DNA of 54,514 bases, from positions 1-54,514 of the forward strand of contig JAHYJO010000008.1 of assembly GCA_019429125.1 (NCBI GenBank), given 5' to 3'. This DNA is from Nanobdellati archaeon (GTDB lineage: Archaea; EX4484-52; GLR71). The translations under genes were made by a program, and so were the position numbers. Position 1 is the stretch's first letter. Each line of letters starts with the position of its first letter. Positions 1-54,514 of this stretch are shown piece after piece. The notes beneath the pieces were generated by a model, which was given only the letters and a program-made list of their open reading frames with translations, was not told the origin of the DNA and ran no database searches.

Positions 1-351
1 AGCTGCATTCGTATCATATCAATTGTTGTGTTTATGTGCTCTTCAAAATGATATGAATCCAAATCAATTTGAATTTATACAATAAAAATAGTTTTTAATC
101 CCTAAAACGGGTTTTTGCCTAGCTTGTACTATGTTTTAAGTTCTAGATTCCATTGATTTTTATCAAAATAGTAATATATTTAATAAATAATTATGTGATA
201 AAATTGATTTTTTGATGAATTTGTTAATATTTTTGAAAATTTAATCCATTTAAAAAAATAGTATCCAGTTAAGGATTGAAAAATTGAGCTTAACTGGATG
301 AGCTCAAATACCTAGAACAAACAATATAAATACAAAAACATAATATAGTTC
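1..351. other. intergenic region at window start
   Basis: No credible gene is visible; short frames in all directions are broken by stops. The stretch is AT-rich. It holds one copy of a dispersed palindromic repeat (257-299) and ends with a TATA-like motif near 321-333 that probably drives the MEMO-family gene as a leaderless or nearly leaderless transcript. Confidence 0.6.
257..299 (+). repeat. palindromic dispersed repeat, copy A
   Basis: Positions 263-273 (atccagttaag) and 289-299 (cttaactggat) form a perfect 11-bp inverted repeat around a 15-nt loop. The whole 43-nt unit recurs in reverse orientation at 26831-26873 and in a diverged form at 11125-11161. It is preceded by aatagtatcc here, and the reverse complement of that follows copy C, so the repeat unit is larger than the hairpin. 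Confidence 0.75.
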
Positions 352-1182
352 ATGGCACGCGAACCTGTGGCTATTGGTTTTTATCCAGGAGATGCAAAAC
401 TCTTAAACCTTATGCTGGACAAACTATTTAAAAATACAGAAAAGACAGTCAAACAAAAAGTGACAGGACTGATTGCGCCTCACGCAGGATACTTGTACAG
501 CGGAAAGACCGCAGCAAAAACATATTCTCAGATTGAAAAAGAATACGACACAGTGATTCTCTTAGGTCCAGACCATACAGGCCTGGCAGAGACAGTATCT
601 ATCAGTACAGAAACCTGGATAACGCCTTTGGGTGAAATAGAGATAGACACTGCTCTTGCAGAAAAAATCATAAATAAATCAGACATAATAATTGAAGACA
701 ACACTGCCCAAACGTACGAGCACTCAATCGAAGTCCAACTACCATTTCTTCAATATAAACTAAAAAATCTAAAAATAATACCTATAATCATACCTACAAA
801 TAATACAGACCTTAACACACTCCAAAATGTAGCAGATACAATATCACAAGCGACAAAAGATAAAAACGTACTTTTCATCGCAAGCTCAGATTTCACTCAC
901 CTAGGCAAAGGCTACAATTTCGTTCCTGTTGAAAAAAACGAACTTGAATGGATAAGACATACAGACAAAGAAATAATCAAAAACATAACAGAACTTGACG
1001 AAATGCAGACATTAAACAAAGCTAAAAAGACAACCGTATGCGGTTCCATACCAATAGCATTACTTATAATGATAATGAAAAACAAAAATATTGAAAAAGG
1101 GGTCATAATTGATTACTCAACAAGCTATGATATCTCAAAAAACAAAAACGCAATTGTGAGCTATGGTGGAATCGTATTCTAA
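352..1182 (+). CDS. MEMO1 family protein
   Basis: A full-length member (276 aa) of the MEMO1 family. The family folds like class III extradiol dioxygenases, and its reaction in archaea is unknown. The family signatures are visible: IAPHAGY at residues 41-47, LGPDH at 71-75, the HSIEVQLPFL block near the middle, SSDFTHLG around residue 180, and a C-terminal Cys-Gly-Ser (CGSIPIALL) segment. The His and Asp residues match those that line the metal-like pocket of the fold. The ATG follows a TATA-like element by about 25 nt, which suggests a leaderless start. The next gene, a CoA-binding protein, starts 11 nt after the stop, so the two are probably co-transcribed. The radical SAM and AMMECR1 partners often found with this family are not here. 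Confidence 0.9.
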   Translation: MAREPVAIGFYPGDAKLLNLMLDKLFKNTEKTVKQKVTGLIAPHAGYLYSGKTAAKTYSQIEKEYDTVILLGPDHTGLAETVSISTETWITPLGEIEIDTALAEKIINKSDIIIEDNTAQTYEHSIEVQLPFLQYKLKNLKIIPIIIPTNNTDLNTLQNVADTISQATKDKNVLFIASSDFTHLGKGYNFVPVEKNELEWIRHTDKEIIKNITELDEMQTLNKAKKTTVCGSIPIALLIMIMKNKNIEKGVIIDYSTSYDISKNKNAIVSYGGIVF

Positions 1183-1193
1183 AGGTATTAAAT

Positions 1194-1571
1194 ATGAACA
1201 AGATACAAATGATAAACAAAGATTATATATATGCTCTTGTGGGCGCTTCAGCAGACCAAAACAAATATGGATTCAAAATTCTCAAAAACATGACTGATGC
1301 AGGATTCAAGATAACTCCCGTAAATCCAAAAAGTCAAGATATTCTAAATCTGAAAACATACAAATCAATTACAGATATCAAAGAAAAGATAGATGTTGTA
1401 ATCTTTGTTGTACCTCCAAACATTACAGAAAATATCCTAAAACAAGTACACACAACCAAAATTAATAATGTATGGTTCCAACCAGGAAGCGAAAATGAAA
1501 CCACATTAAAATATTGCAAAAAAAATAAGATAAATTATGTCAACAATCTTTGCATCATGGTTGAGAAATAA
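1194..1571 (+). CDS. CoA-binding domain protein (YccU-like)
   Basis: A small Rossmann-fold protein of 125 aa, the size of stand-alone CoA-binding proteins related to the N-terminal domain of succinyl-CoA synthetase alpha and ADP-forming acetyl-CoA synthetase. Seen in the sequence: the nucleotide-binding start IYALVGASADQNKYG (residues 12-26), KITPVNPK, the VVIFVVPPN strand-loop, and the late VWFQPGSEN motif that is typical of the family. It probably binds CoA or an acyl-CoA, but the physiological role of these short forms is not established. It lies 11 nt after the MEMO gene and ends convergently with pyrH, 12 nt away. Confidence 0.88.
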   Translation: MNKIQMINKDYIYALVGASADQNKYGFKILKNMTDAGFKITPVNPKSQDILNLKTYKSITDIKEKIDVVIFVVPPNITENILKQVHTTKINNVWFQPGSENETTLKYCKKNKINYVNNLCIMVEK

Positions 1572-1583
1572 AATACAAAAATC

Positions 1584-2270
1584 TCATTCACCCAAACTAA
1601 TTAAAGTACCTTTATATTCTCCAAGAACAGCCTGCAGAATCTCGTTTGGATTGGTCCCATCAATAACTAATAAATCAATATTCTCATCCTGCAATATATC
1701 AATCCCTGCAAGGTCAAACAATCCATATTTACCCGGTGCCTGCTCATTTTTAGAAATAATCTTCCTAAATTGATCAAAAGTAAGATTTTCAAATTTATTA
1801 GCATTGACATTCAATCGAGGATCAGAATCATAGACGCCAGAAACATCTGTCGCATTTATGACAATGTCAGCACCTATTGCCCGCGCAAGCTTTGCAGATA
1901 CACCATCTGTTGACTGCCCAGGAGCAATACCACCACAGACCACCACCTTATCACAATTATTAAATTGTTCAACAATATCGTCATAACTAATATTTATCTT
2001 AGTTTCAGCATAGTCACCTAAAGCCGACGCAAAAAGAGCAGCATTAGCCCATGTCAACTTTATAGCGACATAATCCTTATCAAAATCCGATGCATTAAAA
2101 CCATCTGCAACGTTAATATAATCTCTCGCAATCTTACCACCGCCGACAACAACTATTAGCTTATGGCCTTTATCAGAAATTGCTTTTATGACTTCTGCAT
2201 ACCTGACAAAATTATCAGAAGAAAAAATACCAGTCAGAAGTGATCCACCAAGTGAAAGCACAATTCTCAT
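1584..2270 (-). CDS. pyrH: UMP kinase (archaeal type)
   Basis: Amino-acid-kinase-family UMP kinase of 228 aa, which phosphorylates UMP to UDP with ATP in cytoplasmic pyrimidine synthesis. The protein begins directly with the phosphate-binding strand and glycine loop VLSLGGSLL (residues 4-12), followed by VVVGGGKIARDYI (about 40-52), GGIAPGQSTDGVSA (UMP contact region) and the C-terminal nucleotide-binding part INATDVSGVYDSDPR. The length matches archaeal PyrH, which is shorter than the bacterial enzyme. The initiating ATG is the only plausible start because the first beta strand follows at once. It is divergent from the phosphoesterase gene, with a short shared promoter region. Confidence 0.95.
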   Translation of the reverse strand: MRIVLSLGGSLLTGIFSSDNFVRYAEVIKAISDKGHKLIVVVGGGKIARDYINVADGFNASDFDKDYVAIKLTWANAALFASALGDYAETKINISYDDIVEQFNNCDKVVVCGGIAPGQSTDGVSAKLARAIGADIVINATDVSGVYDSDPRLNVNANKFENLTFDQFRKIISKNEQAPGKYGLFDLAGIDILQDENIDLLVIDGTNPNEILQAVLGEYKGTLISLGE

Positions 2271-2356
2271 AAACTAACAATTATATCCTTACATTTAAAT
2301 AGCTTCAAACTTTGCAGATGTTAACTATAAAAGACTACACAAACAAATATATCCCT

Positions 2357-3199
2357 ATGAAAATCTTATGCATCTCAGACTTTCACGGAAAGTTTCCAAA
2401 CAAACTATATTCTTTTGCAAAAGAAGAAAAACCAGACCTAGTTCTTGTAGCCGGAGACTTATCTGAATCAGACGCATTTAGAGACCTCCAGTTCAAAAAT
2501 TGGAACAAACTAAAATCAGGTGAAACAATAGAGACTATCATAGGAAAAAGAAAATTCAAGCAACTCTTACAATCCTCCGCTGAAAGCGTAACAAACATAT
2601 TCACGAAACTTGAAAAATTAGATGTGCCAGTAATAATAATTATAGGCAACGCAGACCACACCACCCAATCACTTTCAACATACGGTCTTGAAAAGTCAGG
2701 AATTGATCACCTAGCACTTAATTTTGAAAACATAATATTAGTAGACCGAACATTCATAGAAATAGACAATCTAGCAATAGTAGCCCACGGCGGATATAGA
2801 GGCGTTAAATCACGAAAAAGCCACAAAGAAGGAGACTCATTAAAATACGCAACACACAAGACACAATACAAAAAAGACCTTAAAAGCCTGTTCAAGAACA
2901 TGAAAGATAAAACACAAACAATATTTCTAACACACGACGTACCATTCAATACTGAAATGGACCTTGTCAATTTAGAGACCTCGCCAATGAACGGAAAACA
3001 CGTAGGCGATGATGTATATCGCGCATCAATCGAAAAATACAAACCGGCTATAAACATCTGCGGGCACATGCACGAGAACCAGGGCAAAGAAATAATAAAA
3101 GACACAATTGTCGCAAACTGCGGTTACGGTCACGACGGCGAATGTTGCATAGTCAATATGAAAGACAAAAAGACCTCAGTCAAGTTCTATAAGTTGTGA
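2357..3199 (+). CDS. calcineurin-like metallophosphoesterase
   Basis: Cytoplasmic metallophosphoesterase with the full metal-ligand set in order: ISDFHG (D-x-H), LVAGDLS (GD), IIGNADH (GNxxH form), VAHGG, FLTHDVP, and ICGHMHEN near the C-terminus (GHxH). The binuclear metal centre should therefore be intact, but the substrate cannot be inferred. I chose the ATG at 2357 because residues 2-9 then form the first strand and catalytic motif. An upstream TTG (2312) or ATG (2318) would add 13-15 residues, but a TATA-like element near 2288-2303 would place the transcript start at about 2320. It stands alone between divergent pyrH and a convergent U32 gene. Confidence 0.85.
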   Translation: MKILCISDFHGKFPNKLYSFAKEEKPDLVLVAGDLSESDAFRDLQFKNWNKLKSGETIETIIGKRKFKQLLQSSAESVTNIFTKLEKLDVPVIIIIGNADHTTQSLSTYGLEKSGIDHLALNFENIILVDRTFIEIDNLAIVAHGGYRGVKSRKSHKEGDSLKYATHKTQYKKDLKSLFKNMKDKTQTIFLTHDVPFNTEMDLVNLETSPMNGKHVGDDVYRASIEKYKPAINICGHMHENQGKEIIKDTIVANCGYGHDGECCIVNMKDKKTSVKFYKL

Positions 3200-3203
3200 A
3201 AAT

Positions 3204-4415
3204 TCAAGCCCCAACAATCTTATAAACAACATCATTATCTCTCACTCGTTCCTTAACCTTAAGCCCGATAAGAGTCCCTTTCTTTGCGCCACCAACACAA
3301 ACATCATCAACAAAAATAGACTCCACGTCCTGCCTAAAATATGTAGTCTTGCCGACAATCATCAGCTTATCACTGACTTTAAGACCTGAATTGTTAAGAG
3401 CTACAACCGCAACCCCCGGTTTAAGATAATAATGCTTGACCACACCTACAGCTTTTCTTTTTTCTTTAGCCATATTGTCACTGTAATCATAATTGAATCC
3501 GTCCCGAGTAGGCGTTGCAAAATAAAAACCTGTCGAGAACCCGCGATTATATACGTCAGCCAATTCTTTCTTCCAAACCGAAACTTTATCTTTATCAAAA
3601 TCCCCAGAAACACAGGCATCAATCGCCTCGCGATAACAACGAGATACAGTCTCAATATACTTCTCGTCACGAAGCCTACCCTCAATCTTAAAAGAATCAA
3701 TACCTGCCTTAATCAATTCAGGCACATAATCAATCATGCACATATCTTTTGCACTCATAAGATACTTGCCGTCACAGACAATCTCATTTTTTTCATCATC
3801 AACAAGCGTCCATCCTTTCCTACACGGTTGCGCACATGTCCCGCAATTGGCCGACATGCCGTAAAGATAAGATGACAGATAACATCGCCCCGACACAGAG
3901 ACACACATCGCCCCATGCACAAAAGTCTCAACCTCGACATCAACCTTTTTCTTAATCTCGGCAATGTATTTAAGATTCATCTCACGGGCAAGTATAACCC
4001 GTTCAGCGCCCAAACTCTTATAGAATTCAACAGTCTTCCAGTTAGAGATGTTAGCCTGCGTAGAGACATGAAAAGATACCTCGTTCTCTTTACAAATAGC
4101 AATAACCGCAAGATCCCAGGTAATGATAGCATCAACTTGCGCATCCTTAGCTTTTTTAATCACATCTTCAGCAACTTTAATGTCATGGTTATAGATTATC
4201 GCATTTACAGTCAAGTATGCCTTAAGCCCTGCTTTATGCACAGAAGAAACAATACTTTTAATGTTGCGTAAAGTTATGTCTTTATTCCTTGAGCGCATAT
4301 TCAATTTGCCACAAGAAAAATAAACAGCATCCGCATATTTTGCGCAGGCCTTAAGCCCTGCAAGATTCTTGATAGGAACTAAAAGTTCTGGTTTGCGAAT
4401 ATTTTTAATAGACAT
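3204..4415 (-). CDS. peptidase U32 family protein (RNA-hydroxylation type)
   Basis: A 403-aa member of the U32 family. Despite the name, characterised members (TrhP, RlhA, UbiU/V) act in prephenate-dependent or O2-independent hydroxylation, often of RNA, and many carry a 4Fe-4S cluster. Seen: ELLVPIKNLAGLKACAK at the N-terminus, a TIM-barrel-like repeat with FHVSTQANISN, the family signature ETFVHGAMCVSVSGRCYLSS, and a cysteine group NCGTCAQPCRKGW that can ligate a cluster. The C-terminal part has a small beta domain ending in a KVKERVRDNDVV segment. Hydroxylation of tRNA or rRNA is the likelier role; proteolysis is unlikely. It is convergent with the phosphoesterase. Confidence 0.85.
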   Translation of the reverse strand: MSIKNIRKPELLVPIKNLAGLKACAKYADAVYFSCGKLNMRSRNKDITLRNIKSIVSSVHKAGLKAYLTVNAIIYNHDIKVAEDVIKKAKDAQVDAIITWDLAVIAICKENEVSFHVSTQANISNWKTVEFYKSLGAERVILAREMNLKYIAEIKKKVDVEVETFVHGAMCVSVSGRCYLSSYLYGMSANCGTCAQPCRKGWTLVDDEKNEIVCDGKYLMSAKDMCMIDYVPELIKAGIDSFKIEGRLRDEKYIETVSRCYREAIDACVSGDFDKDKVSVWKKELADVYNRGFSTGFYFATPTRDGFNYDYSDNMAKEKRKAVGVVKHYYLKPGVAVVALNNSGLKVSDKLMIVGKTTYFRQDVESIFVDDVCVGGAKKGTLIGLKVKERVRDNDVVYKIVGA

Positions 4416-4469
4416 AATTCATATTTCACGCATAACTTTAAGAAATTAAACATCTTTAAGACACATAAT

Positions 4470-5594
4470 ATGGAAACTATCACAGAAGGCAAGATAACCA
4501 TAGAAATACCAAAAGGAAACATAAGAAAGAAAGACCCAGTCTTCTACAACCCGGAAATGAAACTAAACAGAGACATATCAATTCTTGCAGTAAAAATCTT
4601 CAAAGACATGGCAAAAAGAAAGATTACAGTAGCCGACGCCCTATCCTCCTCAGGAATAAGAACATTACGCATTGCAAAAGAGTGCGCAAACATAGAAAAG
4701 GTCATGATAAATGACATGAACCCGACAGCAATCGCACTTGCCAAAAAGACAGCCAAAGACAACGACATCAACAATGCAGAATTCTCAATTGAAGACGCAA
4801 ACGTATTTCTCTCAAAAAACAAAAACCACCTTGATTACATAGACATTGACCCTTTCGGATCACCCATATACTTTCTTGACTCCTGTGCAAGAGCAGCATC
4901 AGGAAAATCACTAATTGGTGTAACTGCAACAGACACCGCACCACTGTCTGGCACATACCCAAAGACATGCATAAGACGATACGGCGCAGTGCCATTACGA
5001 GAAGATATCAAACACGAAATTGGACTCCGGATACTTATAGCAAGCATAGTGCGCGCATTCTCAAGACACAACAAATCATTTGTACCTTTAATCACATACT
5101 CAAAGATACATTATTTCAGAATTATGGGTATATCAACATCAAGCACAAGCCTGGCAGGAAAATCAGCAGAAACAGTAGGATATGCGCATTACTGCAAAAA
5201 CTGTGGCAACAGAATGTTGTCAAAAGATATAGAAGATAAAACTTGCGCAATCTGCAACAAAGACTTAACAATAGCCGGACCTTTATGGACAGGTCCGATA
5301 AATTCACCCTTATTCATAAACAAAATGATAAAAGAAAACGACTTTGACGATAAAAAATTAACCGAATTCCTAGAGCTTCTTAAAAAAGAATCACACATAA
5401 CACAGCCTTTCTACGACCTGCACCAGATTTGCAAGAAAAACCATCTTGAAATCCCAAAAAGAGAAAAACTGTTTGAAGAATTGAAAAATCAAGGTTACAA
5501 GGCAGAAAAAACACATCACGAACCGACTGGGTTCAAAAGTGATGTGGAATATGAAAAATTATTAGAAATCATTAAAAAAAGATTAAAAAAATAA
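4470..5594 (+). CDS. trm1: tRNA (guanine(26)-N(2))-dimethyltransferase Trm1
   Basis: SAM-dependent methyltransferase that forms m2,2G at position 26 of tRNA. The 374-aa length fits archaeal Trm1. The N-terminal segment EGKITIEIPKGN and KKDPVFYNPEMKLNRD are family hallmarks. A Rossmann methyltransferase fold follows with DALSSSGIRTLRIA (SAM loop) and the catalytic motif DIDPFGSP. The C-terminal part carries a four-cysteine zinc site (YCKNCG ... CAICNK) and the TGPLW-like segment (AGPLWTGPI) typical of the family. It appears to be a single-gene unit; it is divergent from the U32 gene and converges on two tiny minus-strand ORFs. Confidence 0.95.
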   Translation: METITEGKITIEIPKGNIRKKDPVFYNPEMKLNRDISILAVKIFKDMAKRKITVADALSSSGIRTLRIAKECANIEKVMINDMNPTAIALAKKTAKDNDINNAEFSIEDANVFLSKNKNHLDYIDIDPFGSPIYFLDSCARAASGKSLIGVTATDTAPLSGTYPKTCIRRYGAVPLREDIKHEIGLRILIASIVRAFSRHNKSFVPLITYSKIHYFRIMGISTSSTSLAGKSAETVGYAHYCKNCGNRMLSKDIEDKTCAICNKDLTIAGPLWTGPINSPLFINKMIKENDFDDKKLTEFLELLKKESHITQPFYDLHQICKKNHLEIPKREKLFEELKNQGYKAEKTHHEPTGFKSDVEYEKLLEIIKKRLKK

Positions 5595-5598
5595 AAAC

Positions 5599-5727
5599 CT
5601 ATTTCTTCCAAATCTTATCAATTGTCCCTTCATTAAGCCTTTTAATGATGTGTTTTATCTTATCATCTTCAACCTTACTGGAAAGAGCTTCAATATCTCT
5701 CTTGATAATATCAAAAATATCAGTCAT
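5599..5727 (-). CDS. small hypothetical protein (42 aa)
   Basis: A short ORF, MTDIFDIIKRDIEALSSKVE at its start, that is almost wholly helical and charged and ends KIWKK. It lies 14 nt downstream of another tiny gene on the same strand, which supports co-transcription. I recognise no family. It is too short for composition to prove coding, but the clean ATG, the amphipathic helix pattern and the tandem arrangement favour a real microprotein. Confidence 0.45.
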   Translation of the reverse strand: MTDIFDIIKRDIEALSSKVEDDKIKHIIKRLNEGTIDKIWKK

Positions 5728-5741
5728 AATAATCACAAACC

Positions 5742-5942
5742 TCAAGCAGCGTATTTACCATTATTTGTACTTTTGACTTTCTCAAAAATACTCTGGTTCA
5801 AATACTTTTTCTGCGCATGCATCTTAGCATAGCTAAAACTAGGATCATGAAAACGCATAATCTTTTCAAGCCTTTTAAGTTCCCTAAAGTTACCCGCTTC
5901 TCGAGCAATCCTGAGCATTGTCTTAATCTGAATTTCATCCAT
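5742..5942 (-). CDS. small basic helical protein (66 aa)
   Basis: Hypothetical protein starting MDEIQIKTMLRIAREAGNF and rich in Arg and Lys (RELKRLEKIM, AQKKYLNQSIFEKVK). It is predicted to be mostly helical. No known domain is recognised; the basic charge would be compatible with nucleic-acid binding, but that is inference only. I chose the internal ATG at 5942 rather than the upstream one because MII precedes a second Met and the spacing to the upstream A/T-rich promoter is better. It probably forms a two-gene unit with the 42-aa ORF downstream. Confidence 0.55.
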   Translation of the reverse strand: MDEIQIKTMLRIAREAGNFRELKRLEKIMRFHDPSFSYAKMHAQKKYLNQSIFEKVKSTNNGKYAA

Positions 5943-6091
5943 AATTATCAATCCGTTAAGTTACTCTTTTAAAGTAACTACAAGTATATAGTACTTCAGA
6001 GTTTATAAAGTTTTCGCGTTTTAACACACATTAGTGACAAAATACACAAATTAATCATAATTTATAACTTTTACAACACATAATGATTATT

Positions 6092-7699
6092 ATGCTCAAA
6101 GAAAAAGTAAAAAACGCGCCAAAACAACCAGGAATCTATCTGATGAAAGATAAAGACAAAAACGTAATCTACATAGGTAAAGCCAAAAACATAAGAAACA
6201 GGATAAAATCATACTTTTCAGAGACACAAAAAGACCCAAAAACCGAAAAGATGACATCCTTAATCGCAGATATAGATTTTATCATCACAAATACAGAAAA
6301 GGAAGCGCTCATCCTTGAAGCAGAACTCGTAAGAAAAAACAGACCCAAATATAACATTGAACTTAAAGACGACAAGGCCTACCCATACATCACAATTACT
6401 ACCTCAGACATTTACCCAAGAATAATCATATCACGCCGAAAACTATCAAAAGATGACATCCATTTCGGTCCATATACCAATTCAGTCATAAGCCAGATAC
6501 ATTTAATCCGTAACATATTCCGAATCAGAGACTGCAGACCAAAAACACTTCCGAAAAAGGTATGCTTAAGCTATCACATGAAACGGTGCATTGGTCCCTG
6601 TGAGAACCATACCTCACAAAAAGATTACCTAGCATCAATTGACCTTGCGATACGTTTCCTTAAAGGTGACACAAAAGATGTGATAAAAGATATTGAAAAC
6701 AATATGAAGACCACCTCCAAAAACCATGACTTTGAATCTGCAGCCATATATAGAGATCAACTAACACAATTAAGACCTCTTTCAGATAAGCAGACAATAA
6801 TTCTAAAAAATAATAACGACATAGACATAATCGGCCACCACACTGAAAAAGAAAAAATCGTCTTTAATATACTAATAATAAGAAACGGCACCTTAACCGC
6901 CAGCAGACACTACATCTTCAACAATATATCAACAGAAGAAGAAATGCTTGAAAGCTTCATCCAACAATACTATTTCAGGCACAATGAATCTATACCTAAA
7001 GAGATATTATTACCATACAAACTAAAAGAAAAAGAACTTATAGAAGAATGGTTATCCGACATAAAAGAACAAAAAGTAACAATACACACACCACAAAAAG
7101 GCGAAAAACTAAAACTGATAGAGATGTCAAACAAAAACGCAAAAGAAGCCTATATCAACAACATTGCACAAGACTTAGAGATAACAGCCAGAATAGAGAC
7201 ACTAAAAACAGAACTAAATCTAGAAACAACTCCAAAGATAATAGAAGGTTTTGACATATCAACAATAGGCGGCAACTATTCAGTCGGGTCCATGGTCCAG
7301 TTCAAAGACGGAAAACCAAACAAGAAAAACTACAGGCGCTTCAAGATTAAGACCATTGAAGGGATTGACGATTTCGCCATGATGCGCGAAGTAATAGAGC
7401 GCAGATACAAGCGCATAAAAGACGAAAACACGCCCATGCCAGACTTAATCCTTGTTGACGGTGGCAAAGGTCAGTTGAACATCACCCTTAAAGTCTTCAA
7501 AGAATTAGATATAAGAAACCAGCCAATAATATCACTTGCAAAGCGCGAGGAAGAGATCTACCTGCCGAACAGGTCAAACCCGATAGTCCTTGAAAAAGAC
7601 TCAAAAGCGCTCCTTCTGTTAAGACACATAAGAGATGAATCCCACAGATTTGCAATTGGATACCATAAATTGTTGAGAAATAAAGATTTTGTGAAATGA
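6092..7699 (+). CDS. uvrC: excinuclease ABC subunit C, short form
   Basis: UvrC makes the dual incision in nucleotide excision repair. The domains are in order: GIY-YIG nuclease at the N-terminus (PGIYLMKDKDKNVIYIGKAK), a cysteine region (CRPKTLPKKVCLSYHMKRC), a UVR UvrB-binding segment (YRDQLTQL region) and the RNase H-like endonuclease domain (EGFDISTIGGNYSVGSMV, LILVDGGKGQLN). At about 535 aa it is shorter than typical UvrC (about 600). It stops just after SHRFAIGYHKLLR, where the C-terminal tandem helix-hairpin-helix domain normally begins, so that DNA-binding domain is missing. UvrC is of bacterial origin in archaea; UvrA and UvrB are not in this window. Confidence 0.93.
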   Translation: MLKEKVKNAPKQPGIYLMKDKDKNVIYIGKAKNIRNRIKSYFSETQKDPKTEKMTSLIADIDFIITNTEKEALILEAELVRKNRPKYNIELKDDKAYPYITITTSDIYPRIIISRRKLSKDDIHFGPYTNSVISQIHLIRNIFRIRDCRPKTLPKKVCLSYHMKRCIGPCENHTSQKDYLASIDLAIRFLKGDTKDVIKDIENNMKTTSKNHDFESAAIYRDQLTQLRPLSDKQTIILKNNNDIDIIGHHTEKEKIVFNILIIRNGTLTASRHYIFNNISTEEEMLESFIQQYYFRHNESIPKEILLPYKLKEKELIEEWLSDIKEQKVTIHTPQKGEKLKLIEMSNKNAKEAYINNIAQDLEITARIETLKTELNLETTPKIIEGFDISTIGGNYSVGSMVQFKDGKPNKKNYRRFKIKTIEGIDDFAMMREVIERRYKRIKDENTPMPDLILVDGGKGQLNITLKVFKELDIRNQPIISLAKREEEIYLPNRSNPIVLEKDSKALLLLRHIRDESHRFAIGYHKLLRNKDFVK

Positions 7700-7737
7700 T
7701 TATAATTTAGTGTACCAACGCACAACCAACATACCTC

Positions 7738-7750
7738 ACATTTTATATAA
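7738..7750 (+). promoter_or_regulatory. TATA box of serS
   Basis: The motif ttttatataaat lies about 40 nt upstream of the chosen serS ATG. With the usual 25-nt spacing in archaea, transcription would start near 7770 and give a leader of about 20 nt. Confidence 0.5.
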
Positions 7751-7788
7751 ATTCCCCCTCAAATAACAAACAGTATTCGGTGTTATCT

Positions 7789-9282
7789 ATGAACAGACTA
7801 AAAGTAAGCTTAGTATTCAGCTCGGACATAAGCGCATTATCCAACCTAGACAATGCAGTCAAAGATATACAAAAAGCAGTCTTAGACAAAAATAACTCAT
7901 TCAATATATCCATAGACTCAATAAAAGAAAATGAACTATTCTTAAACATAGAATCAGACGGCTTCACACACATATTCGTACCCAGAATAAAAAACCTATT
8001 AATGCCAATCATGAAAGAAAACAAAGTTGGTATAAGAAATTACAGAATCATAAATTATATTATAGAACTAGAATTAGAAAAGAAACCCAAACACGAATTC
8101 ACAATACCAATGGTCACAAAGTTTGAACTGAAAGGCAAAAAAGCCATACTTACCTTTGACGAAACTTTTGACACCACACAAATTGATACAGGCGTCATAG
8201 AACGAATAGTAACACTAGTTAAAGACAAGGTGACCGCACAATTCTATGAAGGCAAGGCAGAATACAATAAAATTCTTTGGGCTTCAAAAGAGATAAAACA
8301 TCCTTACAAAGACGACCCGACAGACGAGATGGTAAAAAGACAATGGGTCATACAAGGGCCAGGCCAGGGACAATGGTTCCACACCCCAAATTCAACTTCA
8401 TTATTTAAGGCAATGGAAAAAATAGCAGTTGAAAAAATACTTAAACCATTAGGATTCAAAGAAGTCATATCACCTAAAGTAGTACCTTTTGAAGTCTGGG
8501 AAAAGACAGGACACCTAAGCGGTTCTGAACCTGAAATGTATTTCGTGTCAATGCCAAAATCCCGAGACATAAAAGACTGGGAAGAAGTCATAGACTATTA
8601 CAAGATTACAAAGAAAGCACCCATAGACAAAATAAAAAAGATGCTAAAAGACCCAGTTGGTGGTCTCTGTTATGCACAATGCCCAACAATGTACAACGCA
8701 TTCCAAGGAAAGACAATAGCAAAAGAAAGTTTACCCGTACTCATATTCGACAGGTCAGGAGTCTCAAACCGAAATGAAGCTGGCGGAAGACACGGTATTG
8801 AACGTGTAAACGAATTCCACAGGATAGAACCAGTATTCATCGGAACTATTGAACAGGTTGAAGATATAAAAAAGAAACTAATGAACACATACAAAGACAT
8901 ATTTGAAAAAATACTTAAACTTGAATGGAGATATTCAGACGTTGTCCCATTCTACATGCAACAATCAGGCGGATTTGGCGCAGACAAACAAGACGATACA
9001 AACTGGAAAGGCACAATAGACTTTGAAGCATACCTACCTTACCGAGGCACAAGAACAAAATCAGAATGGCTTGAATTCCAAAACTTAAGTGTTGTAGGTG
9101 ACAAATACACTAAAGCATTCAACATAAAAGGTCAAGGTGTCAGTCTTTGGAGCGGATGCACAGGTATAGGTCTTGAAAGATGGGTGGCAACATTCCTTGC
9201 CCAACACGGTCTTGACAAGAAAAACTGGCCAAAAGAATTCCTTGAATTCTTCGAAGAGATAGATGAAATTAAGTTTTTGTGA
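7789..9282 (+). CDS. serS: type 2 (methanogen-type) seryl-tRNA synthetase
   Basis: Charges tRNA-Ser with serine. This is the rare SerRS class first found in methanogens, not the usual SerRS: it has a distinctive N-terminal tRNA-binding domain in place of the long coiled coil. At 497 aa the length fits. The class II core is seen in RQWVIQGPGQGQWFHTP and GLERWVATF (motif 3). Known members bind serine through a zinc held by Cys, Glu and Cys. Here Cys298 (in CYAQCP), Glu347 (or 342) and Cys457 (in WSGCTGIGLERW) lie at matching positions. I chose the ATG at 7789 over a GTG at 7780. YchF follows 6 nt later, so the two form an operon. Confidence 0.95.
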   Translation: MNRLKVSLVFSSDISALSNLDNAVKDIQKAVLDKNNSFNISIDSIKENELFLNIESDGFTHIFVPRIKNLLMPIMKENKVGIRNYRIINYIIELELEKKPKHEFTIPMVTKFELKGKKAILTFDETFDTTQIDTGVIERIVTLVKDKVTAQFYEGKAEYNKILWASKEIKHPYKDDPTDEMVKRQWVIQGPGQGQWFHTPNSTSLFKAMEKIAVEKILKPLGFKEVISPKVVPFEVWEKTGHLSGSEPEMYFVSMPKSRDIKDWEEVIDYYKITKKAPIDKIKKMLKDPVGGLCYAQCPTMYNAFQGKTIAKESLPVLIFDRSGVSNRNEAGGRHGIERVNEFHRIEPVFIGTIEQVEDIKKKLMNTYKDIFEKILKLEWRYSDVVPFYMQQSGGFGADKQDDTNWKGTIDFEAYLPYRGTRTKSEWLEFQNLSVVGDKYTKAFNIKGQGVSLWSGCTGIGLERWVATFLAQHGLDKKNWPKEFLEFFEEIDEIKFL

Positions 9283-9288
9283 TGATAT

Positions 9289-10494
9289 ATGAGTTTTACA
9301 ATAGGTCTGGTTGGAAAACCCTCAGCAGGTAAATCCACATTTTTCAAAGCAGCAACACTGGCAGAAGTAGACATAGCTGCCTATCCATTCACCACAATAA
9401 AACCTAATATAGGCACAGGATACGTTAGAGTTCCTTGTGCAGACAAGTTCTTCAATACCCAGTGCAACCCACGTTTCGGTTTCTGTCTAGAACACACAAG
9501 ATTTGTGCCAGTAGAAATCATAGACGTTGCAGGTCTTGTCCCAGGTGCGCATGAGGGTAAAGGTCTTGGTAACCAGTTCTTGAGTGACCTGAACCAGGCA
9601 GATGTATTAATCCATGTAGTTGACGCATCAGGATCGACAAACGAGAAAGGTGAACCGATAGGCACAGGAAACCATGACCCTGCAAAAGATGTCAGATTCC
9701 TTGAAAACGAGATGGACCTATGGTATGCATCAATCCTATGGAGCAACTGGAAAAAGCTAGCCAGAAGCTCAGGCATGACAAAGCAAAGCATTGAAGAACT
9801 GATTGCAGAACAATTATCAGCCATGAAAGTTACGGAGACTATCGCATTGAAAGCAGTTGAAGAAGCTGACTTAAAGAAACAGCATCCTGAAACATGGTCT
9901 GAAAACGACATAAAACGACTTTCAACACTTTTAAGAAAAAACACAAAACCAATATTAGTAGCCTTAAATAAGATAGATATACCGACCGCAAAAGATAACA
10001 TTGATAGATTAAAGCAGGAATTTCATAACACCCTGTTTATACCTTGCTCAGCCGAATTAGAGCTGGCATTAAGAGAAGCTACCAAAAAAGAGATAATCTC
10101 ATACATACCAGGCAACAAAGACTTCAAAATTCTAAAAAAAGACATATTATCTGAAAAACAGGTGCAAGGCCTTGAATTCATACAGAAGATGCTTGACGAG
10201 AACGGAACGACCGGAGTCCAGCATATACTTGACTCAGCAGTGTTTGATTTCCTTAAATACATTGCAGTTTTCCCAGGGGGTATGAACAACCTTTCAGACA
10301 GCAAAGGAAATGTACTTCCTGACTGTTTCTTAATGCCACCAAATTCAACAGCAAAAAAGTTCGCATTTGCAATACATACAGATTTCGGTAAACATTTCCT
10401 CTATGCTATGGACGTCAAAAAGAAAATCAGAATTTCAGGAGACCACAAACTTGAACATTGTGATGTTGTCGAGATAATAAATGCTGCGAAATAA
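9289..10494 (+). CDS. ychF: YchF/OLA1 family GTPase (ATPase)
   Basis: Translation-associated Obg-like P-loop NTPase of 401 aa. Seen: G1 GLVGKPSAGKSTFF (residues 5-18), G3 DVAGLVPGAHEGKGLG with the hydrophobic residue in place of catalytic Gln that marks the HAS-NTPase group, and LVALNKIDI near residue 225 (NKxD motif). The C-terminal TGS domain starts near residue 320 and ends GDHKLEHCDVVEIIN. The archaeal/eukaryotic subgroup is indicated by the long insertion with the NTQCNPRFGFC cysteines. It lies 6 nt after serS. Its last 360 bp are duplicated, in decayed form, about 1 kb downstream. Confidence 0.95.
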   Translation: MSFTIGLVGKPSAGKSTFFKAATLAEVDIAAYPFTTIKPNIGTGYVRVPCADKFFNTQCNPRFGFCLEHTRFVPVEIIDVAGLVPGAHEGKGLGNQFLSDLNQADVLIHVVDASGSTNEKGEPIGTGNHDPAKDVRFLENEMDLWYASILWSNWKKLARSSGMTKQSIEELIAEQLSAMKVTETIALKAVEEADLKKQHPETWSENDIKRLSTLLRKNTKPILVALNKIDIPTAKDNIDRLKQEFHNTLFIPCSAELELALREATKKEIISYIPGNKDFKILKKDILSEKQVQGLEFIQKMLDENGTTGVQHILDSAVFDFLKYIAVFPGGMNNLSDSKGNVLPDCFLMPPNSTAKKFAFAIHTDFGKHFLYAMDVKKKIRISGDHKLEHCDVVEIINAAK

Positions 10495-10541
10495 AGACAA
10501 ATATACATAAATTTATAAATATTCACAATATACTCCCATAT

Positions 10542-10898
10542 ATGAGTGAGCAATATATTCTTTTAGTTATGCCTTATGAGGCACATAAACCGTGTGAGAT
10601 TAAAGGAGCCTTAGACTTTATATCAAATACAGGTACATTAGGACAAATAACAGACGGAACAATAATTGAAAATAATCTTGATCTGTATTTCCCCAATAAA
10701 AAAGAATACAAAACCACAAGAGATGCATTCTTAGAAATCATAAAAAATTTACCAGAAACACATAATAGCAGAAAAAATGATTATCATTTCTTCAAAGCAA
10801 CAATTTTAGATATGGATATATTTAAAAAAAACCTTTCATCAATCCAGAACATGTATCCCAACATAGTATATAGATACATAGTAGATAATGGCCAATAA
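10542..10898 (+). CDS. hypothetical protein (118 aa)
   Basis: Unrecognised soluble protein starting MSEQYILLVMPYEAHKPCEI and ending IVYRYIVDNGQ. It looks like a small alpha/beta protein with two hydrophobic strands (YILLVMPY and PNIVYRYIV). No motif or zinc site is visible. A TATA-like stretch (aatttataaatattc) about 25 nt before the ATG suggests a leaderless transcript separate from ychF. It lies in an accessory stretch between ychF and its partial duplicate, which makes it a candidate for a lineage-specific gene. Confidence 0.6.
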   Translation: MSEQYILLVMPYEAHKPCEIKGALDFISNTGTLGQITDGTIIENNLDLYFPNKKEYKTTRDAFLEIIKNLPETHNSRKNDYHFFKATILDMDIFKKNLSSIQNMYPNIVYRYIVDNGQ

Positions 10899-11015
10899 AA
10901 TACAATTAATTCTATGTTTTAAACCCAAAAAAAACTGTGATATCCTAAAAAAATTTAGCCAAAGTTTTAATAATGAAAATGTTTAATTATATATAGTAAA
11001 CTCAATCATAAAAGG

Positions 11016-11105
11016 ATGACATTTTTGGTTAATTCTGTAATAAACGATAACATGAACCCTAAAGATATCTATCATATTTATGGTGTTAGCGAACGAAGAG
11101 TTTAA
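11016..11105 (+). pseudogene. 29-codon HTH-like remnant
   Basis: A short frame starts after aaagg and encodes MTFLVNSVINDNM followed by NPKDIYHIYGVSERRV, then TAA. The DIYHIYGVSERRV part resembles the turn and recognition helix of resolvase- or transposase-type HTH domains. The palindromic repeat copy B and the duplicated ychF fragment follow directly, so this is probably the broken end of a mobile or regulatory gene and not a functional gene. Confidence 0.25.
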
Positions 11106-11124
11106 CAGCTATAGTCGAAACCCA

Positions 11125-11161
11125 CCAGTTAAAAATTGAAAAATTAGGCTTAACAGAGGAT
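11125..11161 (+). repeat. palindromic dispersed repeat, copy B (diverged)
   Basis: This unit (ccagttaaaaattgaaaaat, then aggcttaacagaggat) matches the 43-nt repeats at 257-299 and 26831-26873 with several changes. Pairing between ccagttaa and ttaacagag is weakened, so it looks like an old copy. It abuts the start of the ychF duplication. Confidence 0.6.
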
Positions 11162-11180
11162 AATCTATATTTATATGTTT

Positions 11181-11541
11181 TAAAAAAAGACATATTATCT
11201 GAAAAGCAGGTACAAGACTTAAATATATACAAAATATCTTCAATAAAAACAATTCAACAGGAGTCCAGCAGATACTTGACTCAGCAGTGTTTGATTTCCT
11301 TAAATACATTGCAGTTTTCCTGCATTGCATGAACAACCTTTCAGACAACAAAGGAAATGTACTTCCTGACTATTTTTTAATGCCACCAAAATCAACAGCA
11401 AAAAAGTTCGCATTTGCAATACATACAGATTTCGGTAAACATTTCCTCTATGCTATGGACATCAAAAAGAAAATCAGAATTTCAGGAGACCACAAACTTG
11501 AACATTATGATATTGTCGAGATAATTAATGTTACAAAATAA
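11181..11541 (+). pseudogene. duplicated 3' fragment of ychF (TGS domain)
   Basis: Positions 11181-11541 match the end of ychF (10133-10494) at high identity, with one 1-nt deletion near 11220 that shifts the frame. After the shift, the TGS part stays open to the original stop (about 84 codons from the GTG at 11287, longer if counted upstream). Differences are mild, for example YAMDI for YAMDV and EHYDIVEIINVTK for EHCDVVEIINAAK. The GTPase domain is absent. It could be a dead fragment or, less likely, an expressed free TGS domain. The copy begins shortly after palindromic repeat B, so a repeat-linked duplication is possible. Confidence 0.85.
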
Positions 11542-11548
11542 TTACCCA

Positions 11549-11561
11549 AAAGCTTTTTAAA
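11549..11561 (+). promoter_or_regulatory. BRE/TATA promoter element
   Basis: The motif aaagctttttaaa lies 46 nt before the zinc-ribbon ATG (11607). The same sequence occurs before the L44e gene (17725-17737), and a close variant before sepF (36043-36057), which suggests a strong consensus promoter in this genome. Confidence 0.5.
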
Positions 11562-11606
11562 GAATATATATCTTTAATGTTATATATTTTTAAGGAGATT
11601 TTAAAT

Positions 11607-11813
11607 ATGGGAATTGTAGGATACGAAAAAGGAAAAATAATATATGGCAAGACTGAAAATGAATCAGGAGACCCTAACAAGACACTCTGTCACGAATGCA
11701 ACAATGAAGTCAAGATGGAAAGATCACAATCAAACAGATTTTGCCCGATATGCGGTGCTGTTTTCAAGAATTTAAGAATTGTAAATATAAAAGAGCACAC
11801 TGATCAAAGTTAA
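11607..11813 (+). CDS. small zinc-ribbon protein (68 aa)
   Basis: Begins MGIVGYEKGKIIYGKTEN and carries two CxxC pairs, LCHECNN and FCPICGAVF, spaced about 18 residues apart. This is a classical zinc ribbon. I chose the ATG at 11607 because aaggagatt, a good ribosome-binding site, lies 8-12 nt upstream; the longer frame from 11577 would start upstream of it. The C-terminus is short and polar. Function is unknown; small ribbons of this kind in archaea often bind nucleic acid or scaffold a complex. It is convergent with the glycyl-radical-domain gene. Confidence 0.8.
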   Translation: MGIVGYEKGKIIYGKTENESGDPNKTLCHECNNEVKMERSQSNRFCPICGAVFKNLRIVNIKEHTDQS

Positions 11814-11843
11814 AATAAAAATTTTAAAAAAAGAGAAAAAACC

Positions 11844-12161
11844 TCAATTAGTATCAGTTATAGAACTATCAAAATACTTACCTACACGATACCTATCTTT
11901 AAGTTCTGCAAGTTTACCTTTATTCCAATTGCTGACTATTGAAAAATAACCAGTGATTCTTGTTATCTGATCAACATCTCGACCCTGAACACTTTGAGCA
12001 ACAATCGTATCAACTGAATTTTTCTTAAGAGCATCAAGTGTCACAAAGATAGTATTATCAAAATTATTGTTTTTGACAAACACTCCTTTTTCTCCATCTC
12101 TTGTTATTTCAAGGCTCCTATCCCTTGCAAGATTTTCCAACTGCGTCTCGATTTCATACAT
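11844..12161 (-). CDS. stand-alone NrdD-like glycyl-radical domain protein
   Basis: A 105-aa protein whose C-terminal half reads RITGYFSIVSNWNKGK and then LAELKDRYR. This matches the C-terminal end of class III (anaerobic) ribonucleotide reductase, where the Gly in the RxxGY motif (here Gly71) carries the glycyl radical and is followed by a WNKGK...E.KDR tail. The N-terminal 60 residues are not the NrdD catalytic barrel, which is far longer. It may be a free radical-bearing subunit, comparable in concept to YfiD/GrcA for pyruvate formate-lyase, or the terminal piece of a split NrdD. No activase (NrdG) gene is nearby. I am confident of the motif but not of the function. Confidence 0.7.
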   Translation of the reverse strand: MYEIETQLENLARDRSLEITRDGEKGVFVKNNNFDNTIFVTLDALKKNSVDTIVAQSVQGRDVDQITRITGYFSIVSNWNKGKLAELKDRYRVGKYFDSSITDTN

Positions 12162-12223
12162 AATATAACACCTTTATATTTAATACGTTTTTACCCTTTA
12201 TATACATTTATATAGTCTACACA

Positions 12224-13984
12224 TCACTTTGAATAATATTTATCCTTATGCTTTTGATTAACATCTTTTTGCGACCCCGGCTTATTTGCGCGTGGCCTTC
12301 CGCTTTCTGCATCTTTCCTGAAAGTTATATCTAAATCCTTAAGAAAATCATTCATACCTTTTTCAAGTGTCTGTGGACTTTTAGCCCGCCCAGAAATGCC
12401 AGATTCACCAAGGAAAAGCACAGTCCTGTCTGAGACATAATCTAAAAGCAGTATATCATGATCAATTATCATGCATGTCTTTTTACCATTTTCAATAAAC
12501 CTACGTATCATCTTTGAGAACTTGACCCTCTGTTCAACATCAAGATACGCAGACGGTTCATCAAGCAATACAAATCCAGATTCTTTAGAGAGAGCGACAG
12601 CGATTGCAACTCTTTGAAGCTCACCACCACTAAGTTTAGATACATTATTGTCAAGTATGCCATCAAGATCAAGCGGATGAAGTATCTCTTTATTGTATTC
12701 CGTAGTGCCGAAATATTTTGATACCGACGCCAATAGTTCAGCCACAGACCCAGTAAAATCAGAAACTAGGTATTGTGGTTTGTAAGAAATTGTGATTTTA
12801 GTATCAAGCTTACAGTTATCGGGTTTTATTTCACCAGACAGAATCTTTGCAAAAGTAGTCTTACCAAGCGCATTTGCTCCGAAAACACCTAATATCTCAC
12901 CAGAGTATATAAATCCTGCCTTGATATCTGCTGTAAATTCACCCATCTTTTTAATAATGTCAGGATATTCAATCACCTTCACAGCACTCTTAAATACCTG
13001 ACCATACCCACGAAGTGATATTGACTCATTACGAAACCTTATATTCTCTTCCCTTATGAATCCCTCAAGATACATGTTAATGCCACGACGTGTACTGTAA
13101 AGCTTAGATATGACACCATACACACCCGCATGACCATATACAATATGAACATTATCGGCCAAAAGGTCCAATGTTGCAAGATCGTGTTCCACAACCATGA
13201 TAGCCTTACCTTCAGCTGCAAATTCCCTTATAGTCCTTGCAACTGCAAGCCTCTGCTTTGCATCAAGAAATGATGACGGCTCATCAAAATAATATACATC
13301 CGCATCTTTAAGCATTGTCTGTGCGATTGCAAGCCTTTGCAGTTCACCACCGCTCAATTTATTTATATCCCTATCAAGAATTTTAATAAGATTAAGTTTT
13401 TCAATTATCTCATCAAACTTTCCACGTTCATCTTTCAGGAGATCTCGAACTTTACCTTTGACTATGTGAGGTATAGAATCCACCTGTTGCGGTTTATATA
13501 CAGTCTTCATCTTTCCAGAAAAAAGATCAACAAGATAATTCTGAAGTTCAGTACCCCTAAACTTCTTGATGACATCAGTTTCAGATGGAGATATATCAAA
13601 ATTACCCAAATTTGGTCTAATACTACCTGAAAGAATCTGAAGTGCTGTAGTTTTACCTATTCCATTTGCGCCCAAAAGACCAATTACTTCACCTTTCTTA
13701 AGCACAGGAAGGCCATATAAACGGAATGTATTCTTTCCAAACTGGTGGACCATATCTGTAAGTTCATGCGCAAGATTTATGACCGTAAGCGCCTTAAACT
13801 GACATTTTTTAGTACAGATACCGCAACCAATGCAGAGATCCTCATTTATGATTATTTTCTCTTCATCAGCAAGTATTGTCTCGTCCCCAGACCTGACGCC
13901 CGGACAGAATCTGATACAGGGTTTATCGCATTCGTTAAACCTGCATTTTTTTCGATCAATAACTGCAATCCTTGATGTCGGCAT
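12224..13984 (-). CDS. ABCE1 ribosome-recycling ATPase (RNase L inhibitor family)
   Basis: Twin-ATPase iron-sulfur protein that splits ribosomes after termination. The N-terminal 4Fe-4S region is complete: KKCRFNECDKPCIRFCPG and then LCIGCGICTKKCQF. Two ABC domains follow, each with a Walker A (GANGIGKTTALQIL; GANALGKTTFAKIL), an LSGGELQR signature and an aspartate/glutamate Walker B (VYYFDEPSSFLD; FVLLDEPSAYLD), joined by a hinge. I chose the ATG at 13984 (MPTSRIAVIDRKKC), matching the usual compact N-terminus, over an upstream ATG nine bases earlier. The C-terminal tail (about 40 aa, basic, ending HKDKYYSK) is longer than in many archaea. Confidence 0.97.
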   Translation of the reverse strand: MPTSRIAVIDRKKCRFNECDKPCIRFCPGVRSGDETILADEEKIIINEDLCIGCGICTKKCQFKALTVINLAHELTDMVHQFGKNTFRLYGLPVLKKGEVIGLLGANGIGKTTALQILSGSIRPNLGNFDISPSETDVIKKFRGTELQNYLVDLFSGKMKTVYKPQQVDSIPHIVKGKVRDLLKDERGKFDEIIEKLNLIKILDRDINKLSGGELQRLAIAQTMLKDADVYYFDEPSSFLDAKQRLAVARTIREFAAEGKAIMVVEHDLATLDLLADNVHIVYGHAGVYGVISKLYSTRRGINMYLEGFIREENIRFRNESISLRGYGQVFKSAVKVIEYPDIIKKMGEFTADIKAGFIYSGEILGVFGANALGKTTFAKILSGEIKPDNCKLDTKITISYKPQYLVSDFTGSVAELLASVSKYFGTTEYNKEILHPLDLDGILDNNVSKLSGGELQRVAIAVALSKESGFVLLDEPSAYLDVEQRVKFSKMIRRFIENGKKTCMIIDHDILLLDYVSDRTVLFLGESGISGRAKSPQTLEKGMNDFLKDLDITFRKDAESGRPRANKPGSQKDVNQKHKDKYYSK

Positions 13985-14306
13985 AATAATCACTCACTCA
14001 TTTATATATGTACATTAAAATATCCTCGATAAGATTTTATAAGTTTTGGGTATTTTATAAGATTTTATACAGATATCATAATTAAAAATTCCACATTGAA
14101 ACAGATTTATACTTAAACAATCAGGGACGTACTTGATTATTTCAAAGACTATATCAAAGTGCCAGATAAGATATGTACATACTAGCCTACAGGAATTACA
14201 TAAAAAATTAACAAAAATTGCTCAAAATTGACTTCTGTCAAATAGGTTTTCAGAATGAAATAGAGATTAAACTGTCAAACTTAGGTTAAAAAAATAAAAT
14301 TAATAA
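13985..14306. other. intergenic region with decayed mobile sequence
   Basis: No intact gene. TATA-like sequence for the ABCE1 gene lies near 14000-14015 (minus strand). Between about 14130 and 14185 a plus-strand frame reads LDYFKDYIKVPDKICTY before a stop, which looks like a protein fragment of unknown origin. A dispersed repeat (14221-14285) ends the stretch. Confidence 0.4.
14221..14285 (+). repeat. dispersed 60-bp repeat (ctgtcaaa family), copy 1
   Basis: The segment from ctcaaaattgacttctgtca to ggtttt, cagaatgaaa and ending actgtcaaacttagg recurs inverted at 54224-54290 and, in its right two-thirds, at 47846-47900. The element carries aactgtcaaa and its near-inverse, so it resembles the end of an insertion sequence or a small palindromic element. 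Confidence 0.7.
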
Positions 14307-14980
14307 TTATGCAGGTACCCTTTGGCCTTGTTGATTGCCAATATCTTTTATTACTATAATTTTGTTAAATTCCTCAAAAACCTCATTAGACACTTTTCCT
14401 AAAGGTCCAAAATATACCTCAACACCTGTTAATAAAGGTTTAATTGCATCTAGATTACCACAAACTACATTTAATAGAGCTTCAAAAAAAGTTTTATCAA
14501 CTAAATTTTCATAACCTATATTTCTTATTGTTTCAATATTTAAAGGAACATCAATACCTGAAACAACAATCTCTGGATTTTTTATATATCTCTTATAGAA
14601 AATAATATTCGTCCCATATTATTTACATTACCAGAGTTTGCTTGAGCTAAAGCCATCTTCAATTCGTGGTGTATCCAACCAGTATAATCAAACACATTTT
14701 CTTTTTTATCAGAACTGATTATATTTCCATAAATCAGTTTTATATCAAACAGACCCCCATAAACTTCAAATCCTTTTTTTTCAATTCTATCGTAAACATC
14801 AGGAACTAAACCGTCTGCATATTTAATTAAACGACATAATGGATGAATAATTCCAGATAAATCACCACTCTCAACAGAATTTGAATCAACACCACGAAAA
14901 ACATTACTCAATTCACGGTTAAACCAAGGACCATAATCTCTTGGTTTTAGAATTTCTTCTAAATCATTCCCATGACCCAT
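14307..14980 (-). pseudogene. frameshifted gene of unknown function
   Basis: The first frame (14980-14582) encodes 132 aa from MGHGNDLEEILKPRDYGPWF to NSGNVNNMGRILFSIRDI. A second frame overlaps it from about 14610 and runs without a start codon to TAA at 14307: FYKRYIKNPEIVVSGIDVPL, then NIETIRNIGYENLVDKTFFE, and a tail ending GNQQGQRVPA. Both frames look coding, and joining them at aatatggga would give one protein of about 220 aa. I infer a single-base indel, either a real mutation or a sequencing error. I recognise no family. It sits in an accessory stretch next to a dispersed repeat. Confidence 0.55.
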
Positions 14981-15076
14981 TTTAAACCACCAATTACGAA
15001 ATATTAATCATATAATTATATATATATCTCTAAAAATAACCACTCTTAAATCACACATAAATATACAAAACAAAAA

Positions 15077-15088
15077 GATATATAAACT
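15077..15088 (+). promoter_or_regulatory. TATA box of the double-cysteine-repeat gene
   Basis: gatatataaact lies about 30 nt before the ATG at 15118, implying a leaderless or very short-leader mRNA. Confidence 0.5.
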
Positions 15089-15117
15089 TTAATCCCCATA
15101 TACATATTTGTTTTCTT

Positions 15118-15462
15118 ATGGGATGGAAAGGCGCACCAAAACATGTATGTAAAGAAAAGACAAAGGCAGGACTAGTCTTCTGTTGCCCGAATAAAAAAAA
15201 CTGCCCTTCAAGAAATGATTGCTTGAAACAATACGGCATATCAGACGATGTATATCACAAGATAAAAGAATCTTTTGAATCAGAATTTGAAAAAGAAAAA
15301 GACTTAGATGTCTGTTACGGTTCACTTGTCTGGTGCTGCAAAAATACAAGACTATGCCCCCGACGAGATCGCGCACTACAAAAGATAGGTATGAATTTCA
15401 AAGAATACATGGCACTGAAAAAGAAAATGTCGCTAGAATTCGAAAAGATAGACAACAATTAA
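15118..15462 (+). CDS. protein with two tandem Cys-rich repeats (methanogenesis-marker-9-like)
   Basis: A 114-aa protein built from two copies of one Cys-rich unit: Cys11, Cys22-Cys23, Cys29-Pro30, Arg32, Asp34, Leu36; and Cys66, Cys73-Cys74, Cys80-Pro81, Arg83-Asp84, Leu87. Each is followed by a helix ending near Y-x3-K (VYHKIKE; EYMALKK). Four cysteines per unit could bind a metal or an Fe-S cluster. From memory the unit resembles the domain called methanogenesis marker 9; this needs a profile search. The gene appears monocistronic, with its own TATA element, and is followed by an (AAT)n tract. Confidence 0.75.
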   Translation: MGWKGAPKHVCKEKTKAGLVFCCPNKKNCPSRNDCLKQYGISDDVYHKIKESFESEFEKEKDLDVCYGSLVWCCKNTRLCPRRDRALQKIGMNFKEYMALKKKMSLEFEKIDNN

Positions 15463-15468
15463 CTCCAC

Positions 15469-15511
<43 letters not shown>

Positions 15512-15517
15512 TAGGTC

Positions 15518-15945
15518 TTAAAGACCAGCTTCCGTTCTTAAAGACTCAGAGATGTCTATATTTTCCCAAATGAAATCATAGTCATCCCTGCCAAAATGAC
15601 CATAATCTGCAGTCTTTTCATACACAGACCTCAAACGCTTAAGATGACTGATTATAGCTTTAAGCCTAAGATAAAAATATTTCTTGATAAGTTCCACAAT
15701 CTCATCCTCTATAATTTTACCAGTACCTAATGTATTGACTAAAATATATACAGGCTGAGTAACACCAACTATATAGGTAATCTGCACTTCGCACTTATCA
15801 GACAATTCCGCTGCCACAATATTTTTTGATATGTAACGAGCAATGTAAGAACCCGACCTCTCAACTTGCGAATAATCTTTGCCTTAGAAATACCAACCAA
15901 CCTGACCCCCTCACCACTATAAGTATCAATAATTTTTAGTTTAGA
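15518..15945 (-). pseudogene. metK: remnant of bacterial-type S-adenosylmethionine synthetase
   Basis: Open part (15817-15518): ELSDKCEVQITYIVGVTQPV, then an LVNTLGTGKI segment, HLKRLRSVYEKTADYGHFGR and a normal C-terminus ending LRTEAGL. This is the C-terminal third of bacterial MetK. Upstream the reading continues as GKDYSQVERSGSYIARYISK, preceded in another frame by KIIDTYSG, matching the IIDTYGG...SGKD..KVDRSGAYAARYIAKN region but with a frameshift and an in-frame stop. The first two-thirds of the gene are absent. Archaea normally use an unrelated-looking archaeal AdoMet synthetase, so this is a dead horizontally acquired copy. Confidence 0.9.
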
Positions 15946-16048
15946 ATTTAAAAAATATATAAATCAAAGATAAAAATATATAACACCAACAAGCTAAAGT
16001 ATAAACTAATTACAATATTAAACTAATTACAACCAAAAGATGATACTT

Positions 16049-17707
16049 ATGGCAGACATAAAAGCCCGAACAAGAGAACTAGCACTCTTAAACGCAAAAA
16101 AGTTTGAAGGAAAAGCCAACCCTAAAGCGCTCTTAGGCGCACTTCTTGCAGAATTCCCAGATTACAGAAAAAACATAAAAGGTCTTCAAGAGATAATAAA
16201 CACAATCACAAACGAAATAAACAGCATGACAATCGCCGAACAAGAAAGGGCAATCTCAAAAGAACAGATAACCGACAGACCAAAAAAAGAGAAACGGACA
16301 GGTCTTCCCGAATTGAAAAATGCAGTCAAAGGACAAGTAGTCATGCGCATGGAACCCTCACCATCAGGACCATTACACATTGGTCACGCATTTCCATTAA
16401 TCCTAAATTCAGAATACTGCCGTATGTACGACGGAAAGATGATATTACGGATTTCAGACACAAATGCAAACAATATCTACACTCCTGCATACAAGATGAT
16501 TGAAGAAGATGCAAGATGGCTCACAAACAACAAGATAGACAGCGTCATAATCCAGTCAGATAGAATGGAACTGTACTACAGGACCATGAGAAAACTAATT
16601 GAAAAAAATCACGCCTATGTCTGCACCTGCAAACCTGAAGATTTCAAGAAATTAACAGATGCAAAGACTGTCTGCCCATGCAGAAACCAAACTACAGAAA
16701 AAAACATGAAAAGATGGCAATTGATGTTTAAAGGATACAAAGAAGGCGAAGCAGTAGTACGAATCAAGACAGACATCAAACACAAGAATCCCGCAGTCCG
16801 TGATTGGCCAGCCGCAAGGATAAATGACGAACCGCACCCAAGGACAAAAAATAAATACCGGGTATGGCCACTTATGAATTTTGCAGTCGCAGTTGATGAC
16901 CACGACCTTGGGCTCACACACATAATAAAAGGAAAAGATCACATAACAAACACAGAACGCCAGATGTACATGTATGATTACCTTAACTGGAAACACCCCG
17001 AATTCATCCACATAGGCAGGATAAACTTCAAAGATTTTATAGTCAGCACATCACAGACAAGAAAAGCTATAGACGAAAAAATCTACGAAGGCTGGGATGA
17101 TGTCAGGATACCTTTCATACGCGCACTTAAACGTCGAGGTTTCCAACCAGAAGCTATACAGAAAATCGTGATAGAAACAGGTCCCAGCAAGACCGACAAG
17201 ACTGTTGAGATTACAGACTTCTTCAAGACAATTGAAAAATTCAATCGAGATATAATAGACTCTACCTCACACCGACTGTTCTTTGTAGAAAACCCAACAG
17301 AAATAATCCTCAAAGACGTAAACAAAACAATTGAAATAGAAAATCACCCTGACAACAAAACTCTTGGAACAAGAAAAATAGAAGTCAAAGAAATAATCGC
17401 AATCGCACAAGAGGACTACAACACCTTAAAAAAACGCCCAGTAAGATTACGAAAGCTTGCCGACGGAATCTTGGACAAAAACTTCAAGACACAAGACTTA
17501 AAAAATCAAAGACCACAAGTCATCCAATGGGTGCCTAACTCAAGCCCAAAAGCAACCATCCAAACCCCTAATGGAAATACAATGACAGGTCTTGTAGAAA
17601 AAGATGCACAGAAATTAAAAGAGGGAGACATCATCCAGTTTGAACGGGTAGGTTTCTGTCGCCTAGACAAAAAGAACCCATTAATATTTTGTTTCACACA
17701 CAAATAA
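16049..17707 (+). CDS. gltX: glutamyl-tRNA synthetase (archaeal GltX)
   Basis: Archaeal/eukaryotic-type GluRS, about 552 aa, probably non-discriminating so that it also feeds the Gln-tRNA amidotransferase route. Seen: a helical N-terminal extension, the class I HIGH motif in MEPSPSGPLHIGHAF, ISDTNANNIY, a zinc-like Cys group (VCTCKPEDF ... CPCRNQ), and a KMSKS-equivalent at STSQTRKAI. The C-terminal half is the beta-barrel anticodon-binding domain. I start it at the ATG 9 nt inside the longest frame (MADIKARTREL). It is a single gene with upstream (agctaaagtataaac) AT-rich promoter sequence. Confidence 0.95.
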   Translation: MADIKARTRELALLNAKKFEGKANPKALLGALLAEFPDYRKNIKGLQEIINTITNEINSMTIAEQERAISKEQITDRPKKEKRTGLPELKNAVKGQVVMRMEPSPSGPLHIGHAFPLILNSEYCRMYDGKMILRISDTNANNIYTPAYKMIEEDARWLTNNKIDSVIIQSDRMELYYRTMRKLIEKNHAYVCTCKPEDFKKLTDAKTVCPCRNQTTEKNMKRWQLMFKGYKEGEAVVRIKTDIKHKNPAVRDWPAARINDEPHPRTKNKYRVWPLMNFAVAVDDHDLGLTHIIKGKDHITNTERQMYMYDYLNWKHPEFIHIGRINFKDFIVSTSQTRKAIDEKIYEGWDDVRIPFIRALKRRGFQPEAIQKIVIETGPSKTDKTVEITDFFKTIEKFNRDIIDSTSHRLFFVENPTEIILKDVNKTIEIENHPDNKTLGTRKIEVKEIIAIAQEDYNTLKKRPVRLRKLADGILDKNFKTQDLKNQRPQVIQWVPNSSPKATIQTPNGNTMTGLVEKDAQKLKEGDIIQFERVGFCRLDKKNPLIFCFTHK

Positions 17708-17724
17708 ATACCAAACCCCCACCC

Positions 17725-17737
17725 AAAGCTTTTTAAA
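17725..17737 (+). promoter_or_regulatory. BRE/TATA promoter of the L44e operon
   Basis: aaagctttttaaa, identical to the element at 11549-11561. It predicts transcription from about 17760 and a leader of some 55 nt before L44e; this would drive the L44e-S27e-aIF2alpha-Nop10-PAC2-RpoK run. Confidence 0.5.
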
Positions 17738-17818
17738 CTTTTAGATATTAACTTTCTACATATTAATTACTTTGAGGCATGTTCTCAAAAAATAAAAATA
17801 TACGAACGGTGTCATAAT

Positions 17819-18121
17819 ATGAAACTTCCGGAAGAGATTAAAAGATTTTGCCCATCCTGTAACGGCCACAATGTGCACAAGATAAAAAGGGTAAAGACAG
17901 CAGGTCGTGCAAAAGCTAGCCTGAAAAGACGAGATAGACACATCCGTGAAAAACTACACAAAGGATATGGTGGCAGTCCAAAACCGCTTCCTGCAAACAG
18001 TAATAGATATGGTGCAAAGACAAGCCAAAAAATCATGATAAAATTCACATGCACAAAATGCAACAAAGCACACCAGAGTACAGATCCAAAAAGATCAAAG
18101 AAATTCGAGATTACAAAATAA
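17819..18121 (+). CDS. rpl44e: large ribosomal subunit protein eL42 (L44e)
   Basis: Small zinc-binding 60S-type protein near the ribosomal E site. Seen: an N-terminal CPSCNGHNVHKIKRVKTAGR segment with the first CxxC, a basic middle (KRRDRHIREKLHKGYGGSPK), and the second zinc pair FTCTKCNKAHQ, with the C-terminus RSKKFEITK. The 100-aa length fits. S27e follows 13 nt after the stop, the conserved archaeal order. Confidence 0.97.
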   Translation: MKLPEEIKRFCPSCNGHNVHKIKRVKTAGRAKASLKRRDRHIREKLHKGYGGSPKPLPANSNRYGAKTSQKIMIKFTCTKCNKAHQSTDPKRSKKFEITK

Positions 18122-18134
18122 ATGGTGAATATAT

Positions 18135-18302
18135 ATGGTAGGCACATTCATGAAAGTCAAATGTTCAAAATGCGGCAATGAGCAAAATATCTTCAGCAAA
18201 GCAGCAACTAACGTTAAATGCCTTGTCTGTGAAAGCATACTTGCAGAATCAACAGGTGGAAACGCAAAAATAAAAGCTGAAGTTATTGAAAAGCTTAAAT
18301 AA
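18135..18302 (+). CDS. rps27e: small ribosomal subunit protein eS27 (S27e)
   Basis: A 55-aa zinc-finger ribosomal protein: VKCSKCGNEQNIFSKAATNV and then KCLVCESILAESTGGNAKIK. The CxxC...CxxC zinc site is intact. It is a short gene, read directly from the sequence. A second ATG at 18150 (MKVKC) is an alternative start. It lies between L44e and aIF2-alpha, as in many archaea. Confidence 0.95.
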   Translation: MVGTFMKVKCSKCGNEQNIFSKAATNVKCLVCESILAESTGGNAKIKAEVIEKLK

Positions 18303-18303
18303 C

Positions 18304-18320
18304 TTTTTTCTTTTTTTTAA
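18304..18320 (+). terminator. poly-T tract after S27e
   Basis: cttttttctttttttttaat follows the S27e stop directly. Archaeal RNA polymerase stops at such T-runs. aIF2-alpha starts 60 nt later, so termination is likely partial. Confidence 0.45.
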
Positions 18321-18363
18321 TATTATAACAGACCATTATTTTAATTAATTTATGTGAATAACT

Positions 18364-19131
18364 ATGCAAAAAGATAAAGACAAACCAAAGGTTGGAGAGA
18401 TAGTAATAGCCGAAGTTATAAACATAAACCCAAACAGTGTCTACGTCCAACTTGACGAATATAACATGAACGGAATGATCCACGTTACAGAACTATCGAC
18501 AAGCTGGGTCAAAGACATACGTAAAATAGCAAAAATAGGACAAAAGATGGTCCTAAAAGTCCTCCCTGCACGAGGAGACGGTAGAATCGCAAGCCTTTCT
18601 TTAAAAAGAGTAAAACCCTCACAAAAACGTGAAAAACTTGAATTCATTAAAAATGAAAAAAGAGCGACAAAAATTTTAGATTCAATAATAGAGACATTAG
18701 AACTAAAGGATAATAAAGACGATATAAAAAAGATAACAGATACACTTATTGAATATTATGAAAGTCTCTACAATGCATTTAGCACAATATCTTCAGAAGG
18801 CATAGATGAAGACATTATCGAAGACTTAAAAGAAAAATGGGCAAAAGAAATAGAAACAATTGCAAAAGAAAAGATAAAACCAAAAATATTGACTATCCGT
18901 GGAAATTTAACTATAAAAATCATAGATTCAAACGGTCTAAAAACATTAAAAAAGGCATTAGATATAAATAATCCAAACATAAAAATAAGTTATATCAGCG
19001 CTCCAAAATACATGATTGAGATTGAAGGCAAAAATTATGCAGACATGGAAAAAGAACTTACAAAAACAGTTGAAGACATCACAAACACAATAAAGACCAA
19101 CAAAGGAACATGTCAATTTGCAAAGGTGTAA
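18364..19131 (+). CDS. translation initiation factor aIF2 alpha subunit
   Basis: Alpha subunit of the trimer that delivers Met-tRNAi. An N-terminal S1/OB domain is seen in GEIVIAEVININPNSVYVQL and MNGMIHVTELSTSWVKDIR. A helical domain and the C-terminal alpha-beta domain follow, which binds the gamma subunit (GNLTIKIIDSNGLKTLKKAL; the YMIEIEGKNYADMEKEL end). 255 aa is the normal archaeal length. Nop10 begins 6 nt after the stop, the usual gene order. Confidence 0.95.
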   Translation: MQKDKDKPKVGEIVIAEVININPNSVYVQLDEYNMNGMIHVTELSTSWVKDIRKIAKIGQKMVLKVLPARGDGRIASLSLKRVKPSQKREKLEFIKNEKRATKILDSIIETLELKDNKDDIKKITDTLIEYYESLYNAFSTISSEGIDEDIIEDLKEKWAKEIETIAKEKIKPKILTIRGNLTIKIIDSNGLKTLKKALDINNPNIKISYISAPKYMIEIEGKNYADMEKELTKTVEDITNTIKTNKGTCQFAKV

Positions 19132-19137
19132 ATTATT

Positions 19138-19308
19138 ATGTCTATAATACGTCGATGTACATCCTGCAACAAATATACAATGAAAGAGAAATGTCCAGAC
19201 TGTAGTTCAAAAACAATCAACCCAGAACCACCAAAATTTTCACCACAAGACAAATACGGTCGTTACAGACGACAGATGAAGCGCGAGATTGAAATGAAAA
19301 AAGGATAA
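19138..19308 (+). CDS. nop10: H/ACA RNP protein Nop10
   Basis: A 56-aa component of the H/ACA pseudouridylation particle that supports Cbf5. Seen: IRRCTSCNKYTMKEKCPDCS with a four-cysteine zinc ribbon, then PEPPKFSPQDKYGRYRRQ, which is the conserved extended segment. Short gene read directly from the sequence. It sits between aIF2-alpha and the PAC2-family gene. Confidence 0.95.
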   Translation: MSIIRRCTSCNKYTMKEKCPDCSSKTINPEPPKFSPQDKYGRYRRQMKREIEMKKG

Positions 19309-19315
19309 GATTAAA

Positions 19316-20110
19316 ATGAAAACGACTGAGATAACTATATTAAAAAAACCAGAACTAAATAACCCGATATTCATTGAAGGTTTACCTGGCGTGGGTTATA
19401 TTGGTCGAAACGTGGCAGGCTATCTTATTGACACACTTGAAGCAGAAAAATTCGCAGAATTATATTCATTTCATTTCCCTCCAGTTGCAATGCTTGACTC
19501 AGATAAAAATGGAAAGATGAGCGCTTTAAAAAACGAATTTTACTTTTACAAAGCAAAAAACAAAAATGAAAAAGATATTATTATCCTTATAGGCGACGCA
19601 CAAAGCATGGACCCTATAGGACATTACGAAATAACAAAAGAGATTATAGACTTCATAAAAGAATACAAACCGGAAATGGTAATAACAATTGGTGGTTTTG
19701 CGACAGGAAAACTTGATAATAAAACCAAGACAGTGTTTGGTGCAGCAGTAAAAGATGAAATAATAGCAACATTTGAAAAGAAGGGCATAAAATTCAAAGA
19801 TACAAACATAGGTCAGATCATAGGTGCTTCAGGACTTTTAGTACTAGAAGCTGAAAAAAACAAAATAGACGCAATATGCCTTATGGGTGAAACATCAGGA
19901 ATGCTTTTATCAGATCCAAAAGCGACAGAAAGTGTACTTGAATTCATAACTAAATATTTAAACTTAAAAATTGACATGTCAAAAATTGAAGAAAAAGTCA
20001 AAGAGACAGGCGATGTCATAAAGAAAATTGAATCATTACAGAAAAAAATGACATTACAGAATATGCCAAAACAAAGCACGAATGATGAACATTTAGGATA
20101 CATAGGTTAA
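19316..20110 (+). CDS. PAC2 family proteasome-assembly-chaperone-like protein
   Basis: 264 aa, an archaeal PAC2/PbaB-family protein. Members form a nucleoside-phosphorylase-like fold and can chaperone or bind the proteasome core. Seen: an N-terminal strand-loop PIFIEGLPGVGYIGRNVAGY, ILIGDAQSMDPIGHYEI, VITIGGFATGK and GASGLLVLEAEKNKIDAICLM. A short helical C-terminal tail (KVKETGDVIKKIESLQKKM) ends in a hydrophobic-Tyr-Ile-Gly motif (LGYIG). The tail may dock on proteasome alpha subunits (inference from known HbYX-type tails). Overlap with rpoK by one base (TAATG) implies translational coupling. Confidence 0.9.
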   Translation: MKTTEITILKKPELNNPIFIEGLPGVGYIGRNVAGYLIDTLEAEKFAELYSFHFPPVAMLDSDKNGKMSALKNEFYFYKAKNKNEKDIIILIGDAQSMDPIGHYEITKEIIDFIKEYKPEMVITIGGFATGKLDNKTKTVFGAAVKDEIIATFEKKGIKFKDTNIGQIIGASGLLVLEAEKNKIDAICLMGETSGMLLSDPKATESVLEFITKYLNLKIDMSKIEEKVKETGDVIKKIESLQKKMTLQNMPKQSTNDEHLGYIG

Positions 20111-20289
20111 TGGTGAAACAGATGGAACAATACTCAAGATTTGAAAAGGCACGAATCATAAGCGCACGAGCACTTCAGCTTTCAATGGGAGCACCAAGTC
20201 TTCTAAAGAAAGCACCGGGCAATCCTATTGAAGCTGCAAAAGAAGAATATGCAACAGGCATCATCCCAATAACTGTTGTAAGGCATTGA
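20110..20289 (+). CDS. rpoK: RNA polymerase subunit K (Rpb6 homologue)
   Basis: A 59-aa assembly subunit of archaeal RNA polymerase: YSRFEKARIISARALQLSMG and then APSLL...NPIEAAKEEYATGIIP, the invariant Rpb6 core. Its ATG shares one base with the PAC2 stop codon. Enolase and S2 follow, the order seen in many archaeal ribosomal-protein clusters. Confidence 0.96.
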   Translation: MVKQMEQYSRFEKARIISARALQLSMGAPSLLKKAPGNPIEAAKEEYATGIIPITVVRH

Positions 20290-20320
20290 TTTTTTATTCT
20301 TGCAATTTTTTTATTTTTAT
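20290..20320 (+). terminator. poly-T tract after rpoK
   Basis: Repeated T-runs (attttttattcttg and caatttttttattttt) directly follow the rpoK stop, before the enolase promoter. Likely operon end. Confidence 0.5.
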
Positions 20321-20374
20321 ACCCTCACTTTCTAAATATATATACCACTCACAACAAATTATAACCAGATTACA

Positions 20375-21532
20375 ATGATAATACACAATCTTCATGCAGA
20401 AAAAGTTCTTGACAGCCGTGGTAACTGGACTGTTCGCGCATATGTCAACGGCATCTCAGGCACAGCCCCAAGTGGTGCATCAACTGGCACTTATGAAGCC
20501 AAAGTAATACCTGCAGACAAAGCAGTTGCGATAATTAATACAAAACTTCAGCGCCTTGTAGGAGAGAGCTTCAACCAGATAGATGCAGACATACAGATAG
20601 AAACCCTTGACGGCACAGAAAACTTCGAGAAGATAGGTGGAAACACAGCAATAGCAGTATCCTTTGCAGTCTTCAATGCAATCCACAATTCAAAAAAGAT
20701 TACAAAGGAAGTATTTCCTTATCCATTAGGAAATGTATTCGGAGGTGGCGCACATGGTGGCACAACCACATTCCAAGAATTCCTTTCCTTGCCGACCCAA
20801 TCAAAATCAATTTATGAAGCATTAAACGCAAATGTAGAATTTCATCACAGATTACGGGATATTTTAAACAGAAAGACAAAAAATGTAGGGATAAACGATG
20901 AAGGTGCACTGACTGCAGACATAGATGATTTCAAAGCACTTGATATAATTACAGATATAGCAGAGGATTTAGGATGCAGAATAGGTCTTGATGTAGCTTC
21001 CTCAGAATTTTTCAGCAAAGAAAAATACAGATACAAATCACTCCAAAAAACATTGACTCCTGAGGACCAGCTTGATTTCATGACCGAAACAGCCAAAAAA
21101 TACAAATTAGTATACTTAGAAGACCCTTTTGAAGAAAATGACTTTAAGAACACTCAAGAACTTACAAAAAAAATAGGAAACAATTGCCTAATATGCGGTG
21201 ATGACCTTTTTGTCACAAATGAAAAAAGGCTCCAGAAAGGCATAACTTTAGGCGCTACAAACTCACTTATAATAAAACCAAATCAAGCAGGCACAATATC
21301 TCTTGCGCAAGACACAATAACACTTGCAAAAAAAAATGACTTCATCCCCGTTGTATCACACAGATCTGGCGAAACAGAAGATTCGACAATAAGCAGACTT
21401 GCTCTTTTCTGGGGTGCGCCCATAATCAAGGCCGGCGTAATAGATATGAGAATCTCAAAATTAAATGAACTGATACATCTCTGGAACAGCGCAGAAACAC
21501 CAAAAATGGCAAAATTGAAACTAAACAGATAA
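20375..21532 (+). CDS. eno: enolase (short, divergent)
   Basis: Interconverts 2-phosphoglycerate and phosphoenolpyruvate. At 385 aa it is shorter than the usual 410-430 aa and has unusual residues (DSRGNWTV for DSRGNPTV). The catalytic set looks complete: the SGASTG loop, AHGG...FQEF (Glu), NDEGALTADI (Glu), IGLDVASSEF (Asp), YLEDPFEE (Glu), ICGDDLFVTN (Asp), LIIKPNQAGT (Lys base), SHRSGETEDS (His-Arg), and a late Lys in PIIKAGV. It is therefore probably active. A TATA-like stretch (tctaaatatatatacc) lies about 45 nt upstream. S2 follows, as in other archaea. Confidence 0.92.
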   Translation: MIIHNLHAEKVLDSRGNWTVRAYVNGISGTAPSGASTGTYEAKVIPADKAVAIINTKLQRLVGESFNQIDADIQIETLDGTENFEKIGGNTAIAVSFAVFNAIHNSKKITKEVFPYPLGNVFGGGAHGGTTTFQEFLSLPTQSKSIYEALNANVEFHHRLRDILNRKTKNVGINDEGALTADIDDFKALDIITDIAEDLGCRIGLDVASSEFFSKEKYRYKSLQKTLTPEDQLDFMTETAKKYKLVYLEDPFEENDFKNTQELTKKIGNNCLICGDDLFVTNEKRLQKGITLGATNSLIIKPNQAGTISLAQDTITLAKKNDFIPVVSHRSGETEDSTISRLALFWGAPIIKAGVIDMRISKLNELIHLWNSAETPKMAKLKLNR

Positions 21533-21649
21533 AATACTAAAAACAACAAACCCCATAAACCTTTAAAAAGATTTCACCTCAAATACTCTTACAATTTCTT
21601 AGCATAATGCTTAAAGGAACTGATATAAAAAATATTAAGGTGTTTATAA

Positions 21650-22309
21650 ATGACCGAAAATGCAAACGTGGCACTGGAACAGACAGGAGAAACAAAACTC
21701 CTACCAGCAAGTAATTACCTCTCTGCAGGTATTCATATAGGTATGAAACAAAGAGTCAAAGCTATGGAAAGATATATCTACAAGGTAAGATTTGATAAAT
21801 TAGCTGTTTTCAATGTACAACTTATAGATGAACAGATACAAAATGTTGCAAACCTTCTATCTCAATACAAAGCTGAAGACATCTTAGTCGTATCACGAAA
21901 AAAGAATGGCCACAAACCAGTTGTTAAATTCGCGGAAGCCATAGGTGGTGCAAAAGTCATATATGGACGATTTTACCCAGGAACTATTACAAATCCAAAT
22001 TACGAAAAATACATAGAACCAAAAATAGTTATTATTACAGACCCATTTTTAGACAAGCAGATTGTTAATGAAGCATTCAATTCAAACTTAACTATAATTG
22101 GTCTTTGTGATACCTTCAACAACCCAAAAAATCTTGACGTAATAATCTCAATGAACAATAAAGGTAAAAAAGCAATAGCACTTGTTTACTGGCTTCTTGC
22201 ACGAGAGATACTCAAGAATAAAGGTGAAATAATAGGCGACGCAGAATTCAAATACACACTTGAAGACTTTGAAATGCCCGAATTTGAAGAAAGGGAAACT
22301 GAACAATAA
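21650..22309 (+). CDS. rps2: small ribosomal subunit protein uS2
   Basis: 219 aa with archaeal uS2 signatures: YLSAGIHIGMKQRVKAMERY, FDKLAVFNVQLIDEQI, VVSRKKNGHKPVVKFAEAIG, GRFYPGTITNP and IGLCDTFNNPKNLDVIISMN. The C-terminus is acidic (EFEERETEQ), as in archaea. A promoter-like cctttaaaaag lies about 90 nt upstream and a reasonable ribosome site (aaggtg) precedes the ATG. Confidence 0.96.
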   Translation: MTENANVALEQTGETKLLPASNYLSAGIHIGMKQRVKAMERYIYKVRFDKLAVFNVQLIDEQIQNVANLLSQYKAEDILVVSRKKNGHKPVVKFAEAIGGAKVIYGRFYPGTITNPNYEKYIEPKIVIITDPFLDKQIVNEAFNSNLTIIGLCDTFNNPKNLDVIISMNNKGKKAIALVYWLLAREILKNKGEIIGDAEFKYTLEDFEMPEFEERETEQ

Positions 22310-22321
22310 ATATAAATACAC

Positions 22322-22345
22322 CCTTTTCTTTTTTTAATCTTTTTG
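22322..22345 (+). terminator. poly-T terminator after rps2
   Basis: ccttttctttttttaatctt and a further T-run follow the S2 stop by about 13 nt. Confidence 0.55.
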
Positions 22346-22486
22346 TCTTATTTCTAATTATAATTTACATTAAATCAAACAATATCCATAATCAATACGT
22401 AACCTCCTAAAGTGGTAATTTCGCGCATAAAACACCCTTTTAAGGTCACAATAAATTATATATATGTCAGAATACAATATATATAT

Positions 22487-23293
22487 ATGGAATATTCAGA
22501 CAACAAGATACAAGATGAATTTGTAAATCAATTTAAAGATTTTGGTTTTACACGTTATGAATCAAAAGCATATATCACACTGATAAGTCAAGGTATCCTC
22601 TCAGCCCCTGAGATTGCAAAAAAAAGCGGATTACCAAAAAGCAAGATATATGACACTCTAAAAATCTTATTAGACAAAAGAATGATTGAACAATACCCCG
22701 GTGCACCACGGAAATTCAAAGCAAGAAACCCCTCATTTGTAATTGATGAAATTGTAAATAAGGAAAAGACGCATCTACAGGAAATACAATCCACTGCTAA
22801 AAACTTAAAAACCAGATTTGACACCATGATAAGCAACACAGAAAAAACATATATTTCAAACGAATCAATCCTCTGGACTGTAAACGGTCGTCGTGGATTT
22901 CATGAAAAATTTGCAGAGATGGGAAGAAGAGCCACAAAAGAAGTAAAAGTAATAACACCTTATTTCTCAAGAAATGCAATATTAGAAAAATCAATAAATT
23001 TTGCAAGATCAAGAAATGTGGCATTTACAGGAATAACCTCAGTCAATGAAGACAACAAAGACAGAGTTAAATATTATATGGAATATTTTAACAACATATA
23101 CAGATTCTCTGGAGAGATACCACTAACATTAATCATTATTGATGATACTGAATGTATGTACAGGATGAATTACCTGACAAATGGTCAATTAAATTATGTA
23201 GGTGTCCATTCTACCAACAAAGGACTCATAAAAGCATTCACACAATATTGGGACGGACTAATGAAAGATTCAACCAATATTGATTCTTTTTAA
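22487..23293 (+). CDS. TrmB-family transcriptional regulator
   Basis: 268 aa. An N-terminal winged HTH is seen in GFTRYESKAYITLISQG, PEIAKKSGLPKSKIYDTL and the wing RMIEQYPGAPRKFKA. A coiled-coil linker and a phospholipase-D-like effector domain (WTVNGRRGFHEKFAEM; KVITPYF) follow. TrmB-type regulators sense sugars or other small ligands, but the ligand here is unknown. I start at the ATG at 22487 because the upstream 25 residues of the longest frame overlap the AT-rich promoter and are not conserved-looking. It stands alone, upstream of two unknown genes; a second relative is encoded at 24996-25802. Confidence 0.85.
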   Translation: MEYSDNKIQDEFVNQFKDFGFTRYESKAYITLISQGILSAPEIAKKSGLPKSKIYDTLKILLDKRMIEQYPGAPRKFKARNPSFVIDEIVNKEKTHLQEIQSTAKNLKTRFDTMISNTEKTYISNESILWTVNGRRGFHEKFAEMGRRATKEVKVITPYFSRNAILEKSINFARSRNVAFTGITSVNEDNKDRVKYYMEYFNNIYRFSGEIPLTLIIIDDTECMYRMNYLTNGQLNYVGVHSTNKGLIKAFTQYWDGLMKDSTNIDSF

Positions 23294-23444
23294 ATTATCA
23301 AAATCACACTCGAAAAATACAGGCCCATACACAAATATTTATTAATTACTTCTAAAGAATTACATAAAACCCATAAAAAGTATATATACTAATCACAACA
23401 AAATAAAAAATAAAATAAGATTCTTTATTAAAACAGGTGAGATT

Positions 23445-24269
23445 ATGGGATTCCTCAATAAAATAAAAACTTCAATTGGATTAAAAGCCGAAGAACACAA
23501 AAATCAAGCAACAGACAATACAAATAGTTATTTGCAAGATTCACAGATAATAAAAAATCTAGATAAAATAGATATACAACCTACAGACATGCAACCAACT
23601 ATAGACAATAACGACGATATGATTACAGATCCAACATCAATAAACCAAACAAATGACATAGCAACCCAAAACAGACCAAAATCAGTATTACAAGATACTA
23701 ACATAACTTTAGATTTAAATGAAAATAAATCAACGCCAATCGCGCCAATCATTACACCAAGTACATCATGCGCGGATATAAATAAAGAAAAAGACATAAT
23801 GACTGCAACACAAAAAACAGATCCATCAATTTATAATCCTGCTGAAAAACTGAAAAACATAAAAGAAGAAAAAGAACGTATATCAGACCAGCTTGAAAAA
23901 CTTACTTTAGAAATTGACAAAATAATTAAAAATCTTGAAAACGAATTTAAAGGCGACAAAAAAACAGATGAAAAATATATTAACAAAAATAATACAAAAC
24001 ATATTGAAGAGACCCCTATTAAAAAAATTGAGTACACAAAAAAAATTGAAATAGAAACACAAAAAAAAGAATCAAAAGATACAAAAGAAGAACAAAAAAT
24101 AAAAGATGAAAAAGAAACTGCAAAAGCAAAAGATAATATAGAATTAAAAAATAAAGAAGAGACAAAGGTTAAAGATTGCAGGAACGAAACAGATGTAACA
24201 GAAAAGGATCTTAAAGAACTCGAAGAATTCCTTTCTAAAGAAAAAATTAATGAAATCCAAAATAAATAA
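23445..24269 (+). CDS. disordered/coiled-coil protein with amphipathic N-terminus
   Basis: 274 aa, no family recognised. The N-terminus MGFLNKIKTSIGLK is a likely amphipathic helix, comparable to membrane-targeting segments (see SepF at 36125). Residues 20-120 are polar and Asn/Thr/Asp-rich, hence probably disordered. Around 125-165 a coiled coil starts (PAEKLKNIKEEKERISDQLE). A very Lys/Glu-rich stretch follows to the short helix at the end (EKDLKELEEFLSKEKINEIQ). No signal peptide or transmembrane helix is visible. It has a ggtgag ribosome site. I infer a membrane-peripheral scaffold; the alternative is a purely cytoplasmic disordered protein. Confidence 0.7.
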   Translation: MGFLNKIKTSIGLKAEEHKNQATDNTNSYLQDSQIIKNLDKIDIQPTDMQPTIDNNDDMITDPTSINQTNDIATQNRPKSVLQDTNITLDLNENKSTPIAPIITPSTSCADINKEKDIMTATQKTDPSIYNPAEKLKNIKEEKERISDQLEKLTLEIDKIIKNLENEFKGDKKTDEKYINKNNTKHIEETPIKKIEYTKKIEIETQKKESKDTKEEQKIKDEKETAKAKDNIELKNKEETKVKDCRNETDVTEKDLKELEEFLSKEKINEIQNK

Positions 24270-24432
24270 GAATCCAAAGTACTTAAACAGTACCCTTATA
24301 GGGAAAAGAGAACATAAATTATTAATTATAATAATAGACAAAAAATAAGAACAATAATTAAAAATACACCAATATACCCATAATAAGTATAAAGATATAA
24401 ACTTTACTAATAACTATACTATATTGATTTCT

Positions 24433-24963
24433 ATGGATACCAAAATACTTGAAAATATGATTGATGAAAGAAATAAAGGTAAAACGCTTTCTGAACTTTC
24501 AAAAAAATATGAAATCCCTAGATCAGAAATAAAGAAAAAACTACAAAAAAAGATGGGCGACAAAATATACACATTAGACATAGATTACAATACAGACAAT
24601 GGTGAAAAGATACAAAAAATGTTACACGACCGAATCTTAGAAATATTAGAAGAATACCATCCCGACGCAGAAATACCATCTACTGCACAAAAATTTGTAA
24701 AAATCCATGATGATAATATTGATTGCTGTATAGGTCTTGATATAAAAGCCACATACTATGACACAGTTGTCCAATCTGCATGGAAATACAAAAAATACCA
24801 TGAGAAAGTAGGTCAGCTATACATCATCCTAATTTCAAGAAGACTCACAAAAGAAAAATTTGAGACATTAATAAAAGATAAACCAGATAATGTAACAATA
24901 ATACCCTACACAGATCTTGATGCAATTGAAAATATCAGAAAAAAACTGATGACAAAAAAATAA
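24433..24963 (+). CDS. hypothetical HTH plus nuclease-like-fold protein (176 aa)
   Basis: Not recognised. The first 45 residues look like an HTH (GKTLSELSKKYEIPRSEIKK). After a linker, the segment CCIGLDIKATYYDTVVQSAW, KYKKYHEKVGQLYIILISRR and later VTIIPYTDLDAIENI has the strand-helix-strand feel of a restriction-endonuclease-like fold (the D-x-K in LDIKA), but the motif is not convincing enough to call a nuclease. I start at the ATG at 24433; the TTG nine bases earlier is less likely. It lies between two TrmB-like regulators, downstream of the coiled-coil gene. Confidence 0.65.
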   Translation: MDTKILENMIDERNKGKTLSELSKKYEIPRSEIKKKLQKKMGDKIYTLDIDYNTDNGEKIQKMLHDRILEILEEYHPDAEIPSTAQKFVKIHDDNIDCCIGLDIKATYYDTVVQSAWKYKKYHEKVGQLYIILISRRLTKEKFETLIKDKPDNVTIIPYTDLDAIENIRKKLMTKK

Positions 24964-24964
24964 A

Positions 24965-24990
24965 ATAACATTTTTCTTTTTCTATCCTTT
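24965..24990 (+). terminator. T-rich tract between convergent genes
   Basis: acatttttctttttctatccttttag follows the 24433-24963 gene. It serves the plus strand only; the reverse complement is A-rich. Confidence 0.4.
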
Positions 24991-24995
24991 TAGAA

Positions 24996-25802
24996 TCATA
25001 TCTGTTTCCAAATCATCTCAAAGACAGATGTTGCAAACTCTTTACTAAAATGATTGCTAACCGTCCAAAAACCAGTCTGTTGGCTCTCATGGATATTTGA
25101 ATCATCAGTCAAGCCCAAAATAAGTTCACTTTCATCAGAAATAAGCATCTTGCCAATAAGAACATTACCTTTTAAATTATTAAGATCTTTTATTTCAACA
25201 ATTTTTTTCAATGATTCTATTTCTTTGATATTATTTTCTGAAAAGGGCGCAATAATTCGTACCTTTATCCCTCTGCTCTTTGCTTTTGAGATCACTGATG
25301 AATTGTTTTTCCATAATTTACAAACACCATCTTCAGTTGTAATTATTGACAGACTTGATTTTGAGTTCTTTATAATATTATTAAATTGCATCATTATTGA
25401 ATGACTTCCCTTAAACGAACCTGAAAGGTCAGAAGGATCAATAACAGACACACCATTAGTATAAAGTTTACTTAGCTCAGAAAGGGAGTCACTTTCAGAA
25501 AACTGCTCTACCCGCTTTAAATTTGAGGTAAATACATCCTCAATTATGTGCTTTGTTTTATCTATTGCAACAGACGGCTCAATAGCAACATACTTTATTG
25601 GTTTTGAATGCTGAACCACTGCAAAACCTTTCTCAGAAAGACTTTCTAAAACATCATAAGCTCTTGATCGTGGAACAGATGCAAGTTCTGCAAGTTCGCC
25701 AGCAGTACCTATACTTTTTGCAAGTAATGCAACATATATCTTTCTCTCATAAAGATTGAGTCCTATTGTCTTTAAAGCATCTGTTGTATTTTGACTTATC
25801 AT
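24996..25802 (-). CDS. TrmB-family transcriptional regulator
   Basis: 268 aa. N-terminal winged HTH: IGLNLYERKIYVALLAKSIG, AGELAELASVPRSRAYDVLE and GFAVVQHSKPIKYVAIEP, followed by a linker and a PLD-like effector domain (LSIITTEDGVCKLWKNN, IRIIAPFSENNIKE-type segment, LISDESELILGLTDDSNIHE). The size and layout match the plus-strand relative at 22487, so the two are probably paralogues with different ligands. I chose the ATG at 25802 because ggtgaa lies just upstream; the longer frame from 25877 runs into the promoter, whose TATA (tttataaag) is near 25850. Confidence 0.85.
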   Translation of the reverse strand: MISQNTTDALKTIGLNLYERKIYVALLAKSIGTAGELAELASVPRSRAYDVLESLSEKGFAVVQHSKPIKYVAIEPSVAIDKTKHIIEDVFTSNLKRVEQFSESDSLSELSKLYTNGVSVIDPSDLSGSFKGSHSIMMQFNNIIKNSKSSLSIITTEDGVCKLWKNNSSVISKAKSRGIKVRIIAPFSENNIKEIESLKKIVEIKDLNNLKGNVLIGKMLISDESELILGLTDDSNIHESQQTGFWTVSNHFSKEFATSVFEMIWKQI

Positions 25803-25968
25803 AATATTCACCGATAGTATTTTATGTAAAGAGTTATAACAGAAGTAATCTTTATAAATAGGTATGGCGGTTGTCACCTATAAGGAGTCAACAACATACA
25901 CTAAACCGCATATACAATATAATATAAATAAAATGTAAAAAAAATAAAAAAATAGAAACAAAAAATTC

Positions 25969-26709
25969 TTATTTTTTCTTTAAAGATGAATAAGCTTCAA
26001 ATATTTCTAAAGGCATAGCAAAAACAATAGTATTGCTCTGATCAGACGATATATCATTCAAAGTCTGAAGTGTTCTTAAATGAAGCGCACCTTTTGCAGA
26101 AGACAATGTTTTTGCAGCTTTGGCAAGGTTTACAGAAGCTATTGTTTCACCTTCAGCTTTTATTATTACAGCCCGCTTTTCCCTTTCAGCTTCAGCTTCC
26201 TTTGCCATCATCCTTTTCATCTCATTTGGAAGCAATATATCTTTAAGCTCAACGCTGTTTACCTTTATACCCCATGGGTCAGATGCCTTGTCAACAATCT
26301 CTTTTATTCTAGAAGACACAGCTTCCCTATTTGAAAGAAGCTTGTCAAGACTTGTTTCACCAACAATATCACGCATAGTAGTCTGCGCAACCTGGCTCAT
26401 TGCATAGCTGAAATTCTCAACTTCAATTATCGCGCACTTAGCATCAATTATCTTATAATAAAGGACAGCATTGACATTTACAGACACATTTTCTCGTGTC
26501 ATCGCATCTTGGCTTGGCACATCAACAGCTTTGACACGCATATCGACTTTTTGCATAGTGTCGATTACAGGTATTATATACCTCAATCCAGGTTTAACAA
26601 TACCCCCATACTTCCCAAGTCTGAAACGCACACCGCGCTCATATTCATTCATAACCCTAAGTCCAGTCAAAAGAAAGACCAGAACAGGGATCAATATAAA
26701 CCATTCCAT
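25969..26709 (-). CDS. SPFH-domain protein (slipin/stomatin family)
   Basis: About 246 aa. One N-terminal membrane anchor (WFILIPVLVFLLTGLRVMNE) precedes the SPFH domain: EYERGVRFRLGKYGGIVKPG, RVKAVDVPSQDAMTRENVSV, VAQTTMRDIVGETSLDKLLS and the NSVELKDILLP strand. The C-terminal coiled coil is AEAEREKRAVIIKAEGETIA, with a short hydrophobic end. Slipins organise membrane microdomains and usually pair with NfeD/STOPP proteases, but none is adjacent here. The ATG at 26709 is preceded by gggtgatgtt. The protein acts at the cytoplasmic membrane. Confidence 0.93.
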   Translation of the reverse strand: MEWFILIPVLVFLLTGLRVMNEYERGVRFRLGKYGGIVKPGLRYIIPVIDTMQKVDMRVKAVDVPSQDAMTRENVSVNVNAVLYYKIIDAKCAIIEVENFSYAMSQVAQTTMRDIVGETSLDKLLSNREAVSSRIKEIVDKASDPWGIKVNSVELKDILLPNEMKRMMAKEAEAEREKRAVIIKAEGETIASVNLAKAAKTLSSAKGALHLRTLQTLNDISSDQSNTIVFAMPLEIFEAYSSLKKK

Positions 26710-26830
26710 AACATCACCCATATTTCTTATTAATTTTAATTAATCTTATTTTCAGATTATCCAGATTAATTTGATATATATTTTAATTTATAAATATTTA
26801 TACTTATAGATTTTTTAAAAAAACAAGGTA

Positions 26831-26873
26831 ATCCAGTTAAGCTCTATTTCTCAATCCTTAACAGGATACTATT
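26831..26873 (-). repeat. palindromic dispersed repeat, copy C
   Basis: Reverse-oriented match to 257-299: atccagttaag ... cttaacaggat, followed by actatt (the complement of the aatagt that precedes copy A). One arm carries a change (cttaacaggat for cttaactggat). It lies between the SPFH promoter and the MITE at 26927. Confidence 0.75.
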
Positions 26874-26926
26874 ATTAACATTGATTACACTTTCAGAAAA
26901 TATCGAATAATTCATCAAAAACAACA

Positions 26927-27095
26927 GGCACTATCCAAAAAGTGAGTGATTTTGAATATTTTTTAAATATTGTTTGTTTATAAACTCCTGCAGAGATCCA
27001 TTTAATATACACATTTCACGTCGAATTACAAAAGAAATAAAAGTATTTAATTTAACTACATTCTGTTTGAAATCACTCGAAAAATGAACAGTGCC
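26927..27095 (+). mobile_element. MITE copy 1 (169 bp, no ORF)
   Basis: A non-coding element with imperfect terminal inverted repeats: left ggcactatccaaaaagtgag, right (reverse-complemented) ggcactgttcatttttcgag, both followed by tgattt. It is nearly identical to 37275-37442. Its ends also match the right end of the 487-bp element at 47827-48313, so the MITEs probably derive from an IS of that type. No clear target duplication is left around this copy. Confidence 0.85.
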
Positions 27096-27129
27096 TAGAA
27101 AACTATATAAACTCAGATATACAAAGTAA

Positions 27130-27240
27130 CTAAGTCCTAATTAACTTAACTATAGTTCTTTACTATAAAACCCCATTAGGACAAATACCCTGGATTAGGT
27201 GGTGGGATGCGAAAGCTTCCACCCAACCACATTTCTTATA
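27130..27240 (+). ncRNA. candidate structured RNA with two hairpins, each followed by ACA
   Basis: A relatively GC-rich island within AT-rich, gene-free DNA. Hairpin 1: gtcctaat (27134-27141) pairs with attaggac (27175-27182). An inner perfect 6-bp stem (tatagt/actata) is separated from the outer one by 9-nt and 7-nt internal-loop strands. If the outer stem is counted as cctaat/attagg, the next bases are ACA (27181-27183). Hairpin 2 (27198-27228) has a GAAA tetraloop and is also followed by ACA (27229-27231). A TATA-like ctatataaac lies at 27103-27112 and T-rich sequence follows. The layout suggests an H/ACA guide RNA, although no kink-turn is visible; minus-strand transcription is also possible. 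Confidence 0.45.
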
Positions 27241-27300
27241 AATTTTTAATTAATTATTAGCCCTATTAATCATAAAGACATTTCAAAACAAGATTTTATT

Positions 27301-27663
27301 TTATCTAACCTTACCTTTTTCAGTTACATTTAAAAGAACATCTTTTAGACCCTCTTCAAAACTAGTAAGTATAGGAGACAAAAACTCCAGCACTCGCATC
27401 TCTAAATCATCATCAACCCTTTCAAAGAAAGTACGATTTTCACATAATGTCATATCCACAAATTTACCTTCAACATATTCTTCTTCAGGAAGCCTATACA
27501 TAACTGCTACAGTCTGACCACCAACAACTTGTGCCCTCATAACTCCCTGATGCATTTTCCCAGTCCGAATTGATTCAATAGGTTTAGTATCAACAAATTC
27601 TTGAAGAATACACGACCCATCTCTACAAATGGATATACATCTCGTCCATTCTGATTTACCCAT
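27301..27663 (-). CDS. hypothetical protein (120 aa)
   Basis: Unrecognised. Starts MGKSEWTRCISICRDGSCIL and has a mixed alpha/beta pattern (MRAQVVGGQTVAVMYRLPEE) with a helical C-terminus (ILTSFEEGLKDVLLNVTEKG). Its ATG lies 2 nt before the position where a readthrough of the upstream broken gene would stop, so these minus-strand frames were probably one operon. It may still be intact. Confidence 0.55.
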   Translation of the reverse strand: MGKSEWTRCISICRDGSCILQEFVDTKPIESIRTGKMHQGVMRAQVVGGQTVAVMYRLPEEEYVEGKFVDMTLCENRTFFERVDDDLEMRVLEFLSPILTSFEEGLKDVLLNVTEKGKVR

Positions 27664-27665
27664 GG

Positions 27666-28109
27666 CTATTTAAACGCACAATTAACTAAATCCTTTTTTG
27701 AAAAATTAAAACCTGATTCATTTGCAAGTTTAATTGTGTCTCGTACAGATTCAAGTTGTGGATAAATACTTATTTCAGATTCTATAATTATATCCAAACC
27801 CTCTTAATCCAAAAAAGCGACATCAGTCCCATAATGAGTACACATAGATTTTTTAACTGCAATAACACCAACATCATTTTTGGGTAAAACATCCACAAAT
27901 TGATTAATGTCCTTATAAGAACTTAAACCCATTCCGACATATATCTCATTTAAAAAAATATCATCTAAATCTATATCAGTAAATAAATTTTTCATCAAAA
28001 GTCGAGGTGTCCATTTTGGAACAGTAACTCCTAATGATGCCGAAATTGTTCGAGAATTAATAATTTCATAAGAATCATTATTACCCCTATTATTTTTAGA
28101 TTTTAACAT
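27666..28109 (-). pseudogene. hypothetical gene interrupted by an in-frame TAA
   Basis: The open frame 28109-27804 encodes 101 aa ending THYGTDVAFLD, then TAA. The same frame continues without further stops for 45 codons (EGLDIIIESEISIYPQLESV, RDTIKLANESGFNFSKKDLV) to TAG at 27666. The continuation looks coding, so I infer a premature stop in a gene of about 147 codons. A sequencing error or a stop-codon readthrough event are alternatives. Its ATG overlaps the 3' end of the preceding ORF by 14 nt. No family is recognised. Confidence 0.55.
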
Positions 28110-28782
28110 ATTTGGATGAAAATAAGTATTCTCCTCCCCAATTCACAAAAAGTCCAATTCTATCAGTAGGGATTATCTTCAAATCATATATCATCCTCTC
28201 AAAATTAAACTCCTGAAAATATAAATTACCTTCACTAAATACCAAAGCCGTACCAATATGAAAATCATCAGCCATCCCATTTTGTCTTGCTGATTTTTTC
28301 AAATATGTTACTTCATTCATCACTTCAGTAGAATTACCAGTCTTTTCAAATTCTTCAATCTTTTTTTGCAGATTTTTACCACATTCAACTCGTTCAGAAA
28401 TCCAATAGAGATACGAAAAAACATCAGGTAGAGCATGATAAAAATATTCTAAAGACCTAGGCAATATATGATTGTTAGGTAATTTGAAATCAATAGAATA
28501 TATTATTTTGTCACCATTTTGACGCATATTCTTCAAAATATCCATATACTTATAAATTCGCACAAATCTAGGAGAGTAATTTGCACGCTCACTAAAACTT
28601 ACCCCATCAGTAAGACCATAGATCTCAAGAATCTTAAACTTGCCTTCTTTTGTTTCAACAAGATCAATCCCATAATAATTTTTAAAAACTATATATTTAT
28701 CATTAAAAGGTGAAGATTTATAAATTTTAAAGTCTGAAACAACAATATGGTAACCATAAATATATTTAAAGACAATTTTGAT
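28096..28782 (-). pseudogene. 5'-truncated hypothetical gene
   Basis: From GTG at 28563 a 155-aa protein can be read (YKYMDILKNMRQNGDKIIYS ... FVNWGGEYLFSSKYVKI). The same frame is open for another 72 codons upstream, to a TGA near 28783, and reads like real protein (NYYGIDLVETKEGKFKILEI, YGLTDGVSFSERANYSPRF), yet offers no ATG, GTG or TTG. It also runs into the start of the divergent plus-strand gene. I infer that the 5' end was lost in a rearrangement. The end motif VNW-G resembles VNWRGNVYI in the 28747 protein, so the two may be remote relatives. Confidence 0.5.
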
Positions 28783-29346
28783 TCAATATGCAAAGACCAA
28801 ATATGGAAAGCTTTAACAGATGAAGCAGACCTCGCAAAACAGAACCAAGATAAAAAAGAAAACACACACAAAAAAGAACCAAATAGATATCGCGATGAAC
28901 ATCTTATTCGAAAAAATGTTGATACATACATATATATTACATACATATTAAAAAATATCGAAACAAAAGAACAAATTAAAGAAATAGCATCTAATCTAAA
29001 TTATGCAACAGACAAAACATTAGCAGAATTTAAAGAAACAGAATTCTATGATGAATTTAGTAAAATATATGGACTAAATACTGCAATAAATACCATATAC
29101 GCAAACACAAAAGTAATAAGCGAATATTATGACACATTCACAAATGATTTAGGACTCTCATTCTTTGAAGGTTGGAAAGACAACCCCGATTCACTCTACA
29201 GAAAATATCTAGCAGAAACTTCAGAAACAAACCTCATATTCATAATAGATGCAAAAAATGGAGAAATAACGATATCTAACTCAACAGAAAACACATATGT
29301 AAACTGGCGAGGAAATGTATATATTGATAAAAAACCAGAACTTTAA
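28747..29346 (+). CDS. hypothetical protein (199 aa)
   Basis: Not recognised. Polar, largely helical protein: INIFKDNFDSICKDQIWKAL at the start, a charged stretch (KKENTHKKEPNRYRDEH), and an end LIFIIDAKNGEITISNSTEN followed by TYVNWRGNVYI, which looks like terminal beta strands. It overlaps the coding-like upstream part of the minus-strand broken gene, so its start region may be recent. No signal peptide. It lies in the decaying stretch upstream of the proteasome operon. Confidence 0.5.
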   Translation: MVTINIFKDNFDSICKDQIWKALTDEADLAKQNQDKKENTHKKEPNRYRDEHLIRKNVDTYIYITYILKNIETKEQIKEIASNLNYATDKTLAEFKETEFYDEFSKIYGLNTAINTIYANTKVISEYYDTFTNDLGLSFFEGWKDNPDSLYRKYLAETSETNLIFIIDAKNGEITISNSTENTYVNWRGNVYIDKKPEL

Positions 29347-29450
29347 AATCCAAAAATATAAACCAATCACAATAGTAAAATATATAAAGACTTATTCTGA
29401 ATTATATGACGTATAAGAAAAAAAATGATAATATTTTTCTTTAAAAAGAC

Positions 29451-29472
29451 AATATAAAATATATATATATTG
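29451..29472 (+). promoter_or_regulatory. TATA-rich promoter of the exosome/proteasome superoperon
   Basis: A run of aatataaaat followed by alternating AT bases lies about 55-75 nt before psmA. A ribosome site (atcggtgat) precedes the psmA ATG. The tight spacing downstream suggests this promoter serves psmA through at least Rrp42. Confidence 0.45.
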
Positions 29473-29524
29473 CACACAGAACATATTAATCAAGTAGTAA
29501 AATTGTATAATCATCGGTGATATA

Positions 29525-30220
29525 ATGGATATGATGCCAGAACACATGGGTTACGACAGGACTATTGTTGTATTTTCTCCTGACGGAAGACTTTTTCAGG
29601 TAGAATACGCAAGAGAAGCAGTAAACAAAGGTGCAACAGCATTTGGTTTAATATTTAAGGATGGAATTATTCTTTGTGCACAAAAAAAGATTTCAAAACT
29701 TGTCAAATTCGCAGACAAAATATTCCAGATTGATGACCACATAGGTCTTGTAGCGACAGGAATAGTTGCCGATGCAAGAGTTATGGTTGACGCATCAAGA
29801 GTAAAAGCGCAACAACACAGAATGGTCTATGATACGAGCATCTCAACTGCAAGCGTTGCAAAATACCTTGCAGACAGACAGCAGCTTTATACACAACACG
29901 CAGGCGTAAGGCCTTATGGCGTTTCAATGCTGATAGGTGGAATAAATGATGAATCTGCACTTTACGAAACAGATCCAAGTGGAATATTGATGGAATGCCT
30001 TGCTAAAGCAGTAGGACAGAAAGCCGATAAGATAAACAAATTCTTCGAAGAAAAATACGAAGAAAACATGGATGAAAAACAAGCAGTCCAATTTGCAATT
30101 GAAGCTCTTAAAAAACAAGGAAAAATTGAGCTTGAAGGCATAAACCTTGTCGTCATAAAAAAAGGAAAATACATAAAATATGACAAGGATCTATTGAAAA
30201 AACAAGGTATAAAATTATGA
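29525..30220 (+). CDS. psmA: proteasome alpha subunit
   Basis: Alpha subunit of the 20S core, which forms the outer heptameric rings and gate. 231 aa. Seen: GYDRTIVVFSPDGRLFQVEY, the gating and N-terminal helix region, then AREAVNKGATAFG, ISKLVKFADKIFQIDDHIGL and RQQLYTQHAGVRPYGVSMLI. No N-terminal catalytic Thr, as expected for alpha. Its stop overlaps the SBDS start by 4 nt (ATGA), showing translational coupling. It heads the exosome superoperon known in euryarchaea. Confidence 0.97.
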   Translation: MDMMPEHMGYDRTIVVFSPDGRLFQVEYAREAVNKGATAFGLIFKDGIILCAQKKISKLVKFADKIFQIDDHIGLVATGIVADARVMVDASRVKAQQHRMVYDTSISTASVAKYLADRQQLYTQHAGVRPYGVSMLIGGINDESALYETDPSGILMECLAKAVGQKADKINKFFEEKYEENMDEKQAVQFAIEALKKQGKIELEGINLVVIKKGKYIKYDKDLLKKQGIKL

Positions 30221-30948
30221 GTGTAGATCACATCATCGCAAAGATATCATTTCATGGTAAAGATTTCGAAATAATTGTAGATTCTAAAAAGATAGATGCT
30301 TACAAAAACGGAAAAATAACAGACATAAATGATATTCTTATTGTTGATGACATCTTCAGAAACTTGAGAAAAGTGAAAAGCCTAGACAAAGGCGTTCTTT
30401 TCAAAAACAACAACACAATCTTACGTATAGAAGATTCCGAACTCAACACAGTTTTCAAAACAACAGACCATCAAATTATTGCAAAAAAGATAATTGACGA
30501 TGGCGAGATACAATACACGACAGAACAAAGAAAAGAATTCCTTGAACGCAAACAAAGAGCAGTGATAAACCTTATAGTTAGCCAGAGTATAGATCCAAGG
30601 ACAAATACACCACACACATCAGCACGTATTGAATCTGCGATGAAACAGGCAAAAATATCAGTAGATATGCATAAATCTGCTGAATCCCAAGTACAAGACA
30701 TAATAAAAAATATAACATCAATACTTCCTATAAAACTGGAATTTAAAGAAATTGAAATAAACGCGCCCATAAAATATGCAGGACTACTAAAAAAGATAAT
30801 GCAAGATTTCGGACAAATACAAAAAGAGAACTGGGTAGGTCCAAATTACATTGCCATAATTTCAATGGGTGGAGGACTTGTTGATGCGTTTTTAGGTAAA
30901 GTAAACGGCTTGACTCATGGAGATACAATGTGCAAAATATTAAGTTAA
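30217..30948 (+). CDS. SBDS family ribosome-maturation protein
   Basis: Archaeal orthologue of Sdo1/SBDS, involved in late large-subunit maturation. 243 aa with three domains: the N-terminal FYSH domain (KNGKITDINDILIVDDIFRN, RKVKSLDKGVLFKNN), the helical middle (FLERKQRAVINLIVSQSIDP, RTNTPHTSARIESAMKQA), and a C-terminal ferredoxin-like domain ending GGLVDAFLGKVNGLTHGD. Overlaps psmA by 4 nt. Rrp4 starts 59 nt downstream, with its own ribosome site (gaggtgaa). Confidence 0.96.
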   Translation: MSVDHIIAKISFHGKDFEIIVDSKKIDAYKNGKITDINDILIVDDIFRNLRKVKSLDKGVLFKNNNTILRIEDSELNTVFKTTDHQIIAKKIIDDGEIQYTTEQRKEFLERKQRAVINLIVSQSIDPRTNTPHTSARIESAMKQAKISVDMHKSAESQVQDIIKNITSILPIKLEFKEIEINAPIKYAGLLKKIMQDFGQIQKENWVGPNYIAIISMGGGLVDAFLGKVNGLTHGDTMCKILS

Positions 30949-31007
30949 GTACAAAAAATCAAATAATAATTACAAAAACAATCAGATTATAATTAGAGGT
31001 GAAATAA

Positions 31008-31808
31008 ATGACTTCAATAAAAATCATTCCGAAAAAAGAAGATACAACAATAAAAAATACTAACGAAAAAAAAGAGAATAAGACTGAAAACAAAGACATA
31101 GAACAGTCAAACAAGATAGTATTACCTGGAGATATACTTGTAGAAAGCATTGATTTTCTTACAGGATATGGAACATATAGAGACGGAAAAACTATATATT
31201 CAAAAATTCTAGGAATTCTAAGAAAAAAAGAACATGTCATAAGCATAATACCTCTTTCAGGCCCATACAGTCCAAAACCAAACGACTTCATAATAGGAGA
31301 AGTAGCATATGTAGGTTACTCAAACTGGAAAGTTAATTTTGGTCACCCTAACGATGCAACATTACCTATGTCAGGAGTACCTGAATTTATTGAAAATGGT
31401 GCAGACCTCTCAAAATATTACAAACGAGGAGACCTACTTTTCGCACCCATTGATTCAGTGACTAAAAATATGATAATACAGATTACGATGAAAGATAAAA
31501 GAGCACGGAAACTTTTTGGTGGAAAAATAATAAGCATATCATCCTCAAAAGTACCAAGAGTCATAGGAAAAGATGGCACTATGATAGCTCAGATAAAAAA
31601 CAAAACTGGATGTGTAATAAATGTCAGTCAAAATGGTAGAATCTGGATTAAGGGCGATAACGAACCACTTGCTACAAAAACTATAAAGATGGTTGAAAAA
31701 CTTTCACACAAAAAAGGATTGACAGAAATCATATCTAAATATCTTGATGAAGAGCTTAAGCAAATGGGAATAAAAACTCAAAAATCTGAAGATACGGAGA
31801 AACAATAA
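31008..31808 (+). CDS. rrp4: exosome RNA-binding subunit Rrp4
   Basis: RNA-binding cap of the archaeal exosome. 266 aa: a charged N-terminal extension (KKEDTTIKNTNEKKENKTEN) longer than usual, then the N-terminal domain (IVLPGDILVESIDFLTGYGT), an S1 domain (GEVAYVGYSNWKVNFGHPND) and a KH domain (KVPRVIGKDGTMIAQIKNKT with the GKDG loop). The polar N-terminal 35 residues are probably disordered. Rrp41 follows closely. Confidence 0.95.
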   Translation: MTSIKIIPKKEDTTIKNTNEKKENKTENKDIEQSNKIVLPGDILVESIDFLTGYGTYRDGKTIYSKILGILRKKEHVISIIPLSGPYSPKPNDFIIGEVAYVGYSNWKVNFGHPNDATLPMSGVPEFIENGADLSKYYKRGDLLFAPIDSVTKNMIIQITMKDKRARKLFGGKIISISSSKVPRVIGKDGTMIAQIKNKTGCVINVSQNGRIWIKGDNEPLATKTIKMVEKLSHKKGLTEIISKYLDEELKQMGIKTQKSEDTEKQ

Positions 31809-31819
31809 AGGTGATAATT

Positions 31820-32542
31820 ATGGCTTCAAATATACCAGAAAAATACAAGACATTGATTAAAAACAACAAAAGAATAGACGGAAGAACGCTTGATGAATTA
31901 CGACCTGTAAAAATAAAAGTTGGAGTAATACCTTCTGCAGACGGATCCGCATACATAGAGATTGGAAACACAAAAGTTCTTGCCGCAGTCCATGGACCAA
32001 AAGAAATGTTCCCAAGACACATGATTAACGAAGACAGAGCAGTCTTAAATGTAAGATACGCCATGCTTCCGTTCTCAACATCAGAAAGAGTACGTCCAGG
32101 TCCAAGCAGAAGAAGTAATGAAATTTCAAAAGTTACAAGACATGCCCTTGAATCAGTGATATTCTTAGAAGAATATCCAGGAATGGGAATTGACTTGACA
32201 CTTGATATCATACAGGCAGATGCAGGAACAAGAGCAACCGCAATAACAGCAGCCTCAGTAGCACTTGCACACGCAGGAATTCCTATGAAAGGTCTTGTAG
32301 CTGCAACAGCTATCGGTAAGATAAACGACAGACTCGCAGTTGACTTAAATGGTCCTGAAGACAATTTTGGCCAGACAGACATGCCTATCGCAATGATATC
32401 TACAAACAAAAACATAACATTATTACAGATGGATGGAGACTTCTCAAAAGAAGAATTCAAAACAGCTTTATCAATGGCAAAAAAAGCGATAGAACCATTA
32501 TTTGAAGCACAGAGAGCTGCGCTTCAAAAATACTACAAATAG
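31820..32542 (+). CDS. rrp41: exosome catalytic subunit Rrp41
   Basis: RNase PH-type catalytic subunit that makes the hexameric ring with Rrp42 and performs phosphorolytic 3'-5' RNA degradation and tailing. 240 aa. Seen: NNKRIDGRTLDELRPVKIKV, GSAYIEIGNTKVLAAVHGP, the RPGPSRRSNEIS phosphate/RNA-binding region, and the catalytic aspartates in MGIDLTLDIIQADAGTRATA. The C-terminus runs to AQRAALQKYYK. I start at the ATG at 31820, after aaaggtgat, rather than at the GTG at 31811. Confidence 0.96.
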   Translation: MASNIPEKYKTLIKNNKRIDGRTLDELRPVKIKVGVIPSADGSAYIEIGNTKVLAAVHGPKEMFPRHMINEDRAVLNVRYAMLPFSTSERVRPGPSRRSNEISKVTRHALESVIFLEEYPGMGIDLTLDIIQADAGTRATAITAASVALAHAGIPMKGLVAATAIGKINDRLAVDLNGPEDNFGQTDMPIAMISTNKNITLLQMDGDFSKEEFKTALSMAKKAIEPLFEAQRAALQKYYK

Positions 32543-32559
32543 AATAGGAGATGATTTAT

Positions 32560-33360
32560 ATGACACTATTATATCAGAACATGCAATATATCAGAAATAA
32601 CATCGCAAAGAATAGAGAAGACGGAAGAACCAGCGAACAATTCAGAGATATAACAATTGAAACAGGTATTATCGGACGAGCTGAAGGTTCAGCACGTGTA
32701 AAAATTGGTGATACAGAAATTATAGCAGGAGTAAAGATGGAAATTGGTACCCCATTCCCAGACAGTCCTGGTGAAGGCATCATAATGGTCAATTCAGAAT
32801 TTTCAGCACTTGCAAGTCCTGATTTTGAAAATGGGCCACCAAGAGAAGATTCAATTGAATTATCACGTGTTGTTGACAGAGGTATAAGAGAATCCAAAAC
32901 AGTTGACGTAGAGAAACTATGCATAGAAAAAGGCTCAAAAGTATGGATGGTCTTTGTAGACATAACAATTGTAAACCATGACGGAAATCTTATAGACGCA
33001 GCAGGCATTGGAGCAATCACTGCACTTTTGACTGCACAGATTCCAACAATAAACGAAGATGGAACATTAAACAGAGAAGAATTTGTAGGAAGTCTACCTA
33101 TTAAAGAGATACCTGTCCCAATCACATCAGGTCTTATAAACAATACGATAATAACCGATATGACTAAAGATGAAACTGAATGTTCAGATGCAATATTTAC
33201 TGTTACAACAATCGAAAATGAAAACTACTGTGCAATGCAGAAAGCAGGACCTTCTGAAATGACAGAAAAACAGATGCTAGACATAGCAAACATAGCACAG
33301 AAAGAAAGCAAAAAAATAAGATCTGCAATAAAAGCTACAGTAAAGAAACACAAAATATAA
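32560..33360 (+). CDS. rrp42: exosome non-catalytic subunit Rrp42
   Basis: RNase PH-fold partner of Rrp41, 266 aa. Seen: NREDGRTSEQFRDITIETGI, GSARVKIGDTEIIAGVKMEI, LASPDFENGPPREDSIELSR and VDITIVNHDGNLIDAAGIGA. The catalytic Asp pair of Rrp41 is not conserved here (VNHDGNLID), as expected. The ATG at 32560 is chosen because ggagatga lies 8 nt upstream, while the ATG at 32551 would overlap that ribosome site. Confidence 0.95.
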   Translation: MTLLYQNMQYIRNNIAKNREDGRTSEQFRDITIETGIIGRAEGSARVKIGDTEIIAGVKMEIGTPFPDSPGEGIIMVNSEFSALASPDFENGPPREDSIELSRVVDRGIRESKTVDVEKLCIEKGSKVWMVFVDITIVNHDGNLIDAAGIGAITALLTAQIPTINEDGTLNREEFVGSLPIKEIPVPITSGLINNTIITDMTKDETECSDAIFTVTTIENENYCAMQKAGPSEMTEKQMLDIANIAQKESKKIRSAIKATVKKHKI

Positions 33361-33410
33361 TAAACATTTAAAAAGCTTTGTTTTAAACAATAGAGAGAAG
33401 ATGATAGCAT

Positions 33411-33674
33411 ATGGCAACAAAAAAAGTCAAATCTGCAGGCCGATTCGGCATAAGATACGGTAAGAAGATTAGAGATAAGACTGCAGCAGTTGAATCAAAA
33501 TCAAGAGCAGTTCACAAATGTCCGTATTGCTTGAAAAAAGGATTAAAAAGACAAGCAGCAGGCATATGGGAATGCAGAATTTGCAACAAAAAAATTGCAG
33601 GCGGTGCATACAGTCCAAGAACTTCAGCAATGAAAATTATTGAGAATGCATTAGCAAAAATATCAAAACAATAA
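33411..33674 (+). CDS. rpl37ae: large ribosomal subunit protein eL43 (L37Ae)
   Basis: 87 aa, four-cysteine zinc protein of the large subunit: KSAGRFGIRYGKKIRDKTAA, then HKCPYCLKKGLKRQAAGIWE with the first CxxC and ECRICNKKIAGGAYSPRTSA with the second. It follows Rrp42 by 50 nt and precedes rpoP by 18 nt, the conserved order. Confidence 0.97.
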   Translation: MATKKVKSAGRFGIRYGKKIRDKTAAVESKSRAVHKCPYCLKKGLKRQAAGIWECRICNKKIAGGAYSPRTSAMKIIENALAKISKQ

Positions 33675-33692
33675 ATCATAAGGTGAAATTAT

Positions 33693-33827
33693 ATGTATAT
33701 CTGCTTAAATTGTAAAAAAGCATCAAAAATAAAAGATATGACTACAACAGCCATATGTAAATATTGTTCAGGTAGAGTTTTTATGAAAAAAAGATCAAAA
33801 ACATTGAGAACACAAAATACAGATTAA
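33693..33827 (+). CDS. rpoP: RNA polymerase subunit P (Rpb12 homologue)
   Basis: 44 aa, read directly from the sequence: MYIC LNCKK near the start, AICKYCSGRVFMKKRSKT, i.e. CxxC...CxxC zinc ribbon and basic tail typical of RpoP. An aaggtgaaatt ribosome site precedes the ATG. It is between L37Ae and the Pcc1 gene. Confidence 0.95.
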   Translation: MYICLNCKKASKIKDMTTTAICKYCSGRVFMKKRSKTLRTQNTD

Positions 33828-33837
33828 AGTTATTGAT

Positions 33838-34086
33838 ATGACACAAAAAGCAATATTGCTACTTGAAAATCCTAAGATGGAAACAATAGTTTCTACTTTA
33901 GGTGATATCACTAATTTTAACACAGAAAGAATGACAATTGAAACGACAAACACAAATAAAACACTCACAGTCAATATAGACGCAAAAGATTCAATTGCAT
34001 TAAGAGCAGGATTAAACAGTTTTATGAACTTATACAACCTTTCAGACAATATAATAAAAGGTATTTTAAATGACAGAAGAAAGTAA
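33838..34086 (+). CDS. KEOPS complex subunit Pcc1
   Basis: 82 aa, Pcc1-like dimerisation subunit of the complex that makes tRNA t6A. Seen: a first strand (KAILLLENPKMETIVSTLGD), the middle MTIETTNTNKTLTVNIDAKD and a helix with SIALRAGLNSFMNLYNLSDN, the family hallmark. It overlaps prefoldin beta by 17 nt, which indicates coupling. Kae1/Bud32 and Cgi121 are not in the window. Confidence 0.9.
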   Translation: MTQKAILLLENPKMETIVSTLGDITNFNTERMTIETTNTNKTLTVNIDAKDSIALRAGLNSFMNLYNLSDNIIKGILNDRRK

Positions 34087-34375
34087 CAAAATAATGGAAA
34101 CGCAGATGCTCCAACAGCAGATGCAAAACATTATGATACAGAAAGAAAACACAAGACTCCAACTTCTAGATATTGAAAATGCAATCAAAGAAGTAAAAGA
34201 TGCAAAAGGTGACGTATATAAAACCTCAGGGATTATTTTCATAAAATCAGAAAAAAACATAATTCTTAAAGATCTTGAAGAAAAAAAGAACGACCTTAAA
34301 ATAAGAATGAAATCTCTAGATAAAAGAGAAGAGATATTCAAAAAACAGATTATGGGACTACAAAAAGAAGAATAA
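34070..34375 (+). CDS. pfdB: prefoldin beta subunit
   Basis: 101 aa. Two long coiled-coil helices flank the short beta hairpin, as in prefoldin beta: LQQQMQNIMIQKENTRLQLL, VYKTSGIIFIKSEKNIILKD (hairpin) and KNDLKIRMKSLDKREEIFKK. It forms the jellyfish-shaped chaperone with prefoldin alpha. It overlaps the Pcc1 gene, so it belongs to the superoperon. Confidence 0.94.
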   Translation: MTEESNKIMETQMLQQQMQNIMIQKENTRLQLLDIENAIKEVKDAKGDVYKTSGIIFIKSEKNIILKDLEEKKNDLKIRMKSLDKREEIFKKQIMGLQKEE

Positions 34376-34447
34376 AAATAAGACCTAATCTATTTCTTAA
34401 AAACAATATAGCAATAAGTTTATAATACTAATTATCTAATTTTAGAT

Positions 34448-35692
34448 ATGATTGAAAATATAATTGGCTCAAAAAGTAAAATTGCTGTACTGAAAGCACT
34501 TTTCATTTACGGAAAAGAAAAGGGCACAACAATCCGAAAACTTGCAATAACTTCAGACACACCATATTCAGTAGCTTACAGAGATATAGAACATTTCTTA
34601 GAAGAAGATTTCATAAAAATTAAAAAAAATGGTACAAACAAAATTATATCGTTCAATATAAACCATAAACTTTATCCAAAAATACAGACACTCCTAGAAT
34701 CAGAGGTCGATGATGAGACAGAAAATAAACCAAAAAAAATGTTCAAACACAAAAAAGGCCTTATAATAGTCCATCACAATGCAGATCCCGATGCAATAGG
34801 AAGTGCAATTGCACTTGCTAGAGGTTTCAATCAAAGTAATCTTAAATGTGAAATATTTGCCCCAGGCGGATTAAGTTCACAAAGCAAAAGACTGCTTGAA
34901 AAATACCCATACCCAATATCTGAAAAAATCACAGAATACCCTCCTTTAGTATTCATACTTGACACATCATCCCCTGAACAGATAAGTGGTGCAAAAATAC
35001 CAAAAGAATGTAAGACTATCATTATAGACCATCACAGAACCGGAAAACTGGCAGACATAGCAGATATGAAAATAATAGATTCCACTGCACACTCAACAGC
35101 AGTACTTGTGTATGACATGTTGACATCTGCAGGTATTCAAATCACAGCAGAAATTGCATTTTTCCTTATGGCAGCGATTGTTGCGGATACTGGTTATTTT
35201 AAGCTTATAGACAAAAGAGACATAAACATAATCCATAAACTAATAGACCTCGTAGATTTAAATGATGTTTTTGCTGGACTTTCCACACATATAGAATATG
35301 ATGAAAAGGTAGCACGGCTCACTGGACTGCAAAAAATGGAAGCATATACAATAAAAAACAAAATAATTGTATTTTCAGAAGTAAATTCATTTGAATCCAA
35401 AGTCGCACAACACATAATGACCTCTTTTGCAGATATTGCAATTGTTGAAAATATAGGTAAAAACAGTATACGAATTAGCGCAAGAGCACGAAAATACTTA
35501 AATGATTATATAGACCTTTCTCTTATCTTTAAAGGTATTGGAAAAGACATAAAAGGCAATGGTGGAGGTCACAAGACCGCCGCATCAGCAAACGGTTCCG
35601 ATATAAATAATCGAGAGGTAGTAAAAGAAAAGATAAAGACCTACCTTGAATCCGCATTAAATGGCCGCGTAAAACCACTTACACAAAATTAG
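34448..35692 (+). CDS. winged-HTH plus DHH phosphoesterase
   Basis: 414 aa. The N-terminal 90 residues form a winged-helix domain (KSKIAVLKALFIYGKEKGTT, IRKLAITSDTPYSVAYRDIE). A DHH-type phosphoesterase follows: IVHHNADPDAIGSAIALARG, LDTSSPEQISG, IIDHHRTGKL and IVADTGYF. The DHHA1 end is GNGGGHKTAASANGS. DHH proteins hydrolyse nanoRNA, pAp or cyclic dinucleotides; this one might act on short RNA from the exosome, which is inference from its location. Fusion to an HTH is less common. It begins 72 nt after prefoldin beta, with a TATA-like tttataatac. Confidence 0.88.
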   Translation: MIENIIGSKSKIAVLKALFIYGKEKGTTIRKLAITSDTPYSVAYRDIEHFLEEDFIKIKKNGTNKIISFNINHKLYPKIQTLLESEVDDETENKPKKMFKHKKGLIIVHHNADPDAIGSAIALARGFNQSNLKCEIFAPGGLSSQSKRLLEKYPYPISEKITEYPPLVFILDTSSPEQISGAKIPKECKTIIIDHHRTGKLADIADMKIIDSTAHSTAVLVYDMLTSAGIQITAEIAFFLMAAIVADTGYFKLIDKRDINIIHKLIDLVDLNDVFAGLSTHIEYDEKVARLTGLQKMEAYTIKNKIIVFSEVNSFESKVAQHIMTSFADIAIVENIGKNSIRISARARKYLNDYIDLSLIFKGIGKDIKGNGGGHKTAASANGSDINNREVVKEKIKTYLESALNGRVKPLTQN

Positions 35693-35776
35693 ATATAAAT
35701 TCAATACAAAAAACAAAATATTTTTATAACTATCACTGCATATATATCTATATTGAAAATCTATGAGGTGTTTAAT

Positions 35777-36034
35777 ATGGAACTGGATAATATAGTTACA
35801 GCGTTAACAGAAATTAAAGATGACAAAAGAGTACCAAGAAATGTCAGATCATCACTCCAAGAGACTATTGGAGAACTCACATGTGAAAATGAGAACATTT
35901 CAATAAAACTAAATACAGCAATATCAATATTAGATGATATTAACAATGACACAAACATACAACCCTTCACAAGAACACAAATATGGAATATTGTGAGTAT
36001 GTTGGAATCCTTCCAAAGTGACATGGATTCTTGA
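35777..36034 (+). CDS. UPF0147 family protein
   Basis: 85 aa, matching the small helical UPF0147 family of archaea: ELDNIVTALTEIKDDKRVPR, NVRSSLQETIGELTCENENI, SIKLNTAISILDDINNDTNI and PFTRTQIWNIVSMLES. The function is unknown. I chose the ATG at 35777 because gaggtg lies 8-12 nt upstream; the longer frame begins with a TTG. It precedes sepF. Confidence 0.88.
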   Translation: MELDNIVTALTEIKDDKRVPRNVRSSLQETIGELTCENENISIKLNTAISILDDINNDTNIQPFTRTQIWNIVSMLESFQSDMDS

Positions 36035-36042
36035 TTAAAGCT

Positions 36043-36057
36043 AAAAGCTTTTAAATA
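36043..36057 (+). promoter_or_regulatory. BRE/TATA element of sepF
   Basis: aaaagcttttaaata, a close variant of the promoter motif at 11549 and 17725, about 75 nt before the sepF ATG. Confidence 0.45.
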
Positions 36058-36124
36058 TTAAGAGACTAAATCATATTATAATAATTTAGTACAATTTCAT
36101 ATAATGATAAAGAGGAGAAGTCTT

Positions 36125-36469
36125 ATGGGATTTTTAAGTAAAATGATTAGTGAACCTGAAAACAATGATATAAGTGAAACAAATTATCTTGAAATTGATG
36201 AGATGGATTCATCACATCATGGAAAATTTATGATTCGTGTAGAAACACTTTCTGAATTTTCGGACACAAGCATAATTCAGGAATATGTACGTAACGGAGA
36301 TATTGTCTGGGTAAGAATTAGACCCTTAAAAGACAAAGATATAACAGAACTAAAAAGATCTGTTGACAGACTACGAAAAACTTGTATAGCAATAAATGGC
36401 GATGTTGCGGGTATTGATGAAGATTATCTTGTCTTGACACCACCTGGAGTAAATATACACCGAAGATAA
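36125..36469 (+). CDS. sepF: cell division protein SepF (archaeal)
   Basis: 114 aa. SepF is the membrane anchor and essential partner of FtsZ in archaea that divide with FtsZ. The N-terminal MGFLSKMISE is a membrane-targeting amphipathic segment, followed by an acidic linker. The C-terminal SepF core has FMIRVETLSEFSDTSIIQEY, GDIVWVRIRPLKDKDITELK and CIAINGDVAGIDEDYLVLTP. The ATG at 36125 is preceded by gaggagaag; the upstream frame (MIKRRSL) is less likely. FtsZ is not in this window, so it must be elsewhere if SepF is in use. Confidence 0.92.
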   Translation: MGFLSKMISEPENNDISETNYLEIDEMDSSHHGKFMIRVETLSEFSDTSIIQEYVRNGDIVWVRIRPLKDKDITELKRSVDRLRKTCIAINGDVAGIDEDYLVLTPPGVNIHRR

Positions 36470-36477
36470 ATAAATTA

Positions 36478-36503
36478 CTTTTTTTCTTCTTATTTTTTTA
36501 TTA
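36478..36503 (+). terminator. poly-T terminator after sepF
   Basis: actttttttcttcttatttt and a following T-run lie 8 nt after the sepF stop. Confidence 0.5.
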
Positions 36504-36573
36504 AAATCAATAATATCAACTAATTTCTACACACACCAAATAATCTCAAAACAAACATCTTCCAGATTAATAA

Positions 36574-37218
36574 TCACACAGCAAACACACTAAAATAAAA
36601 GTCAACCATACCACCCGTAACATACTGCACAGCTATAGCCAGAAGAATAAGCCCCATCATACGAGTTATGACTTTAGTGCCCGTTGTCCCAAAAAACGAA
36701 AATATCTTCTCAGAACTCCTAAATATGAAATAGGAAAGCATAAACGCTATTATAACAGACAGAATTACATAAATTTTATGTTCACCCGTTACAGCAGAAG
36801 AATAAAGAAGAATACCAGTAATTATTGCCCCTGGTCCAGTCATAAGTGGTATAGCAAGAGGCGTTATTGCCAAATCTTCCATTGTTTCCCATTCAGATTC
36901 TTCTTCAGGTGTATGTTTGGTCTTCTGTTTCTGTCCAAAAATCATATGCAATGAAATTATACCCAACAAAATACCACCTGCAATCTTAAACGAATACAAC
37001 TCTATATTTAAAAATGAGAATATAGCATTTCCAAAAACAGTAAAGATAAGAAGTGATGATGTAGCAACAATTATAGCCCTGTGTATTATGCGAACCCTTG
37101 CAACTTTAGGATAATCATCCAATAACGAACGTATTATGCTGACAGTACCTATAGGATTAATTATTACAAAAAGAGTAAATATAGAATAAAAAAGAAAATT
37201 TAGATCCATAACAACCAC
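36574..37218 (-). CDS. MarC family membrane protein
   Basis: 214 aa integral membrane protein of the MarC/UPF0056 family, six predicted transmembrane segments: FLFYSIFTLFVIINPIGTVS at the start with the NPIG motif, IVATSSLLIFTVFGNAIFSF, FKIAGGILLGIISLHMIFGQ, LAITPLAIPLMTGPGAIITG (family signature) and a final MGLILLAIAVQYVTGG. Transport substrate unknown; the old link to multiple antibiotic resistance has not held up for the family. It is monocistronic and convergent with sepF. Confidence 0.92.
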   Translation of the reverse strand: MVVMDLNFLFYSIFTLFVIINPIGTVSIIRSLLDDYPKVARVRIIHRAIIVATSSLLIFTVFGNAIFSFLNIELYSFKIAGGILLGIISLHMIFGQKQKTKHTPEEESEWETMEDLAITPLAIPLMTGPGAIITGILLYSSAVTGEHKIYVILSVIIAFMLSYFIFRSSEKIFSFFGTTGTKVITRMMGLILLAIAVQYVTGGMVDFYFSVFAV

Positions 37219-37274
37219 ATAACAATAAGATACAATACATTATTTGGTATTATATATATAAATATCAGTAATTT

Positions 37275-37442
37275 GGGTCTTTCAAAAAAGTGAGTGATTT
37301 TGAATATTTTTTAAATATTGTTTGTTTATAAACTCATGCAGAGATCCCTTTAATATACACATTTCACGCCGAATTACAAAAGAAATGAAGGTATTTAATT
37401 AACTACATTTTGTTTGAAATCACTCAAAAAATGAACTGTGCC
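37275..37442 (+). mobile_element. MITE copy 2 (168 bp) with 8-bp target duplication
   Basis: Nearly identical to 26927-27095. The left end (gggtctttcaaaaaagtgag) is diverged, but the right end keeps gaactgtgcc. It is bounded by the direct repeat agtaattt (37267-37274 and 37443-37450), a target-site duplication. It contains no ORF. It lies upstream of MarC and downstream of PCNA. Confidence 0.88.
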
Positions 37443-37472
37443 AGTAATTTTCATATGGAAGTATCAGTAATT

Positions 37473-38222
37473 TTAATCTTCAACCCTTGGAGCAAGCACA
37501 TAATTAAGTTCAAGAACATCTTTTTGCCTAAATGTTAATCGAGCAGGATAATCATTGCCAAATTCAATCCCAACAACATCTGCAAGTTTTCCTGCCTTTA
37601 TAATCTTCTTAAAATAATCAAGACTAAACTTTGATGCGCAACAATCTTTCACAGAAAGATCAAGCAATGCCTTATTACCTTTCTCAATCTCAAGACGCAC
37701 TTTATTTAGATCACCTTTAGATGATATTACAAACATCTTTTCATCAGCTTCAATAACAATTGTATCAGAGACAATAGATGCATCACCGATACCATCTTCA
37801 AGAATGGAAGTCTGAATATCTATATGTGCAGAAAAATCAAGATTCATTTCAGGTGTCTCAACCTCATCAATAGTTATAAGTGGCTGAACAAACTTTCTTG
37901 TAGATCCACCAACAAAAGTTATCTCAAGCTTCTTTGTCTCATCATCAAGCACCAATGTAACCTTATCTGATGCTGAAGCTCGTTTCAATATGGATAAAAA
38001 ACCATCCATATTGATACTTATTTCCTGTTCAGTATCAACTTCATAACTTGAAAATTGAGTTGCAAGATATTTGAAATTGACCAAAACAACCATAGTTGGA
38101 TCTACAGCAGACATATATATGCCATCTTTTTTAACTTTAAATATACCCTCAGTTATAAATTCTGAGACCGCAGTCAGGGCATCCCTGAAAAGAACTACAT
38201 TATCTAGTGTTGCTTTAAACAT
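37473..38222 (-). CDS. pcn: DNA polymerase sliding clamp PCNA
   Basis: 249 aa trimeric clamp. Seen: MFKATLDNVVLFRDALTAVS, EGIFKVKKDGIYMSAVDPTM with the interdomain DPTMV motif, VDTEQEISINMDGFLSILKR, LISSKGDLNKVRLEIEKGNK-like segment and the C-terminus NYVLAPRVED. It tethers polymerase and other replication proteins. A 20-bp palindrome (38268-38287) lies upstream, across the likely TATA region. It is separated from MarC by a MITE. Confidence 0.97.
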   Translation of the reverse strand: MFKATLDNVVLFRDALTAVSEFITEGIFKVKKDGIYMSAVDPTMVVLVNFKYLATQFSSYEVDTEQEISINMDGFLSILKRASASDKVTLVLDDETKKLEITFVGGSTRKFVQPLITIDEVETPEMNLDFSAHIDIQTSILEDGIGDASIVSDTIVIEADEKMFVISSKGDLNKVRLEIEKGNKALLDLSVKDCCASKFSLDYFKKIIKAGKLADVVGIEFGNDYPARLTFRQKDVLELNYVLAPRVED

Positions 38223-38267
38223 ATGAAAATACCTCTCCGATAAATATCAGTATCTATTACTTTTGAC

Positions 38268-38287
38268 TAAACATTTATTAATGTTTA
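38268..38287. promoter_or_regulatory. palindrome upstream of PCNA
   Basis: taaacatttattaatgttta is a perfect 8-bp inverted repeat around tatt, 46-65 nt before the PCNA ATG. It coincides with the expected promoter position. It could be an operator or only an AT-rich coincidence around the TATA box. Confidence 0.35.
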
Positions 38288-38499
38288 ATTTTATTTGACA
38301 AAAAATCAAATAATTATCACTTAATTTAAGAAAATCAAAGAAAAACTACAATTGTACAAAAATAATAATCAAAAATTATAATATGATAAAAATTATAATA
38401 TAATACAAAATAGAATATGATAAAAAATAGAATTAAAAAAGAAAAATATTGATAATATCAGTAAAATATACAATAAAATAATCATTGACTTAAATAATC

Positions 38500-38832
38500 T
38501 TAACTATATTCACGCCAAATATGAGCACATTCTGTACATTTATAAAATCGAGTCTCAGGTTCATCACTGGATCTTGTCTGTCTTGTCCACCAAAACACTT
38601 GATTATTATTACATTTAGGACAAGGATACTCCATAACAGGAAGATTAGCCCTTTTACTCTCAATTACCTGAACATCATCCAATGGTGCATGTTCTATCTT
38701 TTGAGTAAGCTTCAAAGAATCAGTTTTATGAACCTTTTCAATACTGCAACCCTTACCACAAATAAAAACAACAGACCCGTTTTCTTTCTCAGGTCTCATC
38801 AAACTTCCACACATTTTGCACATCTGCATCAT
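38500..38832 (-). CDS. tfs: transcription factor S (TFS)
   Basis: 110 aa. TFS rescues arrested RNA polymerase by stimulating transcript cleavage (TFIIS-like). The N-terminal ribbon is MCKMCGSLMRPEKENGSVVF with ICGKGC; the C-terminal ribbon is CPKCNNNQVFWWTRQTRSSD, EPETRFYKCTECAHIW, including the catalytic acidic hairpin (SSDEPET). I chose the ATG at 38832; the longer frame starts upstream of a striking run of eight G residues that forms the ribosome-binding region. A TATA (gttatataaac) lies near 38880. Confidence 0.93.
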   Translation of the reverse strand: MMQMCKMCGSLMRPEKENGSVVFICGKGCSIEKVHKTDSLKLTQKIEHAPLDDVQVIESKRANLPVMEYPCPKCNNNQVFWWTRQTRSSDEPETRFYKCTECAHIWREYS

Positions 38833-39171
38833 ATCCCCCCCCTTTAAATCTATCTCAAATAGTACCATAAAGTTTATATAACTTATGAATAACTATTGTC
38901 CAAAAAATAATATATACAAAATTTTATGGATATTTATATTAGGAGAAAACTATATAAAGATTACTACAATTTTACCCAAATAAAAACAATCGTTTTGGGC
39001 ACCAAACGATAAGCAATAATAGCAATTTAAACAATAAAAAATACAAAACAATAAAAAATTATCAAAAATAACGACAAACAATATAGAATGTATTTTTAAA
39101 TATACTACAGAGACACTATAATTAAACACATACTAAAATAAATACAAGATATTTAAAAAAAAATAAGAAAC
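38833..39171. other. intergenic region between tfs and rpoL with a hairpin
   Basis: Apart from the tfs promoter (TATA near 38880) it holds a plus-strand TATA-like ctatataaag (38950-38959). About 25-40 nt later comes atcgttttgg-gca-ccaaacgat, which forms a 9-bp stem with one bulge (near 38990-39012). No ORF follows on the plus strand. A small RNA or an operator is possible. Confidence 0.35.
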
Positions 39172-39444
39172 TTATTTTTTAAGAACTTTTTCAAATTCAG
39201 TTCCGAATTGTTCTATCTGGTCCTGTGTCCTTTTAATTGCAGCCATAATTGATTTCTTTGGATCTTTTGATTTCACAATCAGTCTTGGTGCACCCACATA
39301 CGGATGTGATTTCTCATAAGCTGCAAGAGATACTGACGAATCATCCCATAACGCTTTCCTCAAAAGATTAGGAAGAGTATGTCCACCATTATCAATCTCG
39401 ATAATTAATGTTTCTTTATCCTGTTTTTCAATCTTAACTTGCAT
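39172..39444 (-). CDS. rpoL: RNA polymerase subunit L (Rpb11 homologue)
   Basis: 90 aa; dimerises with RpoD (alpha-like) in polymerase assembly. Seen: KEDTLIIEIDNGGHTLPNLL-like segment (sequence: ETLIIEIDNGGHTLPNLLRK), ALWDDSSVSLAAYEKSHPYV and GAPRLIVKSKDPKKSIMAAI. The HT.xN(L)LR and H P motifs are those of the alpha/Rpb11 fold. I begin at MQVKIEKQ; five extra residues precede it in the longest frame. Confidence 0.93.
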   Translation of the reverse strand: MQVKIEKQDKETLIIEIDNGGHTLPNLLRKALWDDSSVSLAAYEKSHPYVGAPRLIVKSKDPKKSIMAAIKRTQDQIEQFGTEFEKVLKK

Positions 39445-39610
39445 TCCAATCACACACAAACCTATAAATAAATATTATATTCAACTTAGTATATATATCA
39501 ATACTTGATGTATTCATTTATATATACAGATATATAAACTAACCCAACAAATTTATATATGTTTGGACAATCTTTTTAAAAGTATCGTAGCTCTTAAATT
39601 ATTCTTATTA

Positions 39611-40732
39611 TTATACCTTAAAAGTATCATATATTTTAAGAATACTAGGACTTAACCCCGGTTTAACCTCATCAATCATCTGATAGAACAGTTTATTATC
39701 TATACAAAAGGAACCATTGACAACATAATCTATTGCTGCTATCTCTAAAACATTTGTGACAATACGCCTTATATCACGACCAGTATACCTTAAACCACCA
39801 CGTTCTTTATCTTCCATATAATGCACAATATCTTTAATGACAAGAGTAGGCATATAACCCTCTATCTGCTTAGTTATTTCAAGTTCAAATATAAACCCCT
39901 TCTCTTTTTTATCAGGTGGCCCAATATAAAGCATAGAATTAAATCTGCTCAAAAGCGCACCATCAATCAGATCAGGACGATTAGTTGCAGCAATAAGATT
40001 AATGTCAGCCTTACCAATACCATCAATCTGTGTAAGCAACGTTGAAAGAGTCCGGTTAGACACATGGTCATTGCTGTCCCGAACCATAGAAAGCGCATCA
40101 ATCTCGTCAATAAAAAGTACATTATTCTTATTCTCCTTAACTTTAGAAAAAATCATAGACAGGTTCTTGCTAGTTTCGCCATAATATTTAGAAAGTATAT
40201 TTGACGCATCAAGATAATATACATCCCCTTCAGGTATCTCGTTTGATAGCGCACCCACAAAAAAGGTCTTACCGCACCCAGGAGGACCATACATGAGAAT
40301 CGTATTTGATGCATTTATCTTAAAGGGCATGTCCCGAGTCATAGGATAAACCATATGCACCCTAAATTTCTCTTTTATATAATCATAGCCGACAATATCA
40401 TCAAACCAATAATCTGACTTGACTATTGCATCACCCACCCAAGAACCCATAGAATCCTCGGAATCAGAAACAGATATAGAATTACCCACACCAGAATATC
40501 CACAAGAATTACCGAATATGGAAAGCCCTAAATCCCATGCTTCTTTTTGAATATCCTTATAGCTTGCATAACCATTGTATCTCACATTGACATTATCTTC
40601 AAGCATTGCCCTCACAAAATAATCTTTTGCGATGTACATAAGTTTAAGGGAATGCAATGGCTCTGTGCTCCTAAGATCCCTGCTTTTAGCAAGAAAAGAA
40701 TTCCCTTTATCTATAAAAAGCTGTTCTAGCAC
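39611..40732 (-). CDS. Vps4/CdvC-like AAA ATPase with N-terminal MIT-like domain
   Basis: 373 aa, one AAA module, the architecture of Vps4/CdvC. Residues 1-75 form a helical, MIT-like bundle (LFIDKGNSFLAKSRDLRSTE; LKLMYIAKDYFVRAMLEDN). The linker WFDDIVGYDYIKEKF (109-123) matches the Vps4 start of the AAA domain. Walker A GPPGCGKT (149-156), Walker B LFIDEID (206-212), sensor 1 ATNRPD (249-254) and the Arg finger SRF (262-264) are intact. The end, KPGLSPSILKIYDTF (357-371), closely resembles the Vps4 C-terminal helix (KPTVS..DL.KYE.F). It should remodel filaments of the neighbouring Snf7-like protein. An alternative is a generic p97/FtsH-type AAA, but the domain order argues against it. Confidence 0.85.
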   Translation of the reverse strand: MLEQLFIDKGNSFLAKSRDLRSTEPLHSLKLMYIAKDYFVRAMLEDNVNVRYNGYASYKDIQKEAWDLGLSIFGNSCGYSGVGNSISVSDSEDSMGSWVGDAIVKSDYWFDDIVGYDYIKEKFRVHMVYPMTRDMPFKINASNTILMYGPPGCGKTFFVGALSNEIPEGDVYYLDASNILSKYYGETSKNLSMIFSKVKENKNNVLFIDEIDALSMVRDSNDHVSNRTLSTLLTQIDGIGKADINLIAATNRPDLIDGALLSRFNSMLYIGPPDKKEKGFIFELEITKQIEGYMPTLVIKDIVHYMEDKERGGLRYTGRDIRRIVTNVLEIAAIDYVVNGSFCIDNKLFYQMIDEVKPGLSPSILKIYDTFKV

Positions 40733-40744
40733 AGGCCATCACAT

Positions 40745-41428
40745 CTATTGGAGTGGTTCTTTTATGGGGACAACATTAACAAGACTGTAAGCATCCAATA
40801 TTTCCTGACTGTACACCTCAGGATTTTTTGATATGTCACTGAATATGCGATTAATATCCTCATCATATATATCAAAATCCCCAATCTCAGCCTGAGCGTC
40901 AAGCCTGTTCTCTTTTGACATCATATACCCCCTAAGCTGTATAGGCTCAGATAGATTATTGCCGTTCATTCTCTGCTTTATCTTTTCAAATCCCGATATG
41001 ACTTCACCGAGGCCCACATTTTTTATATCAGGATTAAGGAAATCCAATGCCTTCTTGTAAAGTAGATCCTTGCGCATGACATCTATATCAATCACCAGAG
41101 GCGTGTAATCAAAAACCCTTTGCTTATATATCTCTTTCTCCTTAGACAGCATATTTTCCTGCATCTCAAGCTTCTGCATAGACACTATATAAGATTTAGC
41201 CCTATCAACTTTCCCTTCATTTGTAAGTCTCCGTACCTGAAGAAAAAGCTCCTGCTTCTCAGCAACAATCTTATTTATTGCAGAATCGCATACTGCAGAT
41301 ATTCTTGACGCATTCTTCTGCTCCATCTTAAGAACATGCATATATTTTTCAAGTTCATTAACCATAACATCAATGCTCGGTTCTTGTTCAGCTTCAGTTT
41401 TCCCCATAATCCTATTAATTATATTCAT
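40745..41428 (-). CDS. ESCRT-III/CdvB-like (Snf7-fold) coiled-coil protein
   Basis: 227 aa. A short amphipathic start (MNIINRIMGK, residues 1-10) is followed by a long helical hairpin: about residues 20-66 (VNELEKYMHVLKMEQKNASR ... KQELFLQVRRL) and 71-110 (EGKVDRAKSYIVSMQKLEMQ). The turn NEGKVDRAK is the typical Snf7-family spot (compare LxxGDxxRA in CdvB). The C-terminus is acidic and ends NVVPIKEPLQ, a proline-containing tail that could act as a MIM2-like ligand of a MIT domain. The Vps4-like gene lies 12 nt downstream. Sequence similarity is weak, so the fold is inference supported by context. Confidence 0.65.
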   Translation of the reverse strand: MNIINRIMGKTEAEQEPSIDVMVNELEKYMHVLKMEQKNASRISAVCDSAINKIVAEKQELFLQVRRLTNEGKVDRAKSYIVSMQKLEMQENMLSKEKEIYKQRVFDYTPLVIDIDVMRKDLLYKKALDFLNPDIKNVGLGEVISGFEKIKQRMNGNNLSEPIQLRGYMMSKENRLDAQAEIGDFDIYDEDINRIFSDISKNPEVYSQEILDAYSLVNVVPIKEPLQ

Positions 41429-41484
41429 ATTTTACCACCCAGCCCATAATTCCCAATCCAAAATCACAATCCCCATTCCCTAAT

Positions 41485-42222
41485 TCAATACGATGGTACA
41501 TAATCAAGCTCTTTCCAGAACTGCGCGGCCTCAATAAGCTTATCATGTGCATCTAACCCTTTTTCTTCCGCAACCGTATACTTTTCAGCCATCTGCGCAA
41601 CATCCTCAAGCGACCTGTTCACTTTGCTTATATATGATACTACTATATTTTTCCGGACAACATACCGTTCCATATCCAACAATTGTGACTCATAAGAATC
41701 AACAAGCCTTTTTTCCCTATCCTCCAGAAAATGATATGCAGACGGATTATTGTCTAAAACAGATACTTCATAGCCCTTGCTTGCGCCATCCAGGGACCGT
41801 AAAAGTTTCTTTAGGAAATTAAAAATACTCCATCCTCTCTCAACTTTACCGCAATTACCTTTCAACACACCCTCACTAATATCAAATCCATCATATGAAT
41901 CATTAGAATACATTATAGACCTTCCAGGCACACAGCTCAAAAACTGTTCAATCTGCGACCTATCCTTTGCACCAAGCACCATAAGCCGTGTATCAGGATT
42001 ATATGACACTTCAATACCATCCCTCCCGATAAGACTTGAGAACGTATACTCTTTTTTAACTTTTCCAGCATGACTTATAGCACTAGCACAATCCATATCA
42101 TATACACCTAAACGTCTTGAGAATAACGCAATAGCTGCATCAAACACATCATTGTCTATCTTGTCGGTATATACATCCAGACCGTCACATTTACAATATC
42201 CTACTGTTTTTGCGCGTAACAT
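41485..42222 (-). CDS. unknown first gene of the ESCRT-like cassette
   Basis: 245 aa, no family recognised. The first half is alpha/beta with strands (TVGYCKCDGLDVYTDKIDND, GIEVSYNPDTRLMVLGAKDR, RSIMYSNDSYDGFD). The second half, from about residue 165, is helical (EDREKRLVDSYESQLLDMER; KYTVAEEKGLDAHDKLIEAA) and ends in WKELDYVPSY. The order globular domain, coiled coil and short tail recalls CdvA, the membrane recruiter in Cdv systems, but I see no PRC-barrel motif. It lies 56 nt before the Snf7-like gene on the same strand. Confidence 0.55.
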   Translation of the reverse strand: MLRAKTVGYCKCDGLDVYTDKIDNDVFDAAIALFSRRLGVYDMDCASAISHAGKVKKEYTFSSLIGRDGIEVSYNPDTRLMVLGAKDRSQIEQFLSCVPGRSIMYSNDSYDGFDISEGVLKGNCGKVERGWSIFNFLKKLLRSLDGASKGYEVSVLDNNPSAYHFLEDREKRLVDSYESQLLDMERYVVRKNIVVSYISKVNRSLEDVAQMAEKYTVAEEKGLDAHDKLIEAAQFWKELDYVPSY

Positions 42223-42332
42223 ACATATCTATTGTATTACCTTCCTGTATATTGATACCTGACCAACCACATAAGTAAATCTACATAGATTAACCACTAT
42301 AGGTAGGTGTATTTTCACATTTAGTTTTTAAC

Positions 42333-42650
42333 CTAACCAAACACTAAAAGATAAACTGATACAAATACCAAGCCAAAAAACATCCACAAGACAAATGTAG
42401 ACAGATTATCTTTGTGCATCTTCTTTATAACGCCCATGCGAAACACAGAGACTATCGTCTTATAGAAAGCTTGTGACGGAACTTTTTCATTATCAGGATT
42501 AATAGAATTCCCACAGGCATAAGGTTTCTTTGTTGCTGATGACACATCAGAATCAGTTTTTGCAAACTGATAAAACCCATAAGTAATCGCTGAAAACAAA
42601 ATAAAGATAAAAACCCAATCGTCAACCAAAAAAGACATTATATCAACCAT
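42333..42650 (-). CDS. MbhI-like subunit
   Basis: 105 aa with two hydrophobic helices (DWVFIFILFSAITYGFYQFA and TFVLWMFFGLVFVSVYLLVF) separated by a conserved-looking loop with PYACGNSIN and a VFRMGVIKK segment. In Mbh/Mbs complexes the small subunit I links the antiporter-like part to the hydrogenase arm. The position, right after the MbhH-like gene, supports the assignment. No J-N genes follow. Confidence 0.7.
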   Translation of the reverse strand: MVDIMSFLVDDWVFIFILFSAITYGFYQFAKTDSDVSSATKKPYACGNSINPDNEKVPSQAFYKTIVSVFRMGVIKKMHKDNLSTFVLWMFFGLVFVSVYLLVFG

Positions 42651-42664
42651 AACAACACCACATC

Positions 42665-44113
42665 CTAAATAATACCCAAAACAGCCTTGATATAAAATTC
42701 CCTATCCAGACCAGAACCTGAAATGATACCCATCAAACCAGTAAAATATCCCTGAAACACACCAAGCACAATACACAATATAACCAATATGACCATGACG
42801 ACCTTAAGATCATAATCTATCTTGACCACACCCGCATCTTTCCTGTTTGATAAAAATATCATATTTATCATTTTAAACGAATATGCCAATGTCAATACAG
42901 AGACAATCATTGCAACAAATGTAGCAATGGGGAATACTTCAATACCAGAAATATATATCAGAAGCTTGCTTGAAAAACCGTTTGACATAGGAAGTCCAGC
43001 CAATGCAACGGCACCCACAAGAGATGAAACAAAAAGTATAGGATTACCGAAACCTAAACCGCCCATCTTATCAAGATTACTTGTACCAAAATGTCTTATC
43101 ACAACATATGCTACAATAAAAAGAAGAATATCTATAATGACAAGATTGACCATGTGATACACAGCTCCCGTATATCCATACAGGCCAATCCCTAAAAGGA
43201 CATAACCAGTCTGCGATATTGCAGAATATGCAAGTAATTTCTTGAGGTTCTGTGTCTGCAGTGCAAGCACAGCGCCAAGCACCATTGTCAAAAATGAGAG
43301 AGCAATCAACAACCCCGAAATATTAAGATTACCAACAGTAACGACAAGCCTAAATATTGTATAAAGACCAATTATTGTCCCTGTTGCAGTAAACATAAGC
43401 CCTAAAGATAGCGGTGCATACCTTATGACCGAGGGTTTCCATGCATGGAACGGTGCAATTGCTGCCTTGAACATGAAACCAGAGATAAGCAACCCAAAAC
43501 CCACAATTGTTGCGGCAGTTGATGACACAGCCACTTTACTTGCAATGTCAGCCATATTCAAAGTTCCCAAAGACCCGTAAATAAAAACTATTCCTAAAAG
43601 TATAAGTGATGTGCTGAAACTTCCCATTATAAGATACTTGATAGATGATGCAATAGCTTTCTTTTGCCCAGTATAAGACACAAGCGCATATGACGCAATG
43701 CTCAATATCTCAAAGAATACAAAAAGATTAAATATATCCCCTGTCATTGCCGCCCCAAAAAGCCCTAATAAAAGAAGCATAAAAAGCGCATAAAATTCTC
43801 TCTTATCTTCATGTATCTCAGTCTTGCTTATGACAAGAGATGCCACCGCAACAAGGACCAAAAGTATACACACCATATAATTCAAGAAATCAACAGCAAA
43901 ACTAATACCTAAAGGTGGCATCCACCCTAACTGATAATATACAATAATCTTGTCAGAGATCAATAAAGGTAAATCAAGCAAAAGAAATATTGCACTTAAA
44001 CACACACCACCAGTCGCAATCATGAGATGATGATGCCTATGCCGACCACTAGTAATAGTTATAAGAAACACAGCCGCAAGCAAAACAGGTACAATAATAT
44101 TTAAATATGCCAT
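42665..44113 (-). CDS. MbhH/MrpD-like proton-pumping subunit
   Basis: About 482 aa, 13-14 transmembrane helices, related to NuoL/M/N and MrpD. Key charged residues lie in membrane segments: Glu in GDIFNLFVFFEILSIASYAL, Lys in FKAAIAPFHAWKPSVI, and further Lys in helices of LKKLLAYSAISQTGYVLLGI. Ion-translocating channel of the module. The longest frame begins 30 residues earlier with a poorly hydrophobic stretch, so I start it at MAYLNIIVPVLLAAVFL. It is the seventh member of the operon. Confidence 0.88.
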   Translation of the reverse strand: MAYLNIIVPVLLAAVFLITITSGRHRHHHLMIATGGVCLSAIFLLLDLPLLISDKIIVYYQLGWMPPLGISFAVDFLNYMVCILLVLVAVASLVISKTEIHEDKREFYALFMLLLLGLFGAAMTGDIFNLFVFFEILSIASYALVSYTGQKKAIASSIKYLIMGSFSTSLILLGIVFIYGSLGTLNMADIASKVAVSSTAATIVGFGLLISGFMFKAAIAPFHAWKPSVIRYAPLSLGLMFTATGTIIGLYTIFRLVVTVGNLNISGLLIALSFLTMVLGAVLALQTQNLKKLLAYSAISQTGYVLLGIGLYGYTGAVYHMVNLVIIDILLFIVAYVVIRHFGTSNLDKMGGLGFGNPILFVSSLVGAVALAGLPMSNGFSSKLLIYISGIEVFPIATFVAMIVSVLTLAYSFKMINMIFLSNRKDAGVVKIDYDLKVVMVILVILCIVLGVFQGYFTGLMGIISGSGLDREFYIKAVLGII

Positions 44114-44269
44114 CTTAAACACTTCAAAAAACTTCCGAAAGGAAGCTATCATATAGTTACAGATTTGTCCAATCATGTTAATATAATTATTCAATACGAC
44201 CATTCAACAAAAATTCAACAAAACTGCAAGACAAAAAAACAGCTCAACCAACCCATAAACTGCAATAAA

Positions 44270-44614
44270 TCATCCATAAGATGCATCTGAAATCCCAGTC
44301 ATCTTGTGATTTTTTATAATCAATGTAAGAGCAAGCGCAGTCACTGAAAGATCAATCACAATCGATGTTAATACAAGTGCCTGAGGTAGTGGATCAACAG
44401 CAGTAGATGAAAAATATGACAGTCCCATCCCACTAAGAAATATTGGAGCAATTCCTAGAGAACGATAACCAAGAGCTATCAGCAAAATGTGTATGCCTGT
44501 CGTAAAGATACCAAGACCAATAACTTTCTTTACCAGATTATCCTTAGCAATTATCGTATATATCCCAATAATGACAAAAGCTAATGAAGCAATATATATA
44601 ATCATATTTTCCAA
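44270..44614 (-). CDS. MbhG/MrpC-like subunit
   Basis: 114 aa, three transmembrane helices, NuoK-like. Seen: IYIASLAFVIIGIYTIIAKD, VIGLGIFTTGIHILLIALGY and DPLPQALVLTSIVIDLSVTA, the last being the conserved family segment with the DPLPQALVLTAIVI signature. Overlaps MbhF by 13 nt, so translation is coupled. Confidence 0.9.
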   Translation of the reverse strand: MENMIIYIASLAFVIIGIYTIIAKDNLVKKVIGLGIFTTGIHILLIALGYRSLGIAPIFLSGMGLSYFSSTAVDPLPQALVLTSIVIDLSVTALALTLIIKNHKMTGISDASYG

Positions 44615-45012
44615 GCCTCCTTTTCAAGTGAATATATTATAAGAATTATTGCTGATGACACCATCAATGTCCCTGCCAGATTCATAATCATCGTAAACCC
44701 ACCACTCCACAGATGAAATAATGTCTGACTCTCAATAAGTTTATTCCTGAACATATAACCTAATTTCCCGATTATTAAGATCATGAAAAACCCGGCAACA
44801 CTCTTTATATCTATAAGCTCATGAACTGTCAACTTATGTTCCACATCCATTTCGTCAAAAGCTATGACAAGAAGAGCAAACGCAGAACCTATAATTGCTC
44901 CCGCCGCGAAACCACCACCTGGTGTAAGGTGCCCATGGAGCGCGATATAAAAACCATACAGAACTATAAATGGAAAAACAATCTTTGTGACCTGCTTAAC
45001 TATTATATCCAT
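44602..45012 (-). CDS. MbhF/MrpB-like subunit
   Basis: 136 aa, four transmembrane helices. The family signature is HLTPGGGFAAGAIIGSAFAL; the end has a long hydrophobic segment (AGTLMVSSAIILIIYSLEKE). Located between MbhE and MbhG. Confidence 0.9.
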   Translation of the reverse strand: MDIIVKQVTKIVFPFIVLYGFYIALHGHLTPGGGFAAGAIIGSAFALLVIAFDEMDVEHKLTVHELIDIKSVAGFFMILIIGKLGYMFRNKLIESQTLFHLWSGGFTMIMNLAGTLMVSSAIILIIYSLEKEAWKI

Positions 45013-45018
45013 ACAAAA

Positions 45019-45348
45019 TCACCTTTTATCCTTGACAACGTTCTCTTTTTTAGACGTCATCCTTCTTGTAACAAGAGCAACACCTAAAGCACCCGTAAAA
45101 AATACAATTTCTTCACCCATAGTATCAAAACCGCGAAGGTCCCATACTATAGAGTTAACAATATTTGTAGACCCAGTAAGATTTGAACCTTCATTAAGAT
45201 ACTGTTCAGCCAGACTACCTTTTTCAATTATGCCAAATACATGAAGTCCATCCGCACTATAAAACAATACACAAGAAAAAATAACAAGTAACCCCATCAT
45301 TATTACTTTTTGATATTTTAGACGACGACTCAAACTAACAGTTTTCAT
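45019..45348 (-). CDS. MbhE-like subunit (MrpA C-terminal part)
   Basis: 109 aa. One N-terminal helix (VIMMGLLVIFSCVLFYSADG) and a C-terminal segment (RGFDTMGEEIVFFTGALGVA) that matches the last domain of MrpA/MrpB, with the conserved D-T-x-GE. In Mbh this domain is a separate gene, as here. Adjacent to the MbhD-like gene, with a 1-nt overlap. Confidence 0.85.
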   Translation of the reverse strand: MKTVSLSRRLKYQKVIMMGLLVIFSCVLFYSADGLHVFGIIEKGSLAEQYLNEGSNLTGSTNIVNSIVWDLRGFDTMGEEIVFFTGALGVALVTRRMTSKKENVVKDKR

Positions 45349-45578
45349 TACTCAAACCTCTCCGTCTTATGTATAGTTATAAGAAACAAAAATGTTATAA
45401 GTCCAGCACACACGGCCGCTTGCGTCAGAGCTATATCAGGAGCTTTAAGAATAAAAAATATAACGGCCACAACCAGATCAAGCCCAGCCAAAACTAAAAC
45501 TGAATGAACAAGATCTTTTAGTTCTATAGCTACCAGCGCCAAAACTATACCCACTAATAGCAATATCTCAAGCAACAT
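45348..45578 (-). CDS. MbhD-like subunit (DUF4040)
   Basis: 76 aa with three hydrophobic helices: LLEILLLVGIVLALVAIELK, DLVHSVLVLAGLDLVVAVIF and KAPDIALTQAAVCAGLITFL. The APDIALTQAAVG-type motif is that of the MrpA C-terminal DUF4040 domain. As a free gene it points to the Mbh/Mbs type and not to bacterial Mrp, where it is fused to MrpA. Confidence 0.88.
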   Translation of the reverse strand: MLLEILLLVGIVLALVAIELKDLVHSVLVLAGLDLVVAVIFFILKAPDIALTQAAVCAGLITFLFLITIHKTERFE

Positions 45579-45581
45579 AAC

Positions 45582-45908
45582 TCAGACCTCCCCCTTCAAC
45601 TTATTGTGGCCCAAATCATCTCGTGTGAGATTTTTAGGCTCAATGCCCATCCTATGTGCACAATTGACAATTGCATGGCTACTGACAGGATTAGTCAATG
45701 CAAAAAATATGACAATAAGTATTGCTTTAACAGAATATACAGTCCCTACTGTTTCAATTGCAAGAACAATTAATGCAAGCATTACACCACCTACACTAAT
45801 CATGGTCGCCGCATGTATCCTAGTATAGCAATCCTTAAACCTGAACAGTCCGATTGCGCCGATAAAAGCCGAAATTGCAGCTATATAAATTAATACTTCA
45901 GATATCAT
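45582..45908 (-). CDS. MbhC/MrpG-like subunit
   Basis: 108 aa, three helices. Seen: LIYIAAISAFIGAIGLFRFK, DCYTRIHAATMISVGGVMLA (family signature with the RxHAAT) and FALTNPVSSHAIVNCAHRMG. Overlaps MbhB by 4 nt. Confidence 0.9.
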   Translation of the reverse strand: MISEVLIYIAAISAFIGAIGLFRFKDCYTRIHAATMISVGGVMLALIVLAIETVGTVYSVKAILIVIFFALTNPVSSHAIVNCAHRMGIEPKNLTRDDLGHNKLKGEV

Positions 45909-46162
45909 CTCTCTTTACCCTTCCCCTTTATCCATTTAGATACCGCAACAGTCCCAATAAAAAGAAGCAACGAAAATGTGAGCGCAATATCAAGATACAT
46001 AGGTGCTGAATTCACAATTGCCAAAAACACAAAAAAAAGTATCATCATCTGCCCTAAAACGTCAAGCGCAACCATACGATCCGCAAATGTAGGTCCTATA
46101 AGGAAACGGACAAAAACCAAAATTGCAGATGCTAATATTATGTACCACACAAGAATCATCAA
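45905..46162 (-). CDS. MbhB/MrpF-like subunit
   Basis: 85 aa, three helices: WYIILASAILVFVRFLIGPT, FADRMVALDVLGQMMILFFV with the DR.vALDvl motif of MrpF, and MYLDIALTFSLLLFIGTVAV. Overlaps both neighbours by 4 nt, so the genes are coupled. Confidence 0.9.
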   Translation of the reverse strand: MMILVWYIILASAILVFVRFLIGPTFADRMVALDVLGQMMILFFVFLAIVNSAPMYLDIALTFSLLLFIGTVAVSKWIKGKGKER

Positions 46163-46644
46163 TCAACCACCCTCCGACCATATTTATTAAAGAAGTAATC
46201 AATCTTATCACCTTTTTTATAATTAAGACAATGCACATAAAGATTTTTATCAATTGAAACAGAAACAGTCCCTGGCGTTAAAGTTATAGAGTTCGCAAGA
46301 AGCACAAGACCCATATCAGAATTAAACTCAGGTGTAATCCTAACAATTGCAGGACTTATATTACCAGTAATTATAGCTTTAGCAACAGACAGATGCGATT
46401 GTATCTCTACAATCAAAAATACGATAGCATATATAAAAATATTAAATATTTTAAATGGATTAAATATATAATCCACAATCTTAAAGTCTGTATATTTATG
46501 AATAAAAACTGAAACTAAAATAGACACCACAAATCCGAAAGCAAGTTCCTGAACATCAAGACTATAAGTGAAGAGAATCCAAGCAATATAAATAACTAGG
46601 AATGTACTTATCTGCCTTAAAGACTGTTTCAAGAAACTGCTCAT
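46159..46644 (-). CDS. MbhA/MrpE-like subunit
   Basis: 161 aa, first gene of the operon. N-terminal helices (STFLVIYIAWILFTYSLDVQ; ELAFGFVVSILVSVFIHKYT) and a C-terminal soluble part with the MrpE motif LANSITLTPGTVSVSIDKNL. It overlaps MbhB by 4 nt. Upstream on the same strand lies the candidate structured RNA at 46732-46845. A TATA-like ctttatgtat near 46680 could give a leaderless transcript. Confidence 0.9.
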   Translation of the reverse strand: MSSFLKQSLRQISTFLVIYIAWILFTYSLDVQELAFGFVVSILVSVFIHKYTDFKIVDYIFNPFKIFNIFIYAIVFLIVEIQSHLSVAKAIITGNISPAIVRITPEFNSDMGLVLLANSITLTPGTVSVSIDKNLYVHCLNYKKGDKIDYFFNKYGRRVVD

Positions 46645-46731
46645 ACATAATTAATGTATTCTCTTGATACATAAAGGTTTCTGTATATTGACAAGAAAAT
46701 AAGAAATTATATTAAATAAAAAATAAATAAA

Positions 46732-46845
46732 AAGCACTACTAGTCCAAAGCTAACATAGTACTTCTCCCTCAGTCCAAACCACAGGAACCACCCGACCGA
46801 AACCGGATAAAGCAAATAATCACGAGACACAAACGCCTCTAAATA
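46732..46845 (-). ncRNA. candidate structured RNA or leader upstream of the Mbh-type operon
   Basis: A distinctly GC-richer island in AT-rich DNA. On the minus strand a TATA box (46862-46870, tttatatact) lies about 25 nt before it. The RNA ends in a hairpin (46764-46732: aagtacta ... tagtgctt, with an inner ttag/ctag stem) immediately followed by a T-run (46733-46718), an intrinsic-terminator-like structure. CCG-GUUU-CGG forms another small stem. It could be a free small RNA or an attenuating leader (riboswitch) for mbhA, 88 nt downstream. I recognise no known class. Confidence 0.5.
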
Positions 46846-46861
46846 ACAATCTATTTAGGTA

Positions 46862-46870
46862 GTATATAAA
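46862..46870 (-). promoter_or_regulatory. TATA box of the candidate RNA
   Basis: tttatatac on the minus strand, suitably placed (about 25 nt) before the GC-rich island. Confidence 0.45.
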
Positions 46871-46971
46871 CATTTATATTGTGTAAGATATATTTTATGA
46901 AAATAAAAAAGACAAACTCAAATTAACACTCAAAAAATAAATAGAACCCTAACCCAAAACAAATAACAGAC

Positions 46972-47757
46972 TCAATAACTAAATCTTCTTGTCCTCTCTT
47001 CAATGACGTTCAATTTTTCAATTATTAGACTTATCTGTTCCTTAAGACCTCTCAACTCAAGACTTATGTCAAGTCTGCGCATACCATCAGTATTTTGTTG
47101 CTGTATATCAGCTACTGATTTTGCAGGTTGTGGAGATTCAGGGACATCACCTCTAGACATTGAAGGATATATTGATTGATACTGTTGTTGGGGTTGCGAC
47201 ATTGGTTGAAACGACTGTTGTTGTGAGATAGGTTGTTGGGCTGGTTGTTGTAATTGAGAAAATGATTGTGGAAGCATACCCATATTAACATTATCAATAT
47301 CTCCCATACCATTTTGAGAATTGGACGATAAAGACGAATCGATACCGTATGGATTTGCTGCAGCCTGTGAAGATGGATATGATGCTTGCGCCATAACGGT
47401 CTGGTCAGAAGGATATGCATTCTGAGTAGGGTTGCTCGGCATACTCATACCAGACTCAGATGATATATTAGGGAACGTCTGTTGTCCCATCGTACCCATG
47501 GTCTGCATATCACGGACAATCTGATTAGGAGGATTAAAAGGTGTATTTGTATCAATACCCATACCCCCAGAATAGTCAGCATTAGCACTTGCTTCTAAAA
47601 CTTTAGACGATTTTGAAAATTCAGCAGTCGGATCAGATCTCAAAATATCATCAATGTTAGAATCAGATAAAGACGAAGATGAATCCAAGGGGGTACTACC
47701 TGATTTTGACGGAATATGCCCTTGAACAGTAGCTTTTAGTTTAGAAAATATATTCAT
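46972..47757 (-). CDS. Ser/Gln/Pro-rich protein with amphipathic N-terminus and C-terminal coiled coil
   Basis: 261 aa, no family recognised. The N-terminus MNIFSKLKATVQGHI is a likely amphipathic helix. Residues about 15-220 are low-complexity, rich in Ser, Gln, Asn, Pro and Met (SFSQLQQPAQQPISQQQSFQ; PMSQPQQQYQSIYPSMSRGD), and surely disordered. The last 40 residues are a coiled coil (LDISLELRGLKEQISLIIEK, LNVIEERTRRF). The layout parallels the 23445-24269 protein: anchor, disordered linker, coiled coil. I infer a membrane-associated scaffold. Gln-rich archaeal proteins are unusual in so AT-rich a genome. Confidence 0.75.
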   Translation of the reverse strand: MNIFSKLKATVQGHIPSKSGSTPLDSSSSLSDSNIDDILRSDPTAEFSKSSKVLEASANADYSGGMGIDTNTPFNPPNQIVRDMQTMGTMGQQTFPNISSESGMSMPSNPTQNAYPSDQTVMAQASYPSSQAAANPYGIDSSLSSNSQNGMGDIDNVNMGMLPQSFSQLQQPAQQPISQQQSFQPMSQPQQQYQSIYPSMSRGDVPESPQPAKSVADIQQQNTDGMRRLDISLELRGLKEQISLIIEKLNVIEERTRRFSY

Positions 47758-47826
47758 AATGACTCACATCTGTACAATAACACTAATTATTTAATTATTG
47801 ATGATATAAATAGATACCTATTAAAA

Positions 47827-48313
47827 GGCACAGTTAAAAAATGAATTTCTGTCAAATAAGTTTTTCAGAATAAAATATACATTAAACTGTCAAACTTAGG
47901 ATTTAACATCTTCTGAAATAATTCTAAAAATTACAAAATATACAGAGGGACATAGAGAAAAAAAATATTCCCTACAAACCTCCGTGTTTAATCTTTTTTG
48001 CCTTTACCATGACTCATTCATCCTGACTAAATTATAAGTCACCATTTTTGCGTATATAATTAAACCCATTATGAACCATTTTTGTGCCACAAGAACATAT
48101 TTTTGTCTTTTTTCGGAGAAATGTTTTATTTTTACAGTGAACTCAAAATCATCACTTTAAGGAAATATGCTGATAAATAGTTCAACACCGTTAAAGTTAT
48201 TAAGACACATTTGTATATTAGTCATAGAGCAAAACCTGTTTTTTGTGATAAATTAACTTATATTTTTGCTCTTTTATACTTTCTTAGCCATCACTCACTT
48301 TTTGGACAGTGCC
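47827..48313. mobile_element. IS relic (487 bp) related to the MITEs
   Basis: The left end is ggcacagttaaaaaatga and the right end (reverse-complemented) ggcactgtccaaaaagtgag, followed by tgat; the right end matches the MITE at 26927 in about 22 of 24 bases. No intact ORF. On the minus strand a start-like atggctaagaaagtataa lies just inside the right end, and near 48040-48095 one frame reads MVHNGFNYIRKNGDL, which may be a transposase relic. It also contains a copy of the ctgtcaaa repeat (47846-47900). Confidence 0.65.
47846..47900 (+). repeat. ctgtcaaa-family repeat, copy 2
   Basis: ttctgtcaaataagtttttc, then agaataaaat and ending attaaactgtcaaacttagg; about 85 percent like 14231-14285. It lies inside the IS relic. 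Confidence 0.7.
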
Positions 48314-48388
48314 AATAAAGATTTATATATATAACAATAGACATATTATAATTAGATAATTTTATTGAAAATATTACAAGGTGTTCTT

Positions 48389-49780
48389 ATGACAACAAAA
48401 ACTAAAGACAAAAAAACTACAGCAAAACCCAATACTGAAAAACCAAAAATAAAAAAATCAGCATCACCAAAAAATGCAAAAAACACAAAAAATACAGATA
48501 ATTCAAAAGACAAAAAAAGTAGCAATGCTGAAAAAAATAACGAAAAAAAAGAAATATCAAAAGAAGAGAGCCAGAAAAAACGCCTTGAGACAGCACAAAA
48601 TTTTGCAAAAGAAGTCCAAAAAGAATTTAAAAACAGCCTAAAAGCAGTCGTAGTATATGGTTCTACTGCAAAAGGAAAACACAAAGAGACTTCAGACATA
48701 GACACCTTTGTAATAATTGATGATACTAAACTAGAAAATGAGATACCTGCTGAAGTCAAAGAGAAAATAAGCGCAGACCTGAGACGCATTGCAGCAAAAA
48801 TAGACAAAGACATCACAATACAGGCATTCATGTTCCTTACAGAGTTCTGGGAATCAGTACGATCTGTTGAACCATTAATAATGGAAATCCTGAGATTCGG
48901 CATCCCAGTATATGATGTCGGCATATACATGCCAGCAAAAAGAATGCTTCAAAGAGGCATGCTCCCAACAACAAACGAAGCTGTGGCAAAAAGGATTCAC
49001 ATCGCGCCTCAACATCTTAAGATGGCTGAATACAGGATAAAGAGCGGTGCACATTTCATGGAACAGGCAATGGCAGCTGCAGGTCAAGCCCCACTGATGC
49101 TCATTGGAAAAGTACCACCAGGCAAAGAGGATGTACCCAAAGAACTAATATTTCATTTTGTAGACAAAAAACTTCTTGACGCAAAATATGGAGAGATGGC
49201 ACAAAATATACATGACTTTGCAAAAGAGATTGAACATGCTGAAAAAAAAGAGATAAAAAATTTAGGCAAAAGGACAGACAAATACCTCAAAATGACAGAT
49301 GAGTTCATAAAAGAGATGCAAGAACTCCTAAAAAGACTAACAGAGCAGAAAGCAGACACAGTATTGATGAACACATACAAAGCATTCCTCAAAGCAAATG
49401 TAGGTGCACTTGAGCTCAAAGGTGTCAAGCCCCCAGAACACTTAAAAGATCTCCCTAAAACCATGGCAGACCATTTCCCAGACATGAAAGAACTACAAGA
49501 AGACCTTTTTGAGCGTCTTGCAAAAGCACTAATTATCGCAAAGAAAGGAAAGGCCGAAATGATACCTGAAAGAGAGATTTATGGCCTTAAGGAAGAGACA
49601 AAACGTTTCATCTACACTTTGGGCAACAAACTGAAAGAGCTTAAGGACAAAGGCGAACTAAAAATAACAGAAGAAAAACTTGAGATCCTAAAGAAACTTA
49701 AGGAAGCACAAGAAAATAATAAAGACCATGCCTCAGGCCATGTGACTATGGCCAATCATTCTGAAAATAAAAAGAATTAA
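48389..49780 (+). CDS. nucleotidyltransferase-domain protein with Lys-rich N-terminus
   Basis: About 463 aa. The first 60 residues are Lys/Asn-rich and disordered (KTKDKKTTAKPNTEKPKIKK). A polymerase-beta-type NTase domain follows: VVVYGSTAKGKHKETSDIDT with the GSxxxGxxxxxSDxD motif and a later acidic strand (DKDITIQAFMFL). The rest is helical (KMAEYRIKSGAHFMEQAMAA; a long charged coil KEMQELLKRLTEQKADTVLM). It resembles archaeal NTase-HEPN-like fused proteins, substrate unknown. I start at the ATG after aaggtg; the longest frame begins with TTG. It is preceded by an IS relic. Confidence 0.8.
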   Translation: MTTKTKDKKTTAKPNTEKPKIKKSASPKNAKNTKNTDNSKDKKSSNAEKNNEKKEISKEESQKKRLETAQNFAKEVQKEFKNSLKAVVVYGSTAKGKHKETSDIDTFVIIDDTKLENEIPAEVKEKISADLRRIAAKIDKDITIQAFMFLTEFWESVRSVEPLIMEILRFGIPVYDVGIYMPAKRMLQRGMLPTTNEAVAKRIHIAPQHLKMAEYRIKSGAHFMEQAMAAAGQAPLMLIGKVPPGKEDVPKELIFHFVDKKLLDAKYGEMAQNIHDFAKEIEHAEKKEIKNLGKRTDKYLKMTDEFIKEMQELLKRLTEQKADTVLMNTYKAFLKANVGALELKGVKPPEHLKDLPKTMADHFPDMKELQEDLFERLAKALIIAKKGKAEMIPEREIYGLKEETKRFIYTLGNKLKELKDKGELKITEEKLEILKKLKEAQENNKDHASGHVTMANHSENKKN

Positions 49781-49967
49781 TAAATACAGTCTTATTCTTT
49801 TAATTTTTCCTTTCATATTTTTATTATGCTTATAATAGATACATATATAACCTATTAGTCAAAAATAATAGAAATTATAATTTTAATTACATATCCCCGT
49901 TTCTTTATGTCCTGAAACAAAATCAGAAAGATATATTAGAGACAAAATATACAGGAAATGATAAATT

Positions 49968-51293
49968 ATGAAATTTTATGCAATAGGCGGCTTTAAAGAA
50001 GTCGGAAAAAACATGACAGCCATAGAAGTTAATGGTGAAGTAGTAATCTTTGACATGGGTGTCTCAATGGAACACCTTATCGAATTAAGTGGAAAAGGTC
50101 TAAATTATGAAGATGTTGACGAACAGAAATTAAGAAGTATGGGCGTACTCCCAAATGATTTGATACTTAACACAAAAAAAGTAATTGCAATAGCAATCTC
50201 ACACGGACATCTAGATCACATATCAGCAATACCAAAACTGATAAAACGCTACAACTGTCCAATTCTTGCAACACCTTACACATCAGAAATAATAAAAAGG
50301 CTTCTTAAAGACCATAGAATGGAAGATTATCTTAAATATGTAACACCTATGCAATATGGTGATACTGCAGAACTGTCCAAAAATTTCAAGATAGAATATG
50401 TAAACATGACCCACAGTATCCCTGACGCATCTCTCATTGCAGCATACACAGCAGATGGTCTTGTAACTGTCGGCTTTGATTACAAGCTTGATAACACACC
50501 GACTTTAGGTGCTAAACCCGATTACAAGAGACTAAAAGAGTTAGGCAATGAAGGAATAAAACTTCATCTCGCTGAATGTGTACATATAAGCGATGAACAG
50601 AGATGCCCTTCTGAAAAAGTCGCAAAAGACATGGTATTTGACGCAATAGACAGAGCATACCAAGAAAGTTCAGCAGTCTACATAACTTCTTTCGCATCCC
50701 ACATTGCAAGAATAAAAAGTATAATTGAAGCTAATAAAGGACGACGAGAAATGCTTATACTAGGCAGATCTATGGAAAATTACATTGATGCAGCAAGCAC
50801 CCTTGGTATGATAGACAAATCTAATTTCACACTTGCAGGACGACCAAAAACAGTCAAAAGCAACATAGAAAATCTTGTTATGAAAAACCCAGATAAATAT
50901 CTAGTACTTTCAACAGGGAACCAAGGAGAACCAAATTCAGTTCTGTCAAGAATTGCAAACAAGGAATACAAATTCAATTTCAGAAAAGAAGATCAGGTAA
51001 TCTTTTCATCAACAGTCATACCAACCCCAATAAACAAGGCAAACAGATATGTCATGGAACGAAACCTAAAAGAACAAGGTGTAAGGATACTAAAAGATGT
51101 CCATGTCTCAGGCCATGCAATGAAAGAAGATCACAGAGACCTTCTAAGAATACTTAGACCCGAGATAGTCATACCAGTCCATGGTGAAACTGAAAGGCTT
51201 GCATCTTTCGCATCACTTTGTGAAGAAGAAGGATTCATAATCGGCGACACAGTCCACATAATGACAGACGGAAGATATGTGAATATTAAATGA
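49968..51293 (+). CDS. archaeal RNase J (beta-CASP metallo-beta-lactamase)
   Basis: 441 aa 5'-3' exoribonuclease. Seen: AIGGFKEVGKNMTAIEVNGE at the start, the metal motif SHGHLDHISAIPKL (HxHxDH), VNMTHSIPD, VGFDYKLDNTPTLG, the beta-CASP insertion with SFASHIARI and TGNQGEPNSVLSRIA, and VHVSGHAMKEDH with the last His ligand, then PEIVIPVHGE. Probably part of the RNA decay machinery along with the exosome genes. aaggaaatgataaat-type ribosome sequence precedes the ATG. Single gene. Confidence 0.95.
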   Translation: MKFYAIGGFKEVGKNMTAIEVNGEVVIFDMGVSMEHLIELSGKGLNYEDVDEQKLRSMGVLPNDLILNTKKVIAIAISHGHLDHISAIPKLIKRYNCPILATPYTSEIIKRLLKDHRMEDYLKYVTPMQYGDTAELSKNFKIEYVNMTHSIPDASLIAAYTADGLVTVGFDYKLDNTPTLGAKPDYKRLKELGNEGIKLHLAECVHISDEQRCPSEKVAKDMVFDAIDRAYQESSAVYITSFASHIARIKSIIEANKGRREMLILGRSMENYIDAASTLGMIDKSNFTLAGRPKTVKSNIENLVMKNPDKYLVLSTGNQGEPNSVLSRIANKEYKFNFRKEDQVIFSSTVIPTPINKANRYVMERNLKEQGVRILKDVHVSGHAMKEDHRDLLRILRPEIVIPVHGETERLASFASLCEEEGFIIGDTVHIMTDGRYVNIK

Positions 51294-51312
51294 TAAACCA
51301 ATAAGCTTATCT

Positions 51313-51350
51313 GACTTTTTTTATTTCTTTCTTTAATTTTTTTTACATAA
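51313..51350 (+). terminator. poly-T tracts after RNase J gene
   Basis: gactttttttatttctttct followed by aattttttttac lie about 20-55 nt after the stop. Two T-runs in a row. Confidence 0.5.
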
Positions 51351-51402
51351 AAAACAATCAGAACCATATATAATATAACTGTTTAAATATTATTATGATT
51401 AT

Positions 51403-52218
51403 ATGAACAAAAAATATATAGATAAAGTCTCAAGATTCGGCCAGCATTTCATGATAGACCCAGATATGATAGATACCATTGTAGAATTTGCAGACATAAA
51501 AGACACAGAGACAGTAATTGAGATAGGTACAGGCACAGGAATATTAACAGAAGCCATCGCAAAGACAGGTTGCGCACTCACTTCCTACGAAATAGACACA
51601 ACCCTCGAAGAGCACCACAACCACTTAAAAGAAAAATACAAGAACATAACAATAGTCTATGAAAACGCACTAAAAATAGAATTACCAGAGTTTGACAAGA
51701 TAGTTGCGAACATCCCCTACAACATTTCAGAACCATTGATACTTAAATTATCAAAATGCGATTTCAAGGAAGGCATATTGACAGTTAACAAAAGCTTTGC
51801 AGAAAAAATGCTTAACATGGAAAGAGAATCCTCACTTTTATCACTCTTTACCCCTGCATATTTTGATGTAGAATTCCTTGAGATAGTGCCTAAAAGTTCT
51901 TTTGAACCCAGACCACGAATATCATCTGCAATCATAAACATAAAACCCATTAAAAAAGAAAACATTTCAGAAAACGACAAGAGACTATTCATCACGCGCA
52001 ATCTATTTGACCAGCGCACTAAAAAGACAGAAAACGCACTCCTTGAAGCAATAATTGATTATAAGACCTTAGTAGACAAAAAAAGATATACCCAAAATGA
52101 ATCGCGCGAATTCTTAAATACCCTAGAAATAGACGATAAAACCCTTGAAAAGAAAGTAATAATGTTATCTTATGAAGAATTGAGTACCCTACTTGATAAA
52201 TTAGAAGAAAAATTATAA
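51403..52218 (+). CDS. KsgA/Dim1-like methyltransferase paralogue
   Basis: 271 aa, Rossmann methyltransferase of the KsgA/Dim1 family: FGQHFMIDPDMIDTIVEFAD, VIEIGTGTGILTEAIAKTGC (SAM loop), VANIPYNISEPLI (motif IV N-I-P-Y) and FEPRPRISSAIINIKPIKKE. The adjacent KsgA (53048) has a more canonical sequence, so this is a diverged second copy. The C-terminal domain ends with an unusual helical part (KKRYTQNESREFLNTLEIDD). Possibly a rRNA or other RNA adenine methyltransferase with a different target. Confidence 0.85.
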   Translation: MNKKYIDKVSRFGQHFMIDPDMIDTIVEFADIKDTETVIEIGTGTGILTEAIAKTGCALTSYEIDTTLEEHHNHLKEKYKNITIVYENALKIELPEFDKIVANIPYNISEPLILKLSKCDFKEGILTVNKSFAEKMLNMERESSLLSLFTPAYFDVEFLEIVPKSSFEPRPRISSAIINIKPIKKENISENDKRLFITRNLFDQRTKKTENALLEAIIDYKTLVDKKRYTQNESREFLNTLEIDDKTLEKKVIMLSYEELSTLLDKLEEKL

Positions 52219-52297
52219 TTTTTAAACCAAAGCAACAAACATATAAACAACTTATCCCAAAATAATTAAATCCTAAATAAATGAAAAGGTAATAATT

Positions 52298-53032
52298 ATG
52301 ATTAGAAGTTCCAACCCTGCGCTCAATTCAAAAACATTTGAACACAATGGACCAGTTACTGAAAAGATGACGCTTAATGGTACAACCACAAAAACTTTAA
52401 TTCTTCTAATGCTTGTTATGTTTGCGGCCTCAAAAACATGGGCTATGTTTTTGGACGGAAATCCAAATCTGACGCTATTTATGATAGGTGGACTGATTGG
52501 AGGTTTAATATTTGCAATAATCACGATATTCAAAAAGACCTGGTCTCCAGTTACCGCGCCTATATATGCACTTCTTGAAGGTCTGGCTCTTGGTGGAATC
52601 TCTGCATTTTTTGAGCAGATGTATCCGGGTATTGTAATAGATGCCGTATTCTTAACCTTTGGCACATTATTTGCGCTTCTAATGGCTTATAAGTCTGGCA
52701 TGATTAAAGCAACAGAAAATTTCAAGCTAGGTATAGTTGCTGCAACAGGCGGAATCATGTTAATCTATGTAATTAATTTTATCATGAGTTTCTTTGGTTC
52801 ACAAATTCCATTAATCCACGAAAGCGGAACATTTGGAATCTTATTCAGTCTATTTGTAGTAACAATTGCAGCATTAAACCTTGTATTAGACTTTGATTTC
52901 ATAGAGAACGGTGTAAAAGCCGGCGCTCCAAAATACATGGAGTGGTACGCATCATTTGGACTAATAGTCACATTGGTATGGTTATATCTTGAAATCTTAA
53001 GACTTCTTGCAAAATTGAGAAACAGGAACTAA
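52298..53032 (+). CDS. Bax inhibitor-1/YccA family membrane protein (bacterial type)
   Basis: 244 aa, seven predicted transmembrane helices. N-terminal signature RSSNPALNSKTFEHNG and the family segment PVTAPIYALLEGLALGGISA are typical of bacterial BI-1 members; the C-terminal DFDFIENGVKAGAPKYMEWY, followed by ASFGLIVTLVWLYLEILRLL, carries the acidic pair associated with the channel pore. Ion or calcium leak function is inferred from structural homologues. The composition is less A-rich than the neighbours, but membrane-protein codon use could explain it. Located between the two KsgA-like genes. Confidence 0.9.
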   Translation: MIRSSNPALNSKTFEHNGPVTEKMTLNGTTTKTLILLMLVMFAASKTWAMFLDGNPNLTLFMIGGLIGGLIFAIITIFKKTWSPVTAPIYALLEGLALGGISAFFEQMYPGIVIDAVFLTFGTLFALLMAYKSGMIKATENFKLGIVAATGGIMLIYVINFIMSFFGSQIPLIHESGTFGILFSLFVVTIAALNLVLDFDFIENGVKAGAPKYMEWYASFGLIVTLVWLYLEILRLLAKLRNRN

Positions 53033-53047
53033 TCTTTCAAATAAAAC

Positions 53048-53857
53048 TCATTTCCCCATCAATACCATCATCTCGCAAGAAGATAGCGCCAACTGATCAA
53101 TATTCATCGTACGCACACGAACATCAGCCAACGACAAACTGTGCCCAATCTTTACAAGCACATCCTTGTCAAGTTCCATCTCACGCTTTGAATGTGATAT
53201 AGCCTTCCATAATTTCTGATTCTTATGTATAAAAGCTGCCCGTACAAAATTAAAGAAGAATTCTTCATCTAAAACTTTTGCTTTTGTTTCTTTAGGCAAA
53301 AGTTTAATTATTGCAGAATTAACTTTAGGTGTAGGATAAAAACATTTCTTACCCACTTTTCTTAAGAATTTAGGAGTAAAATGATATTGCGCAAGAACAG
53401 AAATCCTTGAATAATTCTTCTCGCCAGGATTTGCAACAAGCCGATCTGCAAACTCTCTCTGCATAATAAGTACTGAATGTTTACCTAATCTTCCGAGCAA
53501 TTCAACAATCTTAGATGAAATCTGATAGGGGATGTTTGCCACACATTTATCAAATGGTGGTATAGTTACTTTAAGTATGTCCCCTTGTATTATTTCAACA
53601 TTAGTTATATTTTCTTCAGTTAATCTATCTTGAAGTATTTCAGCAAGTTCAGAATCAAGTTCAACAGCTATCACTTTTTTAGCAACTTTTGCAAGCTCAA
53701 TAGTAAGTGCACCATAACCTGCGCCAATTTCAAGGACTGTATCCTTATCAGATACCTCAGCTTCGCGAATCTCAACACCGATTATATTTTTATCTACAAG
53801 AAAGTTTTGACCTAAATTGTTATCAGGTCTAATGTTAAGGTCCGATATAATACTCAT
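53048..53857 (-). CDS. ksgA: rRNA adenine dimethyltransferase KsgA/Dim1
   Basis: 269 aa. Dimethylates the two adjacent adenosines near the 3' end of 16S rRNA. Seen: NLGQNFLVDKNIIGVEIREA, TVLEIGAGYGALTIELAKVA, AVELDSELAEIL, VANIPYQISSKIVELLGR and FYPTPKVNSAIIKLLPKE, all canonical. Normal archaeal length. It is convergent with the BI-1 gene, 15 nt between the stop codons. Confidence 0.95.
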   Translation of the reverse strand: MSIISDLNIRPDNNLGQNFLVDKNIIGVEIREAEVSDKDTVLEIGAGYGALTIELAKVAKKVIAVELDSELAEILQDRLTEENITNVEIIQGDILKVTIPPFDKCVANIPYQISSKIVELLGRLGKHSVLIMQREFADRLVANPGEKNYSRISVLAQYHFTPKFLRKVGKKCFYPTPKVNSAIIKLLPKETKAKVLDEEFFFNFVRAAFIHKNQKLWKAISHSKREMELDKDVLVKIGHSLSLADVRVRTMNIDQLALSSCEMMVLMGK

Positions 53858-53910
53858 AGATTAAATTAGTACGTGTACCTTTTATTGTTTTGTATAAAAA
53901 TGAATAATTA

Positions 53911-54162
53911 TCATATACTCTTAATCTCTGAATTCTTATGCCTCTGCAATTTATTGAATACACCATAGCTATCCTTTATTGCGCGGCCCACAGTAGTTGT
54001 ATTAGTCTCATACTTATCAGCTATTTTCTGTGCAGAAATACCATCATTTTTAAGCAGAATCCATTCTTTCTTTATCTTGTTCCACTCACGCGGGTGCGCA
54101 ATAGCCAAATGCTGATTATTACTTGTAAGGATGAATTTTCCACAGAAGTTACATACGCGCAT
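53911..54162 (-). CDS. C2H2-type zinc finger plus HTH protein (83 aa)
   Basis: Residues 4-23 (CNFCGKFILTSNNQHLAIAH) form a C2H2-like zinc finger, Cys4-x2-Cys7-x10-His18-x4-His23. An HTH follows (GISAQKIADKYETNTTTVGR), the turn and recognition helix of which resemble invertase-type HTH domains. Probably a small DNA-binding regulator. No operon partner. It lies beside the terminal repeat of the window and may belong to a mobile element. Confidence 0.7.
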   Translation of the reverse strand: MRVCNFCGKFILTSNNQHLAIAHPREWNKIKKEWILLKNDGISAQKIADKYETNTTTVGRAIKDSYGVFNKLQRHKNSEIKSI

Positions 54163-54514
54163 ATAGATACTTGTTATCTGTTATTTAAAAATGTTAAATG
54201 AAATAAATAATTAATAATTATATCCTAAGTTTGACAGTTTAATGTCTATTTCATTCTGAAAACCCATTTGACAGTTGGCAATTATTGAGCATTTTGGCTT
54301 GATTAAATCATATAATTTCTTGATTTTTTACTAAAAATAGACTCATTTTGAAATAAAAATAAGACTAAATGTCTCTTTTTTTATAATTTTTCTAAATTTT
54401 AGCCCAACTGTCAAATTTATTTGGCTAATTTTGGTGAATTTTTTTAATTTTTAGTTTAAATTAAATCTGAATTTCAATATAAATCAAACCATATAACTTA
54501 TTTTAATTTTGGCA
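54163..54514. other. intergenic, T-rich end of window with repeats
   Basis: No gene. It holds the ctgtcaaa-family repeat (54224-54290, inverted) and a further inverted pair: atttgacagttgg (54266-54278) and ccaactgtcaaat (about 54403-54415). The remainder is AT-rich with no recognisable motif. Confidence 0.5.
54224..54290 (-). repeat. ctgtcaaa-family repeat, copy 3, within a small inverted-repeat element
   Basis: Reverse complement of 14221-14285 in nearly full length (cctaagtttgacagtttaat ... attctgaaaacccatttgac). Together with ccaactgtcaaat near 54403 it bounds an approximately 190-bp non-coding element with inverted ends. Confidence 0.65.

Follow-up and report, generated by a model that had tools for sequence, protein, structure and literature searches.

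Introduction

The ESCRT machinery bends and cuts membranes in human cells. In the CdvB-CdvC or ESCRT-III-Vps4 systems of Thermoproteota, Nitrososphaeria and Asgard archaea, a helical hairpin protein stands beside a MIT-AAA ATPase whose C-terminal helix is of the Vps4 type. Cdv proteins have been attributed to three of the four archaeal superphyla, in an account that discusses Euryarchaeota, Asgard and TACK and excludes DPANN by implication (PMC8970359, 2022), and a 2024 review assigns FtsZ-based division to DPANN (PMC7617429). The main survey of archaeal ESCRT, by Makarova et al. (PMC11188069, with its published version PMC10936438), defines its clades by a Vps4 tree together with gene neighbourhood, and no mention of DPANN was found in its text.

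Here we describe a three-gene cassette that is very probably a minimal, strongly diverged ESCRT-III/Vps4 module, in which a MIT-AAA ATPase and an ESCRT-III-type hairpin protein would remodel membrane. Its gene pair is arranged as in the CdvB-CdvC systems, but unlike them it is too diverged for the Snf7 and MIT profiles. It would place a strongly altered ESCRT system beside a normal FtsZ division system in a very small and poorly known archaeon, from an archaeal branch that is usually said to be without ESCRT. We found no description of this type of cassette in the main text of open-licence papers.

Results

Layout of the cassette

The cassette lies in a stretch of 54,514 nucleotides of an archaeal contig, which we call the window, and comprises three open reading frames (ORFs) on the minus strand. 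The ORF listing gives proteins of 373, 227 and 245 amino acids with intergenic gaps of 12 and 56 nt. A sequence-only reading of this DNA had described three same-strand genes 12-56 nt apart, and its coordinates, lengths and gaps all agree with these ORFs. The 373-aa protein (39611-40732, minus strand, GTG start) is a MIT-AAA ATPase of the Vps4/CdvC kind by its ORF, NCBIfam, an AAA tree and its orthologues. The 227-aa protein (40745-41428, minus strand) is ESCRT-III-like by its AF2 model, its fold matches in the PDB and hhalign comparisons with controls. The third gene (41485-42222, minus strand) encodes a 245-aa protein specific to the genus. Between the ATPase gene and its orthologue in genome G005 there are 53, 44 and 139 differences at codon positions 1, 2 and 3; third positions take up most of the substitutions that separate orthologues, and we accordingly take the ORFs to be genes.

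In this layout the cassette resembles the minimal ESCRT of Thermoplasmata, which the survey gives as Vps4, ESCRT-III and the beta-barrel protein arCOG07400 (PMC11188069). Both have three genes and no protein-sorting components, but the cassette belongs to a different lineage. The translations downstream of it suggest rpo11/rpoL, a TFS-like factor and PCNA, and upstream lies an Mrp/Mnh-type antiporter operon, one subunit of which was confirmed as MNHE. A Pfam match to PF01145 (E 9e-40) identifies an SPFH/Band 7 protein in the window, about 13 kb from the cassette at 25969-26721 (minus strand). In one archaeal clade of the survey, SPFH proteins go with ESCRT (PMC11188069).

The ATPase groups with CdvC/Vps4 and is predicted to have a MIT domain

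The sequence-only reading had credited the ATPase with a single AAA domain containing Walker A, Walker B and sensor motifs, and all were found (Walker A GPPGCGKT, Walker B FIDEID, sensor 1 ATN). The AAA domain, its lid and a Vps4-type C-terminal helix together span residues 104-373 (39614-40423, minus strand) by alignment. The likeness of the C-terminus to the Vps4 helix was likewise anticipated from the sequence, and the alignment to the CdvC profile, over 261 columns (P 2.5e-56), runs through that helix to the C-terminus. Pfam Vps4_C gives a weak match (E 0.0046), in the sister-genus orthologue (genome G007) only. An Arg-finger motif that had been called complete proved not to be: in the alignment R263 is invariant, but L/S or M/N takes the place of the Arg upstream in the RxxR pattern. 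We treat the loss of one arginine finger as divergence; lost fingers do not decide the family.

Pfam reports only AAA-type domains in the ATPase. As its matches among PDB sequences are led by Cdc48/VCP and not by Vps4, placing it in a family needed a tree. In an AAA tree of 48 rows, the ATPase family joins CdvC/Vps4 with support of 99/96, apart from Cdc48 D1, Cdc48 D2 and PAN-like sequences. Forcing it together with Cdc48 D2 costs 25.6 log units, at a p-AU of 0.076 that does not strictly reject the grouping. Among NCBIfam models, CdvC is the best, ahead of CDC48, for the ATPases of both the window and G007, at scores far below the curated cut-off.

An AF2 model of the first 90 residues, made with 8 family sequences only, forms a three-helix bundle (helices 2-20, 25-43 and 48-77) with a mean pLDDT of 85 and values of at least 93 over residues 11-70. 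We assign residues 1-77 (40502-40732, minus strand) to a MIT domain on this model and its fold matches. With Foldseek against the PDB, the first 11 matches of the bundle are all MIT domains, Vps4 first; VPS4B, SKD1, MITD1, NRBF2, spartin and katanin p60 are among the others, and every E-value is above 0.05, which is to be expected of so small a helical bundle. Superposed on the Vps4 MIT domain (4niq), the bundle gives TM scores of 0.76/0.83 and an rmsd of 1.8 Å. Sequence profiles, Pfam included, detect no MIT domain in the ATPase. We take the unanimity of the fold matches as settling that the predicted bundle has the MIT fold, which bears out the MIT-like bundle first read from the sequence, and the check that the sequence-only reading had set for the ATPase did not refute it.

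These results bear on whether the ATPase is instead a single-domain Cdc48-type unfoldase with a helical adaptor domain, its 227-aa neighbour then being a coiled-coil substrate adaptor that forms no membrane polymer. Such an unfoldase would account for the lead of Cdc48/VCP among the PDB sequence matches, for the AU test and for the failure of Pfam to recognise either MIT or Snf7, but it is at odds with the run of MIT fold matches, with the place of the ATPase in the CdvC/Vps4 clade and with the profile of the 227-aa protein, which matches ESCRT-III and not an unrelated helical family. We consider it highly improbable. Cdc48 as the sole identity of the ATPase was set aside on the AAA tree and the MIT fold: the two share an AAA core, but the ATPase differs from Cdc48/VCP in its one AAA domain, its MIT N-domain and its position in the tree. 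The ESCRT-type assignment also accords with gene order, the ATPase gene adjoining the ESCRT-III-like gene both in the window and in G007.

The 227-aa protein resembles ESCRT-III in predicted fold and profile

The AF2 model of the 227-aa protein, made from an alignment of 8 sequences, has a mean pLDDT of 73 (63-67 in the other models). Helices 19-70 and 74-131 form a long hairpin (residues 19-131; 41036-41374, minus strand) that turns at residues 71-73 (NEGKVDRAK), as had been proposed from the sequence, and shorter helices follow at 140-153 and 160-176. Of the ten best Foldseek matches in the PDB, nine belong to the ESCRT-III superfamily (Vipp1, CHMP1B/IST1, CdvB), as do 26 of the best 50 by manual count; all E-values are above 0.05.

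Profile comparison points the same way. Against a reference profile of 44 archaeal ESCRT-III sequences, hhalign gave P 3.8e-6 (probability 87%) for the 227-aa family and P 2.1e-7 (probability 94%, 167 columns) for its six closest genus members, values that stand for single comparisons and not for database searches. Reversed profiles gave 0.035 and 0.13, the best of 60 block shuffles gave 0.024, and a positive control, PspA against ESCRT-III, gave 3.2e-8. With a smaller ESCRT-III alignment of 9 sequences the value was P 0.0045, so the signal is clear only with the 44-sequence set. In the alignment the NEGKVDRAK turn falls on the hairpin turn of ESCRT-III, and alpha-1 is extended by about 14 residues. 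Thus neither fold nor profile makes the protein something other than ESCRT-III, the outcome that would have counted against the sequence-only reading.

PspA and Vipp1 form the bacterial part of the ESCRT-III superfamily. We also weighed whether the 227-aa protein belongs to their type, acting in protection from membrane stress, and has acquired a MIT-AAA partner, so that it is not ESCRT-III of the CdvB type. It shares the long superfamily hairpin with PspA/Vipp1, and this hairpin is longer than those of archaeal ESCRT-III; Vipp1 and PspA make up 15 of the best 50 fold matches (manual count), and the PspA hairpin 4whe reaches a TM score of 0.72 by target length. The profile match to PspA_IM30 (0.003 to 0.12) is nevertheless weaker than that to ESCRT-III (P 4e-6 to 2e-7), and, in keeping with ESCRT-III systems, the neighbouring gene encodes a MIT-AAA ATPase. 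PspA/Vipp1 systems are not known to use a MIT-AAA partner. We therefore regard a PspA/Vipp1-type protein as unlikely, and an ESCRT-III-type one as the better account of the gene.

Pfam Snf7 has no match in the 227-aa protein. The ESCRT-III proteins of family f5 (described below) and several from Nitrososphaeria also fall below the Snf7 gathering score, and so this score does not define the superfamily. We conclude that the cassette is a true ESCRT-III/Vps4 module overlooked by sequence annotation; real ESCRT systems can thus escape annotation by Snf7 and MIT profiles. Other identities were tried for its smaller proteins and dropped. DUF7276, LUC7 and V-ATPase E were weak Pfam/NCBIfam matches of the 227- and 245-aa proteins, non-significant and unsupported, and V-ATPase E gave no match when compared by profile with the 227-aa family.

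Outside the hairpin, the strongest conservation between genera falls on residues 190-218 (40775-40861, minus strand), where 8 of 14 positions are invariant (P 2e-4) and the model has a confident helix pair, 192-201 and 208-217 (pLDDT about 86-91). By eye the protein shows no canonical MIM1 or MIM2 motif, and it appears to depart from archaeal ESCRT-III in this as well as in its longer hairpin. On conservation and pLDDT, we propose the helix pair as a candidate MIT-binding element. A small module of two proteins and one further partner would make this a test case for a change in MIT recognition. The sequence-only reading had drawn attention to a proline-containing tail, which is not conserved; the conserved part is the helix pair before it. 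The amphipathic N-terminal helix that it had also described is weak, with a hydrophobic moment of about 0.35, a net charge of about -1 and a pLDDT of about 40.

The third gene is restricted to the genus

The 245-aa protein has no family or profile match in Pfam or NCBIfam, no match among PDB sequences, and none to the 227-aa family or to ESCRT-III. Inspected by eye, its first 100 residues show strands alternating with helices, a pattern reminiscent of TBP-like (helix-grip) domains, and the remainder looks helical. It is kept in six genomes of the genus and would be a genus-restricted nucleator or adaptor.

The ATPase and hairpin genes stay together in a sister genus

We looked for the three proteins in 61 genomes, the window genome included. 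Orthologues of the 227-aa protein were found by single-sequence search in 7 of the 61, all of one genus. Those of the ATPase are present in seven genomes of this genus, although contig ends truncate some of them, and also in G007 of the sister genus; those of the 245-aa protein are present in six of the seven. In the seventh genome (G004) the contig stops inside the 227-aa gene, so the missing 245-aa gene says nothing. The relatives are labelled Candidatus Nanohaloarchaea or Aenigmatarchaeota, with one plain "archaeon", and all named records are metagenome-assembled genomes. Both groups are usually counted among DPANN, although Nanohaloarchaea stand outside it in the NCBI taxonomy. No relatives turned up in viral contigs.

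Because the whole block around the cassette is conserved within the genus, we did not count gene order there as support for a functional cassette. G007 is more informative. Its ATPase orthologue (E 2e-56) lies at an unrelated locus and is directly preceded by the gene of a 234-aa helical protein (L050:10034-10738), and an HMM built from the genus only, with G007 left out, recovers this partner at E 5.7e-5 among 2215 ORFs. Synteny, which the sequence-only reading had suggested as a check, thus shows that the two genes stay together when their context changes. No 245-aa gene is present at the G007 locus. The gene before the G007 pair (L050:10936-12084, minus strand) looks by eye like a fusion of phosphopantetheine adenylyltransferase and dephospho-CoA kinase.

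A second ESCRT type in the same order

Another family of the order, f5 (genomes G012, G017, G022 and G025), has a module of its own, with an ESCRT-III gene and, after it, a gene for a CdvC-like ATPase; in G025 the two directly adjoin. The loci noted are L054:7565-9549 and also L051, L052, L053, L100 and L101. The f5 ESCRT-III protein joined the 44-sequence set at an E-value below 1e-4, and the third f5 gene encodes a membrane protein with a winged-helix-like C-terminus. The f5 ESCRT-III resembles the one in family f33, where an SPFH-like protein lies next to it, an arrangement reminiscent of the Meth_adaptin clade in the survey (PMC11188069). The cassette and the f5 module both pair an ESCRT-III gene with a CdvC-like ATPase gene, but the 227-aa protein differs in type from the f5 protein and is more diverged. 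The cassette is thus a second, more diverged ESCRT type within the same order, and two distinct modules in one such order bear on whether ESCRT was present in the last archaeal common ancestor.

Possible role beside FtsZ

By analogy with established ESCRT knowledge, we infer polymer formation, MIT docking and ATP-driven disassembly for the cassette. The 227-aa protein would polymerise on the inner face of the membrane, perhaps with the 245-aa protein as a genus-specific nucleator or adaptor. The MIT domain of the ATPase would dock onto the helix pair at residues 190-218, and subunits would be pulled into the pore of the ATPase hexamer, so that the polymer is remodelled and disassembled; this remodelling would bend or cut the membrane.

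The window genome contains three FtsZ/tubulin-family matches (G000:C25:9201-9683, G000:C25:42695-43174 and G000:C30:35561-36040), in open frames of 368, 385 and 453 aa. SepF, which the sequence-only reading had noticed in this lineage, was recovered by Pfam at 36104-36469 of the window, about 3 kb from the cassette. The nearness of sepF would suit a cassette that is itself part of cell division, carrying out an abscission step with FtsZ/SepF and not a separate vesiculation or repair; moreover, the same machinery divides Thermoproteota and Nitrososphaeria, as stated in the review and the survey (PMC7617429, PMC11188069). Against this stand the three FtsZ homologues and SepF themselves, the majority of genomes in the order, which have FtsZ and no detected ESCRT module, and the genes neighbouring the cassette, among which no CdvA was recognised. 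We hold a part in division to be rather doubtful. As most genomes of the order have FtsZ without the module, it appears to be dispensable for division there, and with three FtsZ homologues and SepF retained in the window genome, the role of the cassette is probably not that of the main division ring. Its most likely job would be in vesiculation, in repair of the membrane or in fission at a late step.

The cassette also differs from CdvB-CdvC modules in what surrounds it: neither CdvA nor ESCRT-I/II genes were seen nearby, and a genus-specific 245-aa partner is present instead. DUF3568, which belongs to other archaeal ESCRT loci, had no match anywhere, the controls included, so that its absence says nothing about the cassette. 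Tentatively, and with less confidence than we place in the module itself, we suggest that the cassette represents an undescribed DPANN ESCRT clade, with a fast-evolving ESCRT-III/Vps4 pair, a new MIT-binding element (residues 190-218) replacing MIM1/MIM2 and a lineage-specific 245-aa nucleator, with which an archaeon of small genome might remodel its own membrane or that of a partner cell while FtsZ divides the cell.

Other features of the window

Two further ORFs, at 46972-47757 (minus strand) and 23445-24269 (plus strand), begin with short amphipathic-looking N-termini, MNIFSKLKATVQG and MGFLNKIKTSIGL, followed by long low-complexity stretches, and have no Pfam match. Near the end of the window, two diverged genes for rRNA adenine dimethylase (KsgA-type, PF00398) are oriented oppositely, with under 1 kb between them, at 51403-52218 (plus strand) and 53048-53857 (minus strand).

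Follow-up and report, generated by a model that had tools for sequence, protein, structure and literature searches.

The window, by which we mean the whole stretch of 54,514 nucleotides analyzed here, carries on its minus strand a gene for a 261-aa protein (46972-47757), a candidate small RNA gene that we call RNA-A (46729..46845, as matched by the covariance model R1), and a gene of the MnhE family (46159..46644; Pfam PF01899, E 1.1e-28). The 261-aa protein has no Pfam match. Its ends are conserved, with FSKLK near the start and EERTRRFSY at the end, and its middle is variable and rich in Q and P. The MnhE-family gene is the first of an operon, and the downstream genes that were tested with Pfam encode Mrp/Mnh-type subunits E, F, G and B as well as one NuoK-like and one antiporter-like subunit.

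RNA-A is 117 nt long as read on the minus strand. Its G+C content is 0.436 over 46729-46845, compared with 0.338 for the whole window and a mean of 0.27 for noncoding 110-mers, defined as those that do not overlap ORFs of at least 80 aa. This bears out the initial annotation, which had described a G+C-rich minus-strand island of about 110 nt; the two segments named in it, CCGGTTTCGG and GGACTGAGGGAG, are both found there. Of all 110-mers in the window, 3.7% match or exceed this G+C content; the island is near the coding level, and not extreme. Other G+C islands of the window are a 59-aa ORF (island 20111-20285, ORF 20110-20289), a stretch at 45381-45515 within a 76-aa ORF (45348-45578), and a marginal spot at 11646. 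ARAGORN found no tRNA in the window.

A TATA box had also been claimed on the minus strand, and TTTATATA is present at 46863..46870. A TATATA-like sequence stands at the same place in all six species that have RNA-A. It is preceded in the six species by an upstream promoter element, TATATCYTMWACAAYATAAA (46873..46892), which is conserved in the alignment. This TATA-like block lies at a fitting distance before RNA-A, whose likely 5' end is at about 46838-46842. We propose that RNA-A is transcribed from the TATA box at 46870-46863 and that it would end in a U-rich tract (46713..46733), the likely termination site, which consists of TTTTT plus a longer U-rich stretch. The 3' end is likely to fall inside this tract, between 46733 and 46713. 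T-runs come after the 3' hairpin in all six species.

With two mismatches allowed, the TATATCYTMWACAAYATAAA pattern gave 16 matches in seven genomes, versus 7 for the control, and six of the 16 were those of RNA-A. A sequence like it, with two mismatches, occurs upstream of a 418-aa transporter-like ORF (G000:C22:49778-49797, L074), which we take to resemble an MgtE-type transporter. This site may reflect a shared regulator, or it may be due to chance.

Conservation and predicted structure of RNA-A

The structured RNA of the initial annotation is conserved in close relatives: both sequence and structure are kept in six of the seven genomes of the genus. R1, which was built from the same six RNA-A sequences that it matches, recovered them with E values of 1.1e-18 to 5e-28. 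The best matches in a DNA search of 61 genomes were in five congeners (E 1e-10 to 3e-53). The seventh congener assembly has a completeness of 68%, and the contig concerned ends within the upstream gene.

In the closer clade of four, the mean identity was 0.79 for RNA-A and 0.75 for the 45 bases before it. The MnhE gene had 0.80, the downstream spacer 0.63, and the upstream spacer beyond those 45 bases 0.34. Between the two clades, the corresponding values were 0.57 for RNA-A, 0.63 for the preceding 45 bases, 0.18 for the upstream spacer, and 0.65 for the MnhE gene.

No match outside the genus was judged real when R1 was run against 34 genomes of the phylum and 247 relatives. The other matches in the 34 phylum genomes were weak (E 0.004 to 1). 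Those at E 0.004-0.005 came from two genomes of another family, and the one that we examined lay within a 724-aa ORF. The only match at E ≤0.005 among the 247 relatives (E 0.002) was antisense in a 351-aa ORF. We took the match at E 0.038 (G021), the remaining weak ones, and a second match in the window's own genome (E 0.10) to be chance. Viral contigs, scanned by pattern, contained no match to RNA-A. The 261-aa upstream gene is present in nine of the 34 phylum genomes, and R1 found no RNA-A in the two carriers outside the genus. Since RNA-A is absent outside the genus, it may be young and dispensable.

The six copies can be drawn with four hairpins on the minus strand. Hairpin 1 (46824..46839) has 34 of 36 pair cells paired and two-sided changes at five of six positions. 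Hairpin 2 (46790..46809) is paired in 36 of 36 cells and has two-sided changes at three of six positions. The hairpin 3 region (46768..46788) is paired in 33 of 36 cells, also with two-sided changes at three of six, and it is weak in the window's copy, where four of the six pairs form. These three were registered by hand. The invariant GGUUUGGA (46774..46781), which is the same in all six sequences, lies mostly in the loop of hairpin 3. Hairpin 4 (46733..46763) is bulged and stands directly before the U-tract. All 66 of its pair cells are paired across the six species, and six of its 11 pairs vary, five by one-sided changes and one by a two-sided change. The initial annotation had reported a stem of 8 plus 4 bp followed by a U-run; the stem and the TTTTT are there, but the stem is one of 8 plus 3 bp with a 2-nt bulge.

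In the model alignment, 88.0% of the pair cells are standard pairs, a value that none of 500 shuffles reached, and four pairs show two-sided change, which 19 of 500 shuffles also reached. The covariation score of the automatic alignment is unremarkable, being equaled or exceeded by 81 of 500 shuffles, and its pair types are fewer than in the average shuffle (475 of 500 have at least as many). In the divergent clade, this alignment places the arms of hairpins 1 and 2 out of register; the hand registration used for the values above leans towards structure. On covariation among relatives, proposed earlier as a check, the two-sided changes at five of six positions of hairpin 1 speak for structure and rest on hand registration, and the automatic-alignment score does not speak for it. 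With their own 3' arms, hairpins 1, 2, and 3 formed 5.67, 6.00, and 5.50 pairs, versus 3.33, 4.50, and 4.53 pairs with the arms of other species.

At z -0.9, the folding of the window's copy of RNA-A does not exceed that of shuffles. The z values are -1.1 to -3.7 for the five other copies and, at the 3' end, -2.4 to -4.1 for the last 40 nt of each of the six. What sets RNA-A apart from chance is comparative: in the closer clade its mean identity is 79%, compared with 34% for the upstream spacer.

The 3' end of RNA-A has the layout of a bacterial-type intrinsic terminator, that is, a stable hairpin and then a U-run. However, terminator-like hairpins are not enriched in 36000-54514, where a scan found eight, versus 9.4 in shuffles, with the bulged hairpin of RNA-A itself not among the eight. 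The available text of PMC8716108 describes archaeal terminators as U-tracts without a strict need for an upstream hairpin. Both fit the earlier remark on the scarcity of hairpin terminators in archaea. Therefore, it may be preferable to regard the conserved 3' hairpin as belonging to the RNA itself and not as an essential terminator, and it would serve to stabilize the 3' end.

Competing readings of the locus

We suggest that RNA-A is probably a standalone noncoding sRNA gene of about 105-125 nt, found, as far as seen, in one genus of small-genome archaea. This reading draws on the conservation in six of seven species, the promoter-like block, the gene order, and the 3' hairpin with its U-tract.

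A structured RNA with a protein partner or a housekeeping role, such as a guide RNA or an RNP scaffold, and with no antisense pairing, is a less likely reading that still deserves consideration. It would account for the several kept hairpins and the invariant loop. However, there were no Rfam matches at gathering scores in the window, and at E up to 10 only weak and implausible matches to RNA-A appeared. By eye, RNA-A shows no conserved box C/D or H/ACA layout. We also rejected archaeal RNase P RNA as its identity, as RF00373 scores above the cut-off elsewhere in all seven congeners. The confinement of RNA-A to one genus further argues against this reading.

It is improbable that RNA-A is released from the mRNA of the upstream gene as its conserved 3' untranslated region. 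That gene is indeed the same-strand neighbor in all six species, but the spacer is poorly conserved (34%), whereas the TATA-like block directly before RNA-A is conserved (75%).

Still less probable is a cis-acting leader that would control the Mrp/Mbh-type operon as a riboswitch or an attenuator, with regulated termination at the hairpin. RNA-A is on the same strand as the MnhE gene and ends 61-84 nt before its start in four species, which would suit a leader. In the window, the next gene does follow, with its start at 46644, although the distance from the first U-run is 84 nt and not the 88 nt given earlier. In G001 and G002, however, the distance is 607-613 nt, and a convergent gene of 172 or 158 aa, on the strand opposite to RNA-A, separates RNA-A from the MnhE gene (L006:981-1499, plus strand; L005:1575-2051, minus strand). 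The two interposed proteins share 139 of 155 residues, and the genes differ 12, 4, and 18 times at codon positions 1, 2, and 3, as in a coding gene. They have no Pfam match. A gene-free 5' position thus fails in two of six species, and we rejected the riboswitch or cis leader. With that gene between them, RNA-A is independent of the downstream gene, as a trans-encoded sRNA should be.

Comparison of the six genomes also points to a separate TATA-like promoter of the operon, AGAAACCTTTATGTATC (46666..46682, minus strand). Every one of the six genomes, among them G001 and G002 with their interposed gene, has a CTTTATGTATC box some 30 nt ahead of the MnhE start. Given the interposed gene and this conserved box, the operon is best read as starting at its own promoter. 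Of the two layouts that the initial annotation had offered, the leader is the one that gives way, and the small RNA is favored by the conserved structure, the TATA-like block, and the U-tract end.

Least probable of all is a short protein-coding gene: a 59-aa ORF (46651-46830) overlaps RNA-A, and the frame of the 3' hairpin is open throughout RNA-A in five of six species (with a stop inside it in G005), but the low A content of the strand makes stops rare there, the 3' hairpin and GGTTTGGA differ between species in their relative codon phase (1 in three, 2 in the three others), start codons occur at unshared places with none common to the six copies, the ends of the open frames differ widely, single-base gaps fall within conserved blocks, and the helices show two-sided changes. 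We rejected the small protein gene on the shifting phase and the missing common start codon.

Possible pairing partners of RNA-A

If RNA-A is a standalone sRNA, it may act in trans by base pairing through the exposed GGUUUGGA, with AGGG within a few bases, a step that is less certain than its transcription and 3' end. The complement of this loop, TCCAAACC, was not enriched in seven genomes (142 sites versus 164 for the backward control). The contexts of 75 sites in four of the seven genomes were examined (all 17 non-self sites of G000, all 20 of G001 in 19 regions, 20 of 23 in G003, and all 18 of G005). Several of the sites adjoin TATA-like boxes and are more likely to be promoter elements; others fall in genes. 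In three species (L083, L125, L138), TCCAAACC lies beside a TATA-like box in front of a gene that appears to be orthologous among them, where it looks like a promoter element of the BRE kind.

The complement search gave one conserved noncoding candidate partner, without compensatory change. This is RNA-B, an sRNA-like gene of about 60 nt (minus strand of G000 contig C23:36690-36751; L151:1610-1671). It was matched in five of the seven congeners, at E values no higher than 8.3e-18, by a model derived from the same five copies, and the model had weak matches (E 0.006-0.09) in ten other phylum genomes. The mean column identity of RNA-B is 88%. It has a TATA-like box upstream, a 25-nt unpaired tail that carries UCCCUCA and UCCAAACC, a 9-bp hairpin, and then a U-run. 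In G006, RNA-B is located between a divergent gene and the end of another gene; we take the first to be helix-turn-helix-like and the second to resemble the small subunit of DNA polymerase D. In G002, RNA-B itself is kept next to a different downstream side.

The RNA-B tail and RNA-A are partly complementary, with a pairing energy of -17 to -22 kcal/mol. Because RNA-B was found by searching the RNA-A complement, such energies are not independent evidence. For the full-length duplex in G000, G006, G005, G002, and G001, the observed energy was reached by 3, 7, 6, 3, and 40 of 400 RNA-B shuffles and by 1, 3, 19, 6, and 57 of 400 RNA-A shuffles. In joint folding, the shuffles that reached the observed value were 13, 41, 43, 10, and 1 of 100 for the same genomes. 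The RNA-A stretch of the window ranked 3rd, 2nd, 4th, 2nd, and 3rd for the five RNA-B tails among 7262 overlapping 60-nt window stretches on both strands, with overlaps counted once and the best eight listed. The bipartite pattern gave 18 matches versus 2 for controls in seven genomes, and ten of the 18 were RNA-A and RNA-B themselves. Against pairing, one RNA-A/RNA-B mismatch in G005 has no compensating change, and G001 and G002 carry a diverged second block in their RNA-A.

Pairing between RNA-A and RNA-B, which is not unique by energy, is thus a lead only. That the two form an antagonistic sRNA pair, in which one would sequester the other, is doubtful. If the pairing were true, regulation between small RNAs in archaea would be directly testable.

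Comparison with known systems

RNA-A is best read as a lineage-specific sRNA gene of a known general kind, and not as an operon leader. As far as a limited literature search shows, few descriptions exist of lineage-specific sRNAs from small uncultured archaea.

Klein et al. reportedly found, in 2002, noncoding RNAs of high G+C content in AT-rich hyperthermophilic archaea. RNA-A resembles these in having been found as a G+C-rich island in AT-rich archaeal DNA. It differs from them in its weaker contrast (44% versus 34%), the lack of an Rfam match, and its occurrence in one genus.

Intergenic sRNAs of a halite community, as presented in the available text of PMC7002113, include one of 266 nt that was assigned to Nanohaloarchaea. 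Like the archaeal intergenic trans-acting sRNAs in that text, RNA-A is intergenic, structured, and conserved in relatives, and pairing through conserved loops is presumed. The Nanohaloarchaea sRNA, whose expression was shown, is longer than the candidate RNA-A (266 nt versus about 117 nt).

RNA-A also resembles bacterial intrinsic (Rho-independent) terminators, and sRNAs whose 3' ends they form, in having a hairpin directly before the 3' U-tract. In contrast to those terminators, its hairpin carries a bulge, and the scan of 36000-54514 showed no enrichment of terminator-like hairpins. Archaeal 3' ends, according to the same available text of PMC8716108, need a U-tract and no strict upstream hairpin. 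As it stands, RNA-A is one more conserved candidate sRNA gene. Its architecture is compact and conserved, and so is its 3' hairpin, a feature that archaeal terminators do not strictly require.
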